64,000 nt of DNA. Origin: Marinicella algicola (GTDB lineage: Bacteria; Pseudomonadota; Gammaproteobacteria; Xanthomonadales; Marinicellaceae). This document shows positions 1 to 64,000 of this stretch, one piece after another. The position numbers and the translations under genes were made by a program. Every line of letters starts with the position of its first letter. Position 1 is the stretch's first letter. The notes under the pieces were generated by a model. That model made no database searches, had not been told where the DNA came from, and worked only from the letters and a program-made list of their open reading frames with translations. The stretch is taken from positions 1,242,501 to 1,306,500 of the forward strand of contig NZ_JAQOMR010000001.1 in the NCBI RefSeq assembly GCF_028401385.1. The letters are read 5' to 3'.

Positions 1-228
1 CGCTTCCTTTGAGCGCATCCAGCCCATGTTTCAGGACCGAGCTCGATGCCGGGTTTGCCACCGGCTGATTGATGGCGCCGGTCACCTCCAGGGAGGGGCG
101 CTTGGAGCGCGATCAGGCCTTGCATAGGGAATTGGTGCGACGGAGGGAAACTCCTGCGCGGTGGCAACCGCGAAGTTTGTCACGGCCACGGAAGTGGCGA
201 GCGAAAGCATCAACAGGGTTTTCTTCAT
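1..228 (-). CDS. Soluble lytic murein transglycosylase, N-terminal part (partial, frame interrupted)
   Basis: The reverse strand from an ATG at 226-228 encodes a Sec signal peptide beginning MKKTLLMLSLATS with an AQ cleavage site. A Pro-rich stretch follows, then in another frame GAINQPVA and HGLDALKGS, which resembles the start of the rhizobial periplasmic transglycosylase usually divergent from dapA. The signal peptide frame meets a stop at about position 84. One added base in the G-rich run at 91-100 (plus strand) restores continuity. The catalytic SLT domain lies outside the window, so family assignment rests on gene order and the short N-terminal match. Confidence 0.5.
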
Positions 229-434
229 TCGAGCGTCCCGGGGTCGAATTCAACAGCACCTGATATCTTCGGTCTTCACAGTTAAAATCGGCTTAACTCT
301 GACGAATTTCAAGGCAGGCTGAAGACCCACCATTCCCGAACGCAATGCTTGCAGTGCCCCATGTCCGGCATTATGGTGCGCTCGATTTTGAAACAGGAAT
401 GCGGCTTTAAAAGAAGGCTGCCAGGAGAAACTGC

Positions 435-1316
435 ATGTTCAAGGGGTCCATGCCCGCCCTTGTCACCCCTTTCACACCGAATGGTGCGTTGGACGAGGCG
501 GGGTTTGTCGATCACGTTAACTGGATGATCGAGGCGGGCAGCCATGGGGTTGTTCCGGTCGGGACCACTGGCGAATCGCCGACGCTGAGCCATGACGAGC
601 ATCGCCGCATTGTTGATCTTTGCGTTGAGGCTGCGGCCAAGCGTGTTCCCGTCATTGCCGGTGCAGGCTCGAACAACACCCGTGAGGCGGTCGAACTCGC
701 GCAACATGCCGAAACTGCCGGCGCGGATGCGGTTCTGGTGGTGACCCCTTATTACAACAAGCCGACCCAGAAGGGGCTTTACGCCCACTTCTCTGCGATT
801 GCTGAAGCCACTGCGCTGCCGATCATTATCTACAATATTCCGCCGCGCTCGGTTATCGATATGTTGCCGGAGACGATGGGGCAACTTGCCAGGGTGCACG
901 CCAACATTGTCGGCGTGAAGGATGCAACGGGCAAGATCGAGCGTGTTTCTGAACAGCGGATTTCTTGCGGAGAGGATTTTATCCAGATTTCGGGTGAGGA
1001 TGCGACGGCGCTCGGCTTTGTTGCGCATGGCGGCGTTGGCTGCATTTCTGTCACCGCCAATGTGGCGCCGAAGCTCTGTTCCGAGTTCCAGTCGGCGCTT
1101 CTCAGGGGCGATTTCAAAACCGCGCTTTCCTATCAGGATCAGCTTATGCCGTTGCACAAGGCGCTGTTTCTTGAACCCGGCGTCAGTGGCACTAAATATG
1201 CATTGAAGAAGATCGGCCGGATGAATGATGCGGTACGTTTGCCACTGCTCGGCGTTGAGGACAGAACGGCAGAAGCCATTGATGCCGCATTGCGGTATGC
1301 TGGCCTGATCGCCTAG
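435..1316 (+). CDS. dapA: 4-hydroxy-tetrahydrodipicolinate synthase
   Basis: Condenses pyruvate with aspartate semialdehyde in the cytoplasm, the first committed step towards meso-diaminopimelate and lysine. The 293-residue length is normal for this TIM-barrel family. Visible marks are [13 protein letters not shown] at the start, the substrate loop GTTGESPTL, the Tyr of TPYYNKPTQ, and the Schiff-base lysine in GVKDATG (about residue 162). AGGAG lies 8 bases before the ATG. smpB follows after 35 bases, the usual order in Rhizobiales. Divergent from the transglycosylase gene to its left. Confidence 0.97.
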
Positions 1317-1351
1317 GTGCAGAAGCGCCGCCCAAAGAACGGAAAAAGACC

Positions 1352-1831
1352 ATGGCTCCGAAAGGCAGCAAGGGCGGCACATTCAAGTCCGTCGCCGAAA
1401 ACCGCAAGGCGCGGTTTAATTACGAAATACTCGATACGTTCGAGGCTGGCTTGGTTCTGACCGGAACCGAGGTGAAATCCTTGCGTGAGGGCAAGGCCAA
1501 TATCGCCGAATCATATGCCTCTGACGAAGACGGCGAGATGTGGCTGATCAATTCCTATGTGCCTGAATACCTTCAGGGCAATCGCTTCAATCACGAGCCG
1601 CGCCGTCGCCGCAAACTGCTGCTTGGCCGCCGCGAGATCAACCGGCTGCGTTCCGCCGTGAACCGCGAAGGCATGACGCTGATCCCACTGAAGCTCTACT
1701 TCAATGACCGGGGTCTTGCCAAGCTGCAGATGGCTTTGGGTAAGGGCAAGAAGGCGCACGACAAGCGCGAGACGGTAAAGAAGCGCGACTGGAATCGTGA
1801 AAAGGGAAGATTGTTAAAGCAGCTTGGATGA
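1352..1831 (+). CDS. smpB: SsrA-binding protein SmpB
   Basis: Binds tmRNA and brings it to stalled ribosomes during trans-translation. The 159-residue product carries the family marks: [19 protein letters not shown] near the start, [14 protein letters not shown], the RNA-binding [19 protein letters not shown] segment, and a basic tail with [15 protein letters not shown]. Length and start context fit the family. It follows dapA closely and may be cotranscribed with it. The tmRNA gene itself is not in this window. Confidence 0.97.
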
Positions 1832-1928
1832 TCTCAGGTTCATCCAGAGAGTGTCGTTTTTCGCGGTGTTTGATGGCGCTGTCATTGAAGCGGCTCCTGA
1901 GCGACGCCACGAATGGCCGGGACTTCGT

Positions 1929-2507
1929 TTAGTCGTCGAAGTCCGCGGAAACGGGGTCGGCTACACGTTGCGGGCGCTCGGACGGCTCGCGACCGACTTC
2001 CGATCTCAGCGATGCGAGATCAATGAAATGGTCGGCCTGGCGGCGCAGGTCATCGGCGATCATCGGTGGCTGGGTTGACATCGTTGAGACAACGGAAACC
2101 TTGCGCCCCTTGCGCTGCAGCGCTTCAACAAGTGTGGTGAAGTCGCCATCGCCGGAAAAGATGACCAGGTGGTCGACTGTGGAGGCTTGCTCCATAGCGT
2201 CGATTGCCAGCTCGATATCCATATTGCCCTTGATTTTCCGGCGTCCCATGGAATCAGTAAATTCCTTGGCGGGCTTGGTGACGACTTTGTAGCCATTATA
2301 GTCCAGCCAGTCGATCAGCGGGCGGATCGAAGAGTATTCCTGGTCTTCGATCAATGCGGTATAGTAATAAGCACGCAGGAGGTAAGCCTTGTTGTTGAAG
2401 GCTTTTAGCAGCTTACGATAGTCTATGTCAAAACCGAGGCTTTTCGAGGCGGCATACAAGTTTGCCCCATCGATAAATAGTGCGATTTTTTCGCGCGGAT
2501 CAAACAT
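1929..2507 (-). CDS. NYN-domain protein (LabA/DUF88 family, PIN-like RNase fold)
   Basis: A 192-residue cytoplasmic protein of the NYN (LabA/DUF88) family, a PIN-like fold predicted to cleave RNA. Acidic metal-site motifs are in place: FIDGANL at residues 12-18, KGNMDIELAIDAM near 93-105 and FSGDGDF near 118-124. The C-terminal 25 residues are polar and probably disordered. It is transcribed away from rpoZ and converges on smpB. The family is well recognised in alphaproteobacteria between smpB and rpoZ, but its substrate is unknown. Confidence 0.85.
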   Translation of the reverse strand: MFDPREKIALFIDGANLYAASKSLGFDIDYRKLLKAFNNKAYLLRAYYYTALIEDQEYSSIRPLIDWLDYNGYKVVTKPAKEFTDSMGRRKIKGNMDIELAIDAMEQASTVDHLVIFSGDGDFTTLVEALQRKGRKVSVVSTMSTQPPMIADDLRRQADHFIDLASLRSEVGREPSERPQRVADPVSADFDD

Positions 2508-2810
2508 TAAGAAAATAGCCTTTCAATAAAGCCGGAAAAATCATTTGCCGATCGGGCCTGAATGTGAGGGCTTCGGCTAACATCCCATCAAATTAACAAT
2601 TGCTGCTACCTGCCATTTTCCATGGTAGCCATGTTGGCAGCGATTTAATCACTGTATCGAATTTATTCAACCCATAGTAAGGGTCTGGGCTCAGTCGATC
2701 GGCATTCGAATGTAAATTCATTCGCCGCCGCTTGCAATTGCGCTCTTGAATTCCAATTTATGAATCTCTATGAGAGAAATTTCCAAAGAAATCACCTAAA
2801 AGGACAGTCA
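2508..2810. promoter_or_regulatory. Divergent intergenic region between the NYN gene and rpoZ
   Basis: About 300 bases, more AT-rich than the flanking genes, that should hold the promoters of both divergent genes. I cannot fix -35 and -10 elements with confidence. An AAAAGGACAG ribosome binding site lies just before the rpoZ ATG. No ORF with family resemblance is visible. Confidence 0.4.
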
Positions 2811-3215
2811 ATGGCACGTGTGACAGTTGAAGACTGTATCGACAAAGTCGACAACCGGTTCGATCTTGTACTGCTCGCCGGACATCGTGCGCGTCTCATC
2901 TCCCAGGGCGCATCGATTACTGTCGATCGCGACAATGACAAGAATCCTGTTGTCGCACTGCGTGAGATCGCTGACGAAACACTCTCGCCCGACGACCTCA
3001 AGGAAGACCTGATTCACTCCCTGCAGCGTCATGTCGAAGTGGATGAGCCGGAGGCGGATTCGACACAGAGCGCGTCTTCCGATGACAATGTCAACGAAGA
3101 AACAGCAGACCGTCCCGATCAACCGGAAGCTATTCCTTTCGACCAGATGTCGGAAGAAGAACTGCGTGCCGGCATCGAAGGGCTGGTTCCGCCGGAGAAG
3201 GGCGACGATTACTGA
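2811..3215 (+). CDS. rpoZ: RNA polymerase omega subunit
   Basis: Omega helps fold and recruit the beta-prime subunit of RNA polymerase. The start MARVTVEDC is the conserved omega N-terminus, so I take the ATG at 2811 (preceded by AGGACAG) rather than the in-frame ATG 51 bases upstream. [14 protein letters not shown] and [11 protein letters not shown] are typical. The acidic tail rich in Glu and Asp is longer than in enterobacteria but usual in alphaproteobacteria (134 residues). Followed by rsh, as in enterobacterial rpoZ-spoT. Confidence 0.97.
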
Positions 3216-3225
3216 TCGTCTGCGC

Positions 3226-3247
3226 TGCGGGGTGCTTGATCCCCGCA
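3226..3247 (+). terminator. Possible hairpin after rpoZ
   Basis: Arms TGCGGGG and CCCCGCA (7 bp) enclose an 8-base loop just after the rpoZ stop. The following sequence has only a short TTT, so this may be a weak terminator or attenuator between rpoZ and rsh. Confidence 0.35.
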
Positions 3248-3325
3248 ACGCGTTTCCTTCCTACTTCTGTCAGAACGGGCTGCGCCTGACCCGTATTACG
3301 CCCGATCGGGCCTGGTTTTTCAGCC

Positions 3326-5530
3326 ATGATGCGGCAATACGAACTTGTTGAGCGGGTACAGAAATACAAGCCTGACGCCGACATTGCGTTGCTCAACAAG
3401 GCCTATGTCTACGCCATGCAGAAACATGGCCGGCAGAAGCGCGCCAGCGGCGATCCCTATATCTCGCATCCGCTCGAAGTCGCCGCGATCCTGACCGATC
3501 TACACATGGACGAGTCCACGATTGCTGTTGCGCTCCTGCACGACACAATCGAGGATACGTCCGCTACGCGTGCTGATATCGACGCGTTTTTCGGCGAGGA
3601 GATCGGCGCGCTCGTTGAGGGGCTGACCAAGATCAAGCGGCTTGACCTGGTTTCGCGCAAAGCCCAGCAGGCCGAAAATCTTCGCAAGCTATTGCTTTCG
3701 GTTGCCGATGATGTGCGGGTGCTGCTGGTCAAGCTTGCCGACCGCCTGCACAACATGCGCACACTCTATTACATGCGCCCCGACAAACGCCGTCGGATTT
3801 CCGAGGAAACGATGGAAATCTACGCGCCGCTGGCTGGTCGCATGGGCATGCAGGATATGCGCGAGGAACTGGAGGAGCTGTCGTTCCAGTACGTCAATCC
3901 CGATGCCTACCAGACCATCAAGGGGAAGCTTCAGGATCTTTCCGGTCAGAATGAAGCCCTGGTGAAGAGCGTTGAGGATGAACTGATGGCGCTGCTGTTG
4001 GAGCAGGGCCTTGAAGACGTCAAGGTCAAGGGACGTCAGAAGAAGCCATTCTCGATCTTCAACAAGATGCAGTCGAAATCGCTTTCCTTCGAGCAGATGT
4101 CGGATCTCTATGGTTTTCGCATCATCGTCGACGAAGTCGAGACTTGCTACCGCGCGCTTGGTCTGGTGCACACCACATGGCGCATGGTGCCGGAGCGGTT
4201 CAAGGACTATATCTCGAACCCCAAACAGAATGGCTACCAGTCGCTGCACACCACAATTGTTGGGCCTATGCGTCAGCGGATCGAGCTACAGATCCGCACC
4301 AGGCACATGCACGAAGTTGCGGAATACGGCATCGCCGCCCACGCGCTCTACAAGGATGGCCGCTCCGTGAAGGGGCAGGCCGAAGATGAGGAGACAAGCG
4401 TTTTCTCTTGGTTCCGCAAGACCATCGAAGCGTTGGCCGAAGGCGACAGTCCCGAGGAATTTCTAGAACATACCAAGCTGGAGCTTTTCCAGGATCAGGT
4501 GTTCTGCTTTACGCCGAAAGGCAAGCTGATCGCGCTGCCGAAAGATGCCACGCCGATCGATTTTGCCTATGCGGTGCACACCAATGTTGGCGACACGTGC
4601 GTCGGCGCCAAGGTCAACGGCCGGATGATGCCGCTCGTGACCCGGCTCAACAATGGCGATGAGGTGGAAATCATCCGCTCAGGCGTCCAGGTTCCGCCAC
4701 CGGCCTGGGAAGGGATCGTGGTTACCGGCAAGGCCCGTGCGGCGATACGCCGGGCAACGCGGGTGGCAATTCGCAAACAGTATAGCGGGCTCGGTTACCG
4801 TATTCTGGAGCGCACCTTTGCGCGTTCTGGCAAGACATTTTCGCGGGAGGTGCTGGCAACCGTGCTGCACCGGTTCGGCCAGAGTGATGTCGAGGATGTA
4901 ATCGCCGCGGTCGGGCGCAACGAAATGTCGTCAACCGACGTGCTGCGGGCTGTCTTCCCCGACCACAAGGATGAGCGTGTCACCATCAAGCCCAGCAGCG
5001 AAGAAGGTTGGGTCAACCTGCCAAAAGGCGAGGGCATGGCATTCAAGCTTCCCGACGCAGCCGAGGGTGTAGACGCCGCCGGCCGTTTCCCGTTGCGCGG
5101 CCTCAACGCCGGTGCGACCGTGCGCTTTGCCCCGTCGGGTGCTGTTCCCGGAGACCGCATCGTCGGCATTGCCGGCGATGATGGCAGTATTACGGTCTAT
5201 CCGATCCAGTCACCGGACCTGCAATATTTCGACGATGAGCCCGATCGCTGGATTGATATCCGCTGGGATATTGATTCGACCAACGACAAACGCTTTCGCG
5301 CTCGTGTCGGAGTGAGCGTGCTGAATGAACCCGGAACGCTTGCCCGGATCACTGAGACAATCGCCACACTCAGCGTCAACATTCGTTCGATCCAGATGAA
5401 AGTCGTGGCCGAAGACTTTGCCGAGGTCACCATGGATATGGAGGTCTGGGACCTGCGCCAGTTGACCCAGGCGCTGAACCAGCTCAAGGCGCTGGATTGT
5501 GTGGCCACGGTGAACCGCTTGTACGATTAG
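3326..5530 (+). CDS. rsh: Bifunctional (p)ppGpp synthetase/hydrolase (Rel/SpoT homologue)
   Basis: Makes and degrades the alarmone (p)ppGpp and is the single long RSH enzyme of most alphaproteobacteria. The 734 residues show the full domain order. An HD hydrolase domain has His34, His72-Asp73 and Glu76-Asp77 in HDTIEDT. The synthetase domain contains SDLYGFRII and NPKQNGYQSLHTT. A TGS domain at about 388-450 contains TPIDFAYAVHTNVGD, and an ACT domain forms the last 80 residues (VLNEPGTLARIT). Both catalytic halves look intact, so a bifunctional enzyme is inferred. It starts 110 bases after rpoZ; ATG at 3326 or 3329. Confidence 0.96.
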   Translation: MMRQYELVERVQKYKPDADIALLNKAYVYAMQKHGRQKRASGDPYISHPLEVAAILTDLHMDESTIAVALLHDTIEDTSATRADIDAFFGEEIGALVEGLTKIKRLDLVSRKAQQAENLRKLLLSVADDVRVLLVKLADRLHNMRTLYYMRPDKRRRISEETMEIYAPLAGRMGMQDMREELEELSFQYVNPDAYQTIKGKLQDLSGQNEALVKSVEDELMALLLEQGLEDVKVKGRQKKPFSIFNKMQSKSLSFEQMSDLYGFRIIVDEVETCYRALGLVHTTWRMVPERFKDYISNPKQNGYQSLHTTIVGPMRQRIELQIRTRHMHEVAEYGIAAHALYKDGRSVKGQAEDEETSVFSWFRKTIEALAEGDSPEEFLEHTKLELFQDQVFCFTPKGKLIALPKDATPIDFAYAVHTNVGDTCVGAKVNGRMMPLVTRLNNGDEVEIIRSGVQVPPPAWEGIVVTGKARAAIRRATRVAIRKQYSGLGYRILERTFARSGKTFSREVLATVLHRFGQSDVEDVIAAVGRNEMSSTDVLRAVFPDHKDERVTIKPSSEEGWVNLPKGEGMAFKLPDAAEGVDAAGRFPLRGLNAGATVRFAPSGAVPGDRIVGIAGDDGSITVYPIQSPDLQYFDDEPDRWIDIRWDIDSTNDKRFRARVGVSVLNEPGTLARITETIATLSVNIRSIQMKVVAEDFAEVTMDMEVWDLRQLTQALNQLKALDCVATVNRLYD

Positions 5531-5635
5531 GCGAATTTCTGACCAAATTGGAACTTTCCTCGTTTTTGCCACGTCTTGCTGCTAGCGGTTCATGTCCCTC
5601 CAGGGACAAGGGAAACGAGGAAAGGTAGATATGAG

Positions 5636-5797
5636 ATGTCGGATCGTCTGATGCGCTTCTTCAAGCGTTTTACCCGTCCTGAAGTTACCGAAAAAGAGGT
5701 CGATGGCGTCAGGCACGTGATCGAGAACATCGATCATAGTTTCGACCCCGGCCGCCCGAGGCCGGAGCGCCATTCCGATCGGCACGAGAAAGACTGA
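5636..5797 (+). CDS. Small hypothetical protein
   Basis: A possible 53-residue protein starting MSDRLMRFFKRF, with basic and acidic residues and no membrane segment or signal peptide. GAGGAAAGG lies about 10 bases before the ATG, which is why I prefer this start. I recognise no family. It sits in the rsh-DUF2062 gap, where no larger gene is visible on either strand, and could be spurious. Confidence 0.3.
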   Translation: MSDRLMRFFKRFTRPEVTEKEVDGVRHVIENIDHSFDPGRPRPERHSDRHEKD

Positions 5798-5974
5798 CAG
5801 CTCAGGCCGGGATCGCTGTCGATATCCGGAGCGGGTGACGGGATGGGTATTGCTTATGGATCGCGCGTTGCTGCAAGCCACAGCGGCGTCTGCAAAACGC
5901 ACTCTTTGCAATGTTTGTTGTTTTGACACGCTCCGGTCCCTTGCAATCACGCTGGCAGGTGTCAAAAGTAGGCG

Positions 5975-6600
5975 ATGCTTTTTAAAAGACGTTCCAAGGC
6001 AAATTATTGGCAACGGTTCCGCGCCGCTATCTGGCCCCAAAAAGGGTTTTGGCGCGTACCGGTTTATCTTTATCACCGCACCGTTCGCCTCAGGGCGACC
6101 CCGCATGCTATAGCCATGGGCATTGCCGTCGGTGTTGCTGTTTCTTGGACGCCGTTCATCGGCGGTCATTTTCTTTCGGCTTTCTTTCTTGCCTTTCTGT
6201 TTGGCGGCAATTATGCCGCCGCCGCTCTCGGCACGGCCTTCGGCAATCCCTTGACCTTTCCTTTCATCTGGCTTTCGACCTGGCGGCTTGGTGACACTCT
6301 TCTTGGCCGCAACGCCACGGAGCGTGACCATATCGACCTTGTCGATCTCGTGCACCGGTTCGAACTATCGGACTTGTGGCGGCCGCTTCTGGAGCCGATG
6401 GCTGTGGGCGCCGTAATACCGGCGCTATTGAGCGGTGCGCTTTTTACGGCCTGTCCTATTTTGCCGTACAGTCCTTTCAGCAGCGCCGCCAGGCGATGTT
6501 TGCCGAGCGCGGCGTCAAGCCGGACGATAAGAAGGTGTCAGCGGCCGAACTGCGTCCTTCCAACACGGAGAGAACAAATGATTGTCGGGCTGGGCAGTGA
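5975..6600 (+). CDS. DUF2062 membrane protein (frame interrupted)
   Basis: An inner-membrane protein of the DUF2062 family, seen next to acpS/lepB in Rhizobiales. Its N-terminal part has the family core [22 protein letters not shown] followed by hydrophobic segments. The frame changes in a run of five T at 6441-6445. One added T restores [15 protein letters not shown] and an end at 6598-6600. Without it the sequence reads on, in error, into acpS and mimics a 331-residue fusion. The corrected gene overlaps acpS by 23 bases. Function unknown. Confidence 0.75.
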
Positions 6601-6970
6601 CCTAATCGATATCAGGCGTGTCGAGAAAACCATCGAGCGTTTCGGCGAACGCTTCACCGGGCGTTGTTTTACAGATATAGAGCGGACCAAGTCAGATCGC
6701 CGCCGCAATCGTGCGGCATCTTATGCCAAGCGTTTTGCTGCCAAGGAGGCCTGCGCGAAGGCGCTTGGCACCGGTATTGCCCGGGGCGTCTTCTGGCGCG
6801 ACATGGGGGTGGTCAACCTTCCGGGCGGCAAGCCGACGATGAAGCTAACCGGCGGTGCGGCCGACCAGCTTGCCCGCATGATCCCGGATGGTTGTGTTGC
6901 CCGTATTCATATCACGATCACCGATGACTATCCGCTTGCCCAGGCATTCGTGATCATCGAAGCGGTGTAG
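6578..6970 (+). CDS. acpS: Holo-[acyl-carrier-protein] synthase
   Basis: Transfers 4'-phosphopantetheine from CoA to acyl carrier proteins, here presumably including AcpXL at 24447. The 130-residue product starts [16 protein letters not shown], with Asp8 as metal ligand, and has [14 protein letters not shown], the second metal-binding region. Length is normal. The start at 6578 is chosen because homology begins exactly there; the preceding in-frame codons come from the frame error in the upstream gene. lepB follows. Confidence 0.95.
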
Positions 6971-7066
6971 CTTCGGCATTTTCGCTTAAAATCATTGCCC
7001 GGGCGGGACGAAGGGGCTAAAGCTCAGGCAAATCGAAACGCTTGGGTGGAAGAAGGAAAGCACTGC

Positions 7067-7813
7067 GTGGCCGAAGAAGAAGAAAAGCAGGAAAGCTCGC
7101 TCTGGAGCAATGTGAAGGTTATTGTTCAGGCGCTGCTTCTGGCGCTCGTGATCAAGACATTTCTGTTCCAGCCCTTCACCATTCCCTCCGGGTCGATGAT
7201 GCCGACGCTTCTGGTCGGCGACTATCTGTTCGTGAACAAGTTTTCCTACGGGTATTCGAGATACTCGCTGCCATTTTCGCCCAACCTGTTCGAGGGGCGG
7301 ATTTTCGGCAGCGATCCCGATCGCGGCGACGTGGTTGTTTTCCGCTACCCGCCGGACCCGAGCATCGATTACATCAAGCGTGTTATCGGCCTGCCAGGTG
7401 ATCGGATTCAGGTCAAAAACGACATTCTTTACCTGAATAACGAGCCGGTCTCGCGCACGGCCGACGGGACTTTTACCTCTGATTACGGCCGCGATCCAGG
7501 TAGGAATATTCCGGTTTTCCGTGAGACGCTCCCGGATGGCGTGAGCTACGACACACTCGACGAGATCCGCAATTCACCGGGCGACAACACCCGTGAATTC
7601 ATCGTGCCGGAAGGCCACTATTTCATGATGGGCGACAACCGCGACAACTCGCTTGACAGTCGCTTCGACGTCGGCTTTGTGCCAGCCCAAAACCTCGTTG
7701 GCCGTGCCAGCCTGATTTTCTTCTCGCTCGGCAATGACACGTCTTTTGCTGAGATCTGGAAATGGCCATTCAATATGCGCTGGGACCGTCTGTTCAAGGT
7801 TATCGGTGGCTGA
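7067..7813 (+). CDS. lepB: Signal peptidase I
   Basis: Inner-membrane serine/lysine peptidase that removes signal peptides from exported proteins. One N-terminal membrane segment (VIVQALLLALVIKTFLF) is followed by the catalytic Ser in PSGSMMPTL, the general-base Lys in DYIKRVIGLPGD, and box E GDNRDNSLDSR. I start at GTG 7067, preceded by AAGAAGGAAAG, giving 248 residues, because the 24 codons before it show no conserved sequence. The stop abuts the rnc ATG without a gap, which points to translational coupling. Confidence 0.94.
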   Translation: MAEEEEKQESSLWSNVKVIVQALLLALVIKTFLFQPFTIPSGSMMPTLLVGDYLFVNKFSYGYSRYSLPFSPNLFEGRIFGSDPDRGDVVVFRYPPDPSIDYIKRVIGLPGDRIQVKNDILYLNNEPVSRTADGTFTSDYGRDPGRNIPVFRETLPDGVSYDTLDEIRNSPGDNTREFIVPEGHYFMMGDNRDNSLDSRFDVGFVPAQNLVGRASLIFFSLGNDTSFAEIWKWPFNMRWDRLFKVIGG

Positions 7814-8521
7814 ATGTCGGCGCTGGGTGCAAAACAAGATGAAGCCGGTAAGTTGGCGGCACTGATCGGCTTCGAATTTTCTGATCCTGAGCGGATAGCA
7901 AGGGCACTGACCCATTCGAGCGCTCGGAACGGCAAGGACGGCAATTACGAGCGTCTGGAATTTCTGGGCGACCGTGTGCTGGGATTGGTGATTGCCGAAA
8001 ACCTGTTCAAATTGTTTCCGACAGCAAGCGAGGGTGAGCTTTCGGTCCGGCTCAACCAACTTGTCAGTGCAGAGGCCTGCGCACGTGTTGCAGACAATCT
8101 CGGCCTTCACCGTTTCATCAAGACCGGTCAGGACGTGAAGAAGCTGACGGGAAAACGCGTGCTCAGCATCCGGGCCGATGTGGTCGAAAGTGTGATCGCC
8201 GCGATCTACCTCGAAGGGGGATTGGAGCCCGCACGGCGCTTTGTTGAAACGCACTGGAAGCCGCTTTTCGCAGATGGTGTGACTCTCAGGCGGGATGCCA
8301 AGACCGAGTTGCAGGAATGGGCACATGCCAATCACGGCGAAACCCCAGCCTATCACGTTGAAGACCGTTCCGGTCCTGATCATGAGCCGTGTTTCACTGT
8401 GAAGGTGACGGTCAAGGGCGTTGCTCCTGAGATTGGAATTGACCGGTCGAAGCGCGCCGCCGAGCAGGTGGCTGCAACGAAGCTTCTGGAGCGTGAAGGT
8501 GTCTGGTCGCCCGGAAATTGA
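7814..8521 (+). CDS. rnc: Ribonuclease III
   Basis: Cleaves double-stranded RNA in rRNA maturation and mRNA turnover. The signature ERLEFLGDRVLGL (about residues 42-54) and the second acidic motif DVVESVIAAIYLEGG mark the endonuclease domain. The C-terminal double-stranded RNA-binding domain begins with DAKTELQEWAHAN. The 235 residues are standard. It starts directly after the lepB stop and is followed by era, the common lepB-rnc-era arrangement. Confidence 0.97.
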   Translation: MSALGAKQDEAGKLAALIGFEFSDPERIARALTHSSARNGKDGNYERLEFLGDRVLGLVIAENLFKLFPTASEGELSVRLNQLVSAEACARVADNLGLHRFIKTGQDVKKLTGKRVLSIRADVVESVIAAIYLEGGLEPARRFVETHWKPLFADGVTLRRDAKTELQEWAHANHGETPAYHVEDRSGPDHEPCFTVKVTVKGVAPEIGIDRSKRAAEQVAATKLLEREGVWSPGN

Positions 8522-8622
8522 TGTGAACGTGCTCATGCACTGGTTTTGAACGTCGTTGCAGAAGACTGAAATCAAATAGATTTTAACGGCCCGAGGTTAC
8601 CTTTCGGCCGCAGGAGATACAA

Positions 8623-9552
8623 ATGAGCGAGAGTGAATCTGCAGATAGCGCAGAGGCGGTTGCGACCCACTCCGGCTTCGTGGCACTGATCGGTCCGACA
8701 AATGCCGGCAAGTCGACGCTTTTGAACCGTCTCGTCGGCGCCAAGGTTTCGATCGTCAGCCACAAGGTGCAGACCACCCGTGCCACCATGCGTGGCATTG
8801 CAATCCATGATAACGCCCAGATCGTGTTCATGGATACACCCGGCATTTTCAAGCCACGCCGGCGGCTCGACCGGGCCATGGTCATGGCGGCCTGGAGCGG
8901 TGCGCGCGATGCAGACCTGATCATGCTGCTTGTCGATGCCGAGCGCGGGCTGAAGGGCGATGCCGAAGCCATTCTGACCGGTCTGAAAGAGGTCCGGCAG
9001 CCCAAAATTCTGGTTCTGAACAAGATCGACCGTGTGCGCCACGAGGATCTTCTGGCGCTGGCGTCTGCCGCCAATGAAGCGATCGGCTTTGATCAGACCT
9101 TCATGATTTCCGCGACCAATGGTTCCGGTTGTGACGACCTGATGGACTATCTGGCTAAGACCTTGCCGGAGGGGCCCTGGTATTATCCGGAAGACCAGAT
9201 TTCGGACCTGCCAATGCGACAGCTCGCTGCCGAAATCACCCGTGAGAAGCTGTTCCTGCGGTTGCATCAGGAATTGCCCTATTCCTCGCATGTCGAGACC
9301 GAAAAATGGGAAGAGCGTAAGGACGGATCTGTTCGGATTGAGCAGGTGATCTATCTTGAGCGCGACAGCCAGAAGAAGATCGCGCTCGGCAAGAATGGCG
9401 ATGCGATCAAGTCGATCTCCATGGCTGCGCGCAAGGAACTTGCCGAAATTCTGGGTCAGAAGGTTCACCTGTTTCTGTTCGTGAAAGTGCGCGAGAACTG
9501 GGGCGACGATCCGGAGCGCTATCGCGAGATGGGTCTCGATTATTCGAAGTAG
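8623..9552 (+). CDS. era: GTPase Era
   Basis: Ribosome-assembly GTPase that binds 16S rRNA near its 3' end. G1 is GPTNAGKSTLLN, G3 is DTPGIF, G4 is NKID. The C-terminal KH domain includes KIALGKNGDAIKSI and VHLFLFVKVRENW. At 309 residues the protein is full length with a short polar N-terminal extension. AGGAGA precedes the ATG. recO follows after 18 bases. Confidence 0.97.
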   Translation: MSESESADSAEAVATHSGFVALIGPTNAGKSTLLNRLVGAKVSIVSHKVQTTRATMRGIAIHDNAQIVFMDTPGIFKPRRRLDRAMVMAAWSGARDADLIMLLVDAERGLKGDAEAILTGLKEVRQPKILVLNKIDRVRHEDLLALASAANEAIGFDQTFMISATNGSGCDDLMDYLAKTLPEGPWYYPEDQISDLPMRQLAAEITREKLFLRLHQELPYSSHVETEKWEERKDGSVRIEQVIYLERDSQKKIALGKNGDAIKSISMAARKELAEILGQKVHLFLFVKVRENWGDDPERYREMGLDYSK

Positions 9553-9570
9553 CCAGGTTGGACAGAACCG

Positions 9571-10314
9571 ATGGAGTGGCAAGATGAAGGCATAGTTCTG
9601 GGCATGCGCCGCCACGGCGAAACCAGCGCGATTGCCGAGGTCATGACACTTGCCCATGGCCGCCATCTGGGGCTGGTGCGTGGCGGGCGTTCGCGCACGA
9701 TGCGGCCCGTGCTGCAGCCCGGTAACCGGGTTTCGCTGACATGGCGGGCACGGCTTTCCGAACATCTCGGAGAATTCCGCGTTGAGCCTGTCAGCCAGCG
9801 TGCCGGGCTTTTGATGCAGTCGGCGGCAGCACTCCACGGCATGCGGGCTATGGCGGCGCTGCTGCGGCTGTTACCGGAGCGCGATCCGCATCGTCACCTT
9901 TGCGATGCTGTCGAGGTGATTATTGCGCATCTGGACGATCCCACCTCGGCGGGTGAGCTTTTCGTCCGGTTCGAACTCGCGCTTTTGAACGAACTTGGCT
10001 TTGGGCTCGATCTTGCGCGCTGTGCGGCCAACGGATCGGCGGTAGACCTCGTCTACGTCTCACCGAAATCGGGCAGGGCGGTTTCCAAAACGGCAGGAGC
10101 GCCCTATGCCGACCGCATGCTTGCGCTACCGGACTTTCTTCGGACGGATCTCAACGAGACCGCCGACCCTTCTGGTCTTGAAGCGGGCTTTCGTCTGACT
10201 GGTTTCTTTCTTGACCGCCATGTCTACGAGCCACGCGGGATTACGCCGGATAATGCCCGCGAGAGCTTCATCATCGCGACGCTGAAAGCACTTGAAAAGC
10301 AGCAGATGGCCTGA
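9571..10314 (+). CDS. recO: DNA repair protein RecO
   Basis: Recombination mediator that helps load RecA onto SSB-coated gaps. The 247-residue product starts [21 protein letters not shown], the typical alphaproteobacterial OB-fold entry, and continues with [14 protein letters not shown] and an alpha-helical C-terminal domain. It lacks the Cys zinc motif, as many alphaproteobacterial RecO proteins do. Last gene of the plus-strand block, ending 10 bases before the convergent MOSC gene. Confidence 0.93.
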
Positions 10315-10324
10315 GGTGACCCGT

Positions 10325-11173
10325 TCACCGCCGCTTCTTCAGCGGCCAGTTTTCGTCCCTCATTCCGGTAATCTCCACAGTATCGCCGACGCTCAACAGG
10401 CCTTCGCCGCGCGGCACGGCGTTCCAGCCGAATAGCGGGCCGGGCACCCGTCGGTCCGCCGACATCCTGAGCCGTCCCATCGCCGGGATAGGGTTTGCGC
10501 CGTCGCGCGAACCGGTGGTCTGATCCTGCGTGGTCATGATGCAGCGGGCACAGGGTTTTACGAAATCGAGCCGGATACCGACGATTTCTATGCCGCTCCA
10601 GCCGTCCTCGGCCCAGGGCTCTTCGCAATCAAGCACGATATTTGGCCGGAAACGCTCCATGCCGACGGTTTCAGCACCGTGGGATGAAAGGTCGGCATTG
10701 AGGGCCGCCAGCGAACCGGTGGTCGTTACCAGAATCTGGAACCCGTCGGCAAAGGAAACCGGTGTCTCGGTTTCCACCCATTCCGTGCTGGCGATCCGGG
10801 CGGCATGCTGGTCGAAGAAGGCGAGGCGGACAGGCTGCCCAAGCCATTCGGACAGCTTTTCATTGACTGTTTCTGCCGCTCCGGCGGCATTGACGGTATC
10901 CTTCCAGACCGTGACGTTGAAGCGATCAGCACCTTGAGGCGTGGCGGCAATCGGCGCCTCGCCATCCATGTCCAGCACCAGCCCATCGTCGCGCAGTTGC
11001 GCAGAAAGTCTGGCGAGTGCGGGCAGTTCGCGCTGTGTGATGAACTGGCCCTTGGGGTCGGTGATCACCGCAATCCTGTCGCCCGCTAGGCCTGAAAGGC
11101 CGCATTGGCTTTCGGTGAGCGCGATGCCGCGTGCACTTTTCAACGGATAGATATTGAGGGCGGCGATTTTCAT
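10325..11173 (-). CDS. MOSC-domain protein (YcbX/mARC-like)
   Basis: A 282-residue cytoplasmic protein. A beta-barrel N-terminal domain (IYPLKSARGIAL, GDRIAVITDPKG) precedes a MOSC domain with the conserved Cys in VKPCARCIMTTQD, the proposed sulfur or molybdenum-cofactor ligand of the YcbX/mARC group. Members reduce N-hydroxylated compounds with an iron-sulfur partner. This one lacks a fused ferredoxin domain, so a separate electron donor is expected. Downstream of the MscS-like gene on the same strand, with a terminator between them. Confidence 0.85.
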   Translation of the reverse strand: MKIAALNIYPLKSARGIALTESQCGLSGLAGDRIAVITDPKGQFITQRELPALARLSAQLRDDGLVLDMDGEAPIAATPQGADRFNVTVWKDTVNAAGAAETVNEKLSEWLGQPVRLAFFDQHAARIASTEWVETETPVSFADGFQILVTTTGSLAALNADLSSHGAETVGMERFRPNIVLDCEEPWAEDGWSGIEIVGIRLDFVKPCARCIMTTQDQTTGSRDGANPIPAMGRLRMSADRRVPGPLFGWNAVPRGEGLLSVGDTVEITGMRDENWPLKKRR

Positions 11174-11202
11174 GTCGAGGCTTCCGAAAGGCGCGATGAA
11201 AA

Positions 11203-11227
11203 AGATGCCGGCGCGAGGCCGGCATCT
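11203..11227 (-). terminator. Rho-independent terminator of the MscS-like gene
   Basis: On the minus strand, 10-bp perfect arms AGATGCCGGC and GCCGGCATCT enclose a 5-base loop and are followed by a T tract. It lies between the MscS-like stop and the MOSC start, so the MOSC gene needs its own promoter or readthrough. Confidence 0.8.
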
Positions 11228-11238
11228 TGCGTGTTGTT

Positions 11239-12162
11239 TTAGCTTTTCTTCGCTGGCTTTTGTTGGGCAGGCTTGTCCGCATTGTCCTCGATCTCTTCGG
11301 TGGACTTGCCATCCTCGTCCAGGGACGACAGCGTAACCTGCGGGAACGGGATGGAGATGCCTGCTTCATCGAAGGCGAGTTTCGCGTCGCGGGTCATGAT
11401 GTGTGTGGTCTTCCACCAGACAGAACCCGGCGCCCAGTAGCGCATGGCGATCACAACCGCGCTGTCACCAAGCTCCTTGACGAAGGCGTAAGGCTCCGGA
11501 TCGGCCAGAACATTCTCATTATTCTTGGCAAGGTCGAGCATGATCTCGATTGCCTGCTTGAGATCGTCATCATAGCCGATACCGATGGCAAGTTCGTGCA
11601 TGCGCTGGGTCACGCGCGAGTAGTTGGTGATCGAGACGTTCCAGAGTGTGGAGTTCGGTGCGAGGCGGAAAAGACCGTCGAAGGTCTTCAGCTCGGTTGC
11701 AAACAGGCCAACCTCCTGAACTGTACCGTCGATCGAACCGGTGCTGATATACTCACCGACGCGGAAGGGGCGCAGCACCAGCAGCATGATACCGGCGGCT
11801 ATGTTCTGCAGCGTGCCCTGCAAAGCCAGACCGATAGCCAGGCCGGCAGCGCCGAGAGCTGCAAGGATCGAAGCCGTCTGCACGCCGAACTGGCCAAGCA
11901 CCATGATGATGACGATGGTCAGAATGCCATAGCGCGCGATATTGCCGAAGAAGCCGGCGAGCGTGCGGTCGACATTCTCGAATTTGAGGAAGGCGGTTTT
12001 GACAGACCGCTGCGCGAGCGCGGCCACGATCCAGCCGACGATCAGCAGGATGATCGCGCCGAGAACCGAAAATGTGTAGGTGATGACCAGTGCCCACATC
12101 GCGTCTGCGAAGTCGTTCGAGGCTTTGAAAAGGCCGCTGACCTGCTGCTCTACTTTATCCAT
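11239..12162 (-). CDS. Small-conductance mechanosensitive channel (MscS family)
   Basis: Inner-membrane channel that opens under membrane tension during hypo-osmotic shock. The 307 residues show hydrophobic segments at about 20-45 and 75-95, then the Gly/Ala-rich pore helix LAALGAAGLAIGLALQG that defines the family, followed by the beta domain (RPFRVGEYI, GTVQEVGLF). The last 25 residues are acidic then lysine-rich. A single-gene unit judged by the terminator after it. Confidence 0.92.
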   Translation of the reverse strand: MDKVEQQVSGLFKASNDFADAMWALVITYTFSVLGAIILLIVGWIVAALAQRSVKTAFLKFENVDRTLAGFFGNIARYGILTIVIIMVLGQFGVQTASILAALGAAGLAIGLALQGTLQNIAAGIMLLVLRPFRVGEYISTGSIDGTVQEVGLFATELKTFDGLFRLAPNSTLWNVSITNYSRVTQRMHELAIGIGYDDDLKQAIEIMLDLAKNNENVLADPEPYAFVKELGDSAVVIAMRYWAPGSVWWKTTHIMTRDAKLAFDEAGISIPFPQVTLSSLDEDGKSTEEIEDNADKPAQQKPAKKS

Positions 12163-12269
12163 TAAAAATGCCTTGTGGTCAGAAGTTGGAGTTTTGCCTG
12201 TCTTGGCTTCTTAAGCGTAGTTCAATGTTACGAAAACTTCATGACTGGTGCAACGGCGCGCCTCGTCTT

Positions 12270-12806
12270 TCAACAGCCCTGGCTCCAGAACGCTGGCTCC
12301 AGAACGAAGGGAATGTTGAGCTGGCAGTCGCGCCCGCGGCCGATCGCCTTTACGGCTTCGATCAGCCGCCCCTGCCGACCCAGGGCCTCATCGCCGAGAG
12401 CGACGAGCCGGGCATTCGGCGTGGCAAAAGGCGAGGCCGCCCTGAGCGCTTCCGTCAGCGCGAAATCGTCGGTCGTTGGATCAAGCGCCAGAGCAACGAT
12501 CAGTGCGGCTGCGGGCGAACGCGAAACGCCGAGCCAGCAATGGATCAGCAAGGGGCCGTCAAAGGCCGGTTCTCGTGCAAATGTGATGATCTGCTCAACA
12601 TGGGAAGATTGCGGAGCAACCAGCTTGTCTGTTCCGGCAAAGGCAATATCGTTCATGCGCAATGTCAGATGACGGGTCGGGTCAATCATGCCGGGGCGGG
12701 AGAAATCATGCCCGTTCGCCATCAGTGACAGCATCTGCCGGCAACCGTGCCGGGCGGCCATCTCGCCGACGCGCGACAGCGGGCTGACAACGATCCGGGC
12801 GGTCAT
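12270..12806 (-). CDS. Tyrosine phosphatase-like protein
   Basis: A 178-residue cytoplasmic protein with the Cys-based phosphatase loop HCWLGVSRSP at about residues 88-97 (pattern HCxxGxSRS). Known from alphaproteobacteria as a protein-tyrosine-phosphatase-like family; substrates are unknown. Its ATG overlaps the stop of the upstream HD-domain gene by ATGA, so the two are translationally coupled. Confidence 0.8.
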   Translation of the reverse strand: MTARIVVSPLSRVGEMAARHGCRQMLSLMANGHDFSRPGMIDPTRHLTLRMNDIAFAGTDKLVAPQSSHVEQIITFAREPAFDGPLLIHCWLGVSRSPAAALIVALALDPTTDDFALTEALRAASPFATPNARLVALGDEALGRQGRLIEAVKAIGRGRDCQLNIPFVLEPAFWSQGC

Positions 12807-13432
12807 CCGCCGTTCCGTTTCGCCGTCGCCGGGGTGCTCGCACGTTCGGCCTCGATCTCTGAAAAGCGTGAGAGAAACCGTGCTTGGGCGTCCGTGGTGG
12901 CCATCGGCTCGACCGTCAGCATGTCGATTGAAACACCGTTCGGTTCGCCGAAGAAGCGTTTTGCTTCGGTTCTTGAAAACCCGGCGAGTGTGACCGCCTC
13001 AAAATAGGCTGCGATGCGATCGGCGGCCTTGATTCGCGTTTTCAGCGTACGGGAAGGGTGGGCAGGCAGGCCGAAACGCAGGTGAACCGCGGCCTCAAGC
13101 CGTTTCTCCACGCTCTTGTATCCGCCGCCGACAACCGCCTTGAAGGGCGAGATCATGTCGCCGATCACATATTCGGGCGCATCGTGCAGAAGCGCCATCT
13201 GGCAGTCTTCAGGGCTTGCCTTATAGCAATGCACGAAGATGGTCTCGACCACCAGGCTGTGCTGCGCCACGGAATAGGCGTAGGTGCCGACTGTCTGACC
13301 GTTCCAGCGGGCGACGCGGGCAAGGCCGTGGGCAATATCGGAGATTTCGACATCGAGCGGCGAGGGATCGAGCAGGTCGAGGCGGCGGCCGGAAAGCATG
13401 CGCTGCCAGGCACGGGCGTCGGTCTTGGGCAT
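12803..13432 (-). CDS. HD-domain hydrolase (YfbR-like 5'-deoxynucleotidase family)
   Basis: About 210 residues with an HD metal-dependent phosphohydrolase layout: SVAQHSLVVE supplies the first His, LLHDAPEYVIGD the His-Asp pair. The closest recognised group is the YfbR-like nucleotidase/HD superfamily. I use ATG 13430-13432; a GTG at 13436-13438 overlapping the ygfZ stop is the alternative. Middle gene of ygfZ-HD-phosphatase, all overlapping by a few bases. Confidence 0.8.
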   Translation of the reverse strand: MPKTDARAWQRMLSGRRLDLLDPSPLDVEISDIAHGLARVARWNGQTVGTYAYSVAQHSLVVETIFVHCYKASPEDCQMALLHDAPEYVIGDMISPFKAVVGGGYKSVEKRLEAAVHLRFGLPAHPSRTLKTRIKAADRIAAYFEAVTLAGFSRTEAKRFFGEPNGVSIDMLTVEPMATTDAQARFLSRFSEIEAERASTPATAKRNGG

Positions 13433-13434
13433 TG

Positions 13435-14272
13435 TCACTCGGGCTCCGCGCCTGCGGCTTCGAGCGAAACACCGCTCCAGGCATATGGCGTAACACTCAC
13501 GGGCATGCCGCCGACACTGACGTCGCCGGCAGCGGATGCAATCCGGTCCGTGCGCACGATCGCCATCGCTGTGTTGCCGCTGACCGAGCCGAGATTGCCA
13601 GCGGTCTTTCCGCCGGCTTCAACCACGCCTTCGTCCGTGTTGAACGGCTCTGACGCTTCCAGATGCACCAGCCTGCGCCGGGCCGTGCCGCGGTGCTGCA
13701 TGCGGGAGACGACCTCCTGGCCGACATAGCAGCCCTTGCGGAAGTTCAGACCGCCGTTTTTATCAAACAGCACATCATGCGGGAACGCATCCTGCGCAGC
13801 GAAGTCCATATGCATTTCGGCAGCGCCGGCCTCAATCCTGAGCGCGGTATAGGTCTCCGGATCGTCCTGCGCCTCGGCAGAGCGTCCGGGCAGGCGAAAA
13901 AGCGGAAGCTCGGGCTGCGAAAAGCGACGGTCCGAAACTGCGTCTTCAGGAATATCGTCCTCTCCGTAGATCACGGTGATACCGTCATGTTCCGGTGTTG
14001 CGATGCTGACCTTTGCGCGCAGCTTGTAAAGCGTCAGCCGCTGGGTGAGGAAGCCGTGTCGTCGGCATGAACCTCAATCCGGAAACCCTCTGGTGTCCGG
14101 GAAATCAGGAAGTCGAACATGATCTTGCCCTGCGGTGTTAAAAGCGCGCCGGGCCAGGCCTCACCGGGGCGATGCCCTCGATATTGGTGGTGATCAGGTT
14201 CTGCAGAAAAGCCTCTGTGTCCTCGCCGTCAAGCGTGATGAGGGCTCTGTCCGGAAGGTGGATCGATGCCAT
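13435..14272 (-). CDS. ygfZ: Folate-binding protein YgfZ (frame interrupted twice)
   Basis: Tetrahydrofolate-dependent protein that supports assembly or repair of certain iron-sulfur enzymes. The start MASIHLPDRALITLDGEDT and FLQNLITTNIE are followed by a frame change near 14165 and a second near 14052; one added base at each restores a 279-residue protein. The signature KGCYVGQEVVSRMQHRG, with the family Cys, is intact. Both breaks remove one base, in a window where this is common, so the gene is probably functional. First gene of the overlapping operon with the HD and phosphatase genes. Confidence 0.8.
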
Positions 14273-14384
14273 TTTCGTCCCTTTCATGCGCTGAAGTCGC
14301 TGATCGAATCGCGAACTGCTTTGTCACGCGGGCGGCGGCATTCGTCAATACGGGAGGGTGGCCGGTCTGGGCGGAAAGCGGCGA

Positions 14385-14642
14385 TTACTGCAGGATGCGT
14401 TCGGGTGAAAACTCGCCGGCCAGCATACGTTCGCGCAGCGATTCCAGCATGGCTTCCGCGCCTTCCTCGCCAATCATTCGCACGGTCTCGCGCATGGCCA
14501 GCGCCAGTGCTGCGTCGGCAATGATCTCGGGTTCAATGCCGTCAGCGACGCCGTCGGCCCATGCCTCGTTCTGGTATTCGAGAGCCGCCTGCATCTTTTC
14601 CTGCACGATTATGTCGTCGATTTCATTGGCATTCGGCTTCAT
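14385..14642 (-). CDS. Conserved hypothetical protein
   Basis: An 85-residue, acidic, mostly helical protein starting MKPNANEIDDI with two helical stretches (IIVQEKMQAALEYQNEAWADG and AALALAMRETVRMIGEE). No signal peptide, membrane segment or catalytic motif. The ATG at 14642 is preferred over the in-frame start 24 bases upstream because AAGGAAT lies just before it. I recognise no function. It stands alone between ygfZ and the NUDIX gene. Confidence 0.55.
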   Translation of the reverse strand: MKPNANEIDDIIVQEKMQAALEYQNEAWADGVADGIEPEIIADAALALAMRETVRMIGEEGAEAMLESLRERMLAGEFSPERILQ

Positions 14643-14809
14643 TACAATTCCTTGCTGGCATCTCATCCTTGATGGTCGGCTATCATCGTATCAAGTTTTG
14701 CCCCTGTCTGTCAGCGTTGCTGACATAAAAAGTCAACAGCCGGTTAACGGACGGGGCAAGTTGCTTCTGTTGCGGCGCGCATGTGTCGTAGCCGCCACAG
14801 TTTTGGCGG

Positions 14810-15216
14810 TTAACCGAGCTTTTCGGCACATTCGAGCACGCTTGTGGGCACATTCATGGTGCGAATGTCCTCAAGGGCGTACCAGCCAAGGTCATCGGCA
14901 TCGTCTGCGGCAGCGGCCACCGCTGAACCGTCCACATCGGCTAGAAACACGCTCAGCCGATAGAAACTCGTGACTGTACCGGCATCATCACGGTCTATGA
15001 GGTCATATACGGCAAAAGGTCTGCCTGGTTTGCAACAAGGCCCGTTTCCTCGGCCAGTTCGCGGAACGCGGCCTGTTCTGCAGTTTCTCCTGCCTCAGCC
15101 TTGCCGCCGGGAAAGGCATACATCGCCTGCGCCGGCGGATTGGCGCGGCGCACCAGAAGGAATTTCCCGCCGCGACGCACGATCACGGACGAGGCGGGTT
15201 TGGGTGAAACGGGCAT
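14810..15216 (-). CDS. NUDIX hydrolase (frame interrupted)
   Basis: Hydrolase of nucleoside diphosphates linked to another moiety. The NUDIX box is complete: GGKAEAGETAEQAAFRELAEETG. The frame breaks near 15018-15021; adding one C in GACC gives DPFAVYDLIDRDDAG and runs to a stop at 14810, for 135 residues ending ECAEKLG. N-terminus MPVSPKPASSVIVRR. Substrate cannot be told from the sequence. Divergent from the SRAP gene. Confidence 0.8.
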
Positions 15217-15299
15217 GGGCTTCCTTCCGGCATTGCGATGGCTTCACGGTCAGTTCAGTAGCCCTTGTCATTCATCGCGCAAGATGAAATCAATGGCCA

Positions 15300-16045
15300 A
15301 TGTGTGGACGTTTCGGCCTTATATCAGCCCCGGACGCGGTTGCGGAAGCCTTCGACCTGACAGGGGTCGATCCGTTTCCGCCGCGTTACAATATTGCGCC
15401 CTCGCAGCCGGTCCTGATGGTGGTCAACGCCTCGGAGCTGACTGGTGGCGGGCAAGGGCGCACGGCTGTTCTGGTGCGCTGGGGCCTGATTCCCGCCTGG
15501 GTCAAGGATGGCCGTGATTTTCCGCTGCTTTTCAACGCGCGCTCGGAGAGCGCTGCGGAAAAGCCGGCTTTTCGCGGTGCCATGCGCCACTTCCGCACGC
15601 TGGTACCGGCAAGCGGCTTCTTCGAATGGCGCAAATCCGGCGGCAAGGGTACGGCCCAGCCTTACTGGATCCGTCCGCGCAGTGGAGGGCTGATTGCCAT
15701 GGCCGGGTTGATGTCGCCCTGGCAGGGGCTGATGGCACAGAACTTGATACCTGTGCGATCCTGACCACTGCGGCCAGCGGTGTGGTGGCAAAGCTCCACG
15801 ACCGTTCACCGGTGATTGTCATGCCGGAGGATTTCGAGCGCTGGCTCGATTGCCGCACGCTGGAGCCACGGCATGTGGCCGATCTGCTGAGTCCGCCGCC
15901 GGATGATTTTTTCGAGGCCTTTCCGGTTTCAAAGGCCGTCAGCAATGCACGCAATCTCGGCGCAGATCTGATCGAGCCCATCGGTCCGCCACTTGAACCC
16001 GATCAGCCGGATGCCGGTTCCGGCGCACAGATGGATCTGTTCTGA
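15300..16045 (+). CDS. SOS response-associated peptidase (SRAP/YedK/HMCES family, frame interrupted)
   Basis: SRAP proteins crosslink to abasic sites in single-stranded DNA through the N-terminal Cys after Met removal. Here the start MCGRFGL places Cys at position 2. PRYNIAPSQPV (catalytic Asn), FNARSESAAEKPAF and PASGFFEWRK (Glu) are present. The frame breaks in a G run at 15725-15728. One added G gives GADGTELDTCAILTTAA and a 248-residue protein ending at 16045. The His of HDRSPVIV lies in the second half. No LexA box was identified upstream. Confidence 0.85.
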
Positions 16046-16058
16046 AGGGCGGCGGAAC

Positions 16059-16939
16059 CTAGATATCGAGATCGAGCCGGTTCTTGCGCGGGTGATCCGG
16101 GTCGTCGTCCTCATCGTCATCCTCTTCCATCACCAGCGTGCCGTATTTTGAGTGCCAGGCACGGGCGCCGAGGAAGGGCGGCAAGATAAAGCGCCGAACC
16201 TGCAATCATCACATGCCAGGTATAGGCGACCAGCAGCGCGACGGAGAGGACAGCAAGCAGCATCAGTGGCAGCGCGAATTCGCGGCGCACATTGAGGCCG
16301 AGGCTCTTGCCCGACCAGACCGGCAAACGGCTGATCAGCAGGAAGCCGATAAGCACGGTGTAGACCGAGCAGGCCAGCGCGATGCCGCGGCTCGACTGCA
16401 TGCCCAGAAAGCCGAGATAGACAGGCAACAGCACGATAATCGCACCGGCAGGCGCGGGAACACCGACGAAATATTCCCCTGCCAGCTGGCCTTGCGCTTG
16501 CGCTCGGCCATGACATTGAAGCGCGCCAGTCTGAGGGCTGCGGCTATGGCGTAGAGCAGAGCAGCAATCCAGCCGGGCGTGCCGGCATCGTCCAGCAGAT
16601 AGATATAGGAGACGAGCGCAGGTGCGATCCCGAAATTGACGATATCGGCCAGCGAATCCATCTGTTCGCCGAATTTCGATGACGCCTTCAAAAGGCGCGC
16701 CAGCCTGCCGTCAACGCCGTCCAGAAATGCGGCGATCAACAGCATCATGACGGCTTCGGGAAATTTTCCTCGATTGCCTGCCGGATGCCCGATAGCCCGG
16801 CACAAATGGCCAGTACGGTGACGAGATTGGGGACGATCAGACGAAACGGGATTTCGCGCAGGCGCGGCCCGCGTCCCGAACGGTCCGACCCGGCTGTTAC
16901 CCGCGTTGAAAGCGGGTTTTCGTTGTCGCTGCCTTGCAT
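16059..16939 (-). CDS. pssA: CDP-diacylglycerol-serine O-phosphatidyltransferase (frame interrupted three times)
   Basis: Makes phosphatidylserine, the precursor of phosphatidylethanolamine, at the inner membrane. The CDP-alcohol transferase motif spans DGVDGRLARLLKASSKFGEQMDSLAD, and several hydrophobic helices follow (VLLPVYLGFLGMQ, YTVLIGFLL). Frame changes lie near 16758 (one base missing in CCC), 16486-16489 (one missing in the C4 run) and 16176-16182 (one extra or two missing). The repaired protein has 293 residues and an acidic tail. Its ATG overlaps the psd stop. Three breaks in an essential lipid gene argue for sequence error. Confidence 0.85.
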
Positions 16940-17604
16940 CAGATCCGCCGTCCGACAACAGGCAGATCAAAGTCACCAAATGCCGCAAGAACGGTCTCAC
17001 CGGCCGTTGCCATCTGGCCGACGGCAACGCGCGGTGTGGTGCCGGCGGGCAGGTAGACGTCCAGTCTGGAACCGAATCGGATCAGACCGAAGCGCTCGCC
17101 GGCGTCGACGGCATCATCGTTTTCGACAAAGCAAACGATCCGACGCGCCACCAGACCGGCGATCTGGACCACGCCGATGGCGCCATGGCTGGTGTCTATC
17201 ACCACGCCGTTGCGTTCATTGTCTTCGCTCGCCTTGTCGAGTTCCGCGTTCAGAAACTTGCCGGGGCGATAATGGATGCCGCGGATCGTACCGGCCATCG
17301 GCGCACGGTTCACATGGCAGTTGAACACGTTCATGAACACGCAGATCCGGAGCATGGGCTGATCTCCGAGCCCCATTTCCTGCGGCGGTATTTCCTCGCT
17401 GATGGAAGACACGCGGCCATCCGCCGGGCTGATGACGATGTCATCGTCCTGGGGCACGACCCGTTCGGGATCGCGGAAGAAATAGGCACACCAGAGCGTG
17501 GCGAAGAGGCCGATCCAGAATAGCGGATCGGCGATCCAGCCGAGAATGAGCGTCGCGACAAGGAAGATCGCAATGAAGGGATAGCCCTCCTTGTGGATGG
17601 GCAC
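16939..17604 (-). CDS. psd: Phosphatidylserine decarboxylase
   Basis: Converts phosphatidylserine to phosphatidylethanolamine using a pyruvoyl group formed by self-cleavage. The 221-residue short-form enzyme has [34 protein letters not shown] and the cleavage site [13 protein letters not shown] (Gly-Ser). I start at GTG 17602-17604, with AGGAAGG six bases upstream. Homologues often have about ten more N-terminal residues, and a frame error just upstream could hide them. Coupled to pssA through an ATGA overlap, so two consecutive steps of one pathway are made together. Confidence 0.93.
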
Positions 17605-17750
17605 GATGGCCTTCCTGATCGAGATCGAAAACGGTCATGTGTTTATCTGGCTCCCGGGCTATATCGGCGGCTTATATCTTTGACGCATGGAAACCTTACA
17701 GGTTCCACAAAGACTTGAAAATGGCTGTCCTGACGAGGGGAGGTGCGGGC

Positions 17751-19638
17751 TCAATCTGCCGGATCGAGCCGCATGATGATCCCCATGTCGTCGCTTTCGC
17801 GCACCTCGCGCAAGTGTTCCTCGGCGAGTGTCGCTTCGCGCTGGCGTTCCCACATCCGTGCATAAAGCCCGTTCTGGGCAATCAGGCCGTCATGGGTGCC
17901 CCGTTCGGCGATTTCACCGCGTTTGAGGACGATGATCTCGTCGGCGCCGATAACGGTGGAAAGTCGGTGGGCGATCACCAGCGTGGTCCGGTTTTTCGAA
18001 ACCACATCGAGGGCGGCCTGGATTTCGCGTTCGGTGTGCGTGTCGAGTGCGGAGGTGGCCTCGTCGAGAACCAGGATTGGCGGCGCTTTCAGGATGGTGC
18101 GGGCGATCGCCACGCGCTGCTTCTCGCCGCCGGAGAGTTTCAGTCCACGCTCGCCGACCTGGGTTTCGAAACCCTCCGGAAGCTGTCGGATGAAATCACC
18201 GACCTGTGCGAGTTCCGCTGCCGCATTGACTTCCTCGTCAGTCGCCGAGGTTCGGCCATAACGGATGTTGTAGCCGATTGTATCGTTAAACAGCACAGTA
18301 TCCTGCGGAACCATGCCGATCGCCTCTCTGAGGCTGTGTTGGCGCACAGCGCGCAGATCCTGACCGTCAATGGTGATCGCGCCGTCGTTGACGTCATAGA
18401 ACCGGAACAAAAGCCTTGAAATTGTCGATTTACCGGCACCTGTCGGTCCCACGATAGCAACCGTCTTGCCGGCCGGCACCTCGAAGGAGACGCCCTTCAG
18501 AATCGGGCGTGAGGGATCATAGGAAAAGTGCACATCCTTGAAGGCGATCCCGCCCTGACGGATCTGCAGTTCCTCGGCGTCGGGCTTGTCGACGACTTCC
18601 GGATCGACTTCGAGGATATCGAACATCTGCTCGATATCAGTCAGGCCCTGCCGGATTTCACGATAGACCGAACCGATAAAGTTGAGCGGTATCGCCAGTT
18701 GGATCAGCATGGCGTTGACGAAAACGAAGTCACCGATCGTCTGTGTGCCGTTCTTGACCGCAATTGCGGAGAGCACCATCATCACGGTCATACCGGCGCC
18801 GAAGATCAGGCCCTGACCGAAGTTCAGCCAGCCAAGCGAGGTCCAGATGCGCGTTGCCGCCGCCTCGTACTTGGCCATGGAGCCATCAAACCGGCTGGCT
18901 TCCATATCCTCATTGCCGAAATATTTAACGGTTTCGTAGTTGAGCAGCAGAATCGATTGCCTTGGTATTGGCATCGGTATCGCTGTCGTTCATCTCGCGC
19001 CGAATGGCGATGCGCCAGTCGCTCGCCTTGATCGTGAACCAGACATAGAGCACGACGGTGACGGCAGTGACGGCCAGATAGTCGAAGCCGTAACCCCACC
19101 AGAAGATGATCGCGACAAGCAGGAATTCCAGTACGGTCGGCATGGTGGCGAGGATCGTGAACCTGACAATGGTCTCGATGCCCTTGGTGCCGCGCTCGAT
19201 GATGCGCGAGAGGCCGCCGGTCTTGCGCGAAAGGTGGAAACGCAGCGCCAGCCGATGCATGTGAACAAACACACGATGGGCAAGCTGGCGCACGGCATAT
19301 TGGCCGACGCTTGCAAATAGCGCGTCGCGGAGCTGGTTGAAGCCGAGCTGGCCGATGCGCGCCAGATTATAAAACAGAACCAGCGTGACCGCGCCAAACA
19401 GGAAGGCCGGCAGGATGGTGTTGATCTCAAGCTCGCCTGTTAGCGCATTTGTGGCCCATTTGAAGGAATAGGGCACGAGCAGGAGCACCAGCTTGGCGAT
19501 AACAAGGGCGATCGTGGCGAGGACAACACGACGCTTCAGGTCCGGGCGCGCCGAAGGCCAGATATAGGGCCATAGATTGATGATGGTTTGAAACGGACTG
19601 GCGGAGTCCGCGGAAACGGTTTTCTGGCGATCTGCCAT
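17751..19638 (-). CDS. Atm1-type ABC exporter (half-transporter, frame interrupted)
   Basis: A 629-residue half-transporter with an N-terminal six-helix domain and a C-terminal ATPase; it resembles bacterial Atm1/HMT1 exporters of glutathione-linked or heavy-metal species. Walker A is GPTGAGKST, the signature LSGGEKQRVAIARTIL, Walker B ILVLDEAT, the His switch VIAHRLST. NYETVKYFGNE in the membrane domain is typical of the Atm1 group. The frame changes near 18945-18953 (one extra base or two missing). ATG 19638 (MADRQKTV) is preferred over an upstream TTG. Confidence 0.87.
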
Positions 19639-19789
19639 GATAATCCCCCGGCTCAAGGCGGTGCGGCCGAGCCATGATAAGTATATTCAAAGACGAGAAA
19701 ACCACGCACAAGGCGTAGTTTTGCCATGCGAGATAAGGTTGATTGCGGTCGATTGCAATGGCGAGAGGGGAACGCTTCTCCCTCGATGA

Positions 19790-21210
19790 TTATTGGTCGC
19801 CCTGCGGTAACTTGTATTCCGGCCCCACCGGCATGCCATCCAGCAGGCGGCGGTGAATGATTTCGGCTTCGCTGTCGGACAGCGGCTGACCGGGCAACGA
19901 GAACACCTGCCCGGGAAGAATGAGATTGGGGTCGATGATCTGGGTCTCGTTGGCAAGATAGATTGTGGTGTAGCGCACCCCGCGGCCATAGACCCGGCGC
20001 GAAATGCGCCAGAGATTGTCACCGCGCCGGATGATGACGGCCTCGTCGCTGCCCTGAAGCTGAGGCTGCACGAAGGTCTGCGTTCCATCGGTCTGTCGCT
20101 GTCTGATGCCGGCTGTATCAGTCGAAATTGCGGCAATCTGGTTGCCCGGCGGCCGATCGAACGGCACAACGGCGCGGGCGACGACCTGATTGTCTTCGTT
20201 CAGCATGTCGACCCGGATGGTGTGAAGTCCGACCGAAACCTCGGACTTGGCTTCGAGCACGTAATTGCCTTCGATATTCACAGAACTTTCCGCCAACAAA
20301 GCATCATCGATGTAGCCACGGATTGTCGCTCCGTTCATGCCTTCGCCGGCGATGAACACTATGTCGTCTTCGATTTCCACGGCCTTGATGCTGACAGTGG
20401 CAACGACGATTTGGCGCTCGGCTGCGGGCTGTTGTTCTGCCGCAGCTTCCCGGGCCTGCGCGTCGTCGTCTTGGCCGGTTGTTTCGACGTTGACGGCTGC
20501 TAGATCGGTTTCCCTCCGCTTTCACCGCCAGCTTCGTCGGAAACGCGGGTCCTGTTTTCAAGAGATTCACTCTGGCTGTCGTCTTCGTCCGTCTCGGTCA
20601 AGGCAACAATGGTGTTGTCGGGGAGGCTGGCTCGCAGTTCCGGGGCGGAGATGATTTCCGATGCCTTGCCGGGTTCGGTGATGAGCGCGAGAAGCTCGCC
20701 GCTGTCGCCGTCCGGTATCGAGACCGTCGCCGTTTGCTGTGACCGTGCGGTGCGCCCATCCGGCATTGTGACGCTGAGGTAGATAAGGTGATCACCTGGT
20801 GCCAGCGGTGTTTCGACGATGGCGACGAAATCGCCGGATCCGGTCACCTCGGAAGAGGCGAGGATGCTTTCGTCCTCCTTGACGTCGAGAACCCCGAGCG
20901 GTTCTGCACCGCCGGCAATCACCGCCGTGCCATCAGGTTCAACGCGCAGAACATCGAATGTGGGAATGCGAAGGACGGCTTGCTGATGGTCGCCGGTATT
21001 CTGGTCATCTGCCGCGGTCTGTGTATCGTCTGTGGCTTCGGTTGAAGGCTCGGTCTGCGGAGCTGCGATGTCAGCGTTTTGCGTAGCCGGAGCTGTTGCC
21101 TGCCGATCGGCCATATCGGCGCCCTTGTCGCGCAACGCAAAATAGGCGCCGGCTGCAATGAGCAGGAGGATGATCACCGCAATGATGACACGTGTATTCT
21201 TCTTGTTCAT
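19790..21210 (-). CDS. LysM-domain envelope protein with N-terminal membrane anchor (frame interrupted)
   Basis: A roughly 473-residue protein. It starts MNKKNTRVIIAVIILLLIAAGAY, one membrane anchor, then a long Ala/Thr/Gln/Asp-rich linker, repeated Ig-like beta segments (VIAGGAEPLGVLDVKEDE, ATIRGYIDDALLAESSV), and a C-terminal LysM domain (RRGDNLWRISRRVYGRG, NLILPGQVF) that should bind peptidoglycan. The frame changes near 20507; one added C restores PDLAAVNVE and joins both halves. The architecture is common in Rhizobiales; function probably envelope-related. Upstream of the Atm1-type gene on the same strand. Confidence 0.8.
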
Positions 21211-21391
21211 TCGTCACTCCAGACTCGGCGCTATGCGGAAGACGCCAATTCCTGAAAACGCTAGCCACAGTGTGGTTTATACACAAGTCTTCATTCGCGC
21301 TTGCGAGAAAGCGTGAACAAGGTAAATGCCTGATTGTGGTCGTTTTGCAATGAACTTGACCCGGAACGGCCAAATGAGGTTCATTAAAGCC

Positions 21392-22021
21392 ATGAATAAC
21401 GAACAAGATACGATTCGATCCATTTGTGTCTATTGCGGCTCACGACCGGGCGGAGCCCCTGCCTATATGGCTGCCGGTAAGGCGCTGGGGACGGCAATCG
21501 CCAACGCCGGTTGCCGCCTCGTCTATGGCGGCGGCACCAAGGGCATTATGGGGGCTGTTGCCGAAGGCATGCTTGAAAATGGCGGTCATGTGACTGGCAT
21601 TATTCCCGAATTCCTCGTCGACATGGAGGCCACCCGCCACCAGCTTGAAGCACTCGACGAACTGCTGATTACACCGGACATGCACGTGCGCAAGCACACC
21701 ATGTTCGAGCGTGCCGATGCCTTCGTGGCGCTTCCCGGCGGGATCGGGACGCTTGAGGAAATCGTCGAAATCATGACCTGGGCTCAGCTCGGCCGGCATT
21801 CAAAGCCGATGATCTTCGGCAATGTCGACGGGTTCTGGAACCCGATGATGCAACTGCTCGAACATATGAGTGGAGAGGGCTTTCTGCACACCAGCCACCA
21901 GGTTCGTCCGCGCCTCATTGACGACGTCAACGACATCGTACCGACCATCGAGGCCCTGTGGGCCGAGCGGGATGGCGATGAAGAGGGCGAAAACACATCA
22001 TCAGCCGGCTCTAGAGCCTAG
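21392..22021 (+). CDS. LOG-family nucleoside 5'-monophosphate phosphoribohydrolase
   Basis: LOG-family enzyme, related to those that release cytokinin bases; many bacterial members act on AMP or other purine nucleotides. The 209-residue product has GGGTKGIMGAVAEG and the signature LPGGIGTLEEIVEIMTWAQ. I start at MNNEQDTIRSICVYCG because conserved sequence begins there; in-frame ATGs exist up to 66 bases upstream. Divergent from the LysM gene. The stop lies within a strong hairpin. Confidence 0.88.
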   Translation: MNNEQDTIRSICVYCGSRPGGAPAYMAAGKALGTAIANAGCRLVYGGGTKGIMGAVAEGMLENGGHVTGIIPEFLVDMEATRHQLEALDELLITPDMHVRKHTMFERADAFVALPGGIGTLEEIVEIMTWAQLGRHSKPMIFGNVDGFWNPMMQLLEHMSGEGFLHTSHQVRPRLIDDVNDIVPTIEALWAERDGDEEGENTSSAGSRA

Positions 22022-22033
22022 ACCCGGCTGATG
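21999..22033. terminator. Inverted repeat at the convergent LOG/fnrN ends
   Basis: Perfect 10-bp arms CATCAGCCGG and CCGGCTGATG with a 15-base loop that contains the LOG stop codon. No T tract on the plus strand, so this is a candidate bidirectional mRNA end rather than a classical terminator. Confidence 0.45.
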
Positions 22034-22067
22034 GGTGCTTCCGTCAATATGCTTGGCGAGCGGGCTG

Positions 22068-22795
22068 TCAATCGTTGCCGGCGGCTTCGTTAAGACGTTC
22101 GATGTCAGGCACCGTGACGTGGCGGTTGTTTTCCACCAATATCACCCTGTCCTTGCGAAGCTTCGTCATCTGGCGGCTGACCGTTTCGATGGTCAGGCCG
22201 AGGAAATCTGCGATATCGGCACGCGATAGCGGCAGATCGAAGGTGCAGCCGTCATCAGCTTCCGGATCGATATGGGTGGCGATCAGATGCAGGAATGATG
22301 CGACCTTCTCGCGCGCCGTTTTGCGTCCAAGCGTCAGCATCCAGTCGCGGGCCTCGTCGAGTTCTTTCAGCGACTGGCCGTAGAGCTTGTGTTCGAGGCC
22401 GGGCGTATCGGCAATCATCCGTTCAATCGCCGCACGGGGAAAGGCGCAGATCTCCGTGGTGGTCGCGGCTTCCGCCGTCAGCGAGCTTTCGCGTGAGAAC
22501 GGGCGGCCGAGGAAATCGGGCGCGAACTGCAGGCCGACAATCTGCTGGCGGCCATCCGCCATCATCTTCGAGAGCTTCACAACACCGCGCAGGATGTTGG
22601 AATAGCTGTTGACGTTTTCGCCCTGGCCAACAACTTCCGTACCCGGGTCGATTGTTCGTTTTGAGGAATGCTTGTTCAGCGTTGCGAGCTGAGAACCGTT
22701 CAGAACCGAGCAGATCCCCCGTGGCGGGCCTCACAGGCGCGGCACACATGCGGTATGGCGTCGTCGTCAATTGCGAGATGGGGCTTGTCATCCAT
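22068..22795 (-). CDS. fnrN: FnrN-type oxygen-sensing regulator (Crp/Fnr family, frame interrupted)
   Basis: Transcription factor that senses oxygen through a 4Fe-4S cluster. Start MDDKPHLAIDDDAIPHVC. The N-terminal cysteines lie in VCRACEARHGGICSV (CxxC then a third Cys), as in FnrN rather than FixK. An effector domain follows, then the helix-turn-helix DIADFLGLTIETVSRQM, whose recognition helix E..SR fits FNR-box binding. The frame breaks in the C5 run at 22716-22720; one added base repairs a 242-residue protein. Divergent from hemN with an FNR box between them. Confidence 0.9.
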
Positions 22796-22916
22796 GGTTT
22801 CACCAAACTGCGGCCATTTGACATGGCTGTCTTCATTTCCCGGACCCGCTCTAGCCGCCCTTTGGGCGGTGCGCAACCATTTAGCAGTTTACGCAAGCGG
22901 GCGGCGTCTTCATTCC

Positions 22917-22930
22917 TTGATTAAAGTCAA
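22917..22930. promoter_or_regulatory. FNR box (anaerobox) in the fnrN-hemN intergenic region
   Basis: TTGATTAAAGTCAA matches the FNR consensus TTGAT-N4-ATCAA at nine of ten defined positions. It lies 61 bases before the hemN ATG and 121 bases before the fnrN ATG. Activation of hemN at low oxygen and autoregulation of fnrN are the known pattern in rhizobia. Confidence 0.85.
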
Positions 22931-22991
22931 AGCCGGGGCAAGCGCAAGGCGTTAACGAAAACTCATCCCGAATGAAGGAGGGTTTTTCGTC

Positions 22992-24344
22992 ATGATCTCG
23001 GACAGGCAGTTGCTGGCGACGTTTGCGCGACCCGTGCCCCGCTATACGAGTTATCCGACCGCACCGCATTTTCACGGTGGCATTTCCGCCGGCGATGTTT
23101 CCGGCTGGATCAAGGGGCTCGCTGCAGGCCAGAGCCTGTCGCTTTATGTTCACATCCCCTATTGCGACCGGCTGTGCTGGTTTTGCGCCTGTCACACAAA
23201 ACATACGCTACGCTATGACCCGATCACCACCTATCTGGAAAGTCTGAGGCAGGAAATCAAGAGCGTTGGCGCGCTGGTATCGCCCGACGTCCAGGTGAAA
23301 GCGCTGCACTGGGGTGGTGGGTCTCCCACCATGCTGAAGCCCGAGGACATGCGCAGGCTGATGGGCTGGCTGCGCGCGGCATTCAGTTTCGCCGAGGATG
23401 CCGAGATCAGTGTCGAGATGGACCCGAACGACCTCGATGAAGCGCGCTATGATGCGCTGTCCGATATCGGCGTGACCCGCGCCAGCCTCGGGGTGCAGGA
23501 TTTCGATGACAAGGTCCAGAAAACCATCAATCGTCTGCAGAGCTTCGAGCAGACGGCATCGGTGATTTCGGCAATGCGGGAACGCGGCGTGGGGTCCGTC
23601 AATTGCGATCTGCTCTACGGCCTGCCTTACCAGAGCCTCGACACCCTTTCACGGACTGTTGAACAGATCATATCACTCCGCCCGGACAGGATTGCCCTGT
23701 TCGGCTATGCCCATGTGCCATGGATGAAAAAGCATCAGACGCTGATTCCCGAACAGGCGCTGCCGGATTCCGAAGCTCGTTTCGAGCAGATGACGCTTGC
23801 CGGCGGGAAACTCGTGGATGCCGGCTATACGCAGATTGGCATCGACCATTTTGCATTGCCGGAAGACAGCCTGGCGAAAGCCGCGAAATCCGGGCGTCTG
23901 AGGCGTAATTTCCAGGGTTATACCGATGAGAGCGCCGATGCTCTGATCGGGCTTGGTGCTTCCTCGATCAGCGAGGTTCCGCAAGGATACTGGCAGAATA
24001 TCCCCGCGATCGGCGAATACGGGCGGCTGGCGGAAGCCGGCGAATTGCCGGTTGTGCGCGGTATAGCCCTTGATGACGAGGACCGGTTGCGCGGCTTTGT
24101 GATCGAGAAAGTGATGTGCGCCTATGGCTTTTCCAGCTGCGAATTGCGGGCGCGTTTCGGCGCTTCTGCCGAGCCGGTTATTGCGGAGGCGAAGGCCTAT
24201 GCGCGGCTCAATCCCGACATTTGTCGCTTCGATGCGTTCGGTTTTCGCCTGCAGAAAGTTGCTTTTCCGTTTGCCCGCTCTGTTGCGGCGACATTTGATA
24301 CCTATCTTGGGGGTGGTCGCGGCCGGCACTCATCGGCAGTCTGA
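22992..24344 (+). CDS. hemN: Oxygen-independent coproporphyrinogen III dehydrogenase
   Basis: Radical SAM enzyme that makes protoporphyrinogen IX for heme without oxygen. The 450-residue product has the cluster motif PYCDRLCWFCACHTKH (CxxxCxxC plus the extra Cys of HemN), the SAM-binding WGGGSPTML, and VNCDLLYGLPYQ. Full length for HemN, so not merely a HemW-type paralogue. GAAGGAGG lies before the ATG. The FNR box upstream implies induction at low oxygen by FnrN. Confidence 0.96.
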   Translation: MISDRQLLATFARPVPRYTSYPTAPHFHGGISAGDVSGWIKGLAAGQSLSLYVHIPYCDRLCWFCACHTKHTLRYDPITTYLESLRQEIKSVGALVSPDVQVKALHWGGGSPTMLKPEDMRRLMGWLRAAFSFAEDAEISVEMDPNDLDEARYDALSDIGVTRASLGVQDFDDKVQKTINRLQSFEQTASVISAMRERGVGSVNCDLLYGLPYQSLDTLSRTVEQIISLRPDRIALFGYAHVPWMKKHQTLIPEQALPDSEARFEQMTLAGGKLVDAGYTQIGIDHFALPEDSLAKAAKSGRLRRNFQGYTDESADALIGLGASSISEVPQGYWQNIPAIGEYGRLAEAGELPVVRGIALDDEDRLRGFVIEKVMCAYGFSSCELRARFGASAEPVIAEAKAYARLNPDICRFDAFGFRLQKVAFPFARSVAATFDTYLGGGRGRHSSAV

Positions 24345-24446
24345 TCAAATGTCGAAAAAACGTCATCAGGCACCTAGCGGCCATTGGCTTTTCGGCAATC
24401 TTTGCCTATGAGAAGGGCTGAATTGATAGTTTGAAGAGGTATAGGC

Positions 24447-24728
24447 GTGAGCGCTACATTCGATAAAGTTGCCGACATCATCGCGGAAACGAGCGAGATC
24501 GACCGCGAAAAGATTACGCCGGAAAGCAACACGATCGACGATCTGGGCATCGACAGTCTTGATTTCCTCGATATCGTCTTTGCCGTTGACAAGGAATTCG
24601 GTATCAAGATTCCGCTCGAAAAGTGGACTCAGGAAGTCAATGAGGGCAAGGTCGACGCGGATGAATACTTCATCCTGAAGAATCTCTGCGCCAAGATCGA
24701 CGAACTCAGGGCGGCCAAACAGTCCTGA
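24447..24728 (+). CDS. acpXL: Acyl carrier protein AcpXL for very-long-chain fatty acid synthesis
   Basis: Specialised acyl carrier protein that holds the growing 27-hydroxyoctacosanoyl chain destined for lipid A in rhizobia. The 93 residues include the phosphopantetheine site [16 protein letters not shown], with the Ser in GIDSLD. Sequence around [11 protein letters not shown] and [16 protein letters not shown] is characteristic of AcpXL and not of housekeeping AcpP. Heads the gene set ending in lpxXL. AcpS at 6578 is the likely activator. Confidence 0.93.
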
Positions 24729-24827
24729 TTTTGCCAGGCAGCCCTCCATGCGGACAAGCTTCGGAGCCTGCCGTGGCTTCCGGTTTCTGGCCGTAAGTGA
24801 CACAGGCAGGAGAGGCTGAAGGCATTC

Positions 24828-25316
24828 ATGCTGCTCGAATATTTTCAGATGATTGACCAGATCGTGTCCGTGGATATCTCTGCGGGCAGGATCAATGCAC
24901 GCTCGACGGTGCCGGAGAACAGCCCTGTTTTCGAAGGACATTTTCCGGGCATGCCGCTGGTACCCGGTGTGTTGCTCATCGAAACCATGGCGCAGGCGTC
25001 CGGCATGTTGCTGCTTGGCGTCAACGACTGCTCATCCATGCCCTTCCTTATGATGGTCGACAGCGCCAAACTGCGCAGTTTCGTCGCGCCGAATGCCGTC
25101 ATCGATATTGAGGCGGTGCTGGAGCACGAAGGATCGGGCTTTGCCGTGACAAAGGCGAAGATAGCCTCGGACGGCAAGCCTATCTCCAGCGCGCAGCTGA
25201 AATTCAGAACGCTCTCTTTTGAAGATAATGATCTCGCGCCGATCGTCAGGCGGCGCGCCGAGGAAGTCGGTCTGTTTGCCGCGATCGCGCGCAGCCAGAC
25301 CGTGGAAAGGTCCTGA
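24828..25316 (+). CDS. fabZXL: 3-hydroxyacyl-ACP dehydratase of the AcpXL cluster
   Basis: Hot-dog fold dehydratase of the FabZ/FabA group, for chain elongation on AcpXL. The catalytic His is in FEGHFPGMPLVPGVLLIETMAQ and the acidic partner is the Glu of LIETMAQ. At 162 residues it is about ten longer than FabZ, with a Glu/Arg-rich tail. Its stop is one base from the next ATG, so it is coupled to the following ketosynthase-like gene. Confidence 0.88.
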   Translation: MLLEYFQMIDQIVSVDISAGRINARSTVPENSPVFEGHFPGMPLVPGVLLIETMAQASGMLLLGVNDCSSMPFLMMVDSAKLRSFVAPNAVIDIEAVLEHEGSGFAVTKAKIASDGKPISSAQLKFRTLSFEDNDLAPIVRRRAEEVGLFAAIARSQTVERS

Positions 25317-25317
25317 A

Positions 25318-26519
25318 ATGACGAAGTCGGACAATGATGTCGTTGTCACGGGTATCGGACTTGTGACCAGTTTCGGTGTCGGACAGGCGCCGCATGTCGC
25401 CATGCTGACCGGAAGCGCCACGCCCGCGGTCAATGTCGACAGTGAAATCTGTGCACCCTATCCGGTGCATCCGCTGCCCGAGATCGACTGGAAAGACCAG
25501 ATCCCGAAACGCGGCGACCAGCGGCAGATGGAGAACTGGCAGCGTCTCGGTGTGTATGCGGCGGGCCTTGCGCTCGACGATGCCGGGGTGAAGGGCAATG
25601 AAGATATCTGCTCGACGATGGACATGATCGTGGCCGCCGGCGGCGGTGAGCGCGATATCGCCGTCGACACGATGATCATCAATGAAGGGCTGGAACGCAG
25701 CGACCGGGAAATTCTGCTCAACGAGAAGCTGACCACGGAATTGCGTCCGACCCTGTTTCTGGCCCAGCTGGCTAACTTGGTGGCGGGCAATATCTCGATC
25801 GTGCAAAAGGTTACCGGTTCGTCGCGCACCTTCATGGGTGAAGAGGCCGCCGGCATTTCCGCCGTTGCCACCGCCTATGCCCGTATTCTTGCCGGTCAGT
25901 CGACGCACACACTTGTCGGCGGGGCCTTTGTTGCCGAGCGGCGCGATATTCTTTTGATGCTGGAAGCCGTTCATGCGCTGTCGCGCGGCGCACGGGCACC
26001 GCTCTGGGATCGTGCAGCCGAAGATGACGGCGGCATGGTGATGGGCTCAGCGGGTGCATTTCTGGTGCTTGAATCACGCGCCTATGCCGAGACGCGCGGC
26101 GCGCATATCTATGCGACGATTTCCGGTGTCGAGGGTGATCGCGGCAAGCGCGACGAGGGCAGGCTTGAAAAACGTCTCGGCCGGCTGTTTGCCGATGCAG
26201 GCTTTGAGGGCGGCGAAGGTGACGTCGTGTTTTCCGGCGCGACAGGCCTTACTGCGCTGACGAAGCGCGAGGCGGATTTCGTCAAGCAAGCGTTTCCGGA
26301 TACCCCGCTTCGCGGCTACACCGGCATAACCGGCCATGCCATGGAAGCCAATTTTCCCTCGGTATTGCGCTTGGCGCGCTGGCGCTCGACAACAAGACAC
26401 CGGTCCCTCTCTTCAATGACGGTGAAGGACCGATGAATGCGCCGGCGCAAAAGATCGCCGTGACCAATGTTGGCCTGCAGCGCGGCGAAGGTGTTGCCGT
26501 GCTGGTTGGCGAAAACTGA
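25318..26519 (+). CDS. fabF2XL: Ketosynthase-like protein lacking the active-site Cys (AcpXL cluster, frame interrupted)
   Basis: KAS-fold protein of about 400 residues starting MTKSDNDVVVTGIG. Where FabF has the nucleophile in ACASG it reads SSRTFMGEEAAG, without Cys. The NAHGT His is also replaced (FSGATGLTALTK), while the second His (GITGHAMEAN) remains. Two of three catalytic residues are thus missing, as in chain-length-factor subunits of KAS heterodimers. The frame breaks at CCC 26356-26358; one added C gives LGIALGALALDNKTPVPLF and the stop at 26519. A pairing with the next gene is inferred. Confidence 0.85.
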
Positions 26520-26533
26520 GAAAGGACCGGCAG

Positions 26534-27817
26534 ATGAGCAGCAAATTTACCGATCATCTGGGCCGTCCGCTCGTCGCGGTGACCGGGATGGGCGTTGTGA
26601 CCTCGCTCGGTCGCGGCCTGAAGGACAACTGGGAACGGCTAACCGCCGGCGTTTCCGGCATTCATGGGATTTCGCGGTTCCCGACAGAGCTTCTGTCGAC
26701 CCGGATCGCCGGTACAGTGGATTTCATCCCTTCCGATCCCAATCCGGTAGCGCGGTCGTACGCGTTTGCCGAGGCGACGATTGAGGAAGCCCTCGAAATG
26801 GCCGGGCTTTCAGGTGATTTCGATGCGCCGCTGTTCCTCGCCGCCCCACCGGTGGAGCCGGAATGGTCGATGCGCTTCAATCTGGGCGACCGTGCGCCGC
26901 CGCCGAAAGAAGATAATGACGTCTATGTCCGCTTTCTGGCGGCCATGCGCGAACAGGCGGATCCGGCTTTCCACGAGGCCGTGATGTTCGGCTCGATCTC
27001 GGAGCGGATCGCTGACCGGTTTGGAACGCGCGGCCTTCCGGTCACGCTGTCGACGGCCTGTGCCTCCGGTGCCACTGCGATCCAGCTCGGCGTTGAAGCC
27101 ATCCGTCAGGGCCGCACCGACAAGGCGATGACGGTGGCCACCGATGGTTCGGTGACGGCCGAGGCGCTGGTGCGTTTCTCATTGCTGTCTGCGCTTTCCA
27201 CCCAGAACGATCCGCCGGAAAAGGCCTCCAAGCCGTTCAGCAAGGATCGCGACGGTTTCGTGATCGCCGAAGGGGCGGCCACGCTCATTCTCGAATCGCT
27301 GGAGGCAGCACATGCCCGTGGCGCCAAAGTCTACGGCATTATCCGTGGTTGCGGCGAGAAAGCCGATCATTTCCACCGGACCCGGTCTTCGCCCGATGGC
27401 GGCCCGGCGATCGCGACCATTCGTGCGGCACTTGAGGATGCGGGGCTCGGCATCGACTCGCTCGATTACATCAACGCCCACGGCACTTCGACGCCCGAAA
27501 ACGACAAGATGGAATATTCCGCTCTCAAGGCCGTGTTCGGTGATGAGCTGATGCCATCCATTCCGCTGTCATCGAACAAGTCGATGATTGGCCATGCGCT
27601 GACGGCCGCGGGCGCAGTGGAGGCAGTGTTCTCTCTGCAGACCATGCTCACGGGCGTGCTGCCGCCGACCATCAACTACATCAATCCGGATCCGACGATC
27701 GATCTCGATGTGGTGCCGAACACGGCGAGGAATGCTTCGGTTTCCTCGGTGCTTTCCAGTTCGTTCGGCTTTGGCGGGCAGAATGCCTGTCTGGTGATGA
27801 CCCGCGAACCGTCCTGA
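26534..27817 (+). CDS. fabF1XL: Beta-ketoacyl-ACP synthase II-like protein (AcpXL cluster)
   Basis: Ketosynthase with the full Cys-His-His set: Cys in LSTACASGATA, His in NAHGTSTPEND, Lys and His in SSNKSMIGHALTAAGAVE. The 427 residues match the FabF family. It should catalyse the elongation condensations on AcpXL, perhaps as partner of the Cys-less homologue that ends 14 bases upstream. The start MSSKFTDHLGRPLVAVTGMG follows AGAAAGGACCGG. Confidence 0.92.
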   Translation: MSSKFTDHLGRPLVAVTGMGVVTSLGRGLKDNWERLTAGVSGIHGISRFPTELLSTRIAGTVDFIPSDPNPVARSYAFAEATIEEALEMAGLSGDFDAPLFLAAPPVEPEWSMRFNLGDRAPPPKEDNDVYVRFLAAMREQADPAFHEAVMFGSISERIADRFGTRGLPVTLSTACASGATAIQLGVEAIRQGRTDKAMTVATDGSVTAEALVRFSLLSALSTQNDPPEKASKPFSKDRDGFVIAEGAATLILESLEAAHARGAKVYGIIRGCGEKADHFHRTRSSPDGGPAIATIRAALEDAGLGIDSLDYINAHGTSTPENDKMEYSALKAVFGDELMPSIPLSSNKSMIGHALTAAGAVEAVFSLQTMLTGVLPPTINYINPDPTIDLDVVPNTARNASVSSVLSSSFGFGGQNACLVMTREPS

Positions 27818-27882
27818 CGGCAACGCGTGGAGATTTTTGGGTGGTTTTTGCTGCCTTTGACGAGACTGCGAAGGAATGACCA

Positions 27883-28913
27883 ATGCGCGCATTGCAGCTG
27901 ATCGATGATCGCAAGATCGAAATACGGGACGTGGCCGAACCGGAAGCGCCCGGTCCGGGAGAAGTGACGCTGAGGCCGAAGGCGGTTGCGCTCAACCACA
28001 TTGACGTCTGGGGCTGGCGCGGCATGGCTTTTGCCAAGCGCAAGCTGCCGCTCACCATCGGCGCGGAAGCGTCCGGTGTTGTCGAGGCGATCGGCCCGGG
28101 CGTTGCCAATGTGCTGCCGGGCCAGTTGGTTTCAATCTATGGCGCACGCACCTGCGGCCACTGCAAGGCCTGCCGCGAGGGCAGGGACAATCTTTGTGAA
28201 CATGTCGGCGGCGTGCATGGCTTCCATCTCGACGGATTTGCCCAGGAGAAGATCAATATTCCGGCACGTCAACTGGTCGTTGCTCCGCCCGGTATCGATG
28301 CTGTTGCCGCCGCCCTTGCGCCTGTTACCTTCGGAACCGTCGAGCACATGTTGTTCGATAATGCCAAGCTGCAGCCGGGTGAGACCATTCTCGTTCATGC
28401 CGGTGGATCCGGTATCGGCTCGGCTGCGATACAGCTTGCAAAGAAAATGGGCTGCAGGGTGATCACCACCGTCGGCTCGGAAGACAAGATGGAGAAGGCG
28501 CGCGCGCTCGGCGCCGACGAAGTCATCAATTATCGCGTAGACCGTTTCGAAGGCGTGGTCCGCAAGCTTACCAAAAGAAGGGCGTCGATGTCGTTTTCGA
28601 ACATGTTGGCGCCGATACGTGGGCAGGCTCGATGCTTTCCATGAAACGCGGTGGCCGGCTGGTGACCTGTGGCTCAACCTCCGGCGTTTCCACCAGTGTT
28701 AACCTGATGATGCTGTTCCAGCAGCAGCTGAAATTCTTCGGCTCCTTCGGCTGCCGGATGGAGAACATGGAAAACGCCATGCAGAAAATGGCGCAAGGTA
28801 TCGTTCACCCGGTCATCGACACGCTGGTTGGTTTCGACGGTATCGACAAGGCGCTTGAGCGTATGGAAAGTCGTCAGGTCTTCGGCAAGATCGTGCTCGA
28901 GATCGGTGACTGA
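27883..28913 (+). CDS. Zinc-type alcohol dehydrogenase/enoyl reductase-like protein of the AcpXL cluster (frame interrupted)
   Basis: A medium-chain dehydrogenase of 343 residues. It has a GroES-like domain with GAEASGVVEAIG and the structural-zinc cysteines CGHCKACREGRDNLC, then a Rossmann domain with HAGGSGIGSAAIQLAKKMG. The frame breaks at AAAA 28573-28576; one added A restores GVDVVFEHVGAD and joins the C-terminal part (MLSMKRGGRLVTCG). In rhizobia a homologue occupies this place in the cluster and is thought to act in chain reduction; this is by context only. Confidence 0.85.
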
Positions 28914-29013
28914 GCGTTTGCCGTTGTTAAGCTTGGCGTAAACAAGAATCACAGTTAAAAGTCGGGCGGCACGATCTTTCGTGCTGCCCGCAGTCAATTT
29001 TGGATCTGAGTCT

Positions 29014-29939
29014 GTGAAGTTCTTCATCACCCGTATCGTTCTCAAAGCCCGCCAGGTCCAGCAATGGCTGGTCGCTTATCTGGTCTTCGGTCTGCTTTCA
29101 GTGTTCAAGCTGTTTCCCGCTGACGGTTCGATCCGCTTTGCAGACTGGGTGATGCGCAAGATCGGGCCATTCACCGGCCGCCACAAGCTGATTCTCGAAA
29201 ACCTGCATTGTGCGTTTCCGGACAAAGACGAGGCCGAGATCACGCGCATCGCGCTGGAAAGCTGGGGGCATATCGGCCGGCTTGCCGCGGAATATGTGTT
29301 TCTGGATGAACTTTTTGACTTCGACCCTGATGATCCGGGGTGGGCCGGATCGAGGTTGCCGGCATCGAACGTTTCAGGGAATTGCTCGAGCTTGATCGGC
29401 CATTCATCGTGTTTACCGCCCACACCGCCAATTTCGAAATTCTACCGGTGGCTGCCGCATCTTTCGGGCTGAACGTTTCGGTGCTGTTCCGCCCGCCGAA
29501 CAACCCCTATATCGCCAGCAAGGTCTTCCGCTTTCGCCGCAAGCGCATGGGCGAACTGGTGCCTTCGCATGCGGGATCCGCCTTTGCTCTGGCCAGTGCG
29601 CTGGATGCGGGCAAGGGGGTCGGCGTGCTGGTGGACCAGAAATTCAAACGCGGAATGACCTCGCAGTATTTCGGACAGGACGTCCGAACCAATCCGCTGT
29701 TGGCAAAGCTTGCGCGTCAGTTCAACTGCCCGGTTTTCCCTGCGCGTTGCATTCGGTTGCCGGATAACCGTTTCCGCCTCGAGCTTGAAGAGGAATTACC
29801 GCTGCCGCGCACGGCGACGGGAAGCGTGGATGTGCCCGCTACGGCGCAGGCGCTCAACGACAAAGTCGAATCATGGGTGCGCGAAAATCCCGAGCAATGG
29901 CTCTGGTATCATGACCGCTGGAGCCGCCGGGGGCGATAG
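29014..29939 (+). CDS. lpxXL: Very-long-chain acyltransferase for lipid A (frame interrupted)
   Basis: Late acyltransferase of the LpxL/HtrB family that moves the very-long acyl chain from AcpXL to lipid A at the inner membrane. The catalytic HX4E motif is AHTANFEILP, and QKFKRGMTSQYFG is typical. An N-terminal hydrophobic segment (WLVAYLVFGLLSVFKLF) anchors it. The frame breaks at GGGG 29337-29340; one added G joins DDPG to VGRIEVAGIERF, for 308 residues. I start at GTG 29014 by homology; an ATG lies 33 bases upstream in frame. Confidence 0.88.
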
Positions 29940-29952
29940 GGCGCAAGCACCG

Positions 29953-30445
29953 TCAGCGCCGCAGGCGGTTGGCTGCAAGCTCGTGCTCGAATGCCAGATG
30001 CCGCCGTAGAGCGCCGAACAGGCCACGCAGCATATAACCGACAGCTTCCGTGTTTACGCCGCCGCCTGTTGAGAGCCGTCGCAGCACCTCGGTGACCTCT
30101 TCGGCAAAGCACAGATCCTCGAAATGCTCGTATGAGAGCCGATCCAGCGCATCGGAAATCAATGCGTGGCGATCATCGGCCCGGCGGATGGCCGGGAACA
30201 CACGCATCTCTTCCATGTCCTGTGCCGCCCTGAGCGTCTGCACCAGCTTGTCGGCCAGTTGGCGACAGTCGTCACGGTTGACGTTCGCCGGAAGCGAGAT
30301 CGGCGACCGCTTCGAGCGCGTCGCACAAGCGTTCGATCTGTGCATGTGCGGACATCAGCGCTTCGCCGGCCGCACTAAGGTTTTCTGGGGTAGGCTGGTT
30401 CAATCTCATGTCCAAACAATGTGTGACGAGGGTTTCGGCAGTCAT
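29953..30445 (-). CDS. Hemerythrin-like HHE-domain protein (frame interrupted)
   Basis: A four-helix protein of about 163 residues with His/Glu positions resembling hemerythrin HHE domains: MSAHAQIERL, DMEEMRVFPAI, YEHFEDLCFAEEV and RRHLAFEHELAANR. These could bind a di-iron or other metal site. The start MTAETLVTHCLDM follows GGGAGGAACGC. The frame changes near 30285-30300 (one extra base or two missing). A TTGAC-N4-GTCAA box 64 bases upstream suggests oxygen-dependent control by FnrN. Oxygen or NO handling is inferred. Confidence 0.65.
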
Positions 30446-30508
30446 GCGTTCCTCCCTGCTGAATCGACCGTCCGGCTGTTATTTGCAGACAAATCGCACC
30501 CGCTTTCA

Positions 30509-30522
30509 TTGACTTAGGTCAA
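30509..30522. promoter_or_regulatory. FNR-type box upstream of the hemerythrin-like gene
   Basis: TTGACTTAGGTCAA is a perfect palindrome in its outer five bases and matches TTGAT-N4-ATCAA at eight of ten positions. It lies 64 bases before the minus-strand ATG at 30445 and 143 bases before the MFS gene start, so it could serve either gene; the spacing favours the former. Confidence 0.7.
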
Positions 30523-30664
30523 GAATGGCGCACACGGCGGCCTACGCCTGCCGCACCGGGCTATGTCAATTCGCGGTTTGCTTCAAAAATGTCATTAAAC
30601 TCACAAGTGTGGCGGCTAGAAATTGCCCGCAGAGATTATGGCCAATTCTCGAAGGAAAGACCGT

Positions 30665-32128
30665 ATGAACGACATTTTGAGCGATCAGTCGCACCTGAAA
30701 GCTGCGCGCAGTGTGCAGTTTTATATCGACGAGCGCCCTTACTGGGTTGATGGGACCGAAGCGCCGCCGCCGAAGATGACGGACAAGCAGTGGCTTATCT
30801 GGTGGTTGTCGGTCGCCGGAAAGTTTTTCGAAGGTCTCGTCGTGTTCATGACCGGCGTGGCCTTGCCGCTGATCGCCCGCGAATTCGGACTCAACGCTTC
30901 GCAACATGGCATGGTCGGCTCCGCCTCGCTGTTCGGCATCCTGATCGGTGCCAGTGCGCTCGGCGGCCTTGCCGACCGTTACGGTCGCAAACGGGTCTTC
31001 ATCTTCGAGCTCGGCCTGTTCATCGCTTTTCTCACGGCGATTGTTTTCACCCAGAGCTTCGCATGGCTGATCGTCTGCCTTTTCGGCATGGGACTTGCGC
31101 TTGGTTGTGACTATCCTACCGCCCATCTTGTGATCTCCGAAAGCACGCCCTCGAGAAACCGGGGAGGGTTGGTGCTCTCGGCCTTTGGTTTCCAGGCTGT
31201 TGGCGCGATCTTCGGGACAGCGCTTGGTTACATGATCCTGACGATTGACCCGTCAATCGGTGCCTGGCGCTGGATGTACGGGGTCGCAATCATCCCCGCG
31301 CTAGCGGTCTTTATCGGACGTTTTTTCATACCGGAGAGCGCGCATTGGCTGGCTGTGCATGGCCGGGGCCGTGACGCGGAGACCGAACTGCAAAAATTGC
31401 TGCAGCGCGAGCCGGCCTATCCGAAAGCCATCAGTCTCTCAGAGCCTGCCGAGCCACATCACAAAGCCCGGACGGGCTACCGCGGGCTGTTCAAGAAACG
31501 CAATATCCGGGCGCTGGTGCTGTCGTCTGTTCCATGGTTCCTTCAGGACCTCGGCACCTATGGTATCGGGATTTTCACGCCAACGATCCTGGCGGCAACC
31601 GTCGGCCATCAGCGCGAGCATGCCCAAAATGTTGCCGATCTGGTGCACAATGATCTGATCGCGGCGAAAGGAACGGCGCTGCTGGACATATTGCTTCTGG
31701 TCGGAATCATCGGCGCTGTGCTTCTGGCCGACCGTATCGGACGCATCCGGCTTCAGGTTTTCGGGTTTATCGGCTGTGCCGCGGGTCTGTTTATTGCGGC
31801 CCAGGCCGGGAGCTACTCGGGTGCCACGCAGACCGCACTGGTGTTCGGCGGGTTCATGCTGTTTAACTTCATGACCAATCTTGGCCCGAACGCCCAGACC
31901 TATCTGATCGCCGGCGAGGTGTTCCCGACACGCATTCGCGGAACAGGCGCGGGCTTTGCCGCGTCATTTGCAAAGATCGGCGCTTGCCTTACCGCGTTTC
32001 TGTTTCCGGTCCTGCTGGCCGATATCGGCACGACGGCGCTTCTTTACGGTCTGGTGGTAACCTCTTTGATCGGCGCGGTGGTGACATTCTTCTTCCGGAT
32101 TGAAACCCGCGGCGTTAGCTTGGAGTGA
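30665..32128 (+). CDS. Major facilitator superfamily transporter
   Basis: Inner-membrane proton-coupled carrier of 487 residues with about 12 hydrophobic segments. The family A-like motif GGLADRYGRKRVFIFE sits between helices 2 and 3, and a second half repeat has LLADRIGRIRLQVFG. The sugar/metabolite-proton symporter subfamily is likely (MGLALGCDYPTAHLVISES, AGEVFPTRIRGTGAG), but the substrate is not evident. ATG 30665 is preferred because of AAGGAAAGACC just upstream; an ATG 42 bases earlier is in frame. Confidence 0.85.
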   Translation: MNDILSDQSHLKAARSVQFYIDERPYWVDGTEAPPPKMTDKQWLIWWLSVAGKFFEGLVVFMTGVALPLIAREFGLNASQHGMVGSASLFGILIGASALGGLADRYGRKRVFIFELGLFIAFLTAIVFTQSFAWLIVCLFGMGLALGCDYPTAHLVISESTPSRNRGGLVLSAFGFQAVGAIFGTALGYMILTIDPSIGAWRWMYGVAIIPALAVFIGRFFIPESAHWLAVHGRGRDAETELQKLLQREPAYPKAISLSEPAEPHHKARTGYRGLFKKRNIRALVLSSVPWFLQDLGTYGIGIFTPTILAATVGHQREHAQNVADLVHNDLIAAKGTALLDILLLVGIIGAVLLADRIGRIRLQVFGFIGCAAGLFIAAQAGSYSGATQTALVFGGFMLFNFMTNLGPNAQTYLIAGEVFPTRIRGTGAGFAASFAKIGACLTAFLFPVLLADIGTTALLYGLVVTSLIGAVVTFFFRIETRGVSLE

Positions 32129-32152
32129 CGGTAGTTGTTTCCGGCTGATATC

Positions 32153-32181
32153 AAAAAACCCGGCCTTTTACAGCCGGGTTT
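32153..32181 (-). terminator. Rho-independent terminator of proVWX
   Basis: Perfect 9-bp arms AAACCCGGC and GCCGGGTTT with an 8-base loop. On the minus strand the stem is followed by six T, so it best ends the minus-strand pro operon. It may also stop the MFS transcript from the other side. Confidence 0.85.
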
Positions 32182-32221
32182 CCTATTATGCTCTGAATGA
32201 GACAGGGCAGTCGCAGTGCTA

Positions 32222-33229
32222 TCAGTTGGCAGCAGCGCGTGCCTTTTCAAGCCAAGTGTTGACCTGGTCCTGATTGTCCTTGATCCACTGGGTGGCCTGG
32301 GCCTGAACATCGTCATTGCCGTTGTTCATGGCGGTGTTCTGCGCGAAGATCGCCGGCAGCGGGATCGATACTTCCTTCAGAAGCGTATCGACAGCCGGGT
32401 TTTCGGCGATGAACTCGTCATTGACGACCGGTACGATGTCATTAGCGACGAAGCCCATGTAGCACGGATCGGCGACGCAGGTGTCGAGGCCCTTGGCCGG
32501 AGCCGGCAGATCGACGCCTTCCTTTTGCGGAACTTCGATCCACATCACATCCTTGCCCGGTGCCAGCTGGTCAACGGTCCAGTTCGGCGTCCAGGTGTAG
32601 AACAGGATGTGTTCGCCGTTCTGGTAGGCAGCGATTGCATCGGCCATGGAAGCTGAGTAGCCGGCCTTGATCGGGTTGATGTCGTCACCGAGGTCGAAGT
32701 CTTCCATGTGCTGCGAAATCGTCAGCTCGCAGCCCCAGCCCGGAGGGCAGGCGACCAGATCGGCCTTGCCGTCACCATTGCGGTCGAAGGCTTCCTTGAC
32801 TTCGTCACGCTTGAAGTCGTCAAGCGTCTTGATGTCGAACTTTTCGACGGCGGCCTTGTCGACGAGGTAGCCCTGAAGCGCGCCGCCCTTGGCAACTGCG
32901 CCATCAACCTTGGCCTTGCCCTCAAAGGTCGATTTGTAGGTTTCGTGCAGCGGGAACCAGCCATTGACCCAAAGGTCGACGTCACCCTGAGATACGGCCT
33001 GATAGAAGGCCGAGGCGCCGAGCGTCATCGGGCCGGATACGCTGTAGCCGAGATCTTCAAACATCTGCTTGTAGATTTCGGCCTGGAACCAACCGGTATC
33101 CCAGTCTGCCTGCGCCATACGAATGGTCTTGCCGTCGCCAGGCTCCTGCGCGAAAGCCGCAGTGGCCGGAACGAGACTGGCCGCACCGATCATGAGGGCG
33201 GCGGTAATCTTGCTGAGATTGTTGTTCAC
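32222..33229 (-). CDS. proX: Glycine betaine/proline ABC transporter, substrate-binding protein
   Basis: Periplasmic receptor, 335 residues with a Sec signal peptide (LMIGAASLVPATAAFAQ). It shows the ProX landmarks RNGDGKADLVACPPGWGCE (disulfide region), TWTPNW with aromatic ligands for a quaternary ammonium group, and GYLVDK. The aromatic residues W, F and Y needed for cation-pi binding are plentiful. Last gene of a proV-proW-proX operon on the minus strand; a terminator follows 40 bases after the stop. Confidence 0.93.
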   Translation of the reverse strand: MNNNLSKITAALMIGAASLVPATAAFAQEPGDGKTIRMAQADWDTGWFQAEIYKQMFEDLGYSVSGPMTLGASAFYQAVSQGDVDLWVNGWFPLHETYKSTFEGKAKVDGAVAKGGALQGYLVDKAAVEKFDIKTLDDFKRDEVKEAFDRNGDGKADLVACPPGWGCELTISQHMEDFDLGDDINPIKAGYSASMADAIAAYQNGEHILFYTWTPNWTVDQLAPGKDVMWIEVPQKEGVDLPAPAKGLDTCVADPCYMGFVANDIVPVVNDEFIAENPAVDTLLKEVSIPLPAIFAQNTAMNNGNDDVQAQATQWIKDNQDQVNTWLEKARAAAN

Positions 33230-33292
33230 GAGTGTTTCTCCGTTTTACGTGTTGCGGCGTGTCGCCTGCACGTGGCAGGCGCATCGCCTTGG

Positions 33293-34252
33293 CTACGGGA
33301 TCGGAGATCCCTTGAAAGCGGCCCTCGAGCCGCTCTCTTGCTTAATCGGCGGCCTTTTCTGGCCGCTGAACAGAGTTCCCAACGCCTGACGGAACGTCAT
33401 CCGGTTGGGATCGGAAGGCTCAACGAGGCCCTGAGTGATGCGGTCGAGCACAATCGCCAGAACCACGATGCCAAGGCCGCCAGCGGTCGCGCCGCCGACA
33501 TCCAGCCGGCCGAGGCCGGTGTTGACGACCTGTCCAAGGCCGCCCGCGCCGATGAGCGCTGCGATGACAACCATCGACATGGCGAGCATCAGCGTCTGAT
33601 TCAAGCCCGCCATGATGGTCCGCATCGCAAGCGGTAGCTGAACTTCGAACAGGGTCTGGGAGTAAGTTGCGCCAAAAGCTTCCGATGCCTCGATAAGATC
33701 GGTGCGCACATTACGGATGCCGAGATTGGTCATGCGAATAATCGGCGGCAGTGCAAAGATGATCGTGGCGATGATGCCGGGTGCCATACCGACACCGAAA
33801 AGCATAACGATCGGAACAAGATAGACGAAACTTGGAACAGTCTGCATTACGTCGAGGATCGGTCGTACGATCTTCCACGTCGTGTCGCTGCGGGCCACCA
33901 GAATGCCGACTGGAACACCGAGGATGGTACAGAAGATCACCGAGGTCAGGATCATGGCGAGCGTTGTCATCGTGTCCGGCCACAGTCCGATGAGGTCAAC
34001 GAAAAGAAAGCCGAAAATGGTGACCAGCGCCATGCTCTTGCCGACGATCCGCCAGGCGAGAAGCGCAAAGATTGCGGTCATCGCCAGCATGGGAACCCAT
34101 GCCAGGAAGGTGTCGAGTGCCATCAGCACCTGGTTGACCGGCACCTGAAGTGCACGGAAGAACGGCCGAAAATTGGGAACGAGGAAGCCGCGGACGAAGT
34201 CGTTGACCCACGTGTCGAACGGGATCGTGAAATACTGAGATGGATCTAGCAA
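33293..34252 (-). CDS. proW: Glycine betaine/proline ABC transporter, permease
   Basis: Inner-membrane permease of 319 residues. It starts MLDPSQYFTIPFDTWVNDFVRGF, a ProW-like amphipathic N-terminus, followed by six or seven membrane helices. The coupling motif EASEAFGATYSQTLFEVQLPLAMRTI fits the ABC permease EAA loop. Lies between the ATPase and binding-protein genes. Confidence 0.93.
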   Translation of the reverse strand: MLDPSQYFTIPFDTWVNDFVRGFLVPNFRPFFRALQVPVNQVLMALDTFLAWVPMLAMTAIFALLAWRIVGKSMALVTIFGFLFVDLIGLWPDTMTTLAMILTSVIFCTILGVPVGILVARSDTTWKIVRPILDVMQTVPSFVYLVPIVMLFGVGMAPGIIATIIFALPPIIRMTNLGIRNVRTDLIEASEAFGATYSQTLFEVQLPLAMRTIMAGLNQTLMLAMSMVVIAALIGAGGLGQVVNTGLGRLDVGGATAGGLGIVVLAIVLDRITQGLVEPSDPNRMTFRQALGTLFSGQKRPPIKQESGSRAAFKGSPIP

Positions 34253-34272
34253 ATCTCTGGTCTCCTGTCGGC

Positions 34273-35517
34273 TTACTCGGAAGCCGGCTGGTTAGCAGCC
34301 GGTTTCTGTTTCTGCTCGTCGGTTTCTTCAGTCGGCGCTTCTGGTTCTTCTTCATCAGCAGCAAGTTGTTCGAAGATGTCGTCTTGCGAGACCACCCCGA
34401 CCAGTTTGCCGTCATCATCGGTCACGGCCATGGGGACACCGCCCTGAGCGGCCCCGTAGACTTCGTTGAGGAATGCTTCTTCTGAGATCGTCGGTGGTTC
34501 CGCGAACATGACCTCGCGCACCGGTGTGTTGCGCGGGCACTGCAAGGCGTCGGAACGCATCAGCAAACCGACGGGCACGCCGCGTTCAACCACATAGGCA
34601 AGGTCCGACTTGGCCTTGTCCATGACGCCGAGCGCGTCGCGTGCGGTGGCATCGACCTTAACCCAGGCGGCATCGTTGGAAATATCGGAAACCTTGAACA
34701 CCCGGCTGCGGTCAATATCGGAAACGAACGCACGGACATAATCGTCTGCCGGATCCGAAACGATTTCCTGAGCGGTGCCTACCTGAACGAAAGCACCGTC
34801 TTTCATGATGGCAATACGATCACCGAGGATCATTGCCTCGTTAAGGTCGTGGGTGATGAACACGATGGTTTTCTTCAACTCTTTTTGAAGAACGATCAGC
34901 TCATCCTGCATTTCGCGACGGATCAGCGGGTCAAGTGCGCCGAAAGGCTCGTCCATCAGCAGGATTTCAGGATCGTTTGCCAGCCCGCGTGCAAGGCCGA
35001 CACGCTGCTGCATGCCGCCGGAAAGCTGGCTCGGATAGCTGTTGGCGTAGGCATCCAGACCGACCTTGGCGAGTGAGGCGAGGGCCTGTTTGTGGCGCTC
35101 GTCCTTGTCGACACCCTTGAGCTTCAGGCCGAAGGCAACGTTGTCGATAATGGTTTTATGAGGAAACAGCGCAAAGTGCTGGAAAACCATAGTGATTTTC
35201 TGCCTGCGCACATTTCTCAGCGCTTCCTTGCTGCAGGAAGCAACGTCGACATCGTCGATCACGATAGAGCCGGATGTCGGCGGGATCAGGCCATTGAGCG
35301 TGCGGACGATGGTGGACTTACCGGAGCCTGACAGGCCCATGATGACGAAAATTTCGCCTTCCTGAACTTCGAAGCTCACGTCGTCGATGCCAACGGTCAC
35401 ACCGGTGGCCTTGAAGATTTCTTCCTTGCTTTCGCCGGCGGCGAGGCGACGTGCCCCTTCGCCGCTATCATCGTTGAATAGCTTGGAGACGTTTTTCGCG
35501 GTCAGTTTGACAGTCAT
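34273..35517 (-). CDS. proV: Glycine betaine/proline ABC transporter, ATP-binding protein with CBS domains
   Basis: ATPase subunit of 414 residues. Walker A is GLSGSGKST, signature [16 protein letters not shown], Walker [15 protein letters not shown]. The C-terminal half carries two CBS motifs, the part that senses ionic strength in OpuA/ProV-type transporters, and ends in an acidic Glu/Gln/Pro-rich tail of about 30 residues. First gene of the operon; proW starts 20 bases after its stop. High-osmolarity induction is expected from the family. Confidence 0.94.
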
Positions 35518-35974
35518 ACCTCTTCCTTACTCGGCAACAGGGGATGAGGTTCCCTGAGGCGTGCGATATTCGGTTGTGCCTGCGTGCGCGGCCCGCGTGG
35601 GCAACGCAACGGGTCGCTGGAAGCGACGCTCGCTTCCATCCGGACATCTCTTTCGCATTCGAGCAAAAGCGCAGGATCGGCTAGGCCGGTCCGGCGAATG
35701 TCCGCTATACCCCAAGGCTCATGGGAGCCCGACAAGGCCGCCTTATCCATTGTCAATTCAACGATATCGCGGCCTGCGTTGTTTAGAATTATGGCGGTGC
35801 AATGTCAAATTTCAGGCGTTCAGGTGGCGAAATCTCGGCTATGCTATCTGAAATAGGGTGTTCTGTTTTTTCAACCCTGTCCTTCCGATGTAGGGTGGCT
35901 TTCGGCTTGAACCGTCGGCGCGAGCAGAGTAGTTCAAAGGGGCATTTGATTGACATGGTGAGACGGGCAGTATT
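35518..35974. promoter_or_regulatory. Intergenic region between proV and the DnaJ-domain gene
   Basis: A 457-base divergent gap. It should contain the proV promoter (minus) and the promoter of the J-domain gene (plus). Short ORFs are present on both strands but show no family features or ribosome sites. I could not assign promoter boxes or repeats. Confidence 0.35.
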
Positions 35975-36606
35975 TTGATCGACCCCTATGAAGTGCTTGG
36001 CGTAGACCATGATTGTGACGAGAAGGCCGTGCGGGCGGCCTATCGGCGGCTTGCCAAGGATGCACATCCCGACAGCGGCGGTGATGACGAGCGTTTCGCC
36101 CGGCTGCAGGCGTCTTATGACCTGTTGAAGGATCCGGTCCGGCGCAGGGTGTTTGACGACACCGGCTATGACCCCGAGCTTGCTGATGCCAAGGATCTTA
36201 AAGGTCTGCTTCTGCTGGAGCCGCTCGTCAACGAGATGATCCTTGATGACCGGGAACCGGGCAGTTTCGATCCGGTTGCGGCAATGCGTCGCAAGCTCTC
36301 CGACGATATCCTGAAGAGCCGCTTTCACATTCTGGAGCTTGAGCGTCACCGCGCCCGCGTGCGCAAGCACATGGCGAGGCTCGGCCGCCGCAAACGCGAT
36401 AGCGGAACCTCCGATGTTCTCGGTTCCATGCTGCGCTCGCGAAGCGAATCAATCGCCGAGGCGATCCGAAACGCTGAGGCGCAGATCGACGCGATCGAGC
36501 AGGCCTATACGATGCTCGAGGGCTATGCCTACGAGATGGAGAGGATGAAATCGCTGCCAACAGCGATGACGAGACCGGGGATAATGACGGCAAGGCTGCG
36601 GAATAA
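35975..36606 (+). CDS. J-domain (DnaJ-like) protein (probable frame error near the end)
   Basis: J-domain co-chaperone-like protein. The first 65 residues form a J-domain (DPYEVLGVDHDCDEKAVRAAYRRLAKDAHPDSGG) with the essential HPD, but no zinc or C-terminal substrate domain. A helical region follows. Near 36538-36543 one added base converts an unlikely basic end into an acidic tail DEIAANSDDETGDNDGKAAE ending at 36606. Start is TTG 35975; no ATG precedes MIDPYEVLG. It would stimulate a DnaK-type chaperone; client unknown. dgt follows after 28 bases. Confidence 0.78.
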
Positions 36607-36634
36607 CACCGCCTGCTGACAGGAAGGGACACGC

Positions 36635-37966
36635 ATGGCGGCGATGGAATGGCCGAAATTGCTGGATCTGGAACCGTTGTTTCAGACTTCGCGCCAGCAG
36701 AATGCGCGTCGCCCTGCCTATGATCAGGACGCTGACCGGATCAGCTTCTCGGCGCCCTTCAGGCGGCTCGCCAACAAGACGCAGGTTCATCCCCTTTACG
36801 ATCACGACCACATCCATCACCGGCTGATCCACAGTATGGAAACCGCAAGTGTCGGCCGTTCGCTCGGCCTCGAGGTCGGTTGGTGGCTGGAACAAGCGGG
36901 CAAGGTGGAAAAGGGCGGGCAGGCGGTTGTTGCCGGTCTGGTGCACGCTGCGTGCCTCGCCCACGATATCGGCAATCCGCCCTTCGGCCATTCCGGCGAG
37001 GCCGCCATCGGTGCGTGGTTTGCCGAAAAGTTCGACAGGGGCGCCGGGCTGTTTGCCGATCGTGAAACCTGTTTTGCTGAGGAATTCGAGGCATTTGAGG
37101 GCAATGCCCAGGGGTTTCGCATTCTTGCCGGGCTGGAAATGCACAGGCGCGGTGGCATGCGGTTGACCCATGGCACGCTGGCAACGTTCCTCAAATATCC
37201 GGTAACGGCGCGGGTGCGTGGATCCGTTCCGAACCGTGACGGCGGCCTGAAAAAGTTTGGCGTCTTCGAAACCGAGCGCGAGGCGCTTCAGGTGGTTGCC
37301 TCTCAGACAGGTCTTGTCGCCGGTGATGAAACGGCGACATGGTGGCGGCGTCATCCGCTGGTCTATCTGGTCGAGGCCGCTGACGACATCTGTTACAATA
37401 TCCTCGATCTCGAAGATGCTTTCACCGCAGGCGATCTTTCATACAGGGAAGCCGCTGACCCGCTTTCGGCTGTTGCGGATATGGTGCCACGCGATGACCG
37501 TGGCAATACGCCGGCGGAGAAGATGGCGCTGCTGCGCGCCGTCGCCATAAGCCGGGCATTTGAGGATTGCAGCAAGGCCTTCAGCGCGCATTATGATGCG
37601 ATCATGACTGGCACGTTTTCGTCTGGTCTTGTGGAGGCGTCCGCCCAAGCGGAGCATTTTGCCGCGATTGGCAGGCTTGCCAATGGCCGGATCTTCACCT
37701 CACCGCGCAAGACAGAGCTGGAGGTGATGGGCCGCAACCTCGTTCACCGCATCCTTGATGGCGTACTGCCGGTGATCGAAGCGCTGGCAGCAGTGGATTT
37801 CGACAGCGACAGGCTGTCGGGCTATCCCATACAGCTTCAACGCGCTCTCGGCATTGACCTGCGGCATGCCCGCGATCCCTATTCGGCGCTGCATACGCTT
37901 GCCGATTATGTTTCTGGGATGACCGACCGTTATGCCGTGAAGATCGACCGGATGATTTCCGGCTGA
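36635..37966 (+). CDS. dgt: dGTP triphosphohydrolase-like protein
   Basis: HD-domain enzyme that removes triphosphate from deoxynucleotides. The 443 residues contain the metal-binding His in HHRLIHSMETASVGRSLG, the HD pair in CLAHDIGNPPFGHSGEAAI and the downstream Asp in YLVEAADDICYNILDLED. RISFSAPFRRLANKTQVHPL is conserved in the family. Long dNTPase type rather than the short deoxyguanosinetriphosphatase of rhizobia. Same strand as the J-domain gene, possibly cotranscribed. Confidence 0.9.
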   Translation: MAAMEWPKLLDLEPLFQTSRQQNARRPAYDQDADRISFSAPFRRLANKTQVHPLYDHDHIHHRLIHSMETASVGRSLGLEVGWWLEQAGKVEKGGQAVVAGLVHAACLAHDIGNPPFGHSGEAAIGAWFAEKFDRGAGLFADRETCFAEEFEAFEGNAQGFRILAGLEMHRRGGMRLTHGTLATFLKYPVTARVRGSVPNRDGGLKKFGVFETEREALQVVASQTGLVAGDETATWWRRHPLVYLVEAADDICYNILDLEDAFTAGDLSYREAADPLSAVADMVPRDDRGNTPAEKMALLRAVAISRAFEDCSKAFSAHYDAIMTGTFSSGLVEASAQAEHFAAIGRLANGRIFTSPRKTELEVMGRNLVHRILDGVLPVIEALAAVDFDSDRLSGYPIQLQRALGIDLRHARDPYSALHTLADYVSGMTDRYAVKIDRMISG

Positions 37967-37971
37967 GCCCG

Positions 37972-38505
37972 TTACTTCATCAGATCATGAAAGTGTGAGG
38001 CGAAGAAGTCGCCGAATACAAACGGCGCGGAAGTCCAGACGGCTGTCCAGAGCAAGGCGCCGGCGATGTTAGCCAGCAGGAACGGCGGCCACCGCATTGC
38101 CATCATGCCGGCGACGATACCGTTCAGTTGCCTGAGAATCACGACGAAACGTGCACCGACTACGACGGCGGGACCGCGCCGCATGTAGAGGCCTTCGATC
38201 CACGCCCGCCGGTCTTCGTTGAGCCCGATATAACGGCCGTAACGGTCGATAATGGTGCGGCCGCCATAACGGCCGATCGCATAGCCGGTGTTATCGCCGA
38301 GAACCGCGCCGGCGAAAACAGCAAGAAACACGCCCTCGATCGGTAATTGTCCGGTTGATGCGAGCAGCGAAGCGCCGATGACCCCGCTTTCGCCGGGCAA
38401 GGGCGCGCCGAGCGATTCCAGATAGACGATGATAAAAAGCGCCGGCAGCCCGTAATGCTTGAGATAGGGCTCGATCAGCGCTATCGATTCATGGATCAGA
38501 TGCAT
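37972..38505 (-). CDS. DedA-family membrane protein
   Basis: Inner-membrane protein of 177 residues with four hydrophobic segments. DedA marks: LESLGAPLPGES, AGAVLGDNTGYAIGRYGG and GARFVVILRQLNGIVAGMM, including the conserved Glu and Arg proposed for proton-coupled lipid-carrier transport (undecaprenyl phosphate or phosphatidylethanolamine flipping in characterised members). Convergent with dgt, five bases apart. Confidence 0.88.
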   Translation of the reverse strand: MHLIHESIALIEPYLKHYGLPALFIIVYLESLGAPLPGESGVIGASLLASTGQLPIEGVFLAVFAGAVLGDNTGYAIGRYGGRTIIDRYGRYIGLNEDRRAWIEGLYMRRGPAVVVGARFVVILRQLNGIVAGMMAMRWPPFLLANIAGALLWTAVWTSAPFVFGDFFASHFHDLMK

Positions 38506-38689
38506 GCCTGTTCCTCGTCCCGGTGTGGCCGCAGCGGCGCCGCAATTTCCGACAGTTTACCGTCGACTATTATGTTTTGCTAATAAAACGCAAGCCACTG
38601 CAATGTGCTGAAATGCATGAATATGGGCGCCGATAGGGGCAGGCCTTTGTGGAAATGTTGATTGAGACCGGAGTGGGGCTGTGGATAGC

Positions 38690-38764
38690 TGGTACGCCCT
38701 AGGGGAATCGAACCCCTCTTTCCAGAATGAGAATCTGGCGTCCTGACCGATAGACGAAGGGCGC
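38690..38764 (-). tRNA. tRNA-Glu (anticodon CTC)
   Basis: 75 bases including an encoded CCA. The anticodon loop is TTCTCAT in a CCAGA/TCTGG stem. T arm GAGGGGTTCGATTCCCCT. Reads GAG codons. First of three tandem tRNA-Glu genes. Confidence 0.95.
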
Positions 38765-38842
38765 AAGCGCCCATGAAGGCGCAAACACACTGACGGTAGC
38801 CATCGCTGTTTTGCAGAGGTGGTTGCCGGCTGGCAGACTGAA

Positions 38843-38917
38843 TGGCACGCCCTAGGGGAATCGAACCCCTCTTTCCAGAATGAAAATCTGGCGTCCTAAC
38901 CGATAGACGAAGGGCGC
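38843..38917 (-). tRNA. tRNA-Glu (anticodon TTC), copy 1
   Basis: 75 bases with encoded CCA; anticodon loop TTTTCAT in the same CCAGA/TCTGG stem. Reads GAA. Nearly identical to the copy at 39030 and, apart from a few bases, to the CTC gene, so the array arose by tandem duplication. Confidence 0.95.
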
Positions 38918-39029
38918 GCATCTCAGATCGACGAAACCGCCCATGCGGGGTCGCCGGTCAGCGAAAACACCGTATATCCGGAGCTATACTCCGGACCTTT
39001 CGCAGCAAGGTCTGTCGACCATGTGCGAA

Positions 39030-39104
39030 TGGCACGCCCTAGGGGAATCGAACCCCTCTTTCCAGAATGAAAATCTGGCGTCCTAACCGATAGACGAAGG
39101 GCGC
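39030..39104 (-). tRNA. tRNA-Glu (anticodon TTC), copy 2
   Basis: 75 bases with encoded CCA, same anticodon loop as the copy at 38843. The spacers between the three genes differ, so the repeat unit is confined to the tRNA. Confidence 0.95.
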
Positions 39105-39270
39105 GTGCGTTCGCTGGGCGCCCTTATAATCAGGCAATAGAATTGCTGCAAGCGTAAAACAGCGATTCCTTCAAAAAAACGACATGTTGCAAATGCGATC
39201 ACACGTCGGCGCGTAAGCATCTGATTTTTATGGGAAGATGCCGCGCCTTCTGACGCGACATCGTTTGGGC

Positions 39271-39710
39271 TTACCAGCTGCCGGTATTGGGCATCGATGC
39301 CCAGGGTTCTTTCGGCTCGAGGGGTCGCCTTGCTGTAGAATCTCTATCGAAATGCCGTCCGGTGAACGGACGAAAGCCATGTTCCCGTCGCGTGGCGGGC
39401 GGTTGATGATCACGCCTGCATCGGAGAGCTTCTGGCAGAAATCGTAGATATTTTCGACACGGTAGGCGAGGTGCCCGAAATTGCGACCTCCGGCATATTC
39501 CTCCGGATCCCAATTGTAGGTGAGCTCGAGTTTCGGCACATGTTCGCCGTCACCGTTTTCGAGGTCTCTGGGGGCTGCAAGAAACACCAGCGTGAACCGG
39601 CCCTTGTCATTGTCGATGCGGCGCACTTCCTGAAGGCCCATAAGTTCGCAGTAAAAGTGCAGCGAAGCATCGATGTCCGTGACACGGACCATGGTGTGAA
39701 GGTAATGCAT
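39271..39710 (-). CDS. gloA: Lactoylglutathione lyase (glyoxalase I; frame error near the end)
   Basis: Converts the methylglyoxal-glutathione adduct to lactoylglutathione. Vicinal-oxygen-chelate fold: MHYLHTMVRVTDIDASLHFYCELMG supplies the His ligand, KLELTYNW the Glu, FGHLAYRVENI the His, and GISIEILQQ the last Glu. All four metal ligands are present. The frame breaks in the G4 run at 39322-39325; one added base ends the protein as EPKEPWASMPNTGSW at 39271 instead of an Arg-rich tail. 146 residues after repair, normal for the family. Confidence 0.9.
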
Positions 39711-39871
39711 TTTTCTCTTCCCTATGGTGTTTTCAGAGACGAACTGTCATTCTGGAGGTCCCGCAAATAGGAGTTTTACGTTTTGAACTTGCGGGAACCC
39801 GCCGGATGAATGTTATTCTTATGACAAGAATCAGTTAATTCGTTGCCGGATTTTTCAAGGAGCGGGGCGGT

Positions 39872-40449
39872 ATGGCCGAGAGGTCACAGTCAGAAAGATA
39901 CGCGGCCGGAGAAGAGGCGAGCACGGAAACGGGGAGCTGATCGAGGTTACCGGTTTCGTGAAGTGGTTTGATGTCGGCAAGGGCTTTGGCTTTGTCGTGC
40001 CGGATAACGGCATGGAGGATATTCTCCTGCACATCACCTGCCTGAGGCGTGACGGCTATCAGACCATCCTGGAAGGCACGCGCGTTGTCGCCCTTGCGCA
40101 GATGCGGGATCGTGGCCTGCAGGTTTTCCGCATTCTCTCCATGGACCAGTCGACGGCGGTGCATCCATCGCAATTGCCCCCGGTAAAGACGCATGTTCAG
40201 GTCGAGCCTTCGAGCGGGCTTGAGCGGGTTCTGGTCAAATGGTTCAACCGCGAGAAGGGCTTTGGTTTTCTGACACGGGGCGAGGGGACCGAGGACATTT
40301 TCGTGCATATGGAAACGCTCAGACGCTACGGCATTACCGAGTTGGTGCCCGGGCAGAGCGTGCTTGTGCGCTTTGGCCAGGGCCCTAAGGGGCTGATGGC
40401 GGCTGAGGTTCATCCCGATCAGCCGTCACCCCAGCGACACACGCATTAA
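39872..40449 (+). CDS. Cold-shock-domain protein with two domains (frame interrupted)
   Basis: Two tandem cold-shock domains that bind single-stranded nucleic acid. Domain 1 has KWFDVGKGFGFVVPDNGMEDIL; domain 2 has KWFNREKGFGFLTRGEGTEDIFVH (RNP1-like KGFGF, RNP2-like DIFVH). The N-terminal part MAERSQSERYAAGE lies in another frame, joined by adding one G in the run at 39931-39934 (ETGELIEVTGFVKW). An AAGGAG site precedes ATG 39872. Total 192 residues. Two-domain Csp proteins are usual in Rhizobiales. DUF192 gene follows. Confidence 0.9.
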
Positions 40450-40623
40450 CGTCGCTCAGGCTGCGCGCGCTAATGTGAGATGCGGACGGCGAAAATCCTT
40501 TTCTGAAACCGATACGAGGCGCTATTAATGTTGTCTCTAAACCTGATGCGAAGCGCGCTGGAGTTCTGGCCGGTTTTGCGTCCTGGGCCGTTTGATGTCA
40601 GAATCCGAAAAGGAAGACAGGTG

Positions 40624-41100
40624 ATGCTGCGAATACGTGAACAGGCGCTGGCTGTCGTCACGGCGTTTTTTCTGTTCTTGTCTGCCGGGGTTGTCGCAGC
40701 CCAGAGCGATGAAATCCGCTTTCCTGTGTCGGAATTGACGCTTCACACCGAAAGCGGCGATTATCCCCTTGTTGTTGAGGTTGCGACAAGCTCTGCGCAG
40801 CGCCAGCACGGGCTGATGTATCGCACCGAGCTTGCCGGGGGACAGGGTATGATCTTCGATTTCGCTGTGCCGCGTCCAGCGTCGATGTGGATGGCGAATA
40901 CGCTGATTCCGTTGGACATGGTGTTCATTCGCGCCGATGGAACAGTTTCAGACATTTATGAGAACGCCCAGCCACTATCAAAAAGAGTCATCAGTTCATC
41001 CGAGGCGGTCAGGTACGTGCTGGAAATCGGCGGCGAGCAGGCCGCACTTTATGGGCTCAAACCGGGTGATAGTGTGAGCGGACCGGCACTCGACGAATAG
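40624..41100 (+). CDS. DUF192 exported protein
   Basis: A 158-residue protein with a signal peptide (ALAVVTAFFLFLSAGVVAAQ) and one DUF192 domain: QRQHGLMYRTELAGGQGMIFDF and WMANTLIPLDMVFI, then LEIGGEQAALYGLKPGD. Envelope-located, function unknown, often next to cold-shock genes in alphaproteobacteria. I start at ATG 40624, which immediately gives the signal peptide; the 32 codons upstream in frame contain no homology. Confidence 0.88.
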   Translation: MLRIREQALAVVTAFFLFLSAGVVAAQSDEIRFPVSELTLHTESGDYPLVVEVATSSAQRQHGLMYRTELAGGQGMIFDFAVPRPASMWMANTLIPLDMVFIRADGTVSDIYENAQPLSKRVISSSEAVRYVLEIGGEQAALYGLKPGDSVSGPALDE

Positions 41101-41168
41101 CACCTTTGCGACAAAATCCTATTTTTCCTGTTGCGGCCGCAGAGCCTTCAGTGTATCCGGGCCGCAGT

Positions 41169-41245
<77 letters not shown>

Positions 41246-41514
41246 TTCATCATTTTGAAATTTCTTTTTATTTTTTCGGGCGTGAAACTACGCGAAGCTT
41301 TCCGTGTGAGTGCATTGTGGGTGCAATCAGGCTCTTGTGGGTGTGTTTCTGCAGCTTCTGGATTATCAAATCCGTCGCGCGCATCGGGCCTTCGAGATAG
41401 TCAGGATCGATTTTTTGGACCAATCGGTCGTTCTGGAGCCTTCTGCGACAATGGACCTGCCGCGGTTTGATGCCGCTCCTTTGATGGCATTTACTGCAAC
41501 AAAGGAGACAGACC

Positions 41515-42466
41515 ATGGGAGAGAAACGGACGGACGAACTCCGCCAGGATGCGGTGCGGATCGCATTGACCAGTGGACTTACGCGTAAGCAGGTGGCTGA
41601 GGACCCTTGTGTTGGAATATCGACGCTGAACACATGGATTACCACCCACCGAGATACGGATGTTGTGTCACAAGACGATTTGGGCCTCGCCCAGGAGAAT
41701 GATCGGCCTCAGTGCGAGATTCGCTTCCTCAAGGAGGAGCGGGACATCCTAAAAAGCAATGCAGTTCTTCGCGCCAAAAGCCTTGAGGTTCAGGTTCATC
41801 GAAAAACACAGGGATGCGTTTTCAGCCGCCCGTCTATGTCAGGTTATGGATGTCAGCTTGCGTGGGTTGCGTGCGTTCCGCAATAGGCCAGCAAGCCGCA
41901 GGCAGCGATCTGACATGGCGACGGTGGCGCAATCAAGGAGTAATTCCGTCTCATCCTTGGCCGCGATGGCAGCCACGGATGACAGAAGAGTTGAAAGAGA
42001 TCGGACTGGATACGGTCACCGTCGTGTTGGCCGTCTGATGCGCCAGAATGGTATATCCTTGGTTAGAACCGGCAAACACAAGGTCACGACTGACAGCAAT
42101 CGCATGAAGCGTGATCTGGCGATCCGGGCCCTAAAGACGGCAATCGCATTGCGTGCTCCCCCAAAGCACTGCGGTCATCACACGGACCGTGGCAGCCAAT
42201 ATTGTGCGCACGACGACCAAAAGATCCTGCATCAGCACGGGTTCAAGGTCTCCATGAGCGGCAAGGGTAATTGTTACGACAATGCAGCTGTGCAGGCGTT
42301 CTTCAAAACCATCAAGGCAGAACTGATCTGGTGGCGGCCATGGGCAACGCGAAGGCAGTTTGAAATGGTAATCTTCGAATACATCAACGGCTTCTACGAT
42401 CCACGGCGACGCCACTCTGCACTGGGCTGGACAAGCCCCGTCGCTTTTGAACGGAAAGTGGCATAA
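41515..42466 (+). pseudogene. Decayed IS3-family transposase genes (orfA-orfB remnant)
   Basis: The first part (from MGEKRTDELRQDAVRIAL) is an IS3 orfA helix-turn-helix with GLTRKQVAED and a coiled coil. The frame then shifts near 41755 to an orfB start (FIEKHRDAFSAARLCQVMDVS). The orfB middle, including the first catalytic Asp region, is missing. It resumes at SNRMKRDLAIRALKTAIALR, with HTDRGSQYCAHD (second Asp) and the GNCYDNAAVQAFFKTIKAEL glutamate motif, ending SPVAFERKVA. An internal deletion makes it inactive. Intact relatives are common in rhizobia. Confidence 0.8.
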
Positions 42467-42474
42467 ACGAGCGA

Positions 42475-42669
42475 TTGGGCCGGTACGAAACCTTGACAGG
42501 TCCAGCCCGACGAAAACTGGCCCTGTGGCGATATAACGACAACCACGTCAGGCCACATTCCACGCTGTGCAATAAAACGCCGATCGAAGTGCGGCGAGAA
42601 ATGAAAGATTGTGATGCGGGCGCCACCCAGACACTTGCCCACGAAAATCAACCAACTACAAATCACTAA
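42475..42669 (+). pseudogene. C-terminal fragment of a second IS3-family orfB
   Basis: About 64 residues containing LALWRYNDNHVRPHSTLCNKTPIEVRREM, the integrase-core end of a different IS3 subgroup (arm RPHSSLGNKTP). No catalytic residues remain. It touches the previous remnant, showing that one element was cut by the other or by a deletion between them. The autotransporter gene begins about 110 bases later. Confidence 0.7.
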
Positions 42670-42778
42670 CCCGCTTCCGGAGTTTTCGAAAAACTGGACA
42701 ACATTCGTCGCCCTTTTTGTCGACAAGTGCGGTCGATCGCGGCTAGGAATAGGTAAGGGACTGCTGACGTGCCTTGGG

Positions 42779-45700
42779 ATGGGCACGGAGCAGATAACTG
42801 CAAGCTGGCTGGATTGGATGGGGCTGATGGACGATAAGAGCGGATCTATGTGTGTCGAAACCACCGGGCGAAGCAAACCGGGAGATCGTCCCGCTTCAAA
42901 GCCGGCCTCCCGGCCCGGGCGCGGCAAGATCAAGCTCGTCGCATCCTCGCTACTGTTTCAGTCGACCGCGCTTGCGGGAACGCTGGCCGGTGTGCCCATG
43001 CCGTTTTACGGGCGCGGACTTTATTCGCGGGCCTATGCAGCGGCAACCTGCGACCCGTCCGAAGTGCACACCGAATCGGCTTCAGGTGTCAAAACAGACA
43101 ATTTTGATGACCGCAAAGAGGCTATCTATTCTCAGACGATCAGCTGCACGATTAGTTCCGGGACTTTGACCACGACGCAGTATGCCTATAGCGGTGCCTA
43201 TATGGCGGTTACCGATCTGTGGACCGGCAATAGCAGCGAAACCTACCGCGGGCAGACCTATTACGTGCACTCCAACTGGGGCTGGGCCGGTTTTAGTGTG
43301 AACGTCACAAACAATGCGACGATTAAGATTACCGATTCTGCTGACACCCATTTGCTGTTTGAGCCGGGAGATGACATTCCCTACAGCAATCTGCGTATTG
43401 GCAAGACCCAGTCTAACGGACTGAATGCCGTGTCGCTCGGCGCGCTTAACTGGAGCCCGCATGACGATAACAAGAAAACCGGCGGGGGCGATGGCGGCAG
43501 TGTTTCGATCATCAGTTCCGGGGATATCTCAAGCTCGGTTGGCGGCGGCATTTTTGCCCTCTCACAAGGAGGGACCAGTCGGGATACTCACGGCGTTAAC
43601 GGTACCGGAGGTCGGGGTGGACCTGTTTCCGTTTATTCAACGGGAACAGTGTCCGGTGCCAGTTTCGGCATTGCTGCGCTGAGCGTTGGCGGCCCGGCAA
43701 CCTATTCGGATTCCGGCAATTATACCAGCGGTGGTTATGGCGGCCCGGTTTCGGTCTACACATCGAAATCCGTTTACGCGACCACCAGCGGACCGTCTAT
43801 TCTTGCTGCTTCATATGGTGGCAACACACCCTATAACACCAACAGCTTCGACGCAGGTCCCGGTGGAAATGGCGGCGGAAACAACCCTATAAATGACCAG
43901 ATTGTATTTTGGGCTGCCAAGGTGCAGATCGGTTCAGTAAAGACACCGATGACCGGCAAAATCACGACACAGTCAGCCGGGGCTGTTTATCTTGGGACCA
44001 ACAAACAGAGCGTACAGCTCACCCGCAAAACCGGTGCGGCGATCATGGCAATCGCAAGGGCCGGTGATGGTCTGCCCAGTGGCGGCAAGAGTGCAATGGT
44101 AGGCGGGTACGCCATGCCAGTTGAGGTGGCTGTCTTCGGTGGGGCATCGACCCTGCTTCAGACAAACGGTGATTACTCTCCCGGCATTCTGGCTGTTAGC
44201 CAGGGTGGCACGTCATACGAAAGCACCAAGGACGATCACGAAGCGTCGGGCGGCCTAGGCGAAAACGTAAATGTTGCGCTGACGGGAGGAGGAAAGATTA
44301 TCACCAGTGGCGGTGAGTCAAGCGGTATCATCGCGCAATCTCTGGGCGGCGGCGGGACAGGGACCTATAAAGATAACATCTTTTACGGAGTAGGCGGCTA
44401 CGCCAAAGATGTCATCGTAGCGAATGATTTTGCGATCACCACGACCGGTGATCACTCCCATGGGATCGTCGCACAGTCGGCCTCCGCTGCCGATGGCGAC
44501 GGGATTTATATCAATAACAGCAATGATGCGCTGACCTGGGGCGACACCAGCGCCAGCGGTTCGACCAGCAGCGATGTGACGGTGATCAATTCGGGTAATA
44601 TCACCGTATATGGCATCGATCTCGCACGGCATTGTCGCCCAGTCCATTGGCGGCGGCGGCGGCCTGTTGCAGTCCACCGCGACGATATCGACCGCGAGTT
44701 CGGGTTACAAGAACGGTTCGCCGATTTCCGATCCGACCGGCGGACAGACGATCGGCGGGCAGAACTACGGCTCCGTTCCTGCCACGGTGACTGTCATCAA
44801 CAAGGGCAATATTTCGACCTATGGCGGCTATGCCGGCGCCAAGACTGCCGCCAGCAGTTCCGACGCAACGGAGCTTGGCGGCGGTATCGCCATTCTGGCG
44901 CAGTCGATCGGCGGCGGTGGCGGCACCAATAGTGGCGTGGGCGCGACGGGCGCGATCGGCGCAGGGAAAAGCGCCAGTTCGGCGGGCCTGAAGAGCAGCA
45001 GCAGCGAAGACGGCAGCAATGGCGGTGCTGTCAATGTCATCAATTCCGGCAATCTTGCCACGACCGGTTCGGAAGCGCACGGCATCGTTGCACAGTCGAT
45101 CGGTGGCGGCGGTGGTCAGGGACGCAACAAGAAGGGTCTGTTCCACACCGTCGGCGGCAGTGGTGGGGGTGGCGGCTACGGCGGTGTCGTCAAGGTTACC
45201 ACCGAAGCCAACACCGCGATTACACTGAAGGGCGATTATGCGATCGGGATTGTCGGCCAGTCCGTGGGCGGCGGCGGCGGCGTCGGCGGCCAGGCAACCG
45301 CCTGGGGTATCGGGTTTTCAAGCTCCACCGGCGGCAGCGGCGGTCCCGGCGGCGATGGCGGCAATATATACGTGACCCAATCCGGGTCAGGCACCAAGGG
45401 TGCAAGCGACTACAGCGTGGTCTCGACGAAGGGTGATCATGGCACCGGCATTCTGGTGCAGTCGATCGGCGGCGGTGGCGGCGTTGGTGGCAATGGAAAA
45501 TCGACCAGTGTCGGCGCCGGCGTCTCTATTTCCAGCGCGCATGGCGGATCCGGTGAACATGGCGGCGGTGGCGGCGATGCCAAGGTCGATATCAACGGTG
45601 TGGTATCGACGTCCGGAACGGATGCCCAGGGTATTGTCATTCAGTCGATTGGCGCCAGCGGCGGCAGTGGTGGTCAGGCTTCTTCGAAGGCGATCGCTGC

Positions 45701-48700
45701 AGGCGTACCGTTCGATGAAGACGGCAACACGATATCACTTTCCATTTCCATGGCGCATGGCGGCACGGGCGGTGCCGGTGGCGATGGCGGCACGGCAGAG
45801 GCCAATATCTACAAGACATCCAGAATCATAACGACCGGCGACGGCGCGGCCGGGCTTGTCATTCAGTCGATCGGCGGCGGCGGCGGTAATGGTGGCGACG
45901 CGACCGCGAGCTCCGTCTCAAAATCGATTACGTCATGGCTGAACGACGGTGACGATGATGATGACGACGATGCCGATACAGATGAAGACGAAGGTATGAA
46001 TTTCGCCGTTTCGGTGAATTCCTATTTGGGCGGTACCGGTGGCGGTGCCGGGAGCGGCGACAAGGTGAGTGTCAGCCATGTCGGTGCAATCAGCACGACG
46101 GGCAACTATGCAGACGGCATTCTGGCGCATTCGATCGGCGGCGGCGGCGGCAATGCCGGCACCGGTTCCGGCTCGACCAAGGCCGCAAAAGGCATCAAGT
46201 CCGCGGCGTTCAATGTCGGTCTGGGGGCCAGCGGCGGAAAGGGCAATAGCGGCGGCAGCGTCGATGTCCATATGGACGACAGCGCGGCCTCGATCTACAC
46301 CCGCGGGCATGTGTCACGCGGGATTTTCGCCCAGTCGATCGGCGGCGGCGGCGGTTCCTCCTCCGGCGGTGGTGGCATGGGTGATGCCGACTGGGGTCTC
46401 ACCATCGGCCTCGGGGCCAGCGGGGAGGCAGGTGGCGATGGCGGTTCCGTCGTGATCTCGAGCGAAGGCACGATCGTGACCAGGGGCGACTGGTCGGATG
46501 CGATCCTGGCGCAATCGATCGGCGGCGGCGGCGGGGCAGCCGGCTCAGGCAAGAGCTCGCTCTCGATCAAGCAGGACGAGGATGACGACAGCGATGATGA
46601 TGACGACGACGCAGAATCAGCGGATGAGTCCATGTTCGTGTTTGCGTCGTCAGACGACGATGACGACAGCGACGATGACAGCGACAGCGACGACAAGGCT
46701 CTTACATTCGGCGTAACCGTCGGTGGGGCCGGCGGCTATGGTGGCTACGGCGGGAGCGTGACCATCGGCCAGGATAGCTCCGGCACGGTGGTCGGGACCG
46801 GGACGATCCATACCTACGGCACGATGTCTTCAGGCATTGTCGCTCAGTCGATCGGCGCAGGCGGCGGCTCGGTGGCGGTTTCCTCGGGCAGCGATGATTC
46901 CGACGACAGCAGTTCTTCCAGTTCGTCGGACAGCTCCGACAGCAGCAGTTGCGACAGCTCGAGCAGTAGCTCCAGCAGCGACGATTCCAGCTCGGGCGAC
47001 AAGGATAGCTGCATCAATTTGACCCTTGGGTCCGTTGGGGGCGATGGGGGCGATGGCGGCGACGTCTCGGTTTATGCCAGTAACATCTATACCGCCGGCT
47101 TCGCATCGCATGGAGTGGTCGCCCAGTCGATCGGCGGCGGCGGCGGCGGCGGCGTGTCCTCCGGCCTCGCGGTCTCGAAGGTCAAGATCAAACTCGGAGG
47201 CGGCGGAAGCAGCAGCGGCGGAGAGGGCGGTGCGGTGACCGTTACCACGCTGGCCGGCTCCAAGATCGAAACCAAGGGCGAGGCGTCCCACGGCATCGTC
47301 GCCCATTCGATCGGTGGCGGCGGCGGCCTTGGCATGGTGGCGCTCGGCACGGCGAGCAAGGTCAACGACGACACGCTGAAGGACATACTCTCCGTCAAGC
47401 TGGGAACCTCTGGCTACCCGCCTACCTCCCGCGACTCCGTCGATGGTGAGGCGGTCACCATTAGCCACAAAGGCGCTCTCTCCACGGCGGGTGAGCGCGC
47501 GGTCGGCATTGTGGCGCAGTCGATCGGCGGCGGCGGCGGCTTCGTCACGGCATCGGAAGCGGTGCTGAATTCGGTCTCGTTCGAGACGAAACAGGCAAGG
47601 GCCGGCAGTCGCGACGTCACCGTCACCCTGCACGACGGTGCGTCGATCGTGACAAGCGGTGACGGCGGCGTCGGCATTCTGGCCCAGTCGGTCGCCGGCG
47701 GTGGCGGCGTCGCGGCGGATCTGAACGCCAAGTTGAACACTTACTATGTTGACTTCGACAAGGGCACTTACACGTCGAGCGGCTACGGCGGCTACAATCA
47801 CCAGTCGGGGACCGTCACGGTTTCGGTCAATTCCGGCACCTCGATCGCGACTACGGGAAAGTATGCCCACGGCATCATCGCCCAGTCCGTAGCCGGAACA
47901 GGGGCATTTTTGAGAAGAACGGCAAGACCTATGCCGGATCGTTCCACCGCAACAGCTATAACAGCGATGGGATCGTCAGCGTAACCGTCGACGGAACGGT
48001 CAAGGTCAACGCCGACAACGCCTGGGGCATCTGGTCACAGACCCAGGAGAACAAGATAACCGTGACGGTGGGTTCGTCGGGCACGCTCTCGGGTCCAAGC
48101 CCGTCCGACGGCAATGGTGGCGCCGCACACGCGGCTCTGAGCACCGACGGCACGGCGACGTTCGATAACTCCGGTACGGTTGCCGGCAACGTGGTCCGAT
48201 CCATCGCCGGCGAGGAAGACTGGTCGAAGGTCTACGCCTCCAGTAAGTCGGCGGCCGCCGACGGTGCCGTCCGGCTCAGTACCGTGCCGCTCGCCAGCCA
48301 GGCGGTGTTCCTCAACCAGGGCCGCGGCACGTTCGTCACCGGCGCGATCGCCGATGTCGATACCGTGCTGAATGCCGGCACCATGAACATCGGCGGTGAA
48401 TGGAATCTGATCGAGACGATGGTAACGGGCGATCTCGTCGGTATCGGCACAGCGGATGCGGGCAGTGCCTATGATGTCGCAGGCATCGGCCTTTCGACGG
48501 AATTCTCTCCGTTCGGCTATTTCCGTCGCAGCGAACAGAAGGACTGGCGGACCGCGACTTCAAGCAGGGGCGGCCTGATCTCCGGTCTTGATGTCGACAT
48601 GGAACATGGCATTGCCGACAAGCTTTTGGTCCGAGGCGATTTCGCGGGCACCTGGGGCGTCGATGTCAATGCCAACGCATTGCTCCCCAACACCAGAACG

Positions 48701-49969
48701 GAGTTCCTCAAGGTCTCTGGCAGCGACACCTCGGACCTTTCGATCCTGTCATCGCTGGTGTTTGACTTTACCGATGCCAGTACCTCACCCGAAGGCTGGA
48801 CCGGCTTCTCGGTCGCAAGCGCCCATTTCGCCAATAATGGCGTATCGCTCGGTCGCAACGGCAGTCAGGCATCTGCTGCCCTGCAGCAGGCCTGGGACAG
48901 GGTTGAGAACGGTTCGGCAACCGAGGTCAAGTTCGGTGATGACGAGATCTCGCTCGGACAGGTCTTTGGGGCCTTCCATCAATCGACGCCGGAGACCTTC
49001 TCCGACATGCTGATGGAAACGATCTCGCAAACGGCGGCCGCGCCGCTTTCGTCTTCGCCTTCGGCGGCGATCAGCGCGGCCAACAGCGTTCTGTCCTGCC
49101 CGGCTTTCGAGACGTCGGGCGTGATGATGGATGAAGGCTCATGCGTGTGGAGCCGTGCCCTGGGTGGTGAAACGACCCAGGACAGTCAAGGCGACGAGGC
49201 CGGCTATACCCAGTCGAAAGGCGGTCTGCAGATCGGCGGCCAGATGGAGCTGCGGGACGGCTGGTTCCTGGGCTCCGGATTGACCTATGAGAGCAGCTGG
49301 TTCCGCAATGACAACGGCACACAGAAGCTGGATCAGGATTCGTTCGTGGGCGCCGTCGCATTGAAGAAGGAAATCGGTCCGTGGCTGTTCGGCATTGTCG
49401 GCGGCGGCGGTTACAATTGGGGCGATTCCAAGCGCTATATCAACCTCGACACGCTTTCGGCGACGGCAACCGGCAGTCCGGATTCCGCGATGTTCTTCGG
49501 GCGGTTCCGGGCGTCCTATGAAGTCGCGCTCGGTGATGCGTATTACATGCGCCCGCGGGTCGATCTCGACGCCATCAACATGCATCAGTATGGCTATACC
49601 GAAAGCGGCGCAGGTGCGCTCAATCTCATGGTTGACGGCAATTCCGACACCGCTTTCGGCGTGACGCCGGGGATCGAGTTCGGCGCCCGCATCCCGTTCC
49701 TCGAAGACTGGCCTGCGCGGCTATACGGCGATCTTGGCGTGTCCTTCATCTCTGCGGATGAATGGGAGACAACGGCGCGATTTGCCGGCCTGTCGTCGAT
49801 GGAAAGCTTCTCGACCTTTGCCCCGATTGCAGACACAGTCGGGCATGTGACGCTCGGCCTTGATCTCGCCAAGCGGCAGGGCATGGAGCTGAAGCTGCAA
49901 TATGACGGCTCATTCGCCGATGACTATCGCTCCCACACAGGCTCGCTGCGCTTCGGATACAGGTTCTGA
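42779..49969 (+). CDS. Giant autotransporter adhesin-like protein (type Va secretion; two frame interruptions)
   Basis: About 2,396 residues. After a long signal region (KIKLVASSLLFQSTALAG) and a Ser/Thr/Tyr-rich head comes a Gly-rich passenger with some 17 copies of a motif like HGIVAQSIGGGGG, then a linker. The C-terminal domain of about 280 residues has alternating aromatic strands ending LRFGYRF, as expected for a beta-barrel translocator. Three acidic or Ser/Asp-rich blocks sit in the passenger. Frame changes at 44614-44622 (one extra or two missing) and in G4 at 47901-47904 (one missing) cancel. Start uncertain (42779, 42818 or 42848). Confidence 0.83.
44300..47900 (+). repeat. Periodic Gly-rich passenger repeat of the autotransporter
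   Basis: Degenerate unit of roughly 55-80 residues: a Thr-Gly-Asp or Thr-Lys-Gly turn, H/S-G-I-V/L-A-Q-S-I-G-G-G-G-G, then a Gly/Ser/Ala loop. Copies include AHGIVAQSIGGGGG, GTGILVQSIGGGGG, SRGIFAQSIGGGGG, SHGVVAQSIGGGGG and AVGIVAQSIGGGGG. DNA copies share the core ATTGTC-GC-CAGTCGATCGGCGGCGG with many silent differences, so the repeat is old and selected at protein level. Confidence 0.85.
45948..47001 (+). repeat. Asp-rich and Ser/Asp-rich low-complexity blocks in the passenger
   Basis: Block 1 (about 45948-45996) encodes DGDDDDDDDADTDEDE. Block 2 (46573-46698) encodes two Asp/Ser runs flanking ESADESMFVFASS. Block 3 (46885-47010) encodes a Ser/Asp run with two Cys. They interrupt the repeat units and use mixed GAT/GAC codons, so they are not simple one-codon slippage tracts. 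Confidence 0.8.
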
Positions 49970-50125
49970 TCAACCGGATGCACAGCGAGCAATGATAGCG
50001 TCGTGTCGAAAACGTGCCGGCACGACGGCTATCCAACGAGACAAAAAACAATATCGAGACCATTTCATGACAGCAGATACAGACGAAAGCGCGAACCCCG
50101 GGGCTGAGGGGCCAGCCAGGAGCAG

Positions 50126-51245
50126 ATGCCGCGCGCCGATGCACCGGGCGCGCAGGCGTCCCAGCCTCAGGAAATGCAAACGCAGATCAGTTGTTCACGC
50201 GGGTTTCCGCAGTGGCTTGCGATGAACAACTGTTCGCTTGCCTTCACGTCCTATCAGAGCGGCCAGCTGTTTCTGGTCGGTGTTCTGGGCAATGGCTCGC
50301 TATCGCTTCACCAGCGCAATTTTGTTCGCGCCATGGGCCTGATCGGCGACGACCAGCGGCTGTTGCTGGCCGGGCTGGCGCAGATCTGGCGTTTTGAAAA
50401 TGTGCTCGGCCCCAATGAGCGGGCCAATGAACAGTTCGACCGGCTCTATGTGCCGCGCCGCGGCCAGACGGTCTCCGACCTCGATGTCCACGAACTCGGC
50501 ATTGACGCTGCCGGGCGGCTGTTGTTTGTGAATACAAAATACTCCTGTCTGGCAACTGACAGCGTGGTTCATTCCTTCAAGCCGGTCTGGCGGCCGCCCT
50601 ACATCTCGAAACTCGCCCCGGAAGATCGCTGCCACCTGAACGGGCTCGCCATGGAAAACGGCGTGCCGCGCTTCGTCACCTCCGTTTCAACCACGGATAT
50701 CGTTGACGGATGGCGCAATCATCGCCGCGATGGAGGCGTCATTGTCGACGTCCAGACCGATGAGATCATGGCCGAAGGGCTTTCCATGCCGCACTCTCCG
50801 CGCCTTCATCAGGGCGCGTTGTGGTTTCTGGATTCGGGTAATGGCTACCTCACAAGGCTGGACCGTGAGAGCCGGAAACGTGAGCGCGTGGCGTTCCTGC
50901 CGGGCTTTTTGCGCGGCCTTTCCTTCCATGCCGGCCATGCCGCCGTCGGGCTTTCTCGCCCGCCGCGAGGGCGTATTTTCCGGGCTGAACCTGCAGGATG
51001 AGCTTGAACAGCGCAAAGCTGAAGCGTGGTGCGGTGTTCAGATCGTCAACACCAACAATGGCGATATCGTTGAATGGCTGCGGCTGGACGGCGGCATCAA
51101 GGAGCTTTTCGATGTGCGGATCCTGCCCGGTGTGCGCTGCCCGATGGCCCTTCCAACATTCGGTCCCGACCTTGCAAGCTTCATCACCATCGAAGCCCCG
51201 GACCAGCCGCTGTCTGAACGCGGCTGGCATCCTGCGGCCACCTGA
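50126..51245 (+). CDS. TIGR03032-like conserved protein (frame interrupted)
   Basis: About 372 residues. SRGFPQWLAMNNCSLAFTSYQSGQLFLVG and SPRLHQGALWFLDSGNGYL look like the TIGR03032 (DUF4915) family, a predicted beta-propeller of unknown role. The frame changes near 50951-50956 (one extra T or two missing), after which VFSGLNLQDELEQRKAEAWCG and LDGGIKELFDVRILPGVRCPMA continue the match. No signal peptide is seen. It follows the autotransporter by about 155 bases on the same strand; a functional link is inferred only from position. Start could be ATG 50126 or 50174. Confidence 0.65.
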
Positions 51246-51729
51246 ACCGTTTCGCCGGGCCAGCATTGTATGTGTCCGACCGCCGCACATCGGAGTGCCT
51301 GCAATCGGACCCAACCGACCGCCACCCAAATGCTCCGGTCACATTGCTTAATGGCGCGGCAGTTGTACCAGTTGGCCTGTTTCGCACGAGAGCGGCATAG
51401 TCCGTATTGATGGACAGCATCAGGTCTTGATGAGATATGAACCTTCGACCCCGTCGTTGTGGTCTTGATCAACGTAAAACTTCGAGTACCCGAACACGAG
51501 CCAGGCTCAGGAAGGTCGACAAAGATGGGGCCAATTGTTGTCAATCTGCTTTGCAAATAGATAGTGCGAGAAACCGAGGCACACACATAAGTCACGGTAC
51601 CCTGTGATGGCCGCCAGTATCCCCGTGCCGCGAGATTGCAGTGCCGAGGACGGCCTCAATCTGGATTGATGGCTGGTCCAGATTTGTGTTCAATGTACCG
51701 CCTCCATAGATACACCGTCAAATCGTGAG
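51246..51729. other. Non-coding stretch after the TIGR03032-like gene
   Basis: About 480 bases in which I see no convincing gene on either strand, no tRNA and no clear IS end. It may hold the promoter of the hydrolase remnant that starts at 51730. Confidence 0.4.
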
Positions 51730-52118
51730 ATGTGGAAATCGCTTCAATTGAGATTGGGCGCAGTTCTGACAACCGTTGTGGTTCTGGTCGTCATCGCAGG
51801 CTTTCTCCTCTGGCGTTTGGCCGACCATGACCTCGATCTGCGCGACAGCGAGAGCTTCGACTTCGTATCCGCAGGCGCATCCGTGTCGGGAACGCTCTGG
51901 CTCCCCGACGTGGCGCCGAAGGCGGCCGTAGTCTTCCGTTCATGGTGACGGCGCCCAGGATAGCACCTCAGAAGGCGGATACGCTCCGCTGATCAACACC
52001 ATGCTCGCCGTGGCGTCCTGGGACAATCCTCGCGTCGGTTCGTCTGACGGAAACTGGCTGAACCAGACCATGGAAGAACGTGCGGACGAAACGCGCGTTG
52101 CGCTTCAGCTCCGTGACG
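51730..52118 (+). pseudogene. Truncated alpha/beta-hydrolase-like gene
   Basis: Starts MWKSLQLRLGAVLTTVVVLVV, one membrane anchor, then GTLWLPDVAPKAAVVF. After a one-base frame change near 51935 comes VHGDGAQDSTSEGGYAPLIN and ASWDNPRVGSSDGNWL, which looks like the oxyanion region of an alpha/beta hydrolase. The expected GxSxG nucleophile and the rest are gone: at about 52118 the reading frame passes directly into transposase sequence. The gene was cut by an IS91-type insertion or deletion. Confidence 0.7.
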
Positions 52119-52674
52119 CCGGCAAACTTACCGTCTTCGGCTCAGTAGCCCATCTGGCCGATCGCCGGGCATTTGTGCGGCACCTGTCGCGCTATACCCA
52201 CCGGGTGGCGATCTCGGACAGACGTCTGATCTCGTTCGACAAGGCCGGCGTCACCTTCCGCTACAAGGACTACCGCCGACGGCCGCAGATCATGACACTC
52301 GCCACCGACGAGTTCATTCGCCGCTTCCTGAACCATGTCCTGCCAAAGGGCTTCCACCGCATCCGGCACTACGGTCTGCTCGCCGGAAGTTCCCAGAAGG
52401 TCAACATCGCACGCGCCCGCGATCTCCTGAACGCTGTCCTGCCGTCCGATCATGACGTTGTCGAAGAGCCGATCGATATCCGCCCGCCTGCCCATGCTGT
52501 GGCGGACGCATGATTGTCATCGAGGTGTTCGAACGCTGGCGCCAGCCGCGCGGGCCACCTGAATCGGCGGCAAAAACCGGGAGAATGCGTCATGATCCGG
52601 CATGGCATAGCCACAAATCCGGCCCGGGATATTCCGCCCGCGGGGCCCTTCCTCGGCGACTTTCGTACGCCTGA
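52119..52674 (+). pseudogene. IS91-family transposase C-terminal remnant
   Basis: LSRYTHRVAISDRRLISFDKAGVTFRYKDY and RRFLNHVLPKGFHRIRHYGLLAG are signatures of IS91 (Y2-transposase) C-terminal sequence. One base added near 52485 gives CPCCGGRMIVIEVFE, the terminal zinc-like motif, ending at 52674. The region before LSRYTHRV is shortened (LADRRAFVRH runs straight into it), so an internal deletion as well as loss of the N-terminal catalytic domain has occurred. Confidence 0.8.
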
Positions 52675-52841
52675 CGGCACCCGAAACTCTTCACGAAAGC
52701 AGACGGTCCGAATCCACCCAGAAGCGGACATATTGCGTGAAATGGCAAGCACCAGCTTTCAGGGTATTTGACAGCATGTTGAACGCCCGAGAGGGAAGCG
52801 TCGCGATCGGGGACGTAAAAATCCGTATCGGGCAACGTGGC

Positions 52842-54149
52842 TCAGGCCGTAACCTTGACCCTGTTGCGTCCTTCAGTTTTTGCGATGTAAAGCGCCTTGT
52901 CCGCTAGGCCGACGATATCGGGCTGGGTAGCCTGCGGGTTGAAGACAGAGACCCCGATACTGATAGACAGGCGAGCTTCCGTGCCGTCCGGCAGGATCAT
53001 TGTCTGCTCGAACACCGCCTTGCGAACACGCTCGGCTATCGCCGCCGCCTCATAGGCGCGCAGGCCGGGTAGCAGCATCACGAATTCCTCGCCGCCATAG
53101 CGGAAGGCATGATCTTCCCGCCGCGCCGCGCCTGCGATGATCTGCGCCACCTGGCGAAGGATGTCATCACCGGCAAGATGTCCGTGGGTATCGTTGAACT
53201 GCTTGAAGTGGTCGACATCGATGATCAACAGGGAGAAAGGCTCATCGGTCTCGCGAGCCGCATTGATCTGCGCGTCGAGCACACGGTCGAATTCACGCCG
53301 GTTGTCGAGGCCGGTCAACCCGTCGGCGCGCGCCGACGCGGCGAGCTCGTCTTCCTGCTGGACGATTTGCTTCAGCATTGAATTGAAGGCCTGTGCCACG
53401 GAAGCCAGTTCCGGCGGCACGGTGACGTCGATTTTCCGCCCGCGCTCGCCTCCGGCAACCAGCATCGCGCCCTCGACAAGTTTGTCAGTGCTGCGGATCA
53501 GCGCCTGGTCGATGATGTAGATGCCGACGCCCGCAAAGACGATCGCCAGTGTGATCGCGATCATCGCGAATGTCTCGAGGCGCTTCATCGCCGCCAGCGC
53601 CCGCGCATGGCTTTCCTCGTTGAGCAGCCGCATGCTCTCGGCGATGGATCCGACACGTTTACCGGTCTCCGCGACGACACTTTCGAACCGCAGCAGCACC
53701 GGATCCGCATTGCCGTCAGAGGCTTCGACGCTTGCGGCCGTCTGCAGCAGCTGCGACCATTGCTGGTTTACGCTTTCAAGAATGGGCCTGAAGCCTGGGT
53801 AATCATCCGTGACCTTCTCGAGGTCGCGCAGGTGAACGGCGACATCGCGTTCTGCAGCTTCAAAGTCCGTGCGAAAGTGCTCCTCTCCGCTATTTGCATA
53901 ATCGTTGACTGCTGCGGAAATATCCCAGAGCTCGCTTTGGATGCGTTCCAGCGACACCAGAACGCGGTGCTGGGTATGCAGGACATCGCGGAAAGGTCCG
54001 GCGATCTGCTGTTTGTACTGAACATACCAGACAGCCGTCAGGATGATGACGGGCAGAAGAGCCATCAGGAAGCCAAACACAAGCCAGGCCCTGAGGGACA
54101 GGCTCTGAAACCACGTCCCGACCGGTCCGACCTCGCGTTCATCTTCCAT
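52842..54149 (-). CDS. Membrane diguanylate cyclase (GGDEF domain)
   Basis: Makes cyclic di-GMP. The 435-residue product has two membrane helices (about 21-43 and 194-217) flanking a helical periplasmic sensor of about 150 residues, a HAMP linker, then a GGDEF domain. The active site is RYGGEEF, and the inhibitory I-site RRED stands five residues before it, so product feedback is expected. I choose ATG 54149, with AGGAG nine bases upstream; an in-frame start 90 bases earlier has no such site. It could link c-di-GMP to surface adhesion. Confidence 0.9.
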   Translation of the reverse strand: MEDEREVGPVGTWFQSLSLRAWLVFGFLMALLPVIILTAVWYVQYKQQIAGPFRDVLHTQHRVLVSLERIQSELWDISAAVNDYANSGEEHFRTDFEAAERDVAVHLRDLEKVTDDYPGFRPILESVNQQWSQLLQTAASVEASDGNADPVLLRFESVVAETGKRVGSIAESMRLLNEESHARALAAMKRLETFAMIAITLAIVFAGVGIYIIDQALIRSTDKLVEGAMLVAGGERGRKIDVTVPPELASVAQAFNSMLKQIVQQEDELAASARADGLTGLDNRREFDRVLDAQINAARETDEPFSLLIIDVDHFKQFNDTHGHLAGDDILRQVAQIIAGAARREDHAFRYGGEEFVMLLPGLRAYEAAAIAERVRKAVFEQTMILPDGTEARLSISIGVSVFNPQATQPDIVGLADKALYIAKTEGRNRVKVTA

Positions 54150-54405
54150 ACGGAAATTCTCCTGCTGCCTCATCAAGGCTGGTGCCGACGGAACAAGGGA
54201 CTCGCGAACGGGAACTGTTCCATTTCCGTCGGCGCGCATGGTGGTGAACGAAAACGGTACGCCTTATCCCAAGCCGCGATAAAAGCCCGCCTGCGCCTTT
54301 GTTTCAACTATCTGCAAGTTGTTTTAAGTGCGGCCGGTTGCGCTAGAGGTGGCTCGGTTTGTTTGAACAGTTTCGGGCGTTTTGCTAAGTGGATTTCCGC
54401 CTTGA

Positions 54406-55236
54406 TTATGCTGCCACCATCATCGGTGTCAGCGCGTTGAAGTAAGCCTGATCCGGCGTCTGCCGTTCAAGGGATGAATGTGGGCGTCGGGTGTTGTAGA
54501 AGGTCAGATAGCGACCGATGCCAGCGCGGGCTTGGGACACAGTCTTGTAGGCGTGGAGATAGACCTCCTCGTATTTAATCGACCGCCAGAGCCGCTCGAC
54601 GAAGACGTTATCCCGCCACGACCCCTTGCCATCCATAGAGATGGCGATTTCGGCGTTCTTCAGCACCGCCGTGAGGTCGATAGCGGTGAACTGCGATCCC
54701 TGGTCGGTATTGAATATGTCGGGTTTGCCATAACGAGCAAGCGCTTCCTCGACGGCTTCGATGCAGAAGGCTGCCTCCATCGTGATCGACAGCCGCCACG
54801 ACAGCACCCTCCGGCTAAACCAGTCGACGACGGCGCAGAGATAGACGAAGCCGCGCGCCATGGGGATATATGTCAAGTCCATAGCCCAGACTTGGTTGGG
54901 CCTGGTAACCGCCAGCTTGCGCAGGAGGTAGGGATAGATTTTGTGCCCAGGTGCCGGTTTCGACGTGTTCGGGCGACGGTATATCGCCTCGATGCCCATC
55001 CTCTTCATCAGCGTGGCGACGTGCAGCCGCCCAGTTACCAGCCCTTCTCCCCTCAAGAGCCCTGACAACATCCGGCTTCCGGCAAACGGGTAGTCGAGAT
55101 GCAGTTCATCGATCCGGTGCATCAGAGCCAGATCGCCGTCAGAGACTGGACGAGGCCGATAATAGACATTGCCACGGCTGAAGCAGAGAAGCTTCGCTTG
55201 GCACACGACGGATAGCTTATGCTCGCGGTCGATCAT
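54406..55236 (-). CDS. IS3-family transposase OrfB
   Basis: 276-residue DDE integrase. The catalytic Asp residues are in VWAMDLTYIP and FNTDQGSQFT, the Glu in FVERLWRSIKYEEVYL. RPHSSLERQTPDQAYF closes the core. Full length. It starts MIDREHKLSVVCQAKLL just downstream of OrfA, as in elements that join OrfA and OrfB by programmed -1 frameshifting. Confidence 0.9.
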   Translation of the reverse strand: MIDREHKLSVVCQAKLLCFSRGNVYYRPRPVSDGDLALMHRIDELHLDYPFAGSRMLSGLLRGEGLVTGRLHVATLMKRMGIEAIYRRPNTSKPAPGHKIYPYLLRKLAVTRPNQVWAMDLTYIPMARGFVYLCAVVDWFSRRVLSWRLSITMEAAFCIEAVEEALARYGKPDIFNTDQGSQFTAIDLTAVLKNAEIAISMDGKGSWRDNVFVERLWRSIKYEEVYLHAYKTVSQARAGIGRYLTFYNTRRPHSSLERQTPDQAYFNALTPMMVAA

Positions 55237-55322
55237 TTCTTGTCCCCGGCAATCCCGCCTTGCCGAGCGCTCCGGCTATCGCAGCCGAGACCCGTGGCTC
55301 AGCGGAGCATCGTTCTCCGGCG

Positions 55323-55568
55323 TCAGCTCGCCGATCTTGGCATGAAGGGTTTTGACATCGACAGTTGGTCCCACGGCTCCGACTTCGCTTCATCGCCAAA
55401 AACGCCTGTCGCCCCCTCAAGGAGCTGACCCTTCCATTGCTTGATCTGGTTGGCGTGCACGTCGAACTGCTGGGACAACTCCACCAGCGTCTGCTCACCT
55501 CGGATGGCGGCCAGCGCCACCTTTGCCTTGAAAGCCGGGCTATGGTTCCGGCGCGGTCGTCTCGTCAT
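55323..55568 (-). CDS. IS3-family OrfA (frame disturbed)
   Basis: Starts MTRRPRRNHSPAFKAKVALAAIRG and contains the helix-turn-helix TLVELSQQFDVHANQIKQWK. The expected leucine-zipper end (VKTLHAKIGELTPEND) continues in another frame from about 55390, so the gene as read stops early. Probable sequence error or decay. Confidence 0.7.
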   Translation of the reverse strand: MTRRPRRNHSPAFKAKVALAAIRGEQTLVELSQQFDVHANQIKQWKGQLLEGATGVFGDEAKSEPWDQLSMSKPFMPRSAS

Positions 55569-55621
55569 GGTATCTCCTGTTCCCGGCATCTAAGCCGAAG
55601 TCAGGCAGAAATTCCACTTAT

Positions 55622-56536
55622 CCCCGTTGTGCAGATTTCCCGAGCCAACTCTAGATCATCGAGAATGGTGGACAGATAGAACCAGCCCCAGCCGATTACC
55701 TTCAGATAAGTGAAATCAGTTTGCCACATCTCATTGGGCCGAACAGTCTTGTCTTTGAATTCGTTGTCTGCCTTGACGATGATAAAAGCCGGCGAGGTGA
55801 TCAGGTCGTGCGCCTTGAGCAGGCGATAAACGGAAGCCTCTGATACAAAATAGCTTTTCGTGTCTGTGAACGTCACCGCCAGTTTGCGCGGCGACAGTTC
55901 CGGCTCGTCAAGCGCCAGCTCGATCAGGTCTTCCCTGACATCGTCGGGAATACGGTTCCACACCCGTGACGGGGCGGATGAGCGATCCTCCAGACCTTCA
56001 ACGCCAAGCCGTTGGAGCCGGTCGTACCAGCAGTAGAAAGTCTGTCGTGGAATGCCGAGCTGATCCAATGTCATCTTCACCGGCAAATGCGATTGTTCAA
56101 CCAACCGGATGATTTCCAGCTTTTCGGATGCGAGGTATCTCATTCTTCGACGCCCCCATCCGCTATCATGCTTTTTGAGCAGGCGCAGCTCCAGTGTCTG
56201 CTCGGCCACGACCTCTTTCAGATCGCGCGCTTCACGGCGCAACGTCTGCACCTCATCCGTGATCGCGGCCCGTGCCGTATCACCGGCCAGGCGCCGCTTG
56301 CCGGCCTCCAGAAACTCCTTCGACCAGGTGTAGTACATGCTTTCGGCGATACCCTCGCGGTGGCAGAGCGCGGCGATACTGTCTTCGCCACGCAGGCCTT
56401 CCAGCACGATACGGATCTTTTCTTCAGCCGAATAGGATTTACGTGTGGCACGGCGGATATCCTTGATCGCCTTGTCTGCGCTCGACTTCTGCTGCCCGGA
56501 CTTCTGTCTCATCTTGGCTTCCTTTGCGTGAGCCAT
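55622..56536 (-). pseudogene. Truncated IS3-family transposase (OrfA-OrfB)
   Basis: Contains an orfA-like part (YSAEEKIRIVLEGLRGEDSIAALC) followed in the same frame by orfB (MRYLASEKLEIIRLVEQSHLP, ELSPRKLAVTFTD, MWQTDFTYLKVIGWGWFYLSTILDD). It ends abruptly after the first catalytic Asp region, and beyond that the sequence belongs to the neighbouring element. OrfA and OrfB are normally in different frames, so their fusion here is odd. The missing half is not found left of 54386. Confidence 0.78.
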
Positions 56537-56702
56537 GATGAGACAGAATCCTCCCTTATCCGTTAACCAGCATCTGTCTCAAAGGCGTTGAGACGGAACA
56601 ATATGCATTGCCTGTGGCTGGTGGAGTCGAAGATAAATGCGCTGGATCAGGCAGCGCTACCACAAGGGTGGACGCAGCCAGAGAGTTCTCACCATCACGC
56701 CG

Positions 56703-58475
56703 TCATTTGATCCCACCCTCAAGGGCTGAGGTCATTGCCACGATTATGTCGTCTGTCGCCTTATAGGCACGGAAGCGGGCGATCGGGTCGTAGCCGGGCG
56801 TGATCATGTTCATGTGGTCTATGGCACGTTGGGCACCATGGTGATCACCAAGAAGATTTTCCGCCATTGCAACCAGCGACTGGCTGAGCGCCGAGCCGTC
56901 AGAAGATGCCCGGATGGCAAATGCCAGCATGGCCTCGCCATCGCCACGCATCAGCTGGTCGATTGACAGCAGGTGATAATACGGCCCTGGCGGATTGACC
57001 GTCCGCTCGATGGCCTCTTCTATCAGCGGCACGCCTTCGGAAAAGTGTCCGCGGATCGCAAGCCGCCAGCCGAGCTGGTAGAGCGCTTTGGGATTGAGCT
57101 GGATTGCAAGGCGAGCAAGGCGCTCGGCATCCTCGTAATTCTCCCGCAGATACTGGACAACCGAAAGCGTCTTGATGCCGAGAATGTTCTCAGGTTCGAT
57201 CTGGATCGCGCGCAGTGCAAAATCGGCGGCACTGTCGAGCGTAATTTCCGGATAATCGGGAATGATGCTCATGGCAACGGATGTGAAATGCATGAAGCCG
57301 AGCATTGCCCAGGCCTCCGCGTCGGACGGGTCTCGCGCGACTGCCGCCTCCAAGCACGCCTTAATCGGGGCATGCAGCTTCGGCTCATAGGTATGACGGA
57401 AATAATATCCGCGCAGCACGCACTCGTAGTTCTCGGTGCTCGGTCCCGGATCATCGGGGAGGGTTCTGGCAATATCCGCATTGATCACCCAAAACGGCTG
57501 GGCGAGCGCGGAGGCAAGGCTGGCGGCTATTTCTTGTTCGAGCGCCCTGGCATCGTGCGAGCTCAGAGCCCGGTCGTAATAACCCGTCCATACCACGCGC
57601 CCGGTCCCGCTTTCGATGAGCCGAGCAACAACGGTGACAAGCGGACCGCGGGTCCAGAAATCTCCGGCAAGCACATATGAAACGCCCCATTGCCTACCAA
57701 GTTCGGCCGGATCCGTGTCCGGCTTCTGAGACAGGCCCTGGCGGGGATCGTAAAGCGACAGCCCCTGAAAACGGTTCAGATCGCCGACGATGCGGCTGAC
57801 AATGCCGAGCGCCAAGAATCTGTCATTATCATTGTCGCTGAATACCTGTAGAGGCAGCACGACGAGTGAGGGTCTCTCTGTGCCCCCTTTCGGCTTCTCT
57901 GCTGCCAAGAACCTTCCCGCTTCGGCACCTAAAAGGACCAGAACGGCCGCAAAAATTGCCATAACGCGCCAACGCCGGAGCAAACCGCCCGTATTCCTGG
58001 CTTTAACGGGTTCCGCCTCGGTCGGCTCTGGCACATCAGGGGCAAGCGGCAATTGCCGGGTTATTGAGGGAACATAACCGCCAACGGGGATGGAAATCCT
58101 CAGCTTGTCACGCCTGCCGGCCTCCGAATAGTAAACGCCGAGGTCGTTGCGCAAACGGCGTGCCTCGAGCCGAACGACCGGATCGGCACCCGGGTCAAAA
58201 TCATCCGCGCGCGCGAAAACATGCACGCCGATTGTGTAGCCCTTCAGCTCGTTAGCACGACCGGCAAGGGTTTCTTCGACAACAAAGGAGAGCATTTCGC
58301 GCCGCAACCGTGTCGCGCGGAACGAAGAGCTAGCAAGTATCCGGCAAAGCTCTGCCCTGATGTCATCGGGACAAAACTCCTCCATTGTTGAAATGTCGAA
58401 ATCTGCCTTCCGCTCCAAAGCGCGGCCTCCTCGGAAGTCAATTCCCTTGTCTCTCGGAAGATTTCCCGTCGGCAT
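56703..58475 (-). CDS. Membrane TPR protein with N-terminal winged-helix-like domain
   Basis: 590 residues. The N-terminal 130 residues (LRREMLSFVVEETLAGRANELKGYTIGVHVF; PVVRLEARRLRNDLGVYY) resemble the DNA-binding-like domain of alphaproteobacterial membrane regulators. One membrane helix follows at about 172-192, then a FlgO/adenylate-cyclase-associated segment (LVVLPLQVFSDNDNDRFLALGI; VSYVLAGDFWTRG) and several TPR-like helical pairs. Such proteins are thought to control nearby genes from the membrane; the sulfatase cluster downstream is the candidate target, by position only. Confidence 0.7.
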   Translation of the reverse strand: MPTGNLPRDKGIDFRGGRALERKADFDISTMEEFCPDDIRAELCRILASSSFRATRLRREMLSFVVEETLAGRANELKGYTIGVHVFARADDFDPGADPVVRLEARRLRNDLGVYYSEAGRRDKLRISIPVGGYVPSITRQLPLAPDVPEPTEAEPVKARNTGGLLRRWRVMAIFAAVLVLLGAEAGRFLAAEKPKGGTERPSLVVLPLQVFSDNDNDRFLALGIVSRIVGDLNRFQGLSLYDPRQGLSQKPDTDPAELGRQWGVSYVLAGDFWTRGPLVTVVARLIESGTGRVVWTGYYDRALSSHDARALEQEIAASLASALAQPFWVINADIARTLPDDPGPSTENYECVLRGYYFRHTYEPKLHAPIKACLEAAVARDPSDAEAWAMLGFMHFTSVAMSIIPDYPEITLDSAADFALRAIQIEPENILGIKTLSVVQYLRENYEDAERLARLAIQLNPKALYQLGWRLAIRGHFSEGVPLIEEAIERTVNPPGPYYHLLSIDQLMRGDGEAMLAFAIRASSDGSALSQSLVAMAENLLGDHHGAQRAIDHMNMITPGYDPIARFRAYKATDDIIVAMTSALEGGIK

Positions 58476-58679
58476 TTATTCGTAAAGCGTAATTCATCCG
58501 CTGGCGATTTTCCATCAACGATTTCAAATATAAGTCAGGCCTATTTTTCCAGAGTGCGGGTTCCGTGAACTATTAAATATTTATGATCAAACGAAAACTA
58601 CTGAAAAGTCAGCTCAATTAGGAAAAGAACCTAGGCTCTGTACTGGTGATCGCTACATGTTCGTACAGTGCGAACCTAG

Positions 58680-59522
58680 GCTCAGGACCTATTAAATCAC
58701 TTGCGACGTTCTCTTCGTTTTGATTCATTGGACTCGAATGGAGAACCGCAATGAGTGATTTGCCGCTGCTGTCGCAGGCGCAGATGCGCCGGATTGAACC
58801 TTATTTCCCGCTGTCCCACGGTGTGCCTCGTGTTGATGATCGGCTGATCGTGAGCGGCATTGTCTTTGTCTTGCGCAATGGTTTGCGATGGCGCGATGCG
58901 CCGAAGGAATATGGACCGCACAAGACGATCTATAATCGCTTCATCCGCTGGAGCAGGCTTGGTGTGTTCAACAGGATTTTCGCTGAATTGGCGGCCGAAT
59001 GCGGTGAGCCGGAACAGTTGATGATCGACGCCACGCATTTGAAAGCACATCGCACCGCAGCCAGTCTGCTAAAAAGGGGATGTTCCCAGACGTATCGGGC
59101 GCACCAAAGGCGGCCTGAACTCCAAGCTGCATGCGGTTTGCGATGGCCATGGCCGACCACTGATCATGCTGTTGAGCGAAGGGCAGACGAGCGACTACAA
59201 AGGTGCTGCCCGAATGATAGAATCCTTTCCCAAAGCAAAGACGTTACTGGCCGACAAAGGCTACGATGCCGACTGGTTTCGAGAGGCCTTGGCGGAGCGC
59301 AAAATCAAGGCCTGCATTCCATCGAGGGCGAACAGAAAGGTCCCAATAGCGCATGACCGCAAGCTCTACCAAAAGCGTCATAAAATCGAGAACATGTTTG
59401 GCAGGCTCAAGGACTGGCGCCGAATTCACACCCGATACGACCGTTGTGCACACACTTTCTTCTCAAGCATATGCATCGCTGCTGCTGTTATCTTCTGGCT
59501 ATGATTTTAACGAGTCCTGAGC
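58680..59522 (+). mobile_element. IS5-family (IS427-like) insertion sequence with target duplication
   Basis: 843 bp bounded by inverted repeats GCTCAGGAC (58680) and GTCCTGAGC (ending 59522), each flanked by CTAG (58676-58679 and 59523-59526), a 4-bp target duplication. Size and single split transposase fit the IS427 subgroup. Its clean ends suggest the most recent insertion here. Confidence 0.88.
58751..59504 (+). CDS. IS5-family transposase (frame interrupted)
   Basis: N-terminal MSDLPLLSQAQMRRIEPYFPL, LRWRDAPKEYGPHKTIYNRF and the first Asp in LMIDATHLKAHRTA. After a break between 59070 and 59095, where two bases appear to be missing, the frame continues GRTKGGLNSKLHAVCDGHG, LADKGYDADWFREAL and a C-terminal Glu region (RHKIENMFGRLKDWRRIHTRYDR). 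251 residues after repair. IS427 elements can use programmed frameshifting, but two missing bases fit error better. Confidence 0.82.
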
Positions 59523-59578
59523 CTAGCAAACGTTCAGCCGCAAGGAGACCATTGGCTGCGCAGACAAGAGCAAGGCCA

Positions 59579-59827
59579 ATGAGCATCACAACGGTCCCGA
59601 TCATCTCCAGGCTCCCTGAACACGAATTCGCTCTCAGGCGACTTTGTGGTCTCGACGCCGAGTTCAAAGCCCTTTGCGACGATTATGCCATTGCAACACA
59701 AGCCCTTGCCGATTGGCACCATGATGCAACGCGGGCTGCGCAGTACGCGAACCTGGTCGTCGAACTGGAGCGAGAGGTGCTCCGGTTCATCGCACACCAT
59801 CATCCACGTCAGACCTCAAGCCGATGA
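59579..59827 (+). CDS. Small conserved helical protein before the sulfatase
   Basis: 82 residues, MSITTVPIISRLPEHEFALRR, with two predicted helices and His/Ala/Glu-rich sequence (CDDYAIATQALADWHHDA, LVVELEREVLRFIAHHH). Length and pattern recall short antiparallel helical-hairpin proteins such as DUF465. No signal peptide. It ends 50 bases before the sulfatase start and is probably cotranscribed with it. Function unknown. Confidence 0.5.
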   Translation: MSITTVPIISRLPEHEFALRRLCGLDAEFKALCDDYAIATQALADWHHDATRAAQYANLVVELEREVLRFIAHHHPRQTSSR

Positions 59828-59877
59828 GAAACACGCCGAAGGCTGACGTGTGCGTTCAACACAGAGAGGGATACCAA

Positions 59878-61462
59878 ATGAAATTGCGAAGATATTCTTC
59901 GGTTGCCATGACCCTGAGCCTCTTGTCTCTTGTCGGGGCGCCGAGCCTCGCCCAGACTCAGGAAAGCATGGAAAGCAGCGCCAAGCCCAACATTCTCGTC
60001 ATCTGGGGCGACGATATAGGGCAGACAAACCTGTCTACCTACAGCTTCGGTCTGATGGGATATCTCACGCCCAATATCGATCGCATTGCTGCTGATGGCG
60101 CCAAATTCACCGACTATTATGCGGAGCAGAGCTGCACGGCGGGCCGCTCGACATTCATCACCGGACAATCGACGCTGAGGACCGGCCTGTCCAAGGTCGG
60201 CCTTCCCGGCGCAGATGTCGGCTTGCGCGCCGATGACGTGACGATCGCCACAGCGTTCAAGGATTTGGGCTATGCCACCGGACAGTTCGGCAAGAACCAT
60301 CTTGGCGACAAGGACGAGTTCCTGCCGACCGCGCACGGCTTCGATGAATTCTTCGGCAACCTTTACCACCTCAACGCCGAAGAAGAACCAGAAAACCGCA
60401 ACTACCCGACCGATCCGGCTTTCCGCGAACAGTATGGTCCGCGCGGCGTAATCCATGCCTATGCCGATGGCGAAATCGAGGACACCGGACCGCTGACCAA
60501 AAAGCGCATGGAAACGGTGGATGACGAAACCTCTGCTGCGGCCATCGATTTCATGAACCGCCAAGTTGAGGAGGACAAACCCTTCTTCATTTGGATGAAC
60601 ACGACACGCATGCATTTCCGCACCCATGTCCGCGATGAGCACCGAAGCGAACCGGGACTGACGGCGCTCACCGAATATGCAGACGGCATGATCGAGCATG
60701 ACAGTGTTGTCGGTACAATCCTTGACGCGTTGGACGAGAACAGGTGTCGCCGATAATACCATCGTCATCTACTCCACCGACAATGGACCGCACCAGAATT
60801 CGTGGCCGGACGCCGGCACGACACCATTCCGAAGCGAAAAGAACACCAACTGGGAAGGCGCCTTCCGCGTGCCCGCCATGATCCGTTGGCCGGGTCATAT
60901 CGAACCGGGAACGGTCAAGACCGGCATCTTTTCAGGCCTCGATTGGTTTCCGACACTTTTGGCAGCAGCAGGCGACACGGACATCACCGAACGCCTGAAG
61001 CAGGGCACGACGATCGACGGAAGCGAGTACAAGGTCCATCTCGACGGCTATAATCAGCTTCCCCACCTGACTGGCGAAGAGGACGAGAGCGCGCGCAACG
61101 AATTCTTCTATTTCAACGATGACGGCGAAATTGTCGCGCTGCGTTACGAAAACTGGAAGATGGTCTTTGCGGAGCAGCGTGAAACTGGGACGCTGAACAT
61201 CTGGGCGGAGCCATTCACCCCGCTGCGGGTGCCGAAGATCTTCGACCTCCGCTCCGACCCTTATGAGCGCGCCGACGTCACGTCGAACACCTATTACGAC
61301 TGGCTGCTTGATCACGCTTTCCTGCTGGTGCCGGCTCAACTCGAGGTGGCCAAGTTCTTCGAAACCTTCGAGGAGTATCCGCCGTCTCAGGGCGCAGCCA
61401 GCTTCTCGGTCGACCAGATCCAGGCCCATCTCGACGATGTGCTTAGCGGTATGGCGCAATAG
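59878..61462 (+). CDS. Secreted arylsulfatase (formylglycine type; frame interrupted)
   Basis: 528 codons with a signal peptide (SVAMTLSLLSLVGAPSLAQ). Alkaline-phosphatase fold: metal-binding Asp45-Asp46 in IWGDDIG, and the sulfatase motif C86-T-A-G-R90, whose Cys must be oxidised to formylglycine. GKNHLGDKDEFLPTAHGFDEFFG and YSTDNGPHQNSWPDAG are typical arylsulfatase A segments. The frame changes near 60738-60743 (one extra base or two missing). No formylglycine-generating enzyme or anaerobic maturase lies in the window. GAGAGGG precedes the ATG at 59878. Confidence 0.88.
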
Positions 61463-61470
61463 CAACCAAC

Positions 61471-61500
61471 GCCCCGCAGACGGACCTTCGTCTGCGGGGC
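61471..61500 (+). terminator. Strong hairpin after the sulfatase
   Basis: Perfect 12-bp arms GCCCCGCAGACG and CGTCTGCGGGGC around a 6-base loop, just after the sulfatase stop and before the HAD gene. No T tract of note follows on the plus strand. It may trim or terminate the sulfatase mRNA and lower expression of the HAD gene. Confidence 0.65.
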
Positions 61501-61532
61501 TGCTTCTGATCACGCGCGAGGGGTACTCGACA

Positions 61533-62558
61533 ATGAGCATGGCCGCACTGGGCCGAACCTTACTGGCCACCTGCTTTCTGTTTTTGACCATCACCCAGGC
61601 GGGTGCACAGCAGGCAGAGCCGCTCGCCTCATGGAATGACGGCGATACGAAACAGAACATTCTCGACTTCGTGGCGGCTGCCGCCGATGAAACAGACGAC
61701 GCATATGTGGCGCCGGAGGACCGGATTGTTGTCTTCGACAATGACGGCACTTTGTGGAATGAGCACCCGATGTATACCCAGCTGGCCTTCATGTTCGATC
61801 GGCTAAAGGCTCTGGCCCCGGAGCATCCGGAATGGAAGACAACCGAACCGTTCAAGTCGGCGCTCGCCGGTGACATGAAGGGCGTTGCTGCAGCCGGAGA
61901 AGGTGCGGTGGCGCAGCTTCTTGCAGTAACCCATGCAGGCATGAGTTCCGACGAGTTTTCCGAAGCTGTCGCCGATTGGTTCACCAGCGCCCGTCACCCA
62001 AGGTTCGACAGGCCATATACCGAACTTGCCTATCAGCCGATGCTGGAAATACTCGACTATCTCCTTTCGGAAGGTTTCCAGACCCACATCGTTTCTGGCG
62101 GCGGCATCGAGTTCATGCGTGTGATCACCAACGCAGTTTACGGTATCCCGCCCCAGCAGGTCGTGGGCTCCGTGGTTGAGACGAAGTATGAAATTGTCGA
62201 TGGCGCGCCACAACTGACCCGGCTGCCATCTCTTGCGTTCAACGACGACAAAGGCGGCAAACCGGTCGGCATCAACACCGCAATCGGCAAACGCCCCGTC
62301 ATGGCCTTCGGAAATTCCGATGGCGACCGGCAGATGCTCGAATGGACCACAGCCGGCCCGGGCGAACGACTTGCGCTTCTGGTGAACCATGACGACGCGG
62401 ACCGAGAATACGCTTACGGACCGGCCGGTGGGCTGCCAGGCACAAACTTCGGTCACCTCTCTCAGGCAACGGTGGATGAGGCTGAGGCGAGCGGCTGGAT
62501 CGTGATCAGCATGAAGCACGATTGGGCAAGTGTGTTCCCGGCCCCTGAAACTGAGTGA
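61533..62558 (+). CDS. Secreted HAD-superfamily phosphatase
   Basis: 341 residues with a signal peptide (LLATCFLFLTITQAGAQQ). HAD motif I VVFDNDGTLW puts the nucleophile at Asp69 and the acid/base at Asp71. Motif II is HIVSGGG, motif IV FGNSDGDRQML. A helical cap lies between I and II. Periplasmic HADs of this type are often found beside sulfatases in marine bacteria. Phosphatase activity is expected; substrate unknown. ATG 61533 begins the signal peptide directly, and codons upstream in frame overlap the sulfatase end. Confidence 0.85.
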   Translation: MSMAALGRTLLATCFLFLTITQAGAQQAEPLASWNDGDTKQNILDFVAAAADETDDAYVAPEDRIVVFDNDGTLWNEHPMYTQLAFMFDRLKALAPEHPEWKTTEPFKSALAGDMKGVAAAGEGAVAQLLAVTHAGMSSDEFSEAVADWFTSARHPRFDRPYTELAYQPMLEILDYLLSEGFQTHIVSGGGIEFMRVITNAVYGIPPQQVVGSVVETKYEIVDGAPQLTRLPSLAFNDDKGGKPVGINTAIGKRPVMAFGNSDGDRQMLEWTTAGPGERLALLVNHDDADREYAYGPAGGLPGTNFGHLSQATVDEAEASGWIVISMKHDWASVFPAPETE

Positions 62559-62940
62559 TTGCGCGGCGTTCTTGATAGATCATTGCGATCCGAGGTCACA
62601 GAAATAGTGCTCGATTGAAATAACTATTGAACGTCTCCTCTAGATAGGAAATCACGCTATACCAAATGTCCGGAATGGGGGCGCGAAGCTGCCGTCATCA
62701 GTTGCCGTACCGGGGTAGATCGCGAAAATATGGAAGGAGGTGAACGGGCGGCTCCGTTTTGCGGCGGAGGCGCGGGGCTCGGTTTTCCAGAAAATGCTGG
62801 ACCAAAGTTGCATCAAATATCTATTTTTATTATGTTTTTTGAACAAACGGGCCGATTCAGAAAATTTTGGTGACTCGGGGTGCACGAGAAATGACGATTT
62901 CGTGCACTCTTATGCTTCATTGGCAGCAAATTGAAAAGAT
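62559..62940. other. Non-coding stretch between the HAD gene and tRNA-Arg
   Basis: About 380 bases, partly AT-rich, with no convincing ORF, repeat or IS end on either strand. It forms the right edge of the accessory region. No copy of the tRNA-Pro 3' end was found here. Confidence 0.4.
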
Positions 62941-63018
62941 TGGCGACCCCTGCAGGATTCTGAACCTGCGACCGTCGGCTTAGAAGGCCGGTGCTCTATC
63001 CAGCTGAGCTAAGGGGCC
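62941..63018 (-). tRNA. tRNA-Arg (anticodon TCT) with an 8-base T loop
   Basis: 78 bases including encoded CCA. Acceptor GGCCCCT/AGGGGTC, D arm GCTCAGCTGGATAGAGC, anticodon loop CTTCTAA. The T stem GCAGG/CCTGC encloses TTCAGAAT, eight bases instead of the universal seven (TTCGAAT), and the first anticodon-stem pair is mismatched. One extra base, consistent with error elsewhere in the window, is the likely cause. Confidence 0.8.
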
Positions 63019-63166
63019 GGTTTGGCGCGTGGAACATGGGCGGAATGAATGACCCATCCGTTTTGAAAAGACAACCTGCCAATCTGACAAACACAATGAG
63101 GAGGAAACCGTTAAGGCTCATCTGCCTGCAAGCTGCAACCATTTTCATGGTGAAAAGAACGGCCTT

Positions 63167-63472
63167 TCAGTGTGTCCAGGGCTGGATGCGGTCGGATCTG
63201 AAATTGTCGGAATAGGAAACGACTTTTTCCTTGGCGTCCTTCGGCGCAATAACACGATAGGCTATGCCGTGGCGGCGGGCGTAGTCTTCCGCCTCTTGCT
63301 GCGTTTCAAAGCTCAGCTTCACCTGCTGCAACATATCGGAAGACGAGGTATAACCGAAGAGAGGGTCGATCGTGCGCGGTGTCTGCTGATCAAACTCCAG
63401 CACCCACTGTTGGGTCTTGGCCTGGCCTTGCTGCATTGCCGTTCTGGCGGGACGATAGATCTTCGCCGACAT
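63167..63472 (-). CDS. NDUFS4-like complex I accessory subunit (ETC complex I subunit family)
   Basis: 101 residues, MSAKIYRPARTAMQQGQAKT, with QQWVLEFDQQTPRTIDPLFGYTSSSDMLQQVKLSF and EAEDYARRHGIAYRV. This is the alphaproteobacterial homologue of mitochondrial complex I subunit NDUFS4, which stabilises the NADH-binding arm. It ends with SDNFRSDRIQPWTH, as in the family. An IS256-type element begins less than 200 bases upstream and may affect its promoter. Confidence 0.92.
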   Translation of the reverse strand: MSAKIYRPARTAMQQGQAKTQQWVLEFDQQTPRTIDPLFGYTSSSDMLQQVKLSFETQQEAEDYARRHGIAYRVIAPKDAKEKVVSYSDNFRSDRIQPWTH

Positions 63473-63659
63473 CCTGTATGCTCCGTTTGGGTTGCGCGCC
63501 GACTGGCGCACCGAACTTCGGTTCTTCTGAAGCAATTTTCGCTTTCGGGCAATAAAAATCAAGGTCTGGCGCCACAAGCGCTCAAAAATCCACCATCCCG
63601 TGGGTCTATCCCGAATTTTGTGCTCTTGCGTGGTAACTGCTCTTTGATGAGCCCCACGT

Positions 63660-64000
63660 ATGAGCACCGACAATGACCTTTTGGACCACCTGATGGAAGG
63701 GCGTTCGCCCTGTGATCTGTTCGGCAAGGATGGTCTTCTGTCCGAACTGACGAAGGCCCTGGCCGAACGTGTCCTGAACACCGAGCTGGACGTCGATCTC
63801 GATGAGGAACAGGCTGACGCAGTGCCCGAAGGCCATAATCGGCCCGCAAACCGCCGCAATGGCAGCAGCATGACGGTGACCACCGACAGCGGCTAGGTGG
63901 TCATCGACATCCCGCGCGAGCGCAACGGCACCTTCGATCCGGTGCTGATCGCCAAATACCAGCGCCGTTTTCCTGATATCGACCGCAAGATCATTTCGAT
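63660..64000 (+). pseudogene. IS256-family transposase, 5' part with an in-frame stop (partial)
   Basis: Starts MSTDNDLLDHLMEG, then DGLLSELTKALAERVLNTELD and RNGSSMTVTTDSG, the conserved N-terminus of IS256-type mutator transposases. A TAG at 63894-63896 interrupts where the family has Lys or Arg; the same frame then continues VVIDIPRERNGTFDPVLIAKYQ and runs off the window. A substitution to stop, or error, is needed to explain it. The DDE core is outside the window. Confidence 0.85.

What the first reader, a model, noticed from the sequence alone, without database searches (positions are those of the whole stretch)
42779..49969. Giant autotransporter with periodic IVAQSIGGGGG repeats and acidic blocks
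The repaired gene encodes about 2,400 residues. Its passenger carries about 17 copies of an HGIVAQSIGGGGG-like motif and is broken by Asp-only and Ser/Asp-only tracts, one with two Cys. Acidic tracts inside a Gly-rich repeat passenger look like a calcium-binding or extended-spacer design. Autotransporters with the repeat are known in alphaproteobacteria; I do not know the acidic inserts as a described feature.
Basis: partly seen in the sequence, partly recalled or inferred. Interest (0 to 1): 0.7.

Follow-up and report, generated by a model that had tools for sequence, protein, structure and literature searches.

The report
Autotransporter with acidic surface loops
A very large surface-protein gene of the bacterium Martelella, broken in this assembly, carries stretches made almost only of aspartate and serine that probably hang as floppy negative loops from a rod-shaped repeat body, and intact relatives in two other strains carry the same loops.

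Summary
The sequence features are real. The window, from a Martelella-like genome, holds a type Va autotransporter gene spread over three frames: 42611-44932, 44610-47984 and 48062-49969, the last with a PF03797 barrel. I count 17 GIVAQSIGGGGG-like motifs and acidic blocks at 45942-45995, 46572-46694 and 46884-47012, the third with two Cys.

Twelve intact Martelella members examined are single frames of 2118-2545 aa; 2 of 12 (M. mediterranea IOP_24, M. limonii) carry blocks B and C, as does a broken paralogue in this genome. All four acidic members have the Cys pair. AlphaFold gives a beta-solenoid with the blocks in low-confidence loops of one repeat slot. The acidic passengers form one clade, but the window's barrel goes with a non-acidic paralogue (p-AU 6e-10): passengers and barrels were exchanged.

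Most likely a surface adhesin with polyanionic disordered loops; cation bridging is inferred. The main passenger frame has no RTX or EF-hand pattern. Antigen 43 has short acidic protruding loops (PMC8993888, passages). New variant of a known kind.

The parts
42611..44932 (+). Frame 1 of the autotransporter gene: signal region and N-terminal part of the passenger; the family resemblance ends near 44.6 kb, where frame 2 takes over
44610..47984 (+). Frame 2: main repeat passenger with 15 motif copies and the acidic blocks
45942..45995 (+). Acidic block A: 18 residues, 13 D/E; expanded here only, 12 residues with 6 D/E in L017 and L021
46572..46694 (+). Acidic block B: 41 residues, 25 D/E, with a short hydrophobic interruption; also in L017, L021 and L015
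46884..47012 (+). Block C: 43 residues, 38 D/S, with two Cys (46950-46952, 47010-47012); also in L017, L021 and L015 with the Cys pair
48062..49969 (+). Frame 3: end of the passenger and C-terminal beta-barrel (PF03797 at about 49145-49906)
   Evidence: nearest barrel L016 of M. limonii, 93%
50126..51245 (+). Downstream DUF4915/TIGR03032 gene, split over two frames; a neighbour, not shown to belong to the system
41515..42466 (+). Upstream remnant with integrase-core (rve) domains of a transposase, in two frames; context only

Best explanation
A type Va autotransporter of a family found in Martelella. Its passenger is a long beta-solenoid of units mostly about 55-75 residues long, each opened by a GIVAQSIGGGGG-like motif. 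Each unit has one loop slot, between the glycine run and the strand before GGxGG, that tolerates inserts. In one passenger lineage two neighbouring slots (B and C) hold tracts of 34-50 residues made mainly of Asp or Ser/Asp, which would hang from the rod as disordered negative tufts; tract C is probably closed by a disulfide. The product is most likely a surface adhesin or aggregation protein, whose tufts bind divalent cations or cationic surfaces without a specific site. Shown: anatomy, recurrence, slot position, exchange of passengers and barrels. Predicted: solenoid and disorder. Inferred: surface retention, disulfide, cation bridging. The window's copy is split over three frames, so as assembled it would not make the whole protein.
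For: Barrel PF03797. Twelve single-frame members examined. Blocks B and C at the same alignment columns in window, L017 and L021, and in the frames of L015. Cys pair in 4 of 4 acidic members, 18-21 residues between; none at that place in L016 and L018-L020. AlphaFold2 solenoid, pTM 0.67, low-confidence stretches 26-52, 245-283 and 346-391 equal to A, B and C. Acidic clade 100/100 on the passenger; the same three rejected as a clade on the barrel, p-AU 6e-10. Codons of the blocks are mixed (GAC 27, GAT 17 for Asp). Asp is kept more often in the blocks than in the flanks: 27 of 36 v 14 of 31, 30 of 38 v 16 of 31, 30 of 36 v 19 of 31.
Against: Only 2 of 12 intact members have the blocks, so the family works without them. 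Loops without acid in later units also have low confidence, and the model rests on seven sequences. Foldseek gave no PDB match at E <= 0.001. The better keeping of Asp may come from aligning low-complexity sequence. Ser codons in the blocks lean to AGY (20 of 35 v 43 of 141, p 0.005), as slippage between GAC and AGC would give. No experiment bears on adhesion or cations.
Confidence: 0.45

Rival explanations
1. Neutral expansion: the tracts are low-complexity growth in insert-tolerant loops and have no function of their own.
For: Length varies (B 41-50, C 34-45 residues); block A is expanded in the window only; AGY-rich Ser codons and a 15-base hexamer-type run; slot B of L016 has a weaker Ser/Asp tract; 10 of 12 intact members lack the blocks.
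Against: Composition, the two Cys and their neighbours recur in four members that differ by about 13-26% in the flanking protein where compared; codons are mixed rather than pure repeats.
Confidence: 0.3
2. The Ser-rich tract C is a site of modification (glycosylation or phosphorylation), like the Ser-Asp region of staphylococcal Sdr proteins.
For: Block C is 27 Ser and 11 Asp of 43. Sdr regions are glycosylated by enzymes encoded beside some of their targets (PMC8561734, passages). An uncharacterised gene, DUF4915, lies next to 4 of 9 loci.
Against: DUF4915 sits beside L014 and L020, which lack the blocks, and not beside L021 or L015, which have them; no enzyme function is known to me for it; its PDB search gave nothing below E 0.3 and its model failed, pLDDT 36.
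Confidence: 0.13
3. Specific calcium sites that drive folding after export, as in RTX proteins.
For: Asp-rich and Gly-rich; in L017 and L021 (not in the window) the Asp runs happen to match an EF-hand-like pattern. Cah is titled a calcium-binding autotransporter in a reference list (PMC9289746).
Against: 0 RTX, EF-hand or DxDxDG patterns in the window's main passenger frame; the blocks are predicted unstructured and the strands do not contain them; the matches in L017 and L021 lie inside Asp runs, where such a pattern is expected.
Confidence: 0.07
4. The splitting of the window gene over three frames is an assembly or read error, not decay (a question apart from what the blocks do; the blocks stand either way).
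For: 8 of 20 orthologue ORFs that could be compared (of 143 queried) are split too, all at about G000:C1 1.344-1.370 Mb, one with 97% identity in both pieces. 7 of 10 PF03797 barrels here lie in frames under 740 aa against 3 of 62 in five other Martelella genomes.
Against: Genes at 30-41 kb of the window match Martelella orthologues in one frame. Small indels against relatives do not gather at runs of 3 or more (36 of 116 and 26 of 88; a noisy test). The neighbourhood has transposase remnants, as a decaying region would.
Confidence: 0.45

Closest known systems
Antigen 43 and other self-associating type Va autotransporters
   Same: Type Va layout and beta-helical passenger; Ag43 variants have two protruding loops with negative residues that form acidic patches without known role (PMC8993888, passages)
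   Different: Ag43 loops are 11-14 residues; here blocks B and C are 34-50, nearly pure Asp or Ser/Asp, and one holds a Cys pair; the passenger frames match no Pfam or NCBIfam family
Autotransporters with a passenger Cys pair (IcsA, VacA, Ssp-1)
   Same: Few Cys and a close pair; IcsA has it in the middle of the passenger (PMC9769942, passages)
   Different: There the commonest spacing is 11 residues near the passenger's C-terminal end; here 18-21 residues lie between, in mid-passenger, around a Ser/Asp tract
Staphylococcal serine-aspartate repeat proteins (ClfA, Sdr)
   Same: Surface proteins with a Ser/Asp low-complexity tract
   Different: Those have 25-275 SD repeats (PMC8561734, passages); here short mixed tracts sit as loops in a Gram-negative autotransporter
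RTX proteins
   Same: Exported, rich in Gly and Asp
   Different: No RTX nonapeptide pattern in the main passenger frame and its own barrel; RTX definition from the abstract start of PMC3034196

Membership tests
Type Va autotransporter | C-terminal 12-strand barrel, PF03797 | tested here: met
   E 4.6e-39, profile 1-255 of 255; the strand number itself was not tested
Type Va autotransporter | Passenger and barrel in one polypeptide | tested here: not met
   Not in the window as assembled, three frames; met in the 12 intact homologues examined
Type Va autotransporter | Beta-helical passenger | tested here: inconclusive
   AlphaFold2 gives repeated strands with high confidence, but no significant PDB match
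Type Va autotransporter | N-terminal signal peptide | not tested
   A long basic then hydrophobic N-terminus can be read in frame 1; no predictor was run
AIDA-I/Ag43 self-associating autotransporters | Passenger homologous to AIDA/Ag43 repeats | tested here: not met
   No Pfam or NCBIfam family at E <= 0.01 in frames 1 and 2; no PDB sequence match at E <= 0.1 with the block region
AIDA-I/Ag43 self-associating autotransporters | Causes cell aggregation | not testable with these tools
   Needs an experiment
RTX proteins | Tandem calcium-binding nonapeptides | tested here: not met
   Simple pattern GGxGxDx + hydrophobic: 0 in frame 2; frame 1 not scanned
Staphylococcal SDR proteins | Array of 25 or more SD repeats | tested here: not met
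   Block C is 43 residues of mixed Ser and Asp, not an SD array

The most novel reading that the evidence does not exclude
The loops are a working module: an open Asp tuft and a disulfide-closed Ser/Asp tuft, side by side on a beta-solenoid and moved between barrels as one passenger type, by which the bacterium tunes aggregation or binding to surfaces or minerals through bridging divalent cations.
Probability: 0.18. Interest if true: 0.6.

Novelty: new variant of a known kind. Interest (0 to 1): 0.36.

Why it matters
It shows that the insert-tolerant slot of a Gly-rich autotransporter passenger can hold Asp or Ser/Asp tracts of 34-50 residues and a mid-passenger Cys pair with 18-21 residues between. 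That bears on how much disorder, charge and pre-formed disulfide the type V route accepts. The exchange of passengers between barrels is a natural experiment on which parts must fit together.

Tried and rejected
Calcium motifs; frame 2 of the window has none, L017 and L021 match only inside Asp runs. Pure triplet slippage: longest exact runs in A, B and C are 11, 15 and 9 bases. Plasmid source: tblastn of the L021 block region against 72,556 plasmid records, no match at E <= 1e-5, low-complexity filter on. Wider occurrence: 4 of 299 order-level genomes (own included) and 3 of 369 class-level genomes (own included) matched; at most 2 or 3 candidates per genome were scored, so these are lower bounds. 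Of the five outside proteins (two seen only in part) one, L098, has an Asp-rich loop in the same slot (10 D/E in 20); the other four have at most 5-7 in 20. DUF4915 as a modifying enzyme: nothing useful. Homopolymer test of the breaks: inconclusive. A clean recombination point: not found. The 15-row barrel tree has long branches and one row (L014) that begins out of frame, so I rely on the 9-row tree; that still holds one long branch, its window + L016 pair has support 76/100, and the clade tested was named after one search had been seen. A search for papers on Martelella with loose terms gave nothing used.

Full report
WHAT IS THERE. The window lies in a genome of 4,672,801 bases in two contigs. 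Its 30-40 kb part aligns at 81-83% DNA identity over 8-10 kb with M. lutilitoris and M. radicis, so I take it as Martelella or very near. The gene occupies three + strand frames, 42611-44932, 44610-47984 and 48062-49969. The third holds a full-length autotransporter barrel (PF03797, E 4.6e-39; TIGR01414, E 3.3e-15). The two passenger frames match no Pfam or NCBIfam family at E <= 0.01. I count 17 motif copies, 15 in frame 2 and 2 in frame 1, and the acidic blocks were matched by 0 of 5000 shuffles on each of three measures.

THE FRAMES. One scan returned six Martelella loci, L016-L021, each with one frame of 2282-2423 aa. Six further members, taken from matches in three of those genomes, have one frame of 2118-2545 aa. 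These twelve are not a full census. Two paralogues in the window's own genome, L014 and L015, are broken as well. Decay or assembly error cannot be told apart here. Genes at 30-41 kb match relatives in one frame, while the DUF4915 gene next door is split. Of 143 ORFs of M. radicis, 20 had an orthologue in the stretches compared, and 8 of these 20 are split, at about 1.344-1.370 Mb. Seven of ten PF03797 barrels in this genome lie in frames under 740 aa, against 3 of 62 in five other Martelella genomes, one of those three at a contig start. The fraction of bases in ORFs of 300 aa or more is 0.28-0.61 in 12 stretches of this genome and 0.45-0.90 in 11 of M. radicis.

THE BLOCKS. A (45942-45995) is 18 residues with 13 D/E; B (46572-46694) is 41 with 25 D/E; C (46884-47012) is 43 with 38 D/S and two Cys. 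B and C lie at the same alignment columns in L017 and L021 and appear in the frames of the broken paralogue L015. Between the two Cys are 19, 18, 18 and 21 residues in window, L017, L021 and L015. L016 and L018-L020 have no Cys at this place. A is expanded only in the window. L016 has a weaker Ser/Asp tract in slot B, and L075 an acidic stretch near its N-terminus. So 2 of the 12 intact members carry B and C.

SLOT AND FOLD. All three blocks lie between the glycine run of a unit and the strand that precedes GGxGG. AlphaFold2 on window 45846-47666, with seven sequences, gave pTM 0.67 and mean pLDDT 68.9; the repeated strands mostly score 80-94, and the stretches 26-52, 245-283 and 346-391 below 50 coincide with A, B and C. 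Three later loops without acid are low as well (437-455, 495-531, 564-585), so low confidence belongs to the slot and does not prove that the acid causes disorder. Foldseek gave no PDB match at E <= 0.001; the best rows are weak and mixed, many of them beta-helices, with Ag43 (4kh3) at E 4.8. The profile of the block region found no PDB sequence at E <= 0.1. L098, a relative from another genus of the order, has an Asp-rich loop in the same slot.

EVOLUTION. On the block region window, L017 and L021 form one clade (100/100 among 7 rows). On the barrel the window is nearest L016 (93% identity); the pair's own support is only 76/100, but holding window, L017 and L021 together costs 69 log-likelihood units, p-AU 6e-10 (the clade was named after the tree, and one row is a long branch). 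By DNA identity the window is nearest the acidic clade up to about 47.4 kb and nearest L016 from about 48.4 kb, with no clear nearest relative between. In the own genome the barrels of L014 and L015 pair (98/97) although only L015 has acidic blocks. Passengers and barrels have thus been exchanged. Asp is kept more often in the blocks than in the flanks in all three pairs compared, but aligning low-complexity sequence favours that. Ser codons in the blocks lean to AGY (20 of 35 against 43 of 141, p 0.005), which hints at slippage and speaks for the neutral rival.

NEIGHBOURHOOD. Upstream are a tRNA-Pro and a transposase remnant; downstream DUF4915, a GGDEF protein, two IS3-family transposases and a DUF4096 transposase. 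DUF4915 lies beside the autotransporter at window, L014, L017 and L020, and not at L015, L016, L018, L019 or L021.

HOW IT MOST LIKELY WORKS. By analogy with type Va proteins the product would pass through its own barrel and fold outside into a rod. B and C would form neighbouring negative tufts, the second probably closed by a disulfide. In sea water (habitat of Martelella recalled, not from a call) such tufts would carry Ca and Mg and could bridge to other cells, polysaccharide or mineral. All of this paragraph is inference. Against a specific calcium site: no RTX, EF-hand or DxDxDG pattern in frame 2. Against need: 10 of 12 intact members lack the blocks.

WHAT IS KNOWN. Ag43 variants have two loops of 11-14 residues that protrude and form acidic patches without a known role (PMC8993888, passages). 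Autotransporters mostly have few Cys; a few have one pair, commonest spacing 11 residues near the passenger's C-terminal end, and a large disulfide loop made before export hinders it (PMC9769942, passages). Cah is named calcium-binding in a cited title (PMC9289746, passages and reference list). Staphylococcal SD repeats are glycosylated by enzymes encoded beside some targets (PMC8561734, passages). Three autotransporters of Rhizobium leguminosarum had passengers with no clear known relative (PMC2275737, passages). Searches for autotransporter with the motif string and with Martelella found no paper. The library holds open-licence papers only.

VERDICT. A real feature; a new variant of a known kind; function unproven; the window copy is broken as assembled.

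Noticed in passing
window 50126-51245; L014 9330-10391; L017 7221-8552; L020 9960-11141: DUF4915/TIGR03032 gene just downstream of the autotransporter at 4 of 9 loci; the five other Martelella genomes have one copy each, this genome an intact and a split one.
   Followed up: partly
L014, L015 and window 42611-49969: All three members of this subfamily in the window's genome are broken, and 7 of 10 autotransporter barrels lie in frames under 740 aa.
   Followed up: partly
G000:C1 about 1.344-1.370 Mb (L100, L101): 8 of 20 comparable orthologue ORFs are split over frames, one at 97% protein identity: assembly error or recent decay.
   Followed up: partly
L098 (G202), residues about 1085-1110 of the long frame: A relative in another genus has an Asp-rich loop in the same slot, perhaps of separate origin.
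   Followed up: no
window 52842-54239 (-): GGDEF (diguanylate cyclase) protein beside the adhesin cassette.
   Followed up: no
window 54406-59356: Two IS3-family transposase genes and a DUF4096 transposase gene close together.
   Followed up: no
window 38690-39104 (-): Three tRNA-Glu genes in tandem, anticodons ctc, ttc and ttc.
   Followed up: no
window 22992-27817 (+): Radical SAM gene followed by two ketoacyl-synthase-like genes; may be a lipid or polyketide cluster.
   Followed up: no
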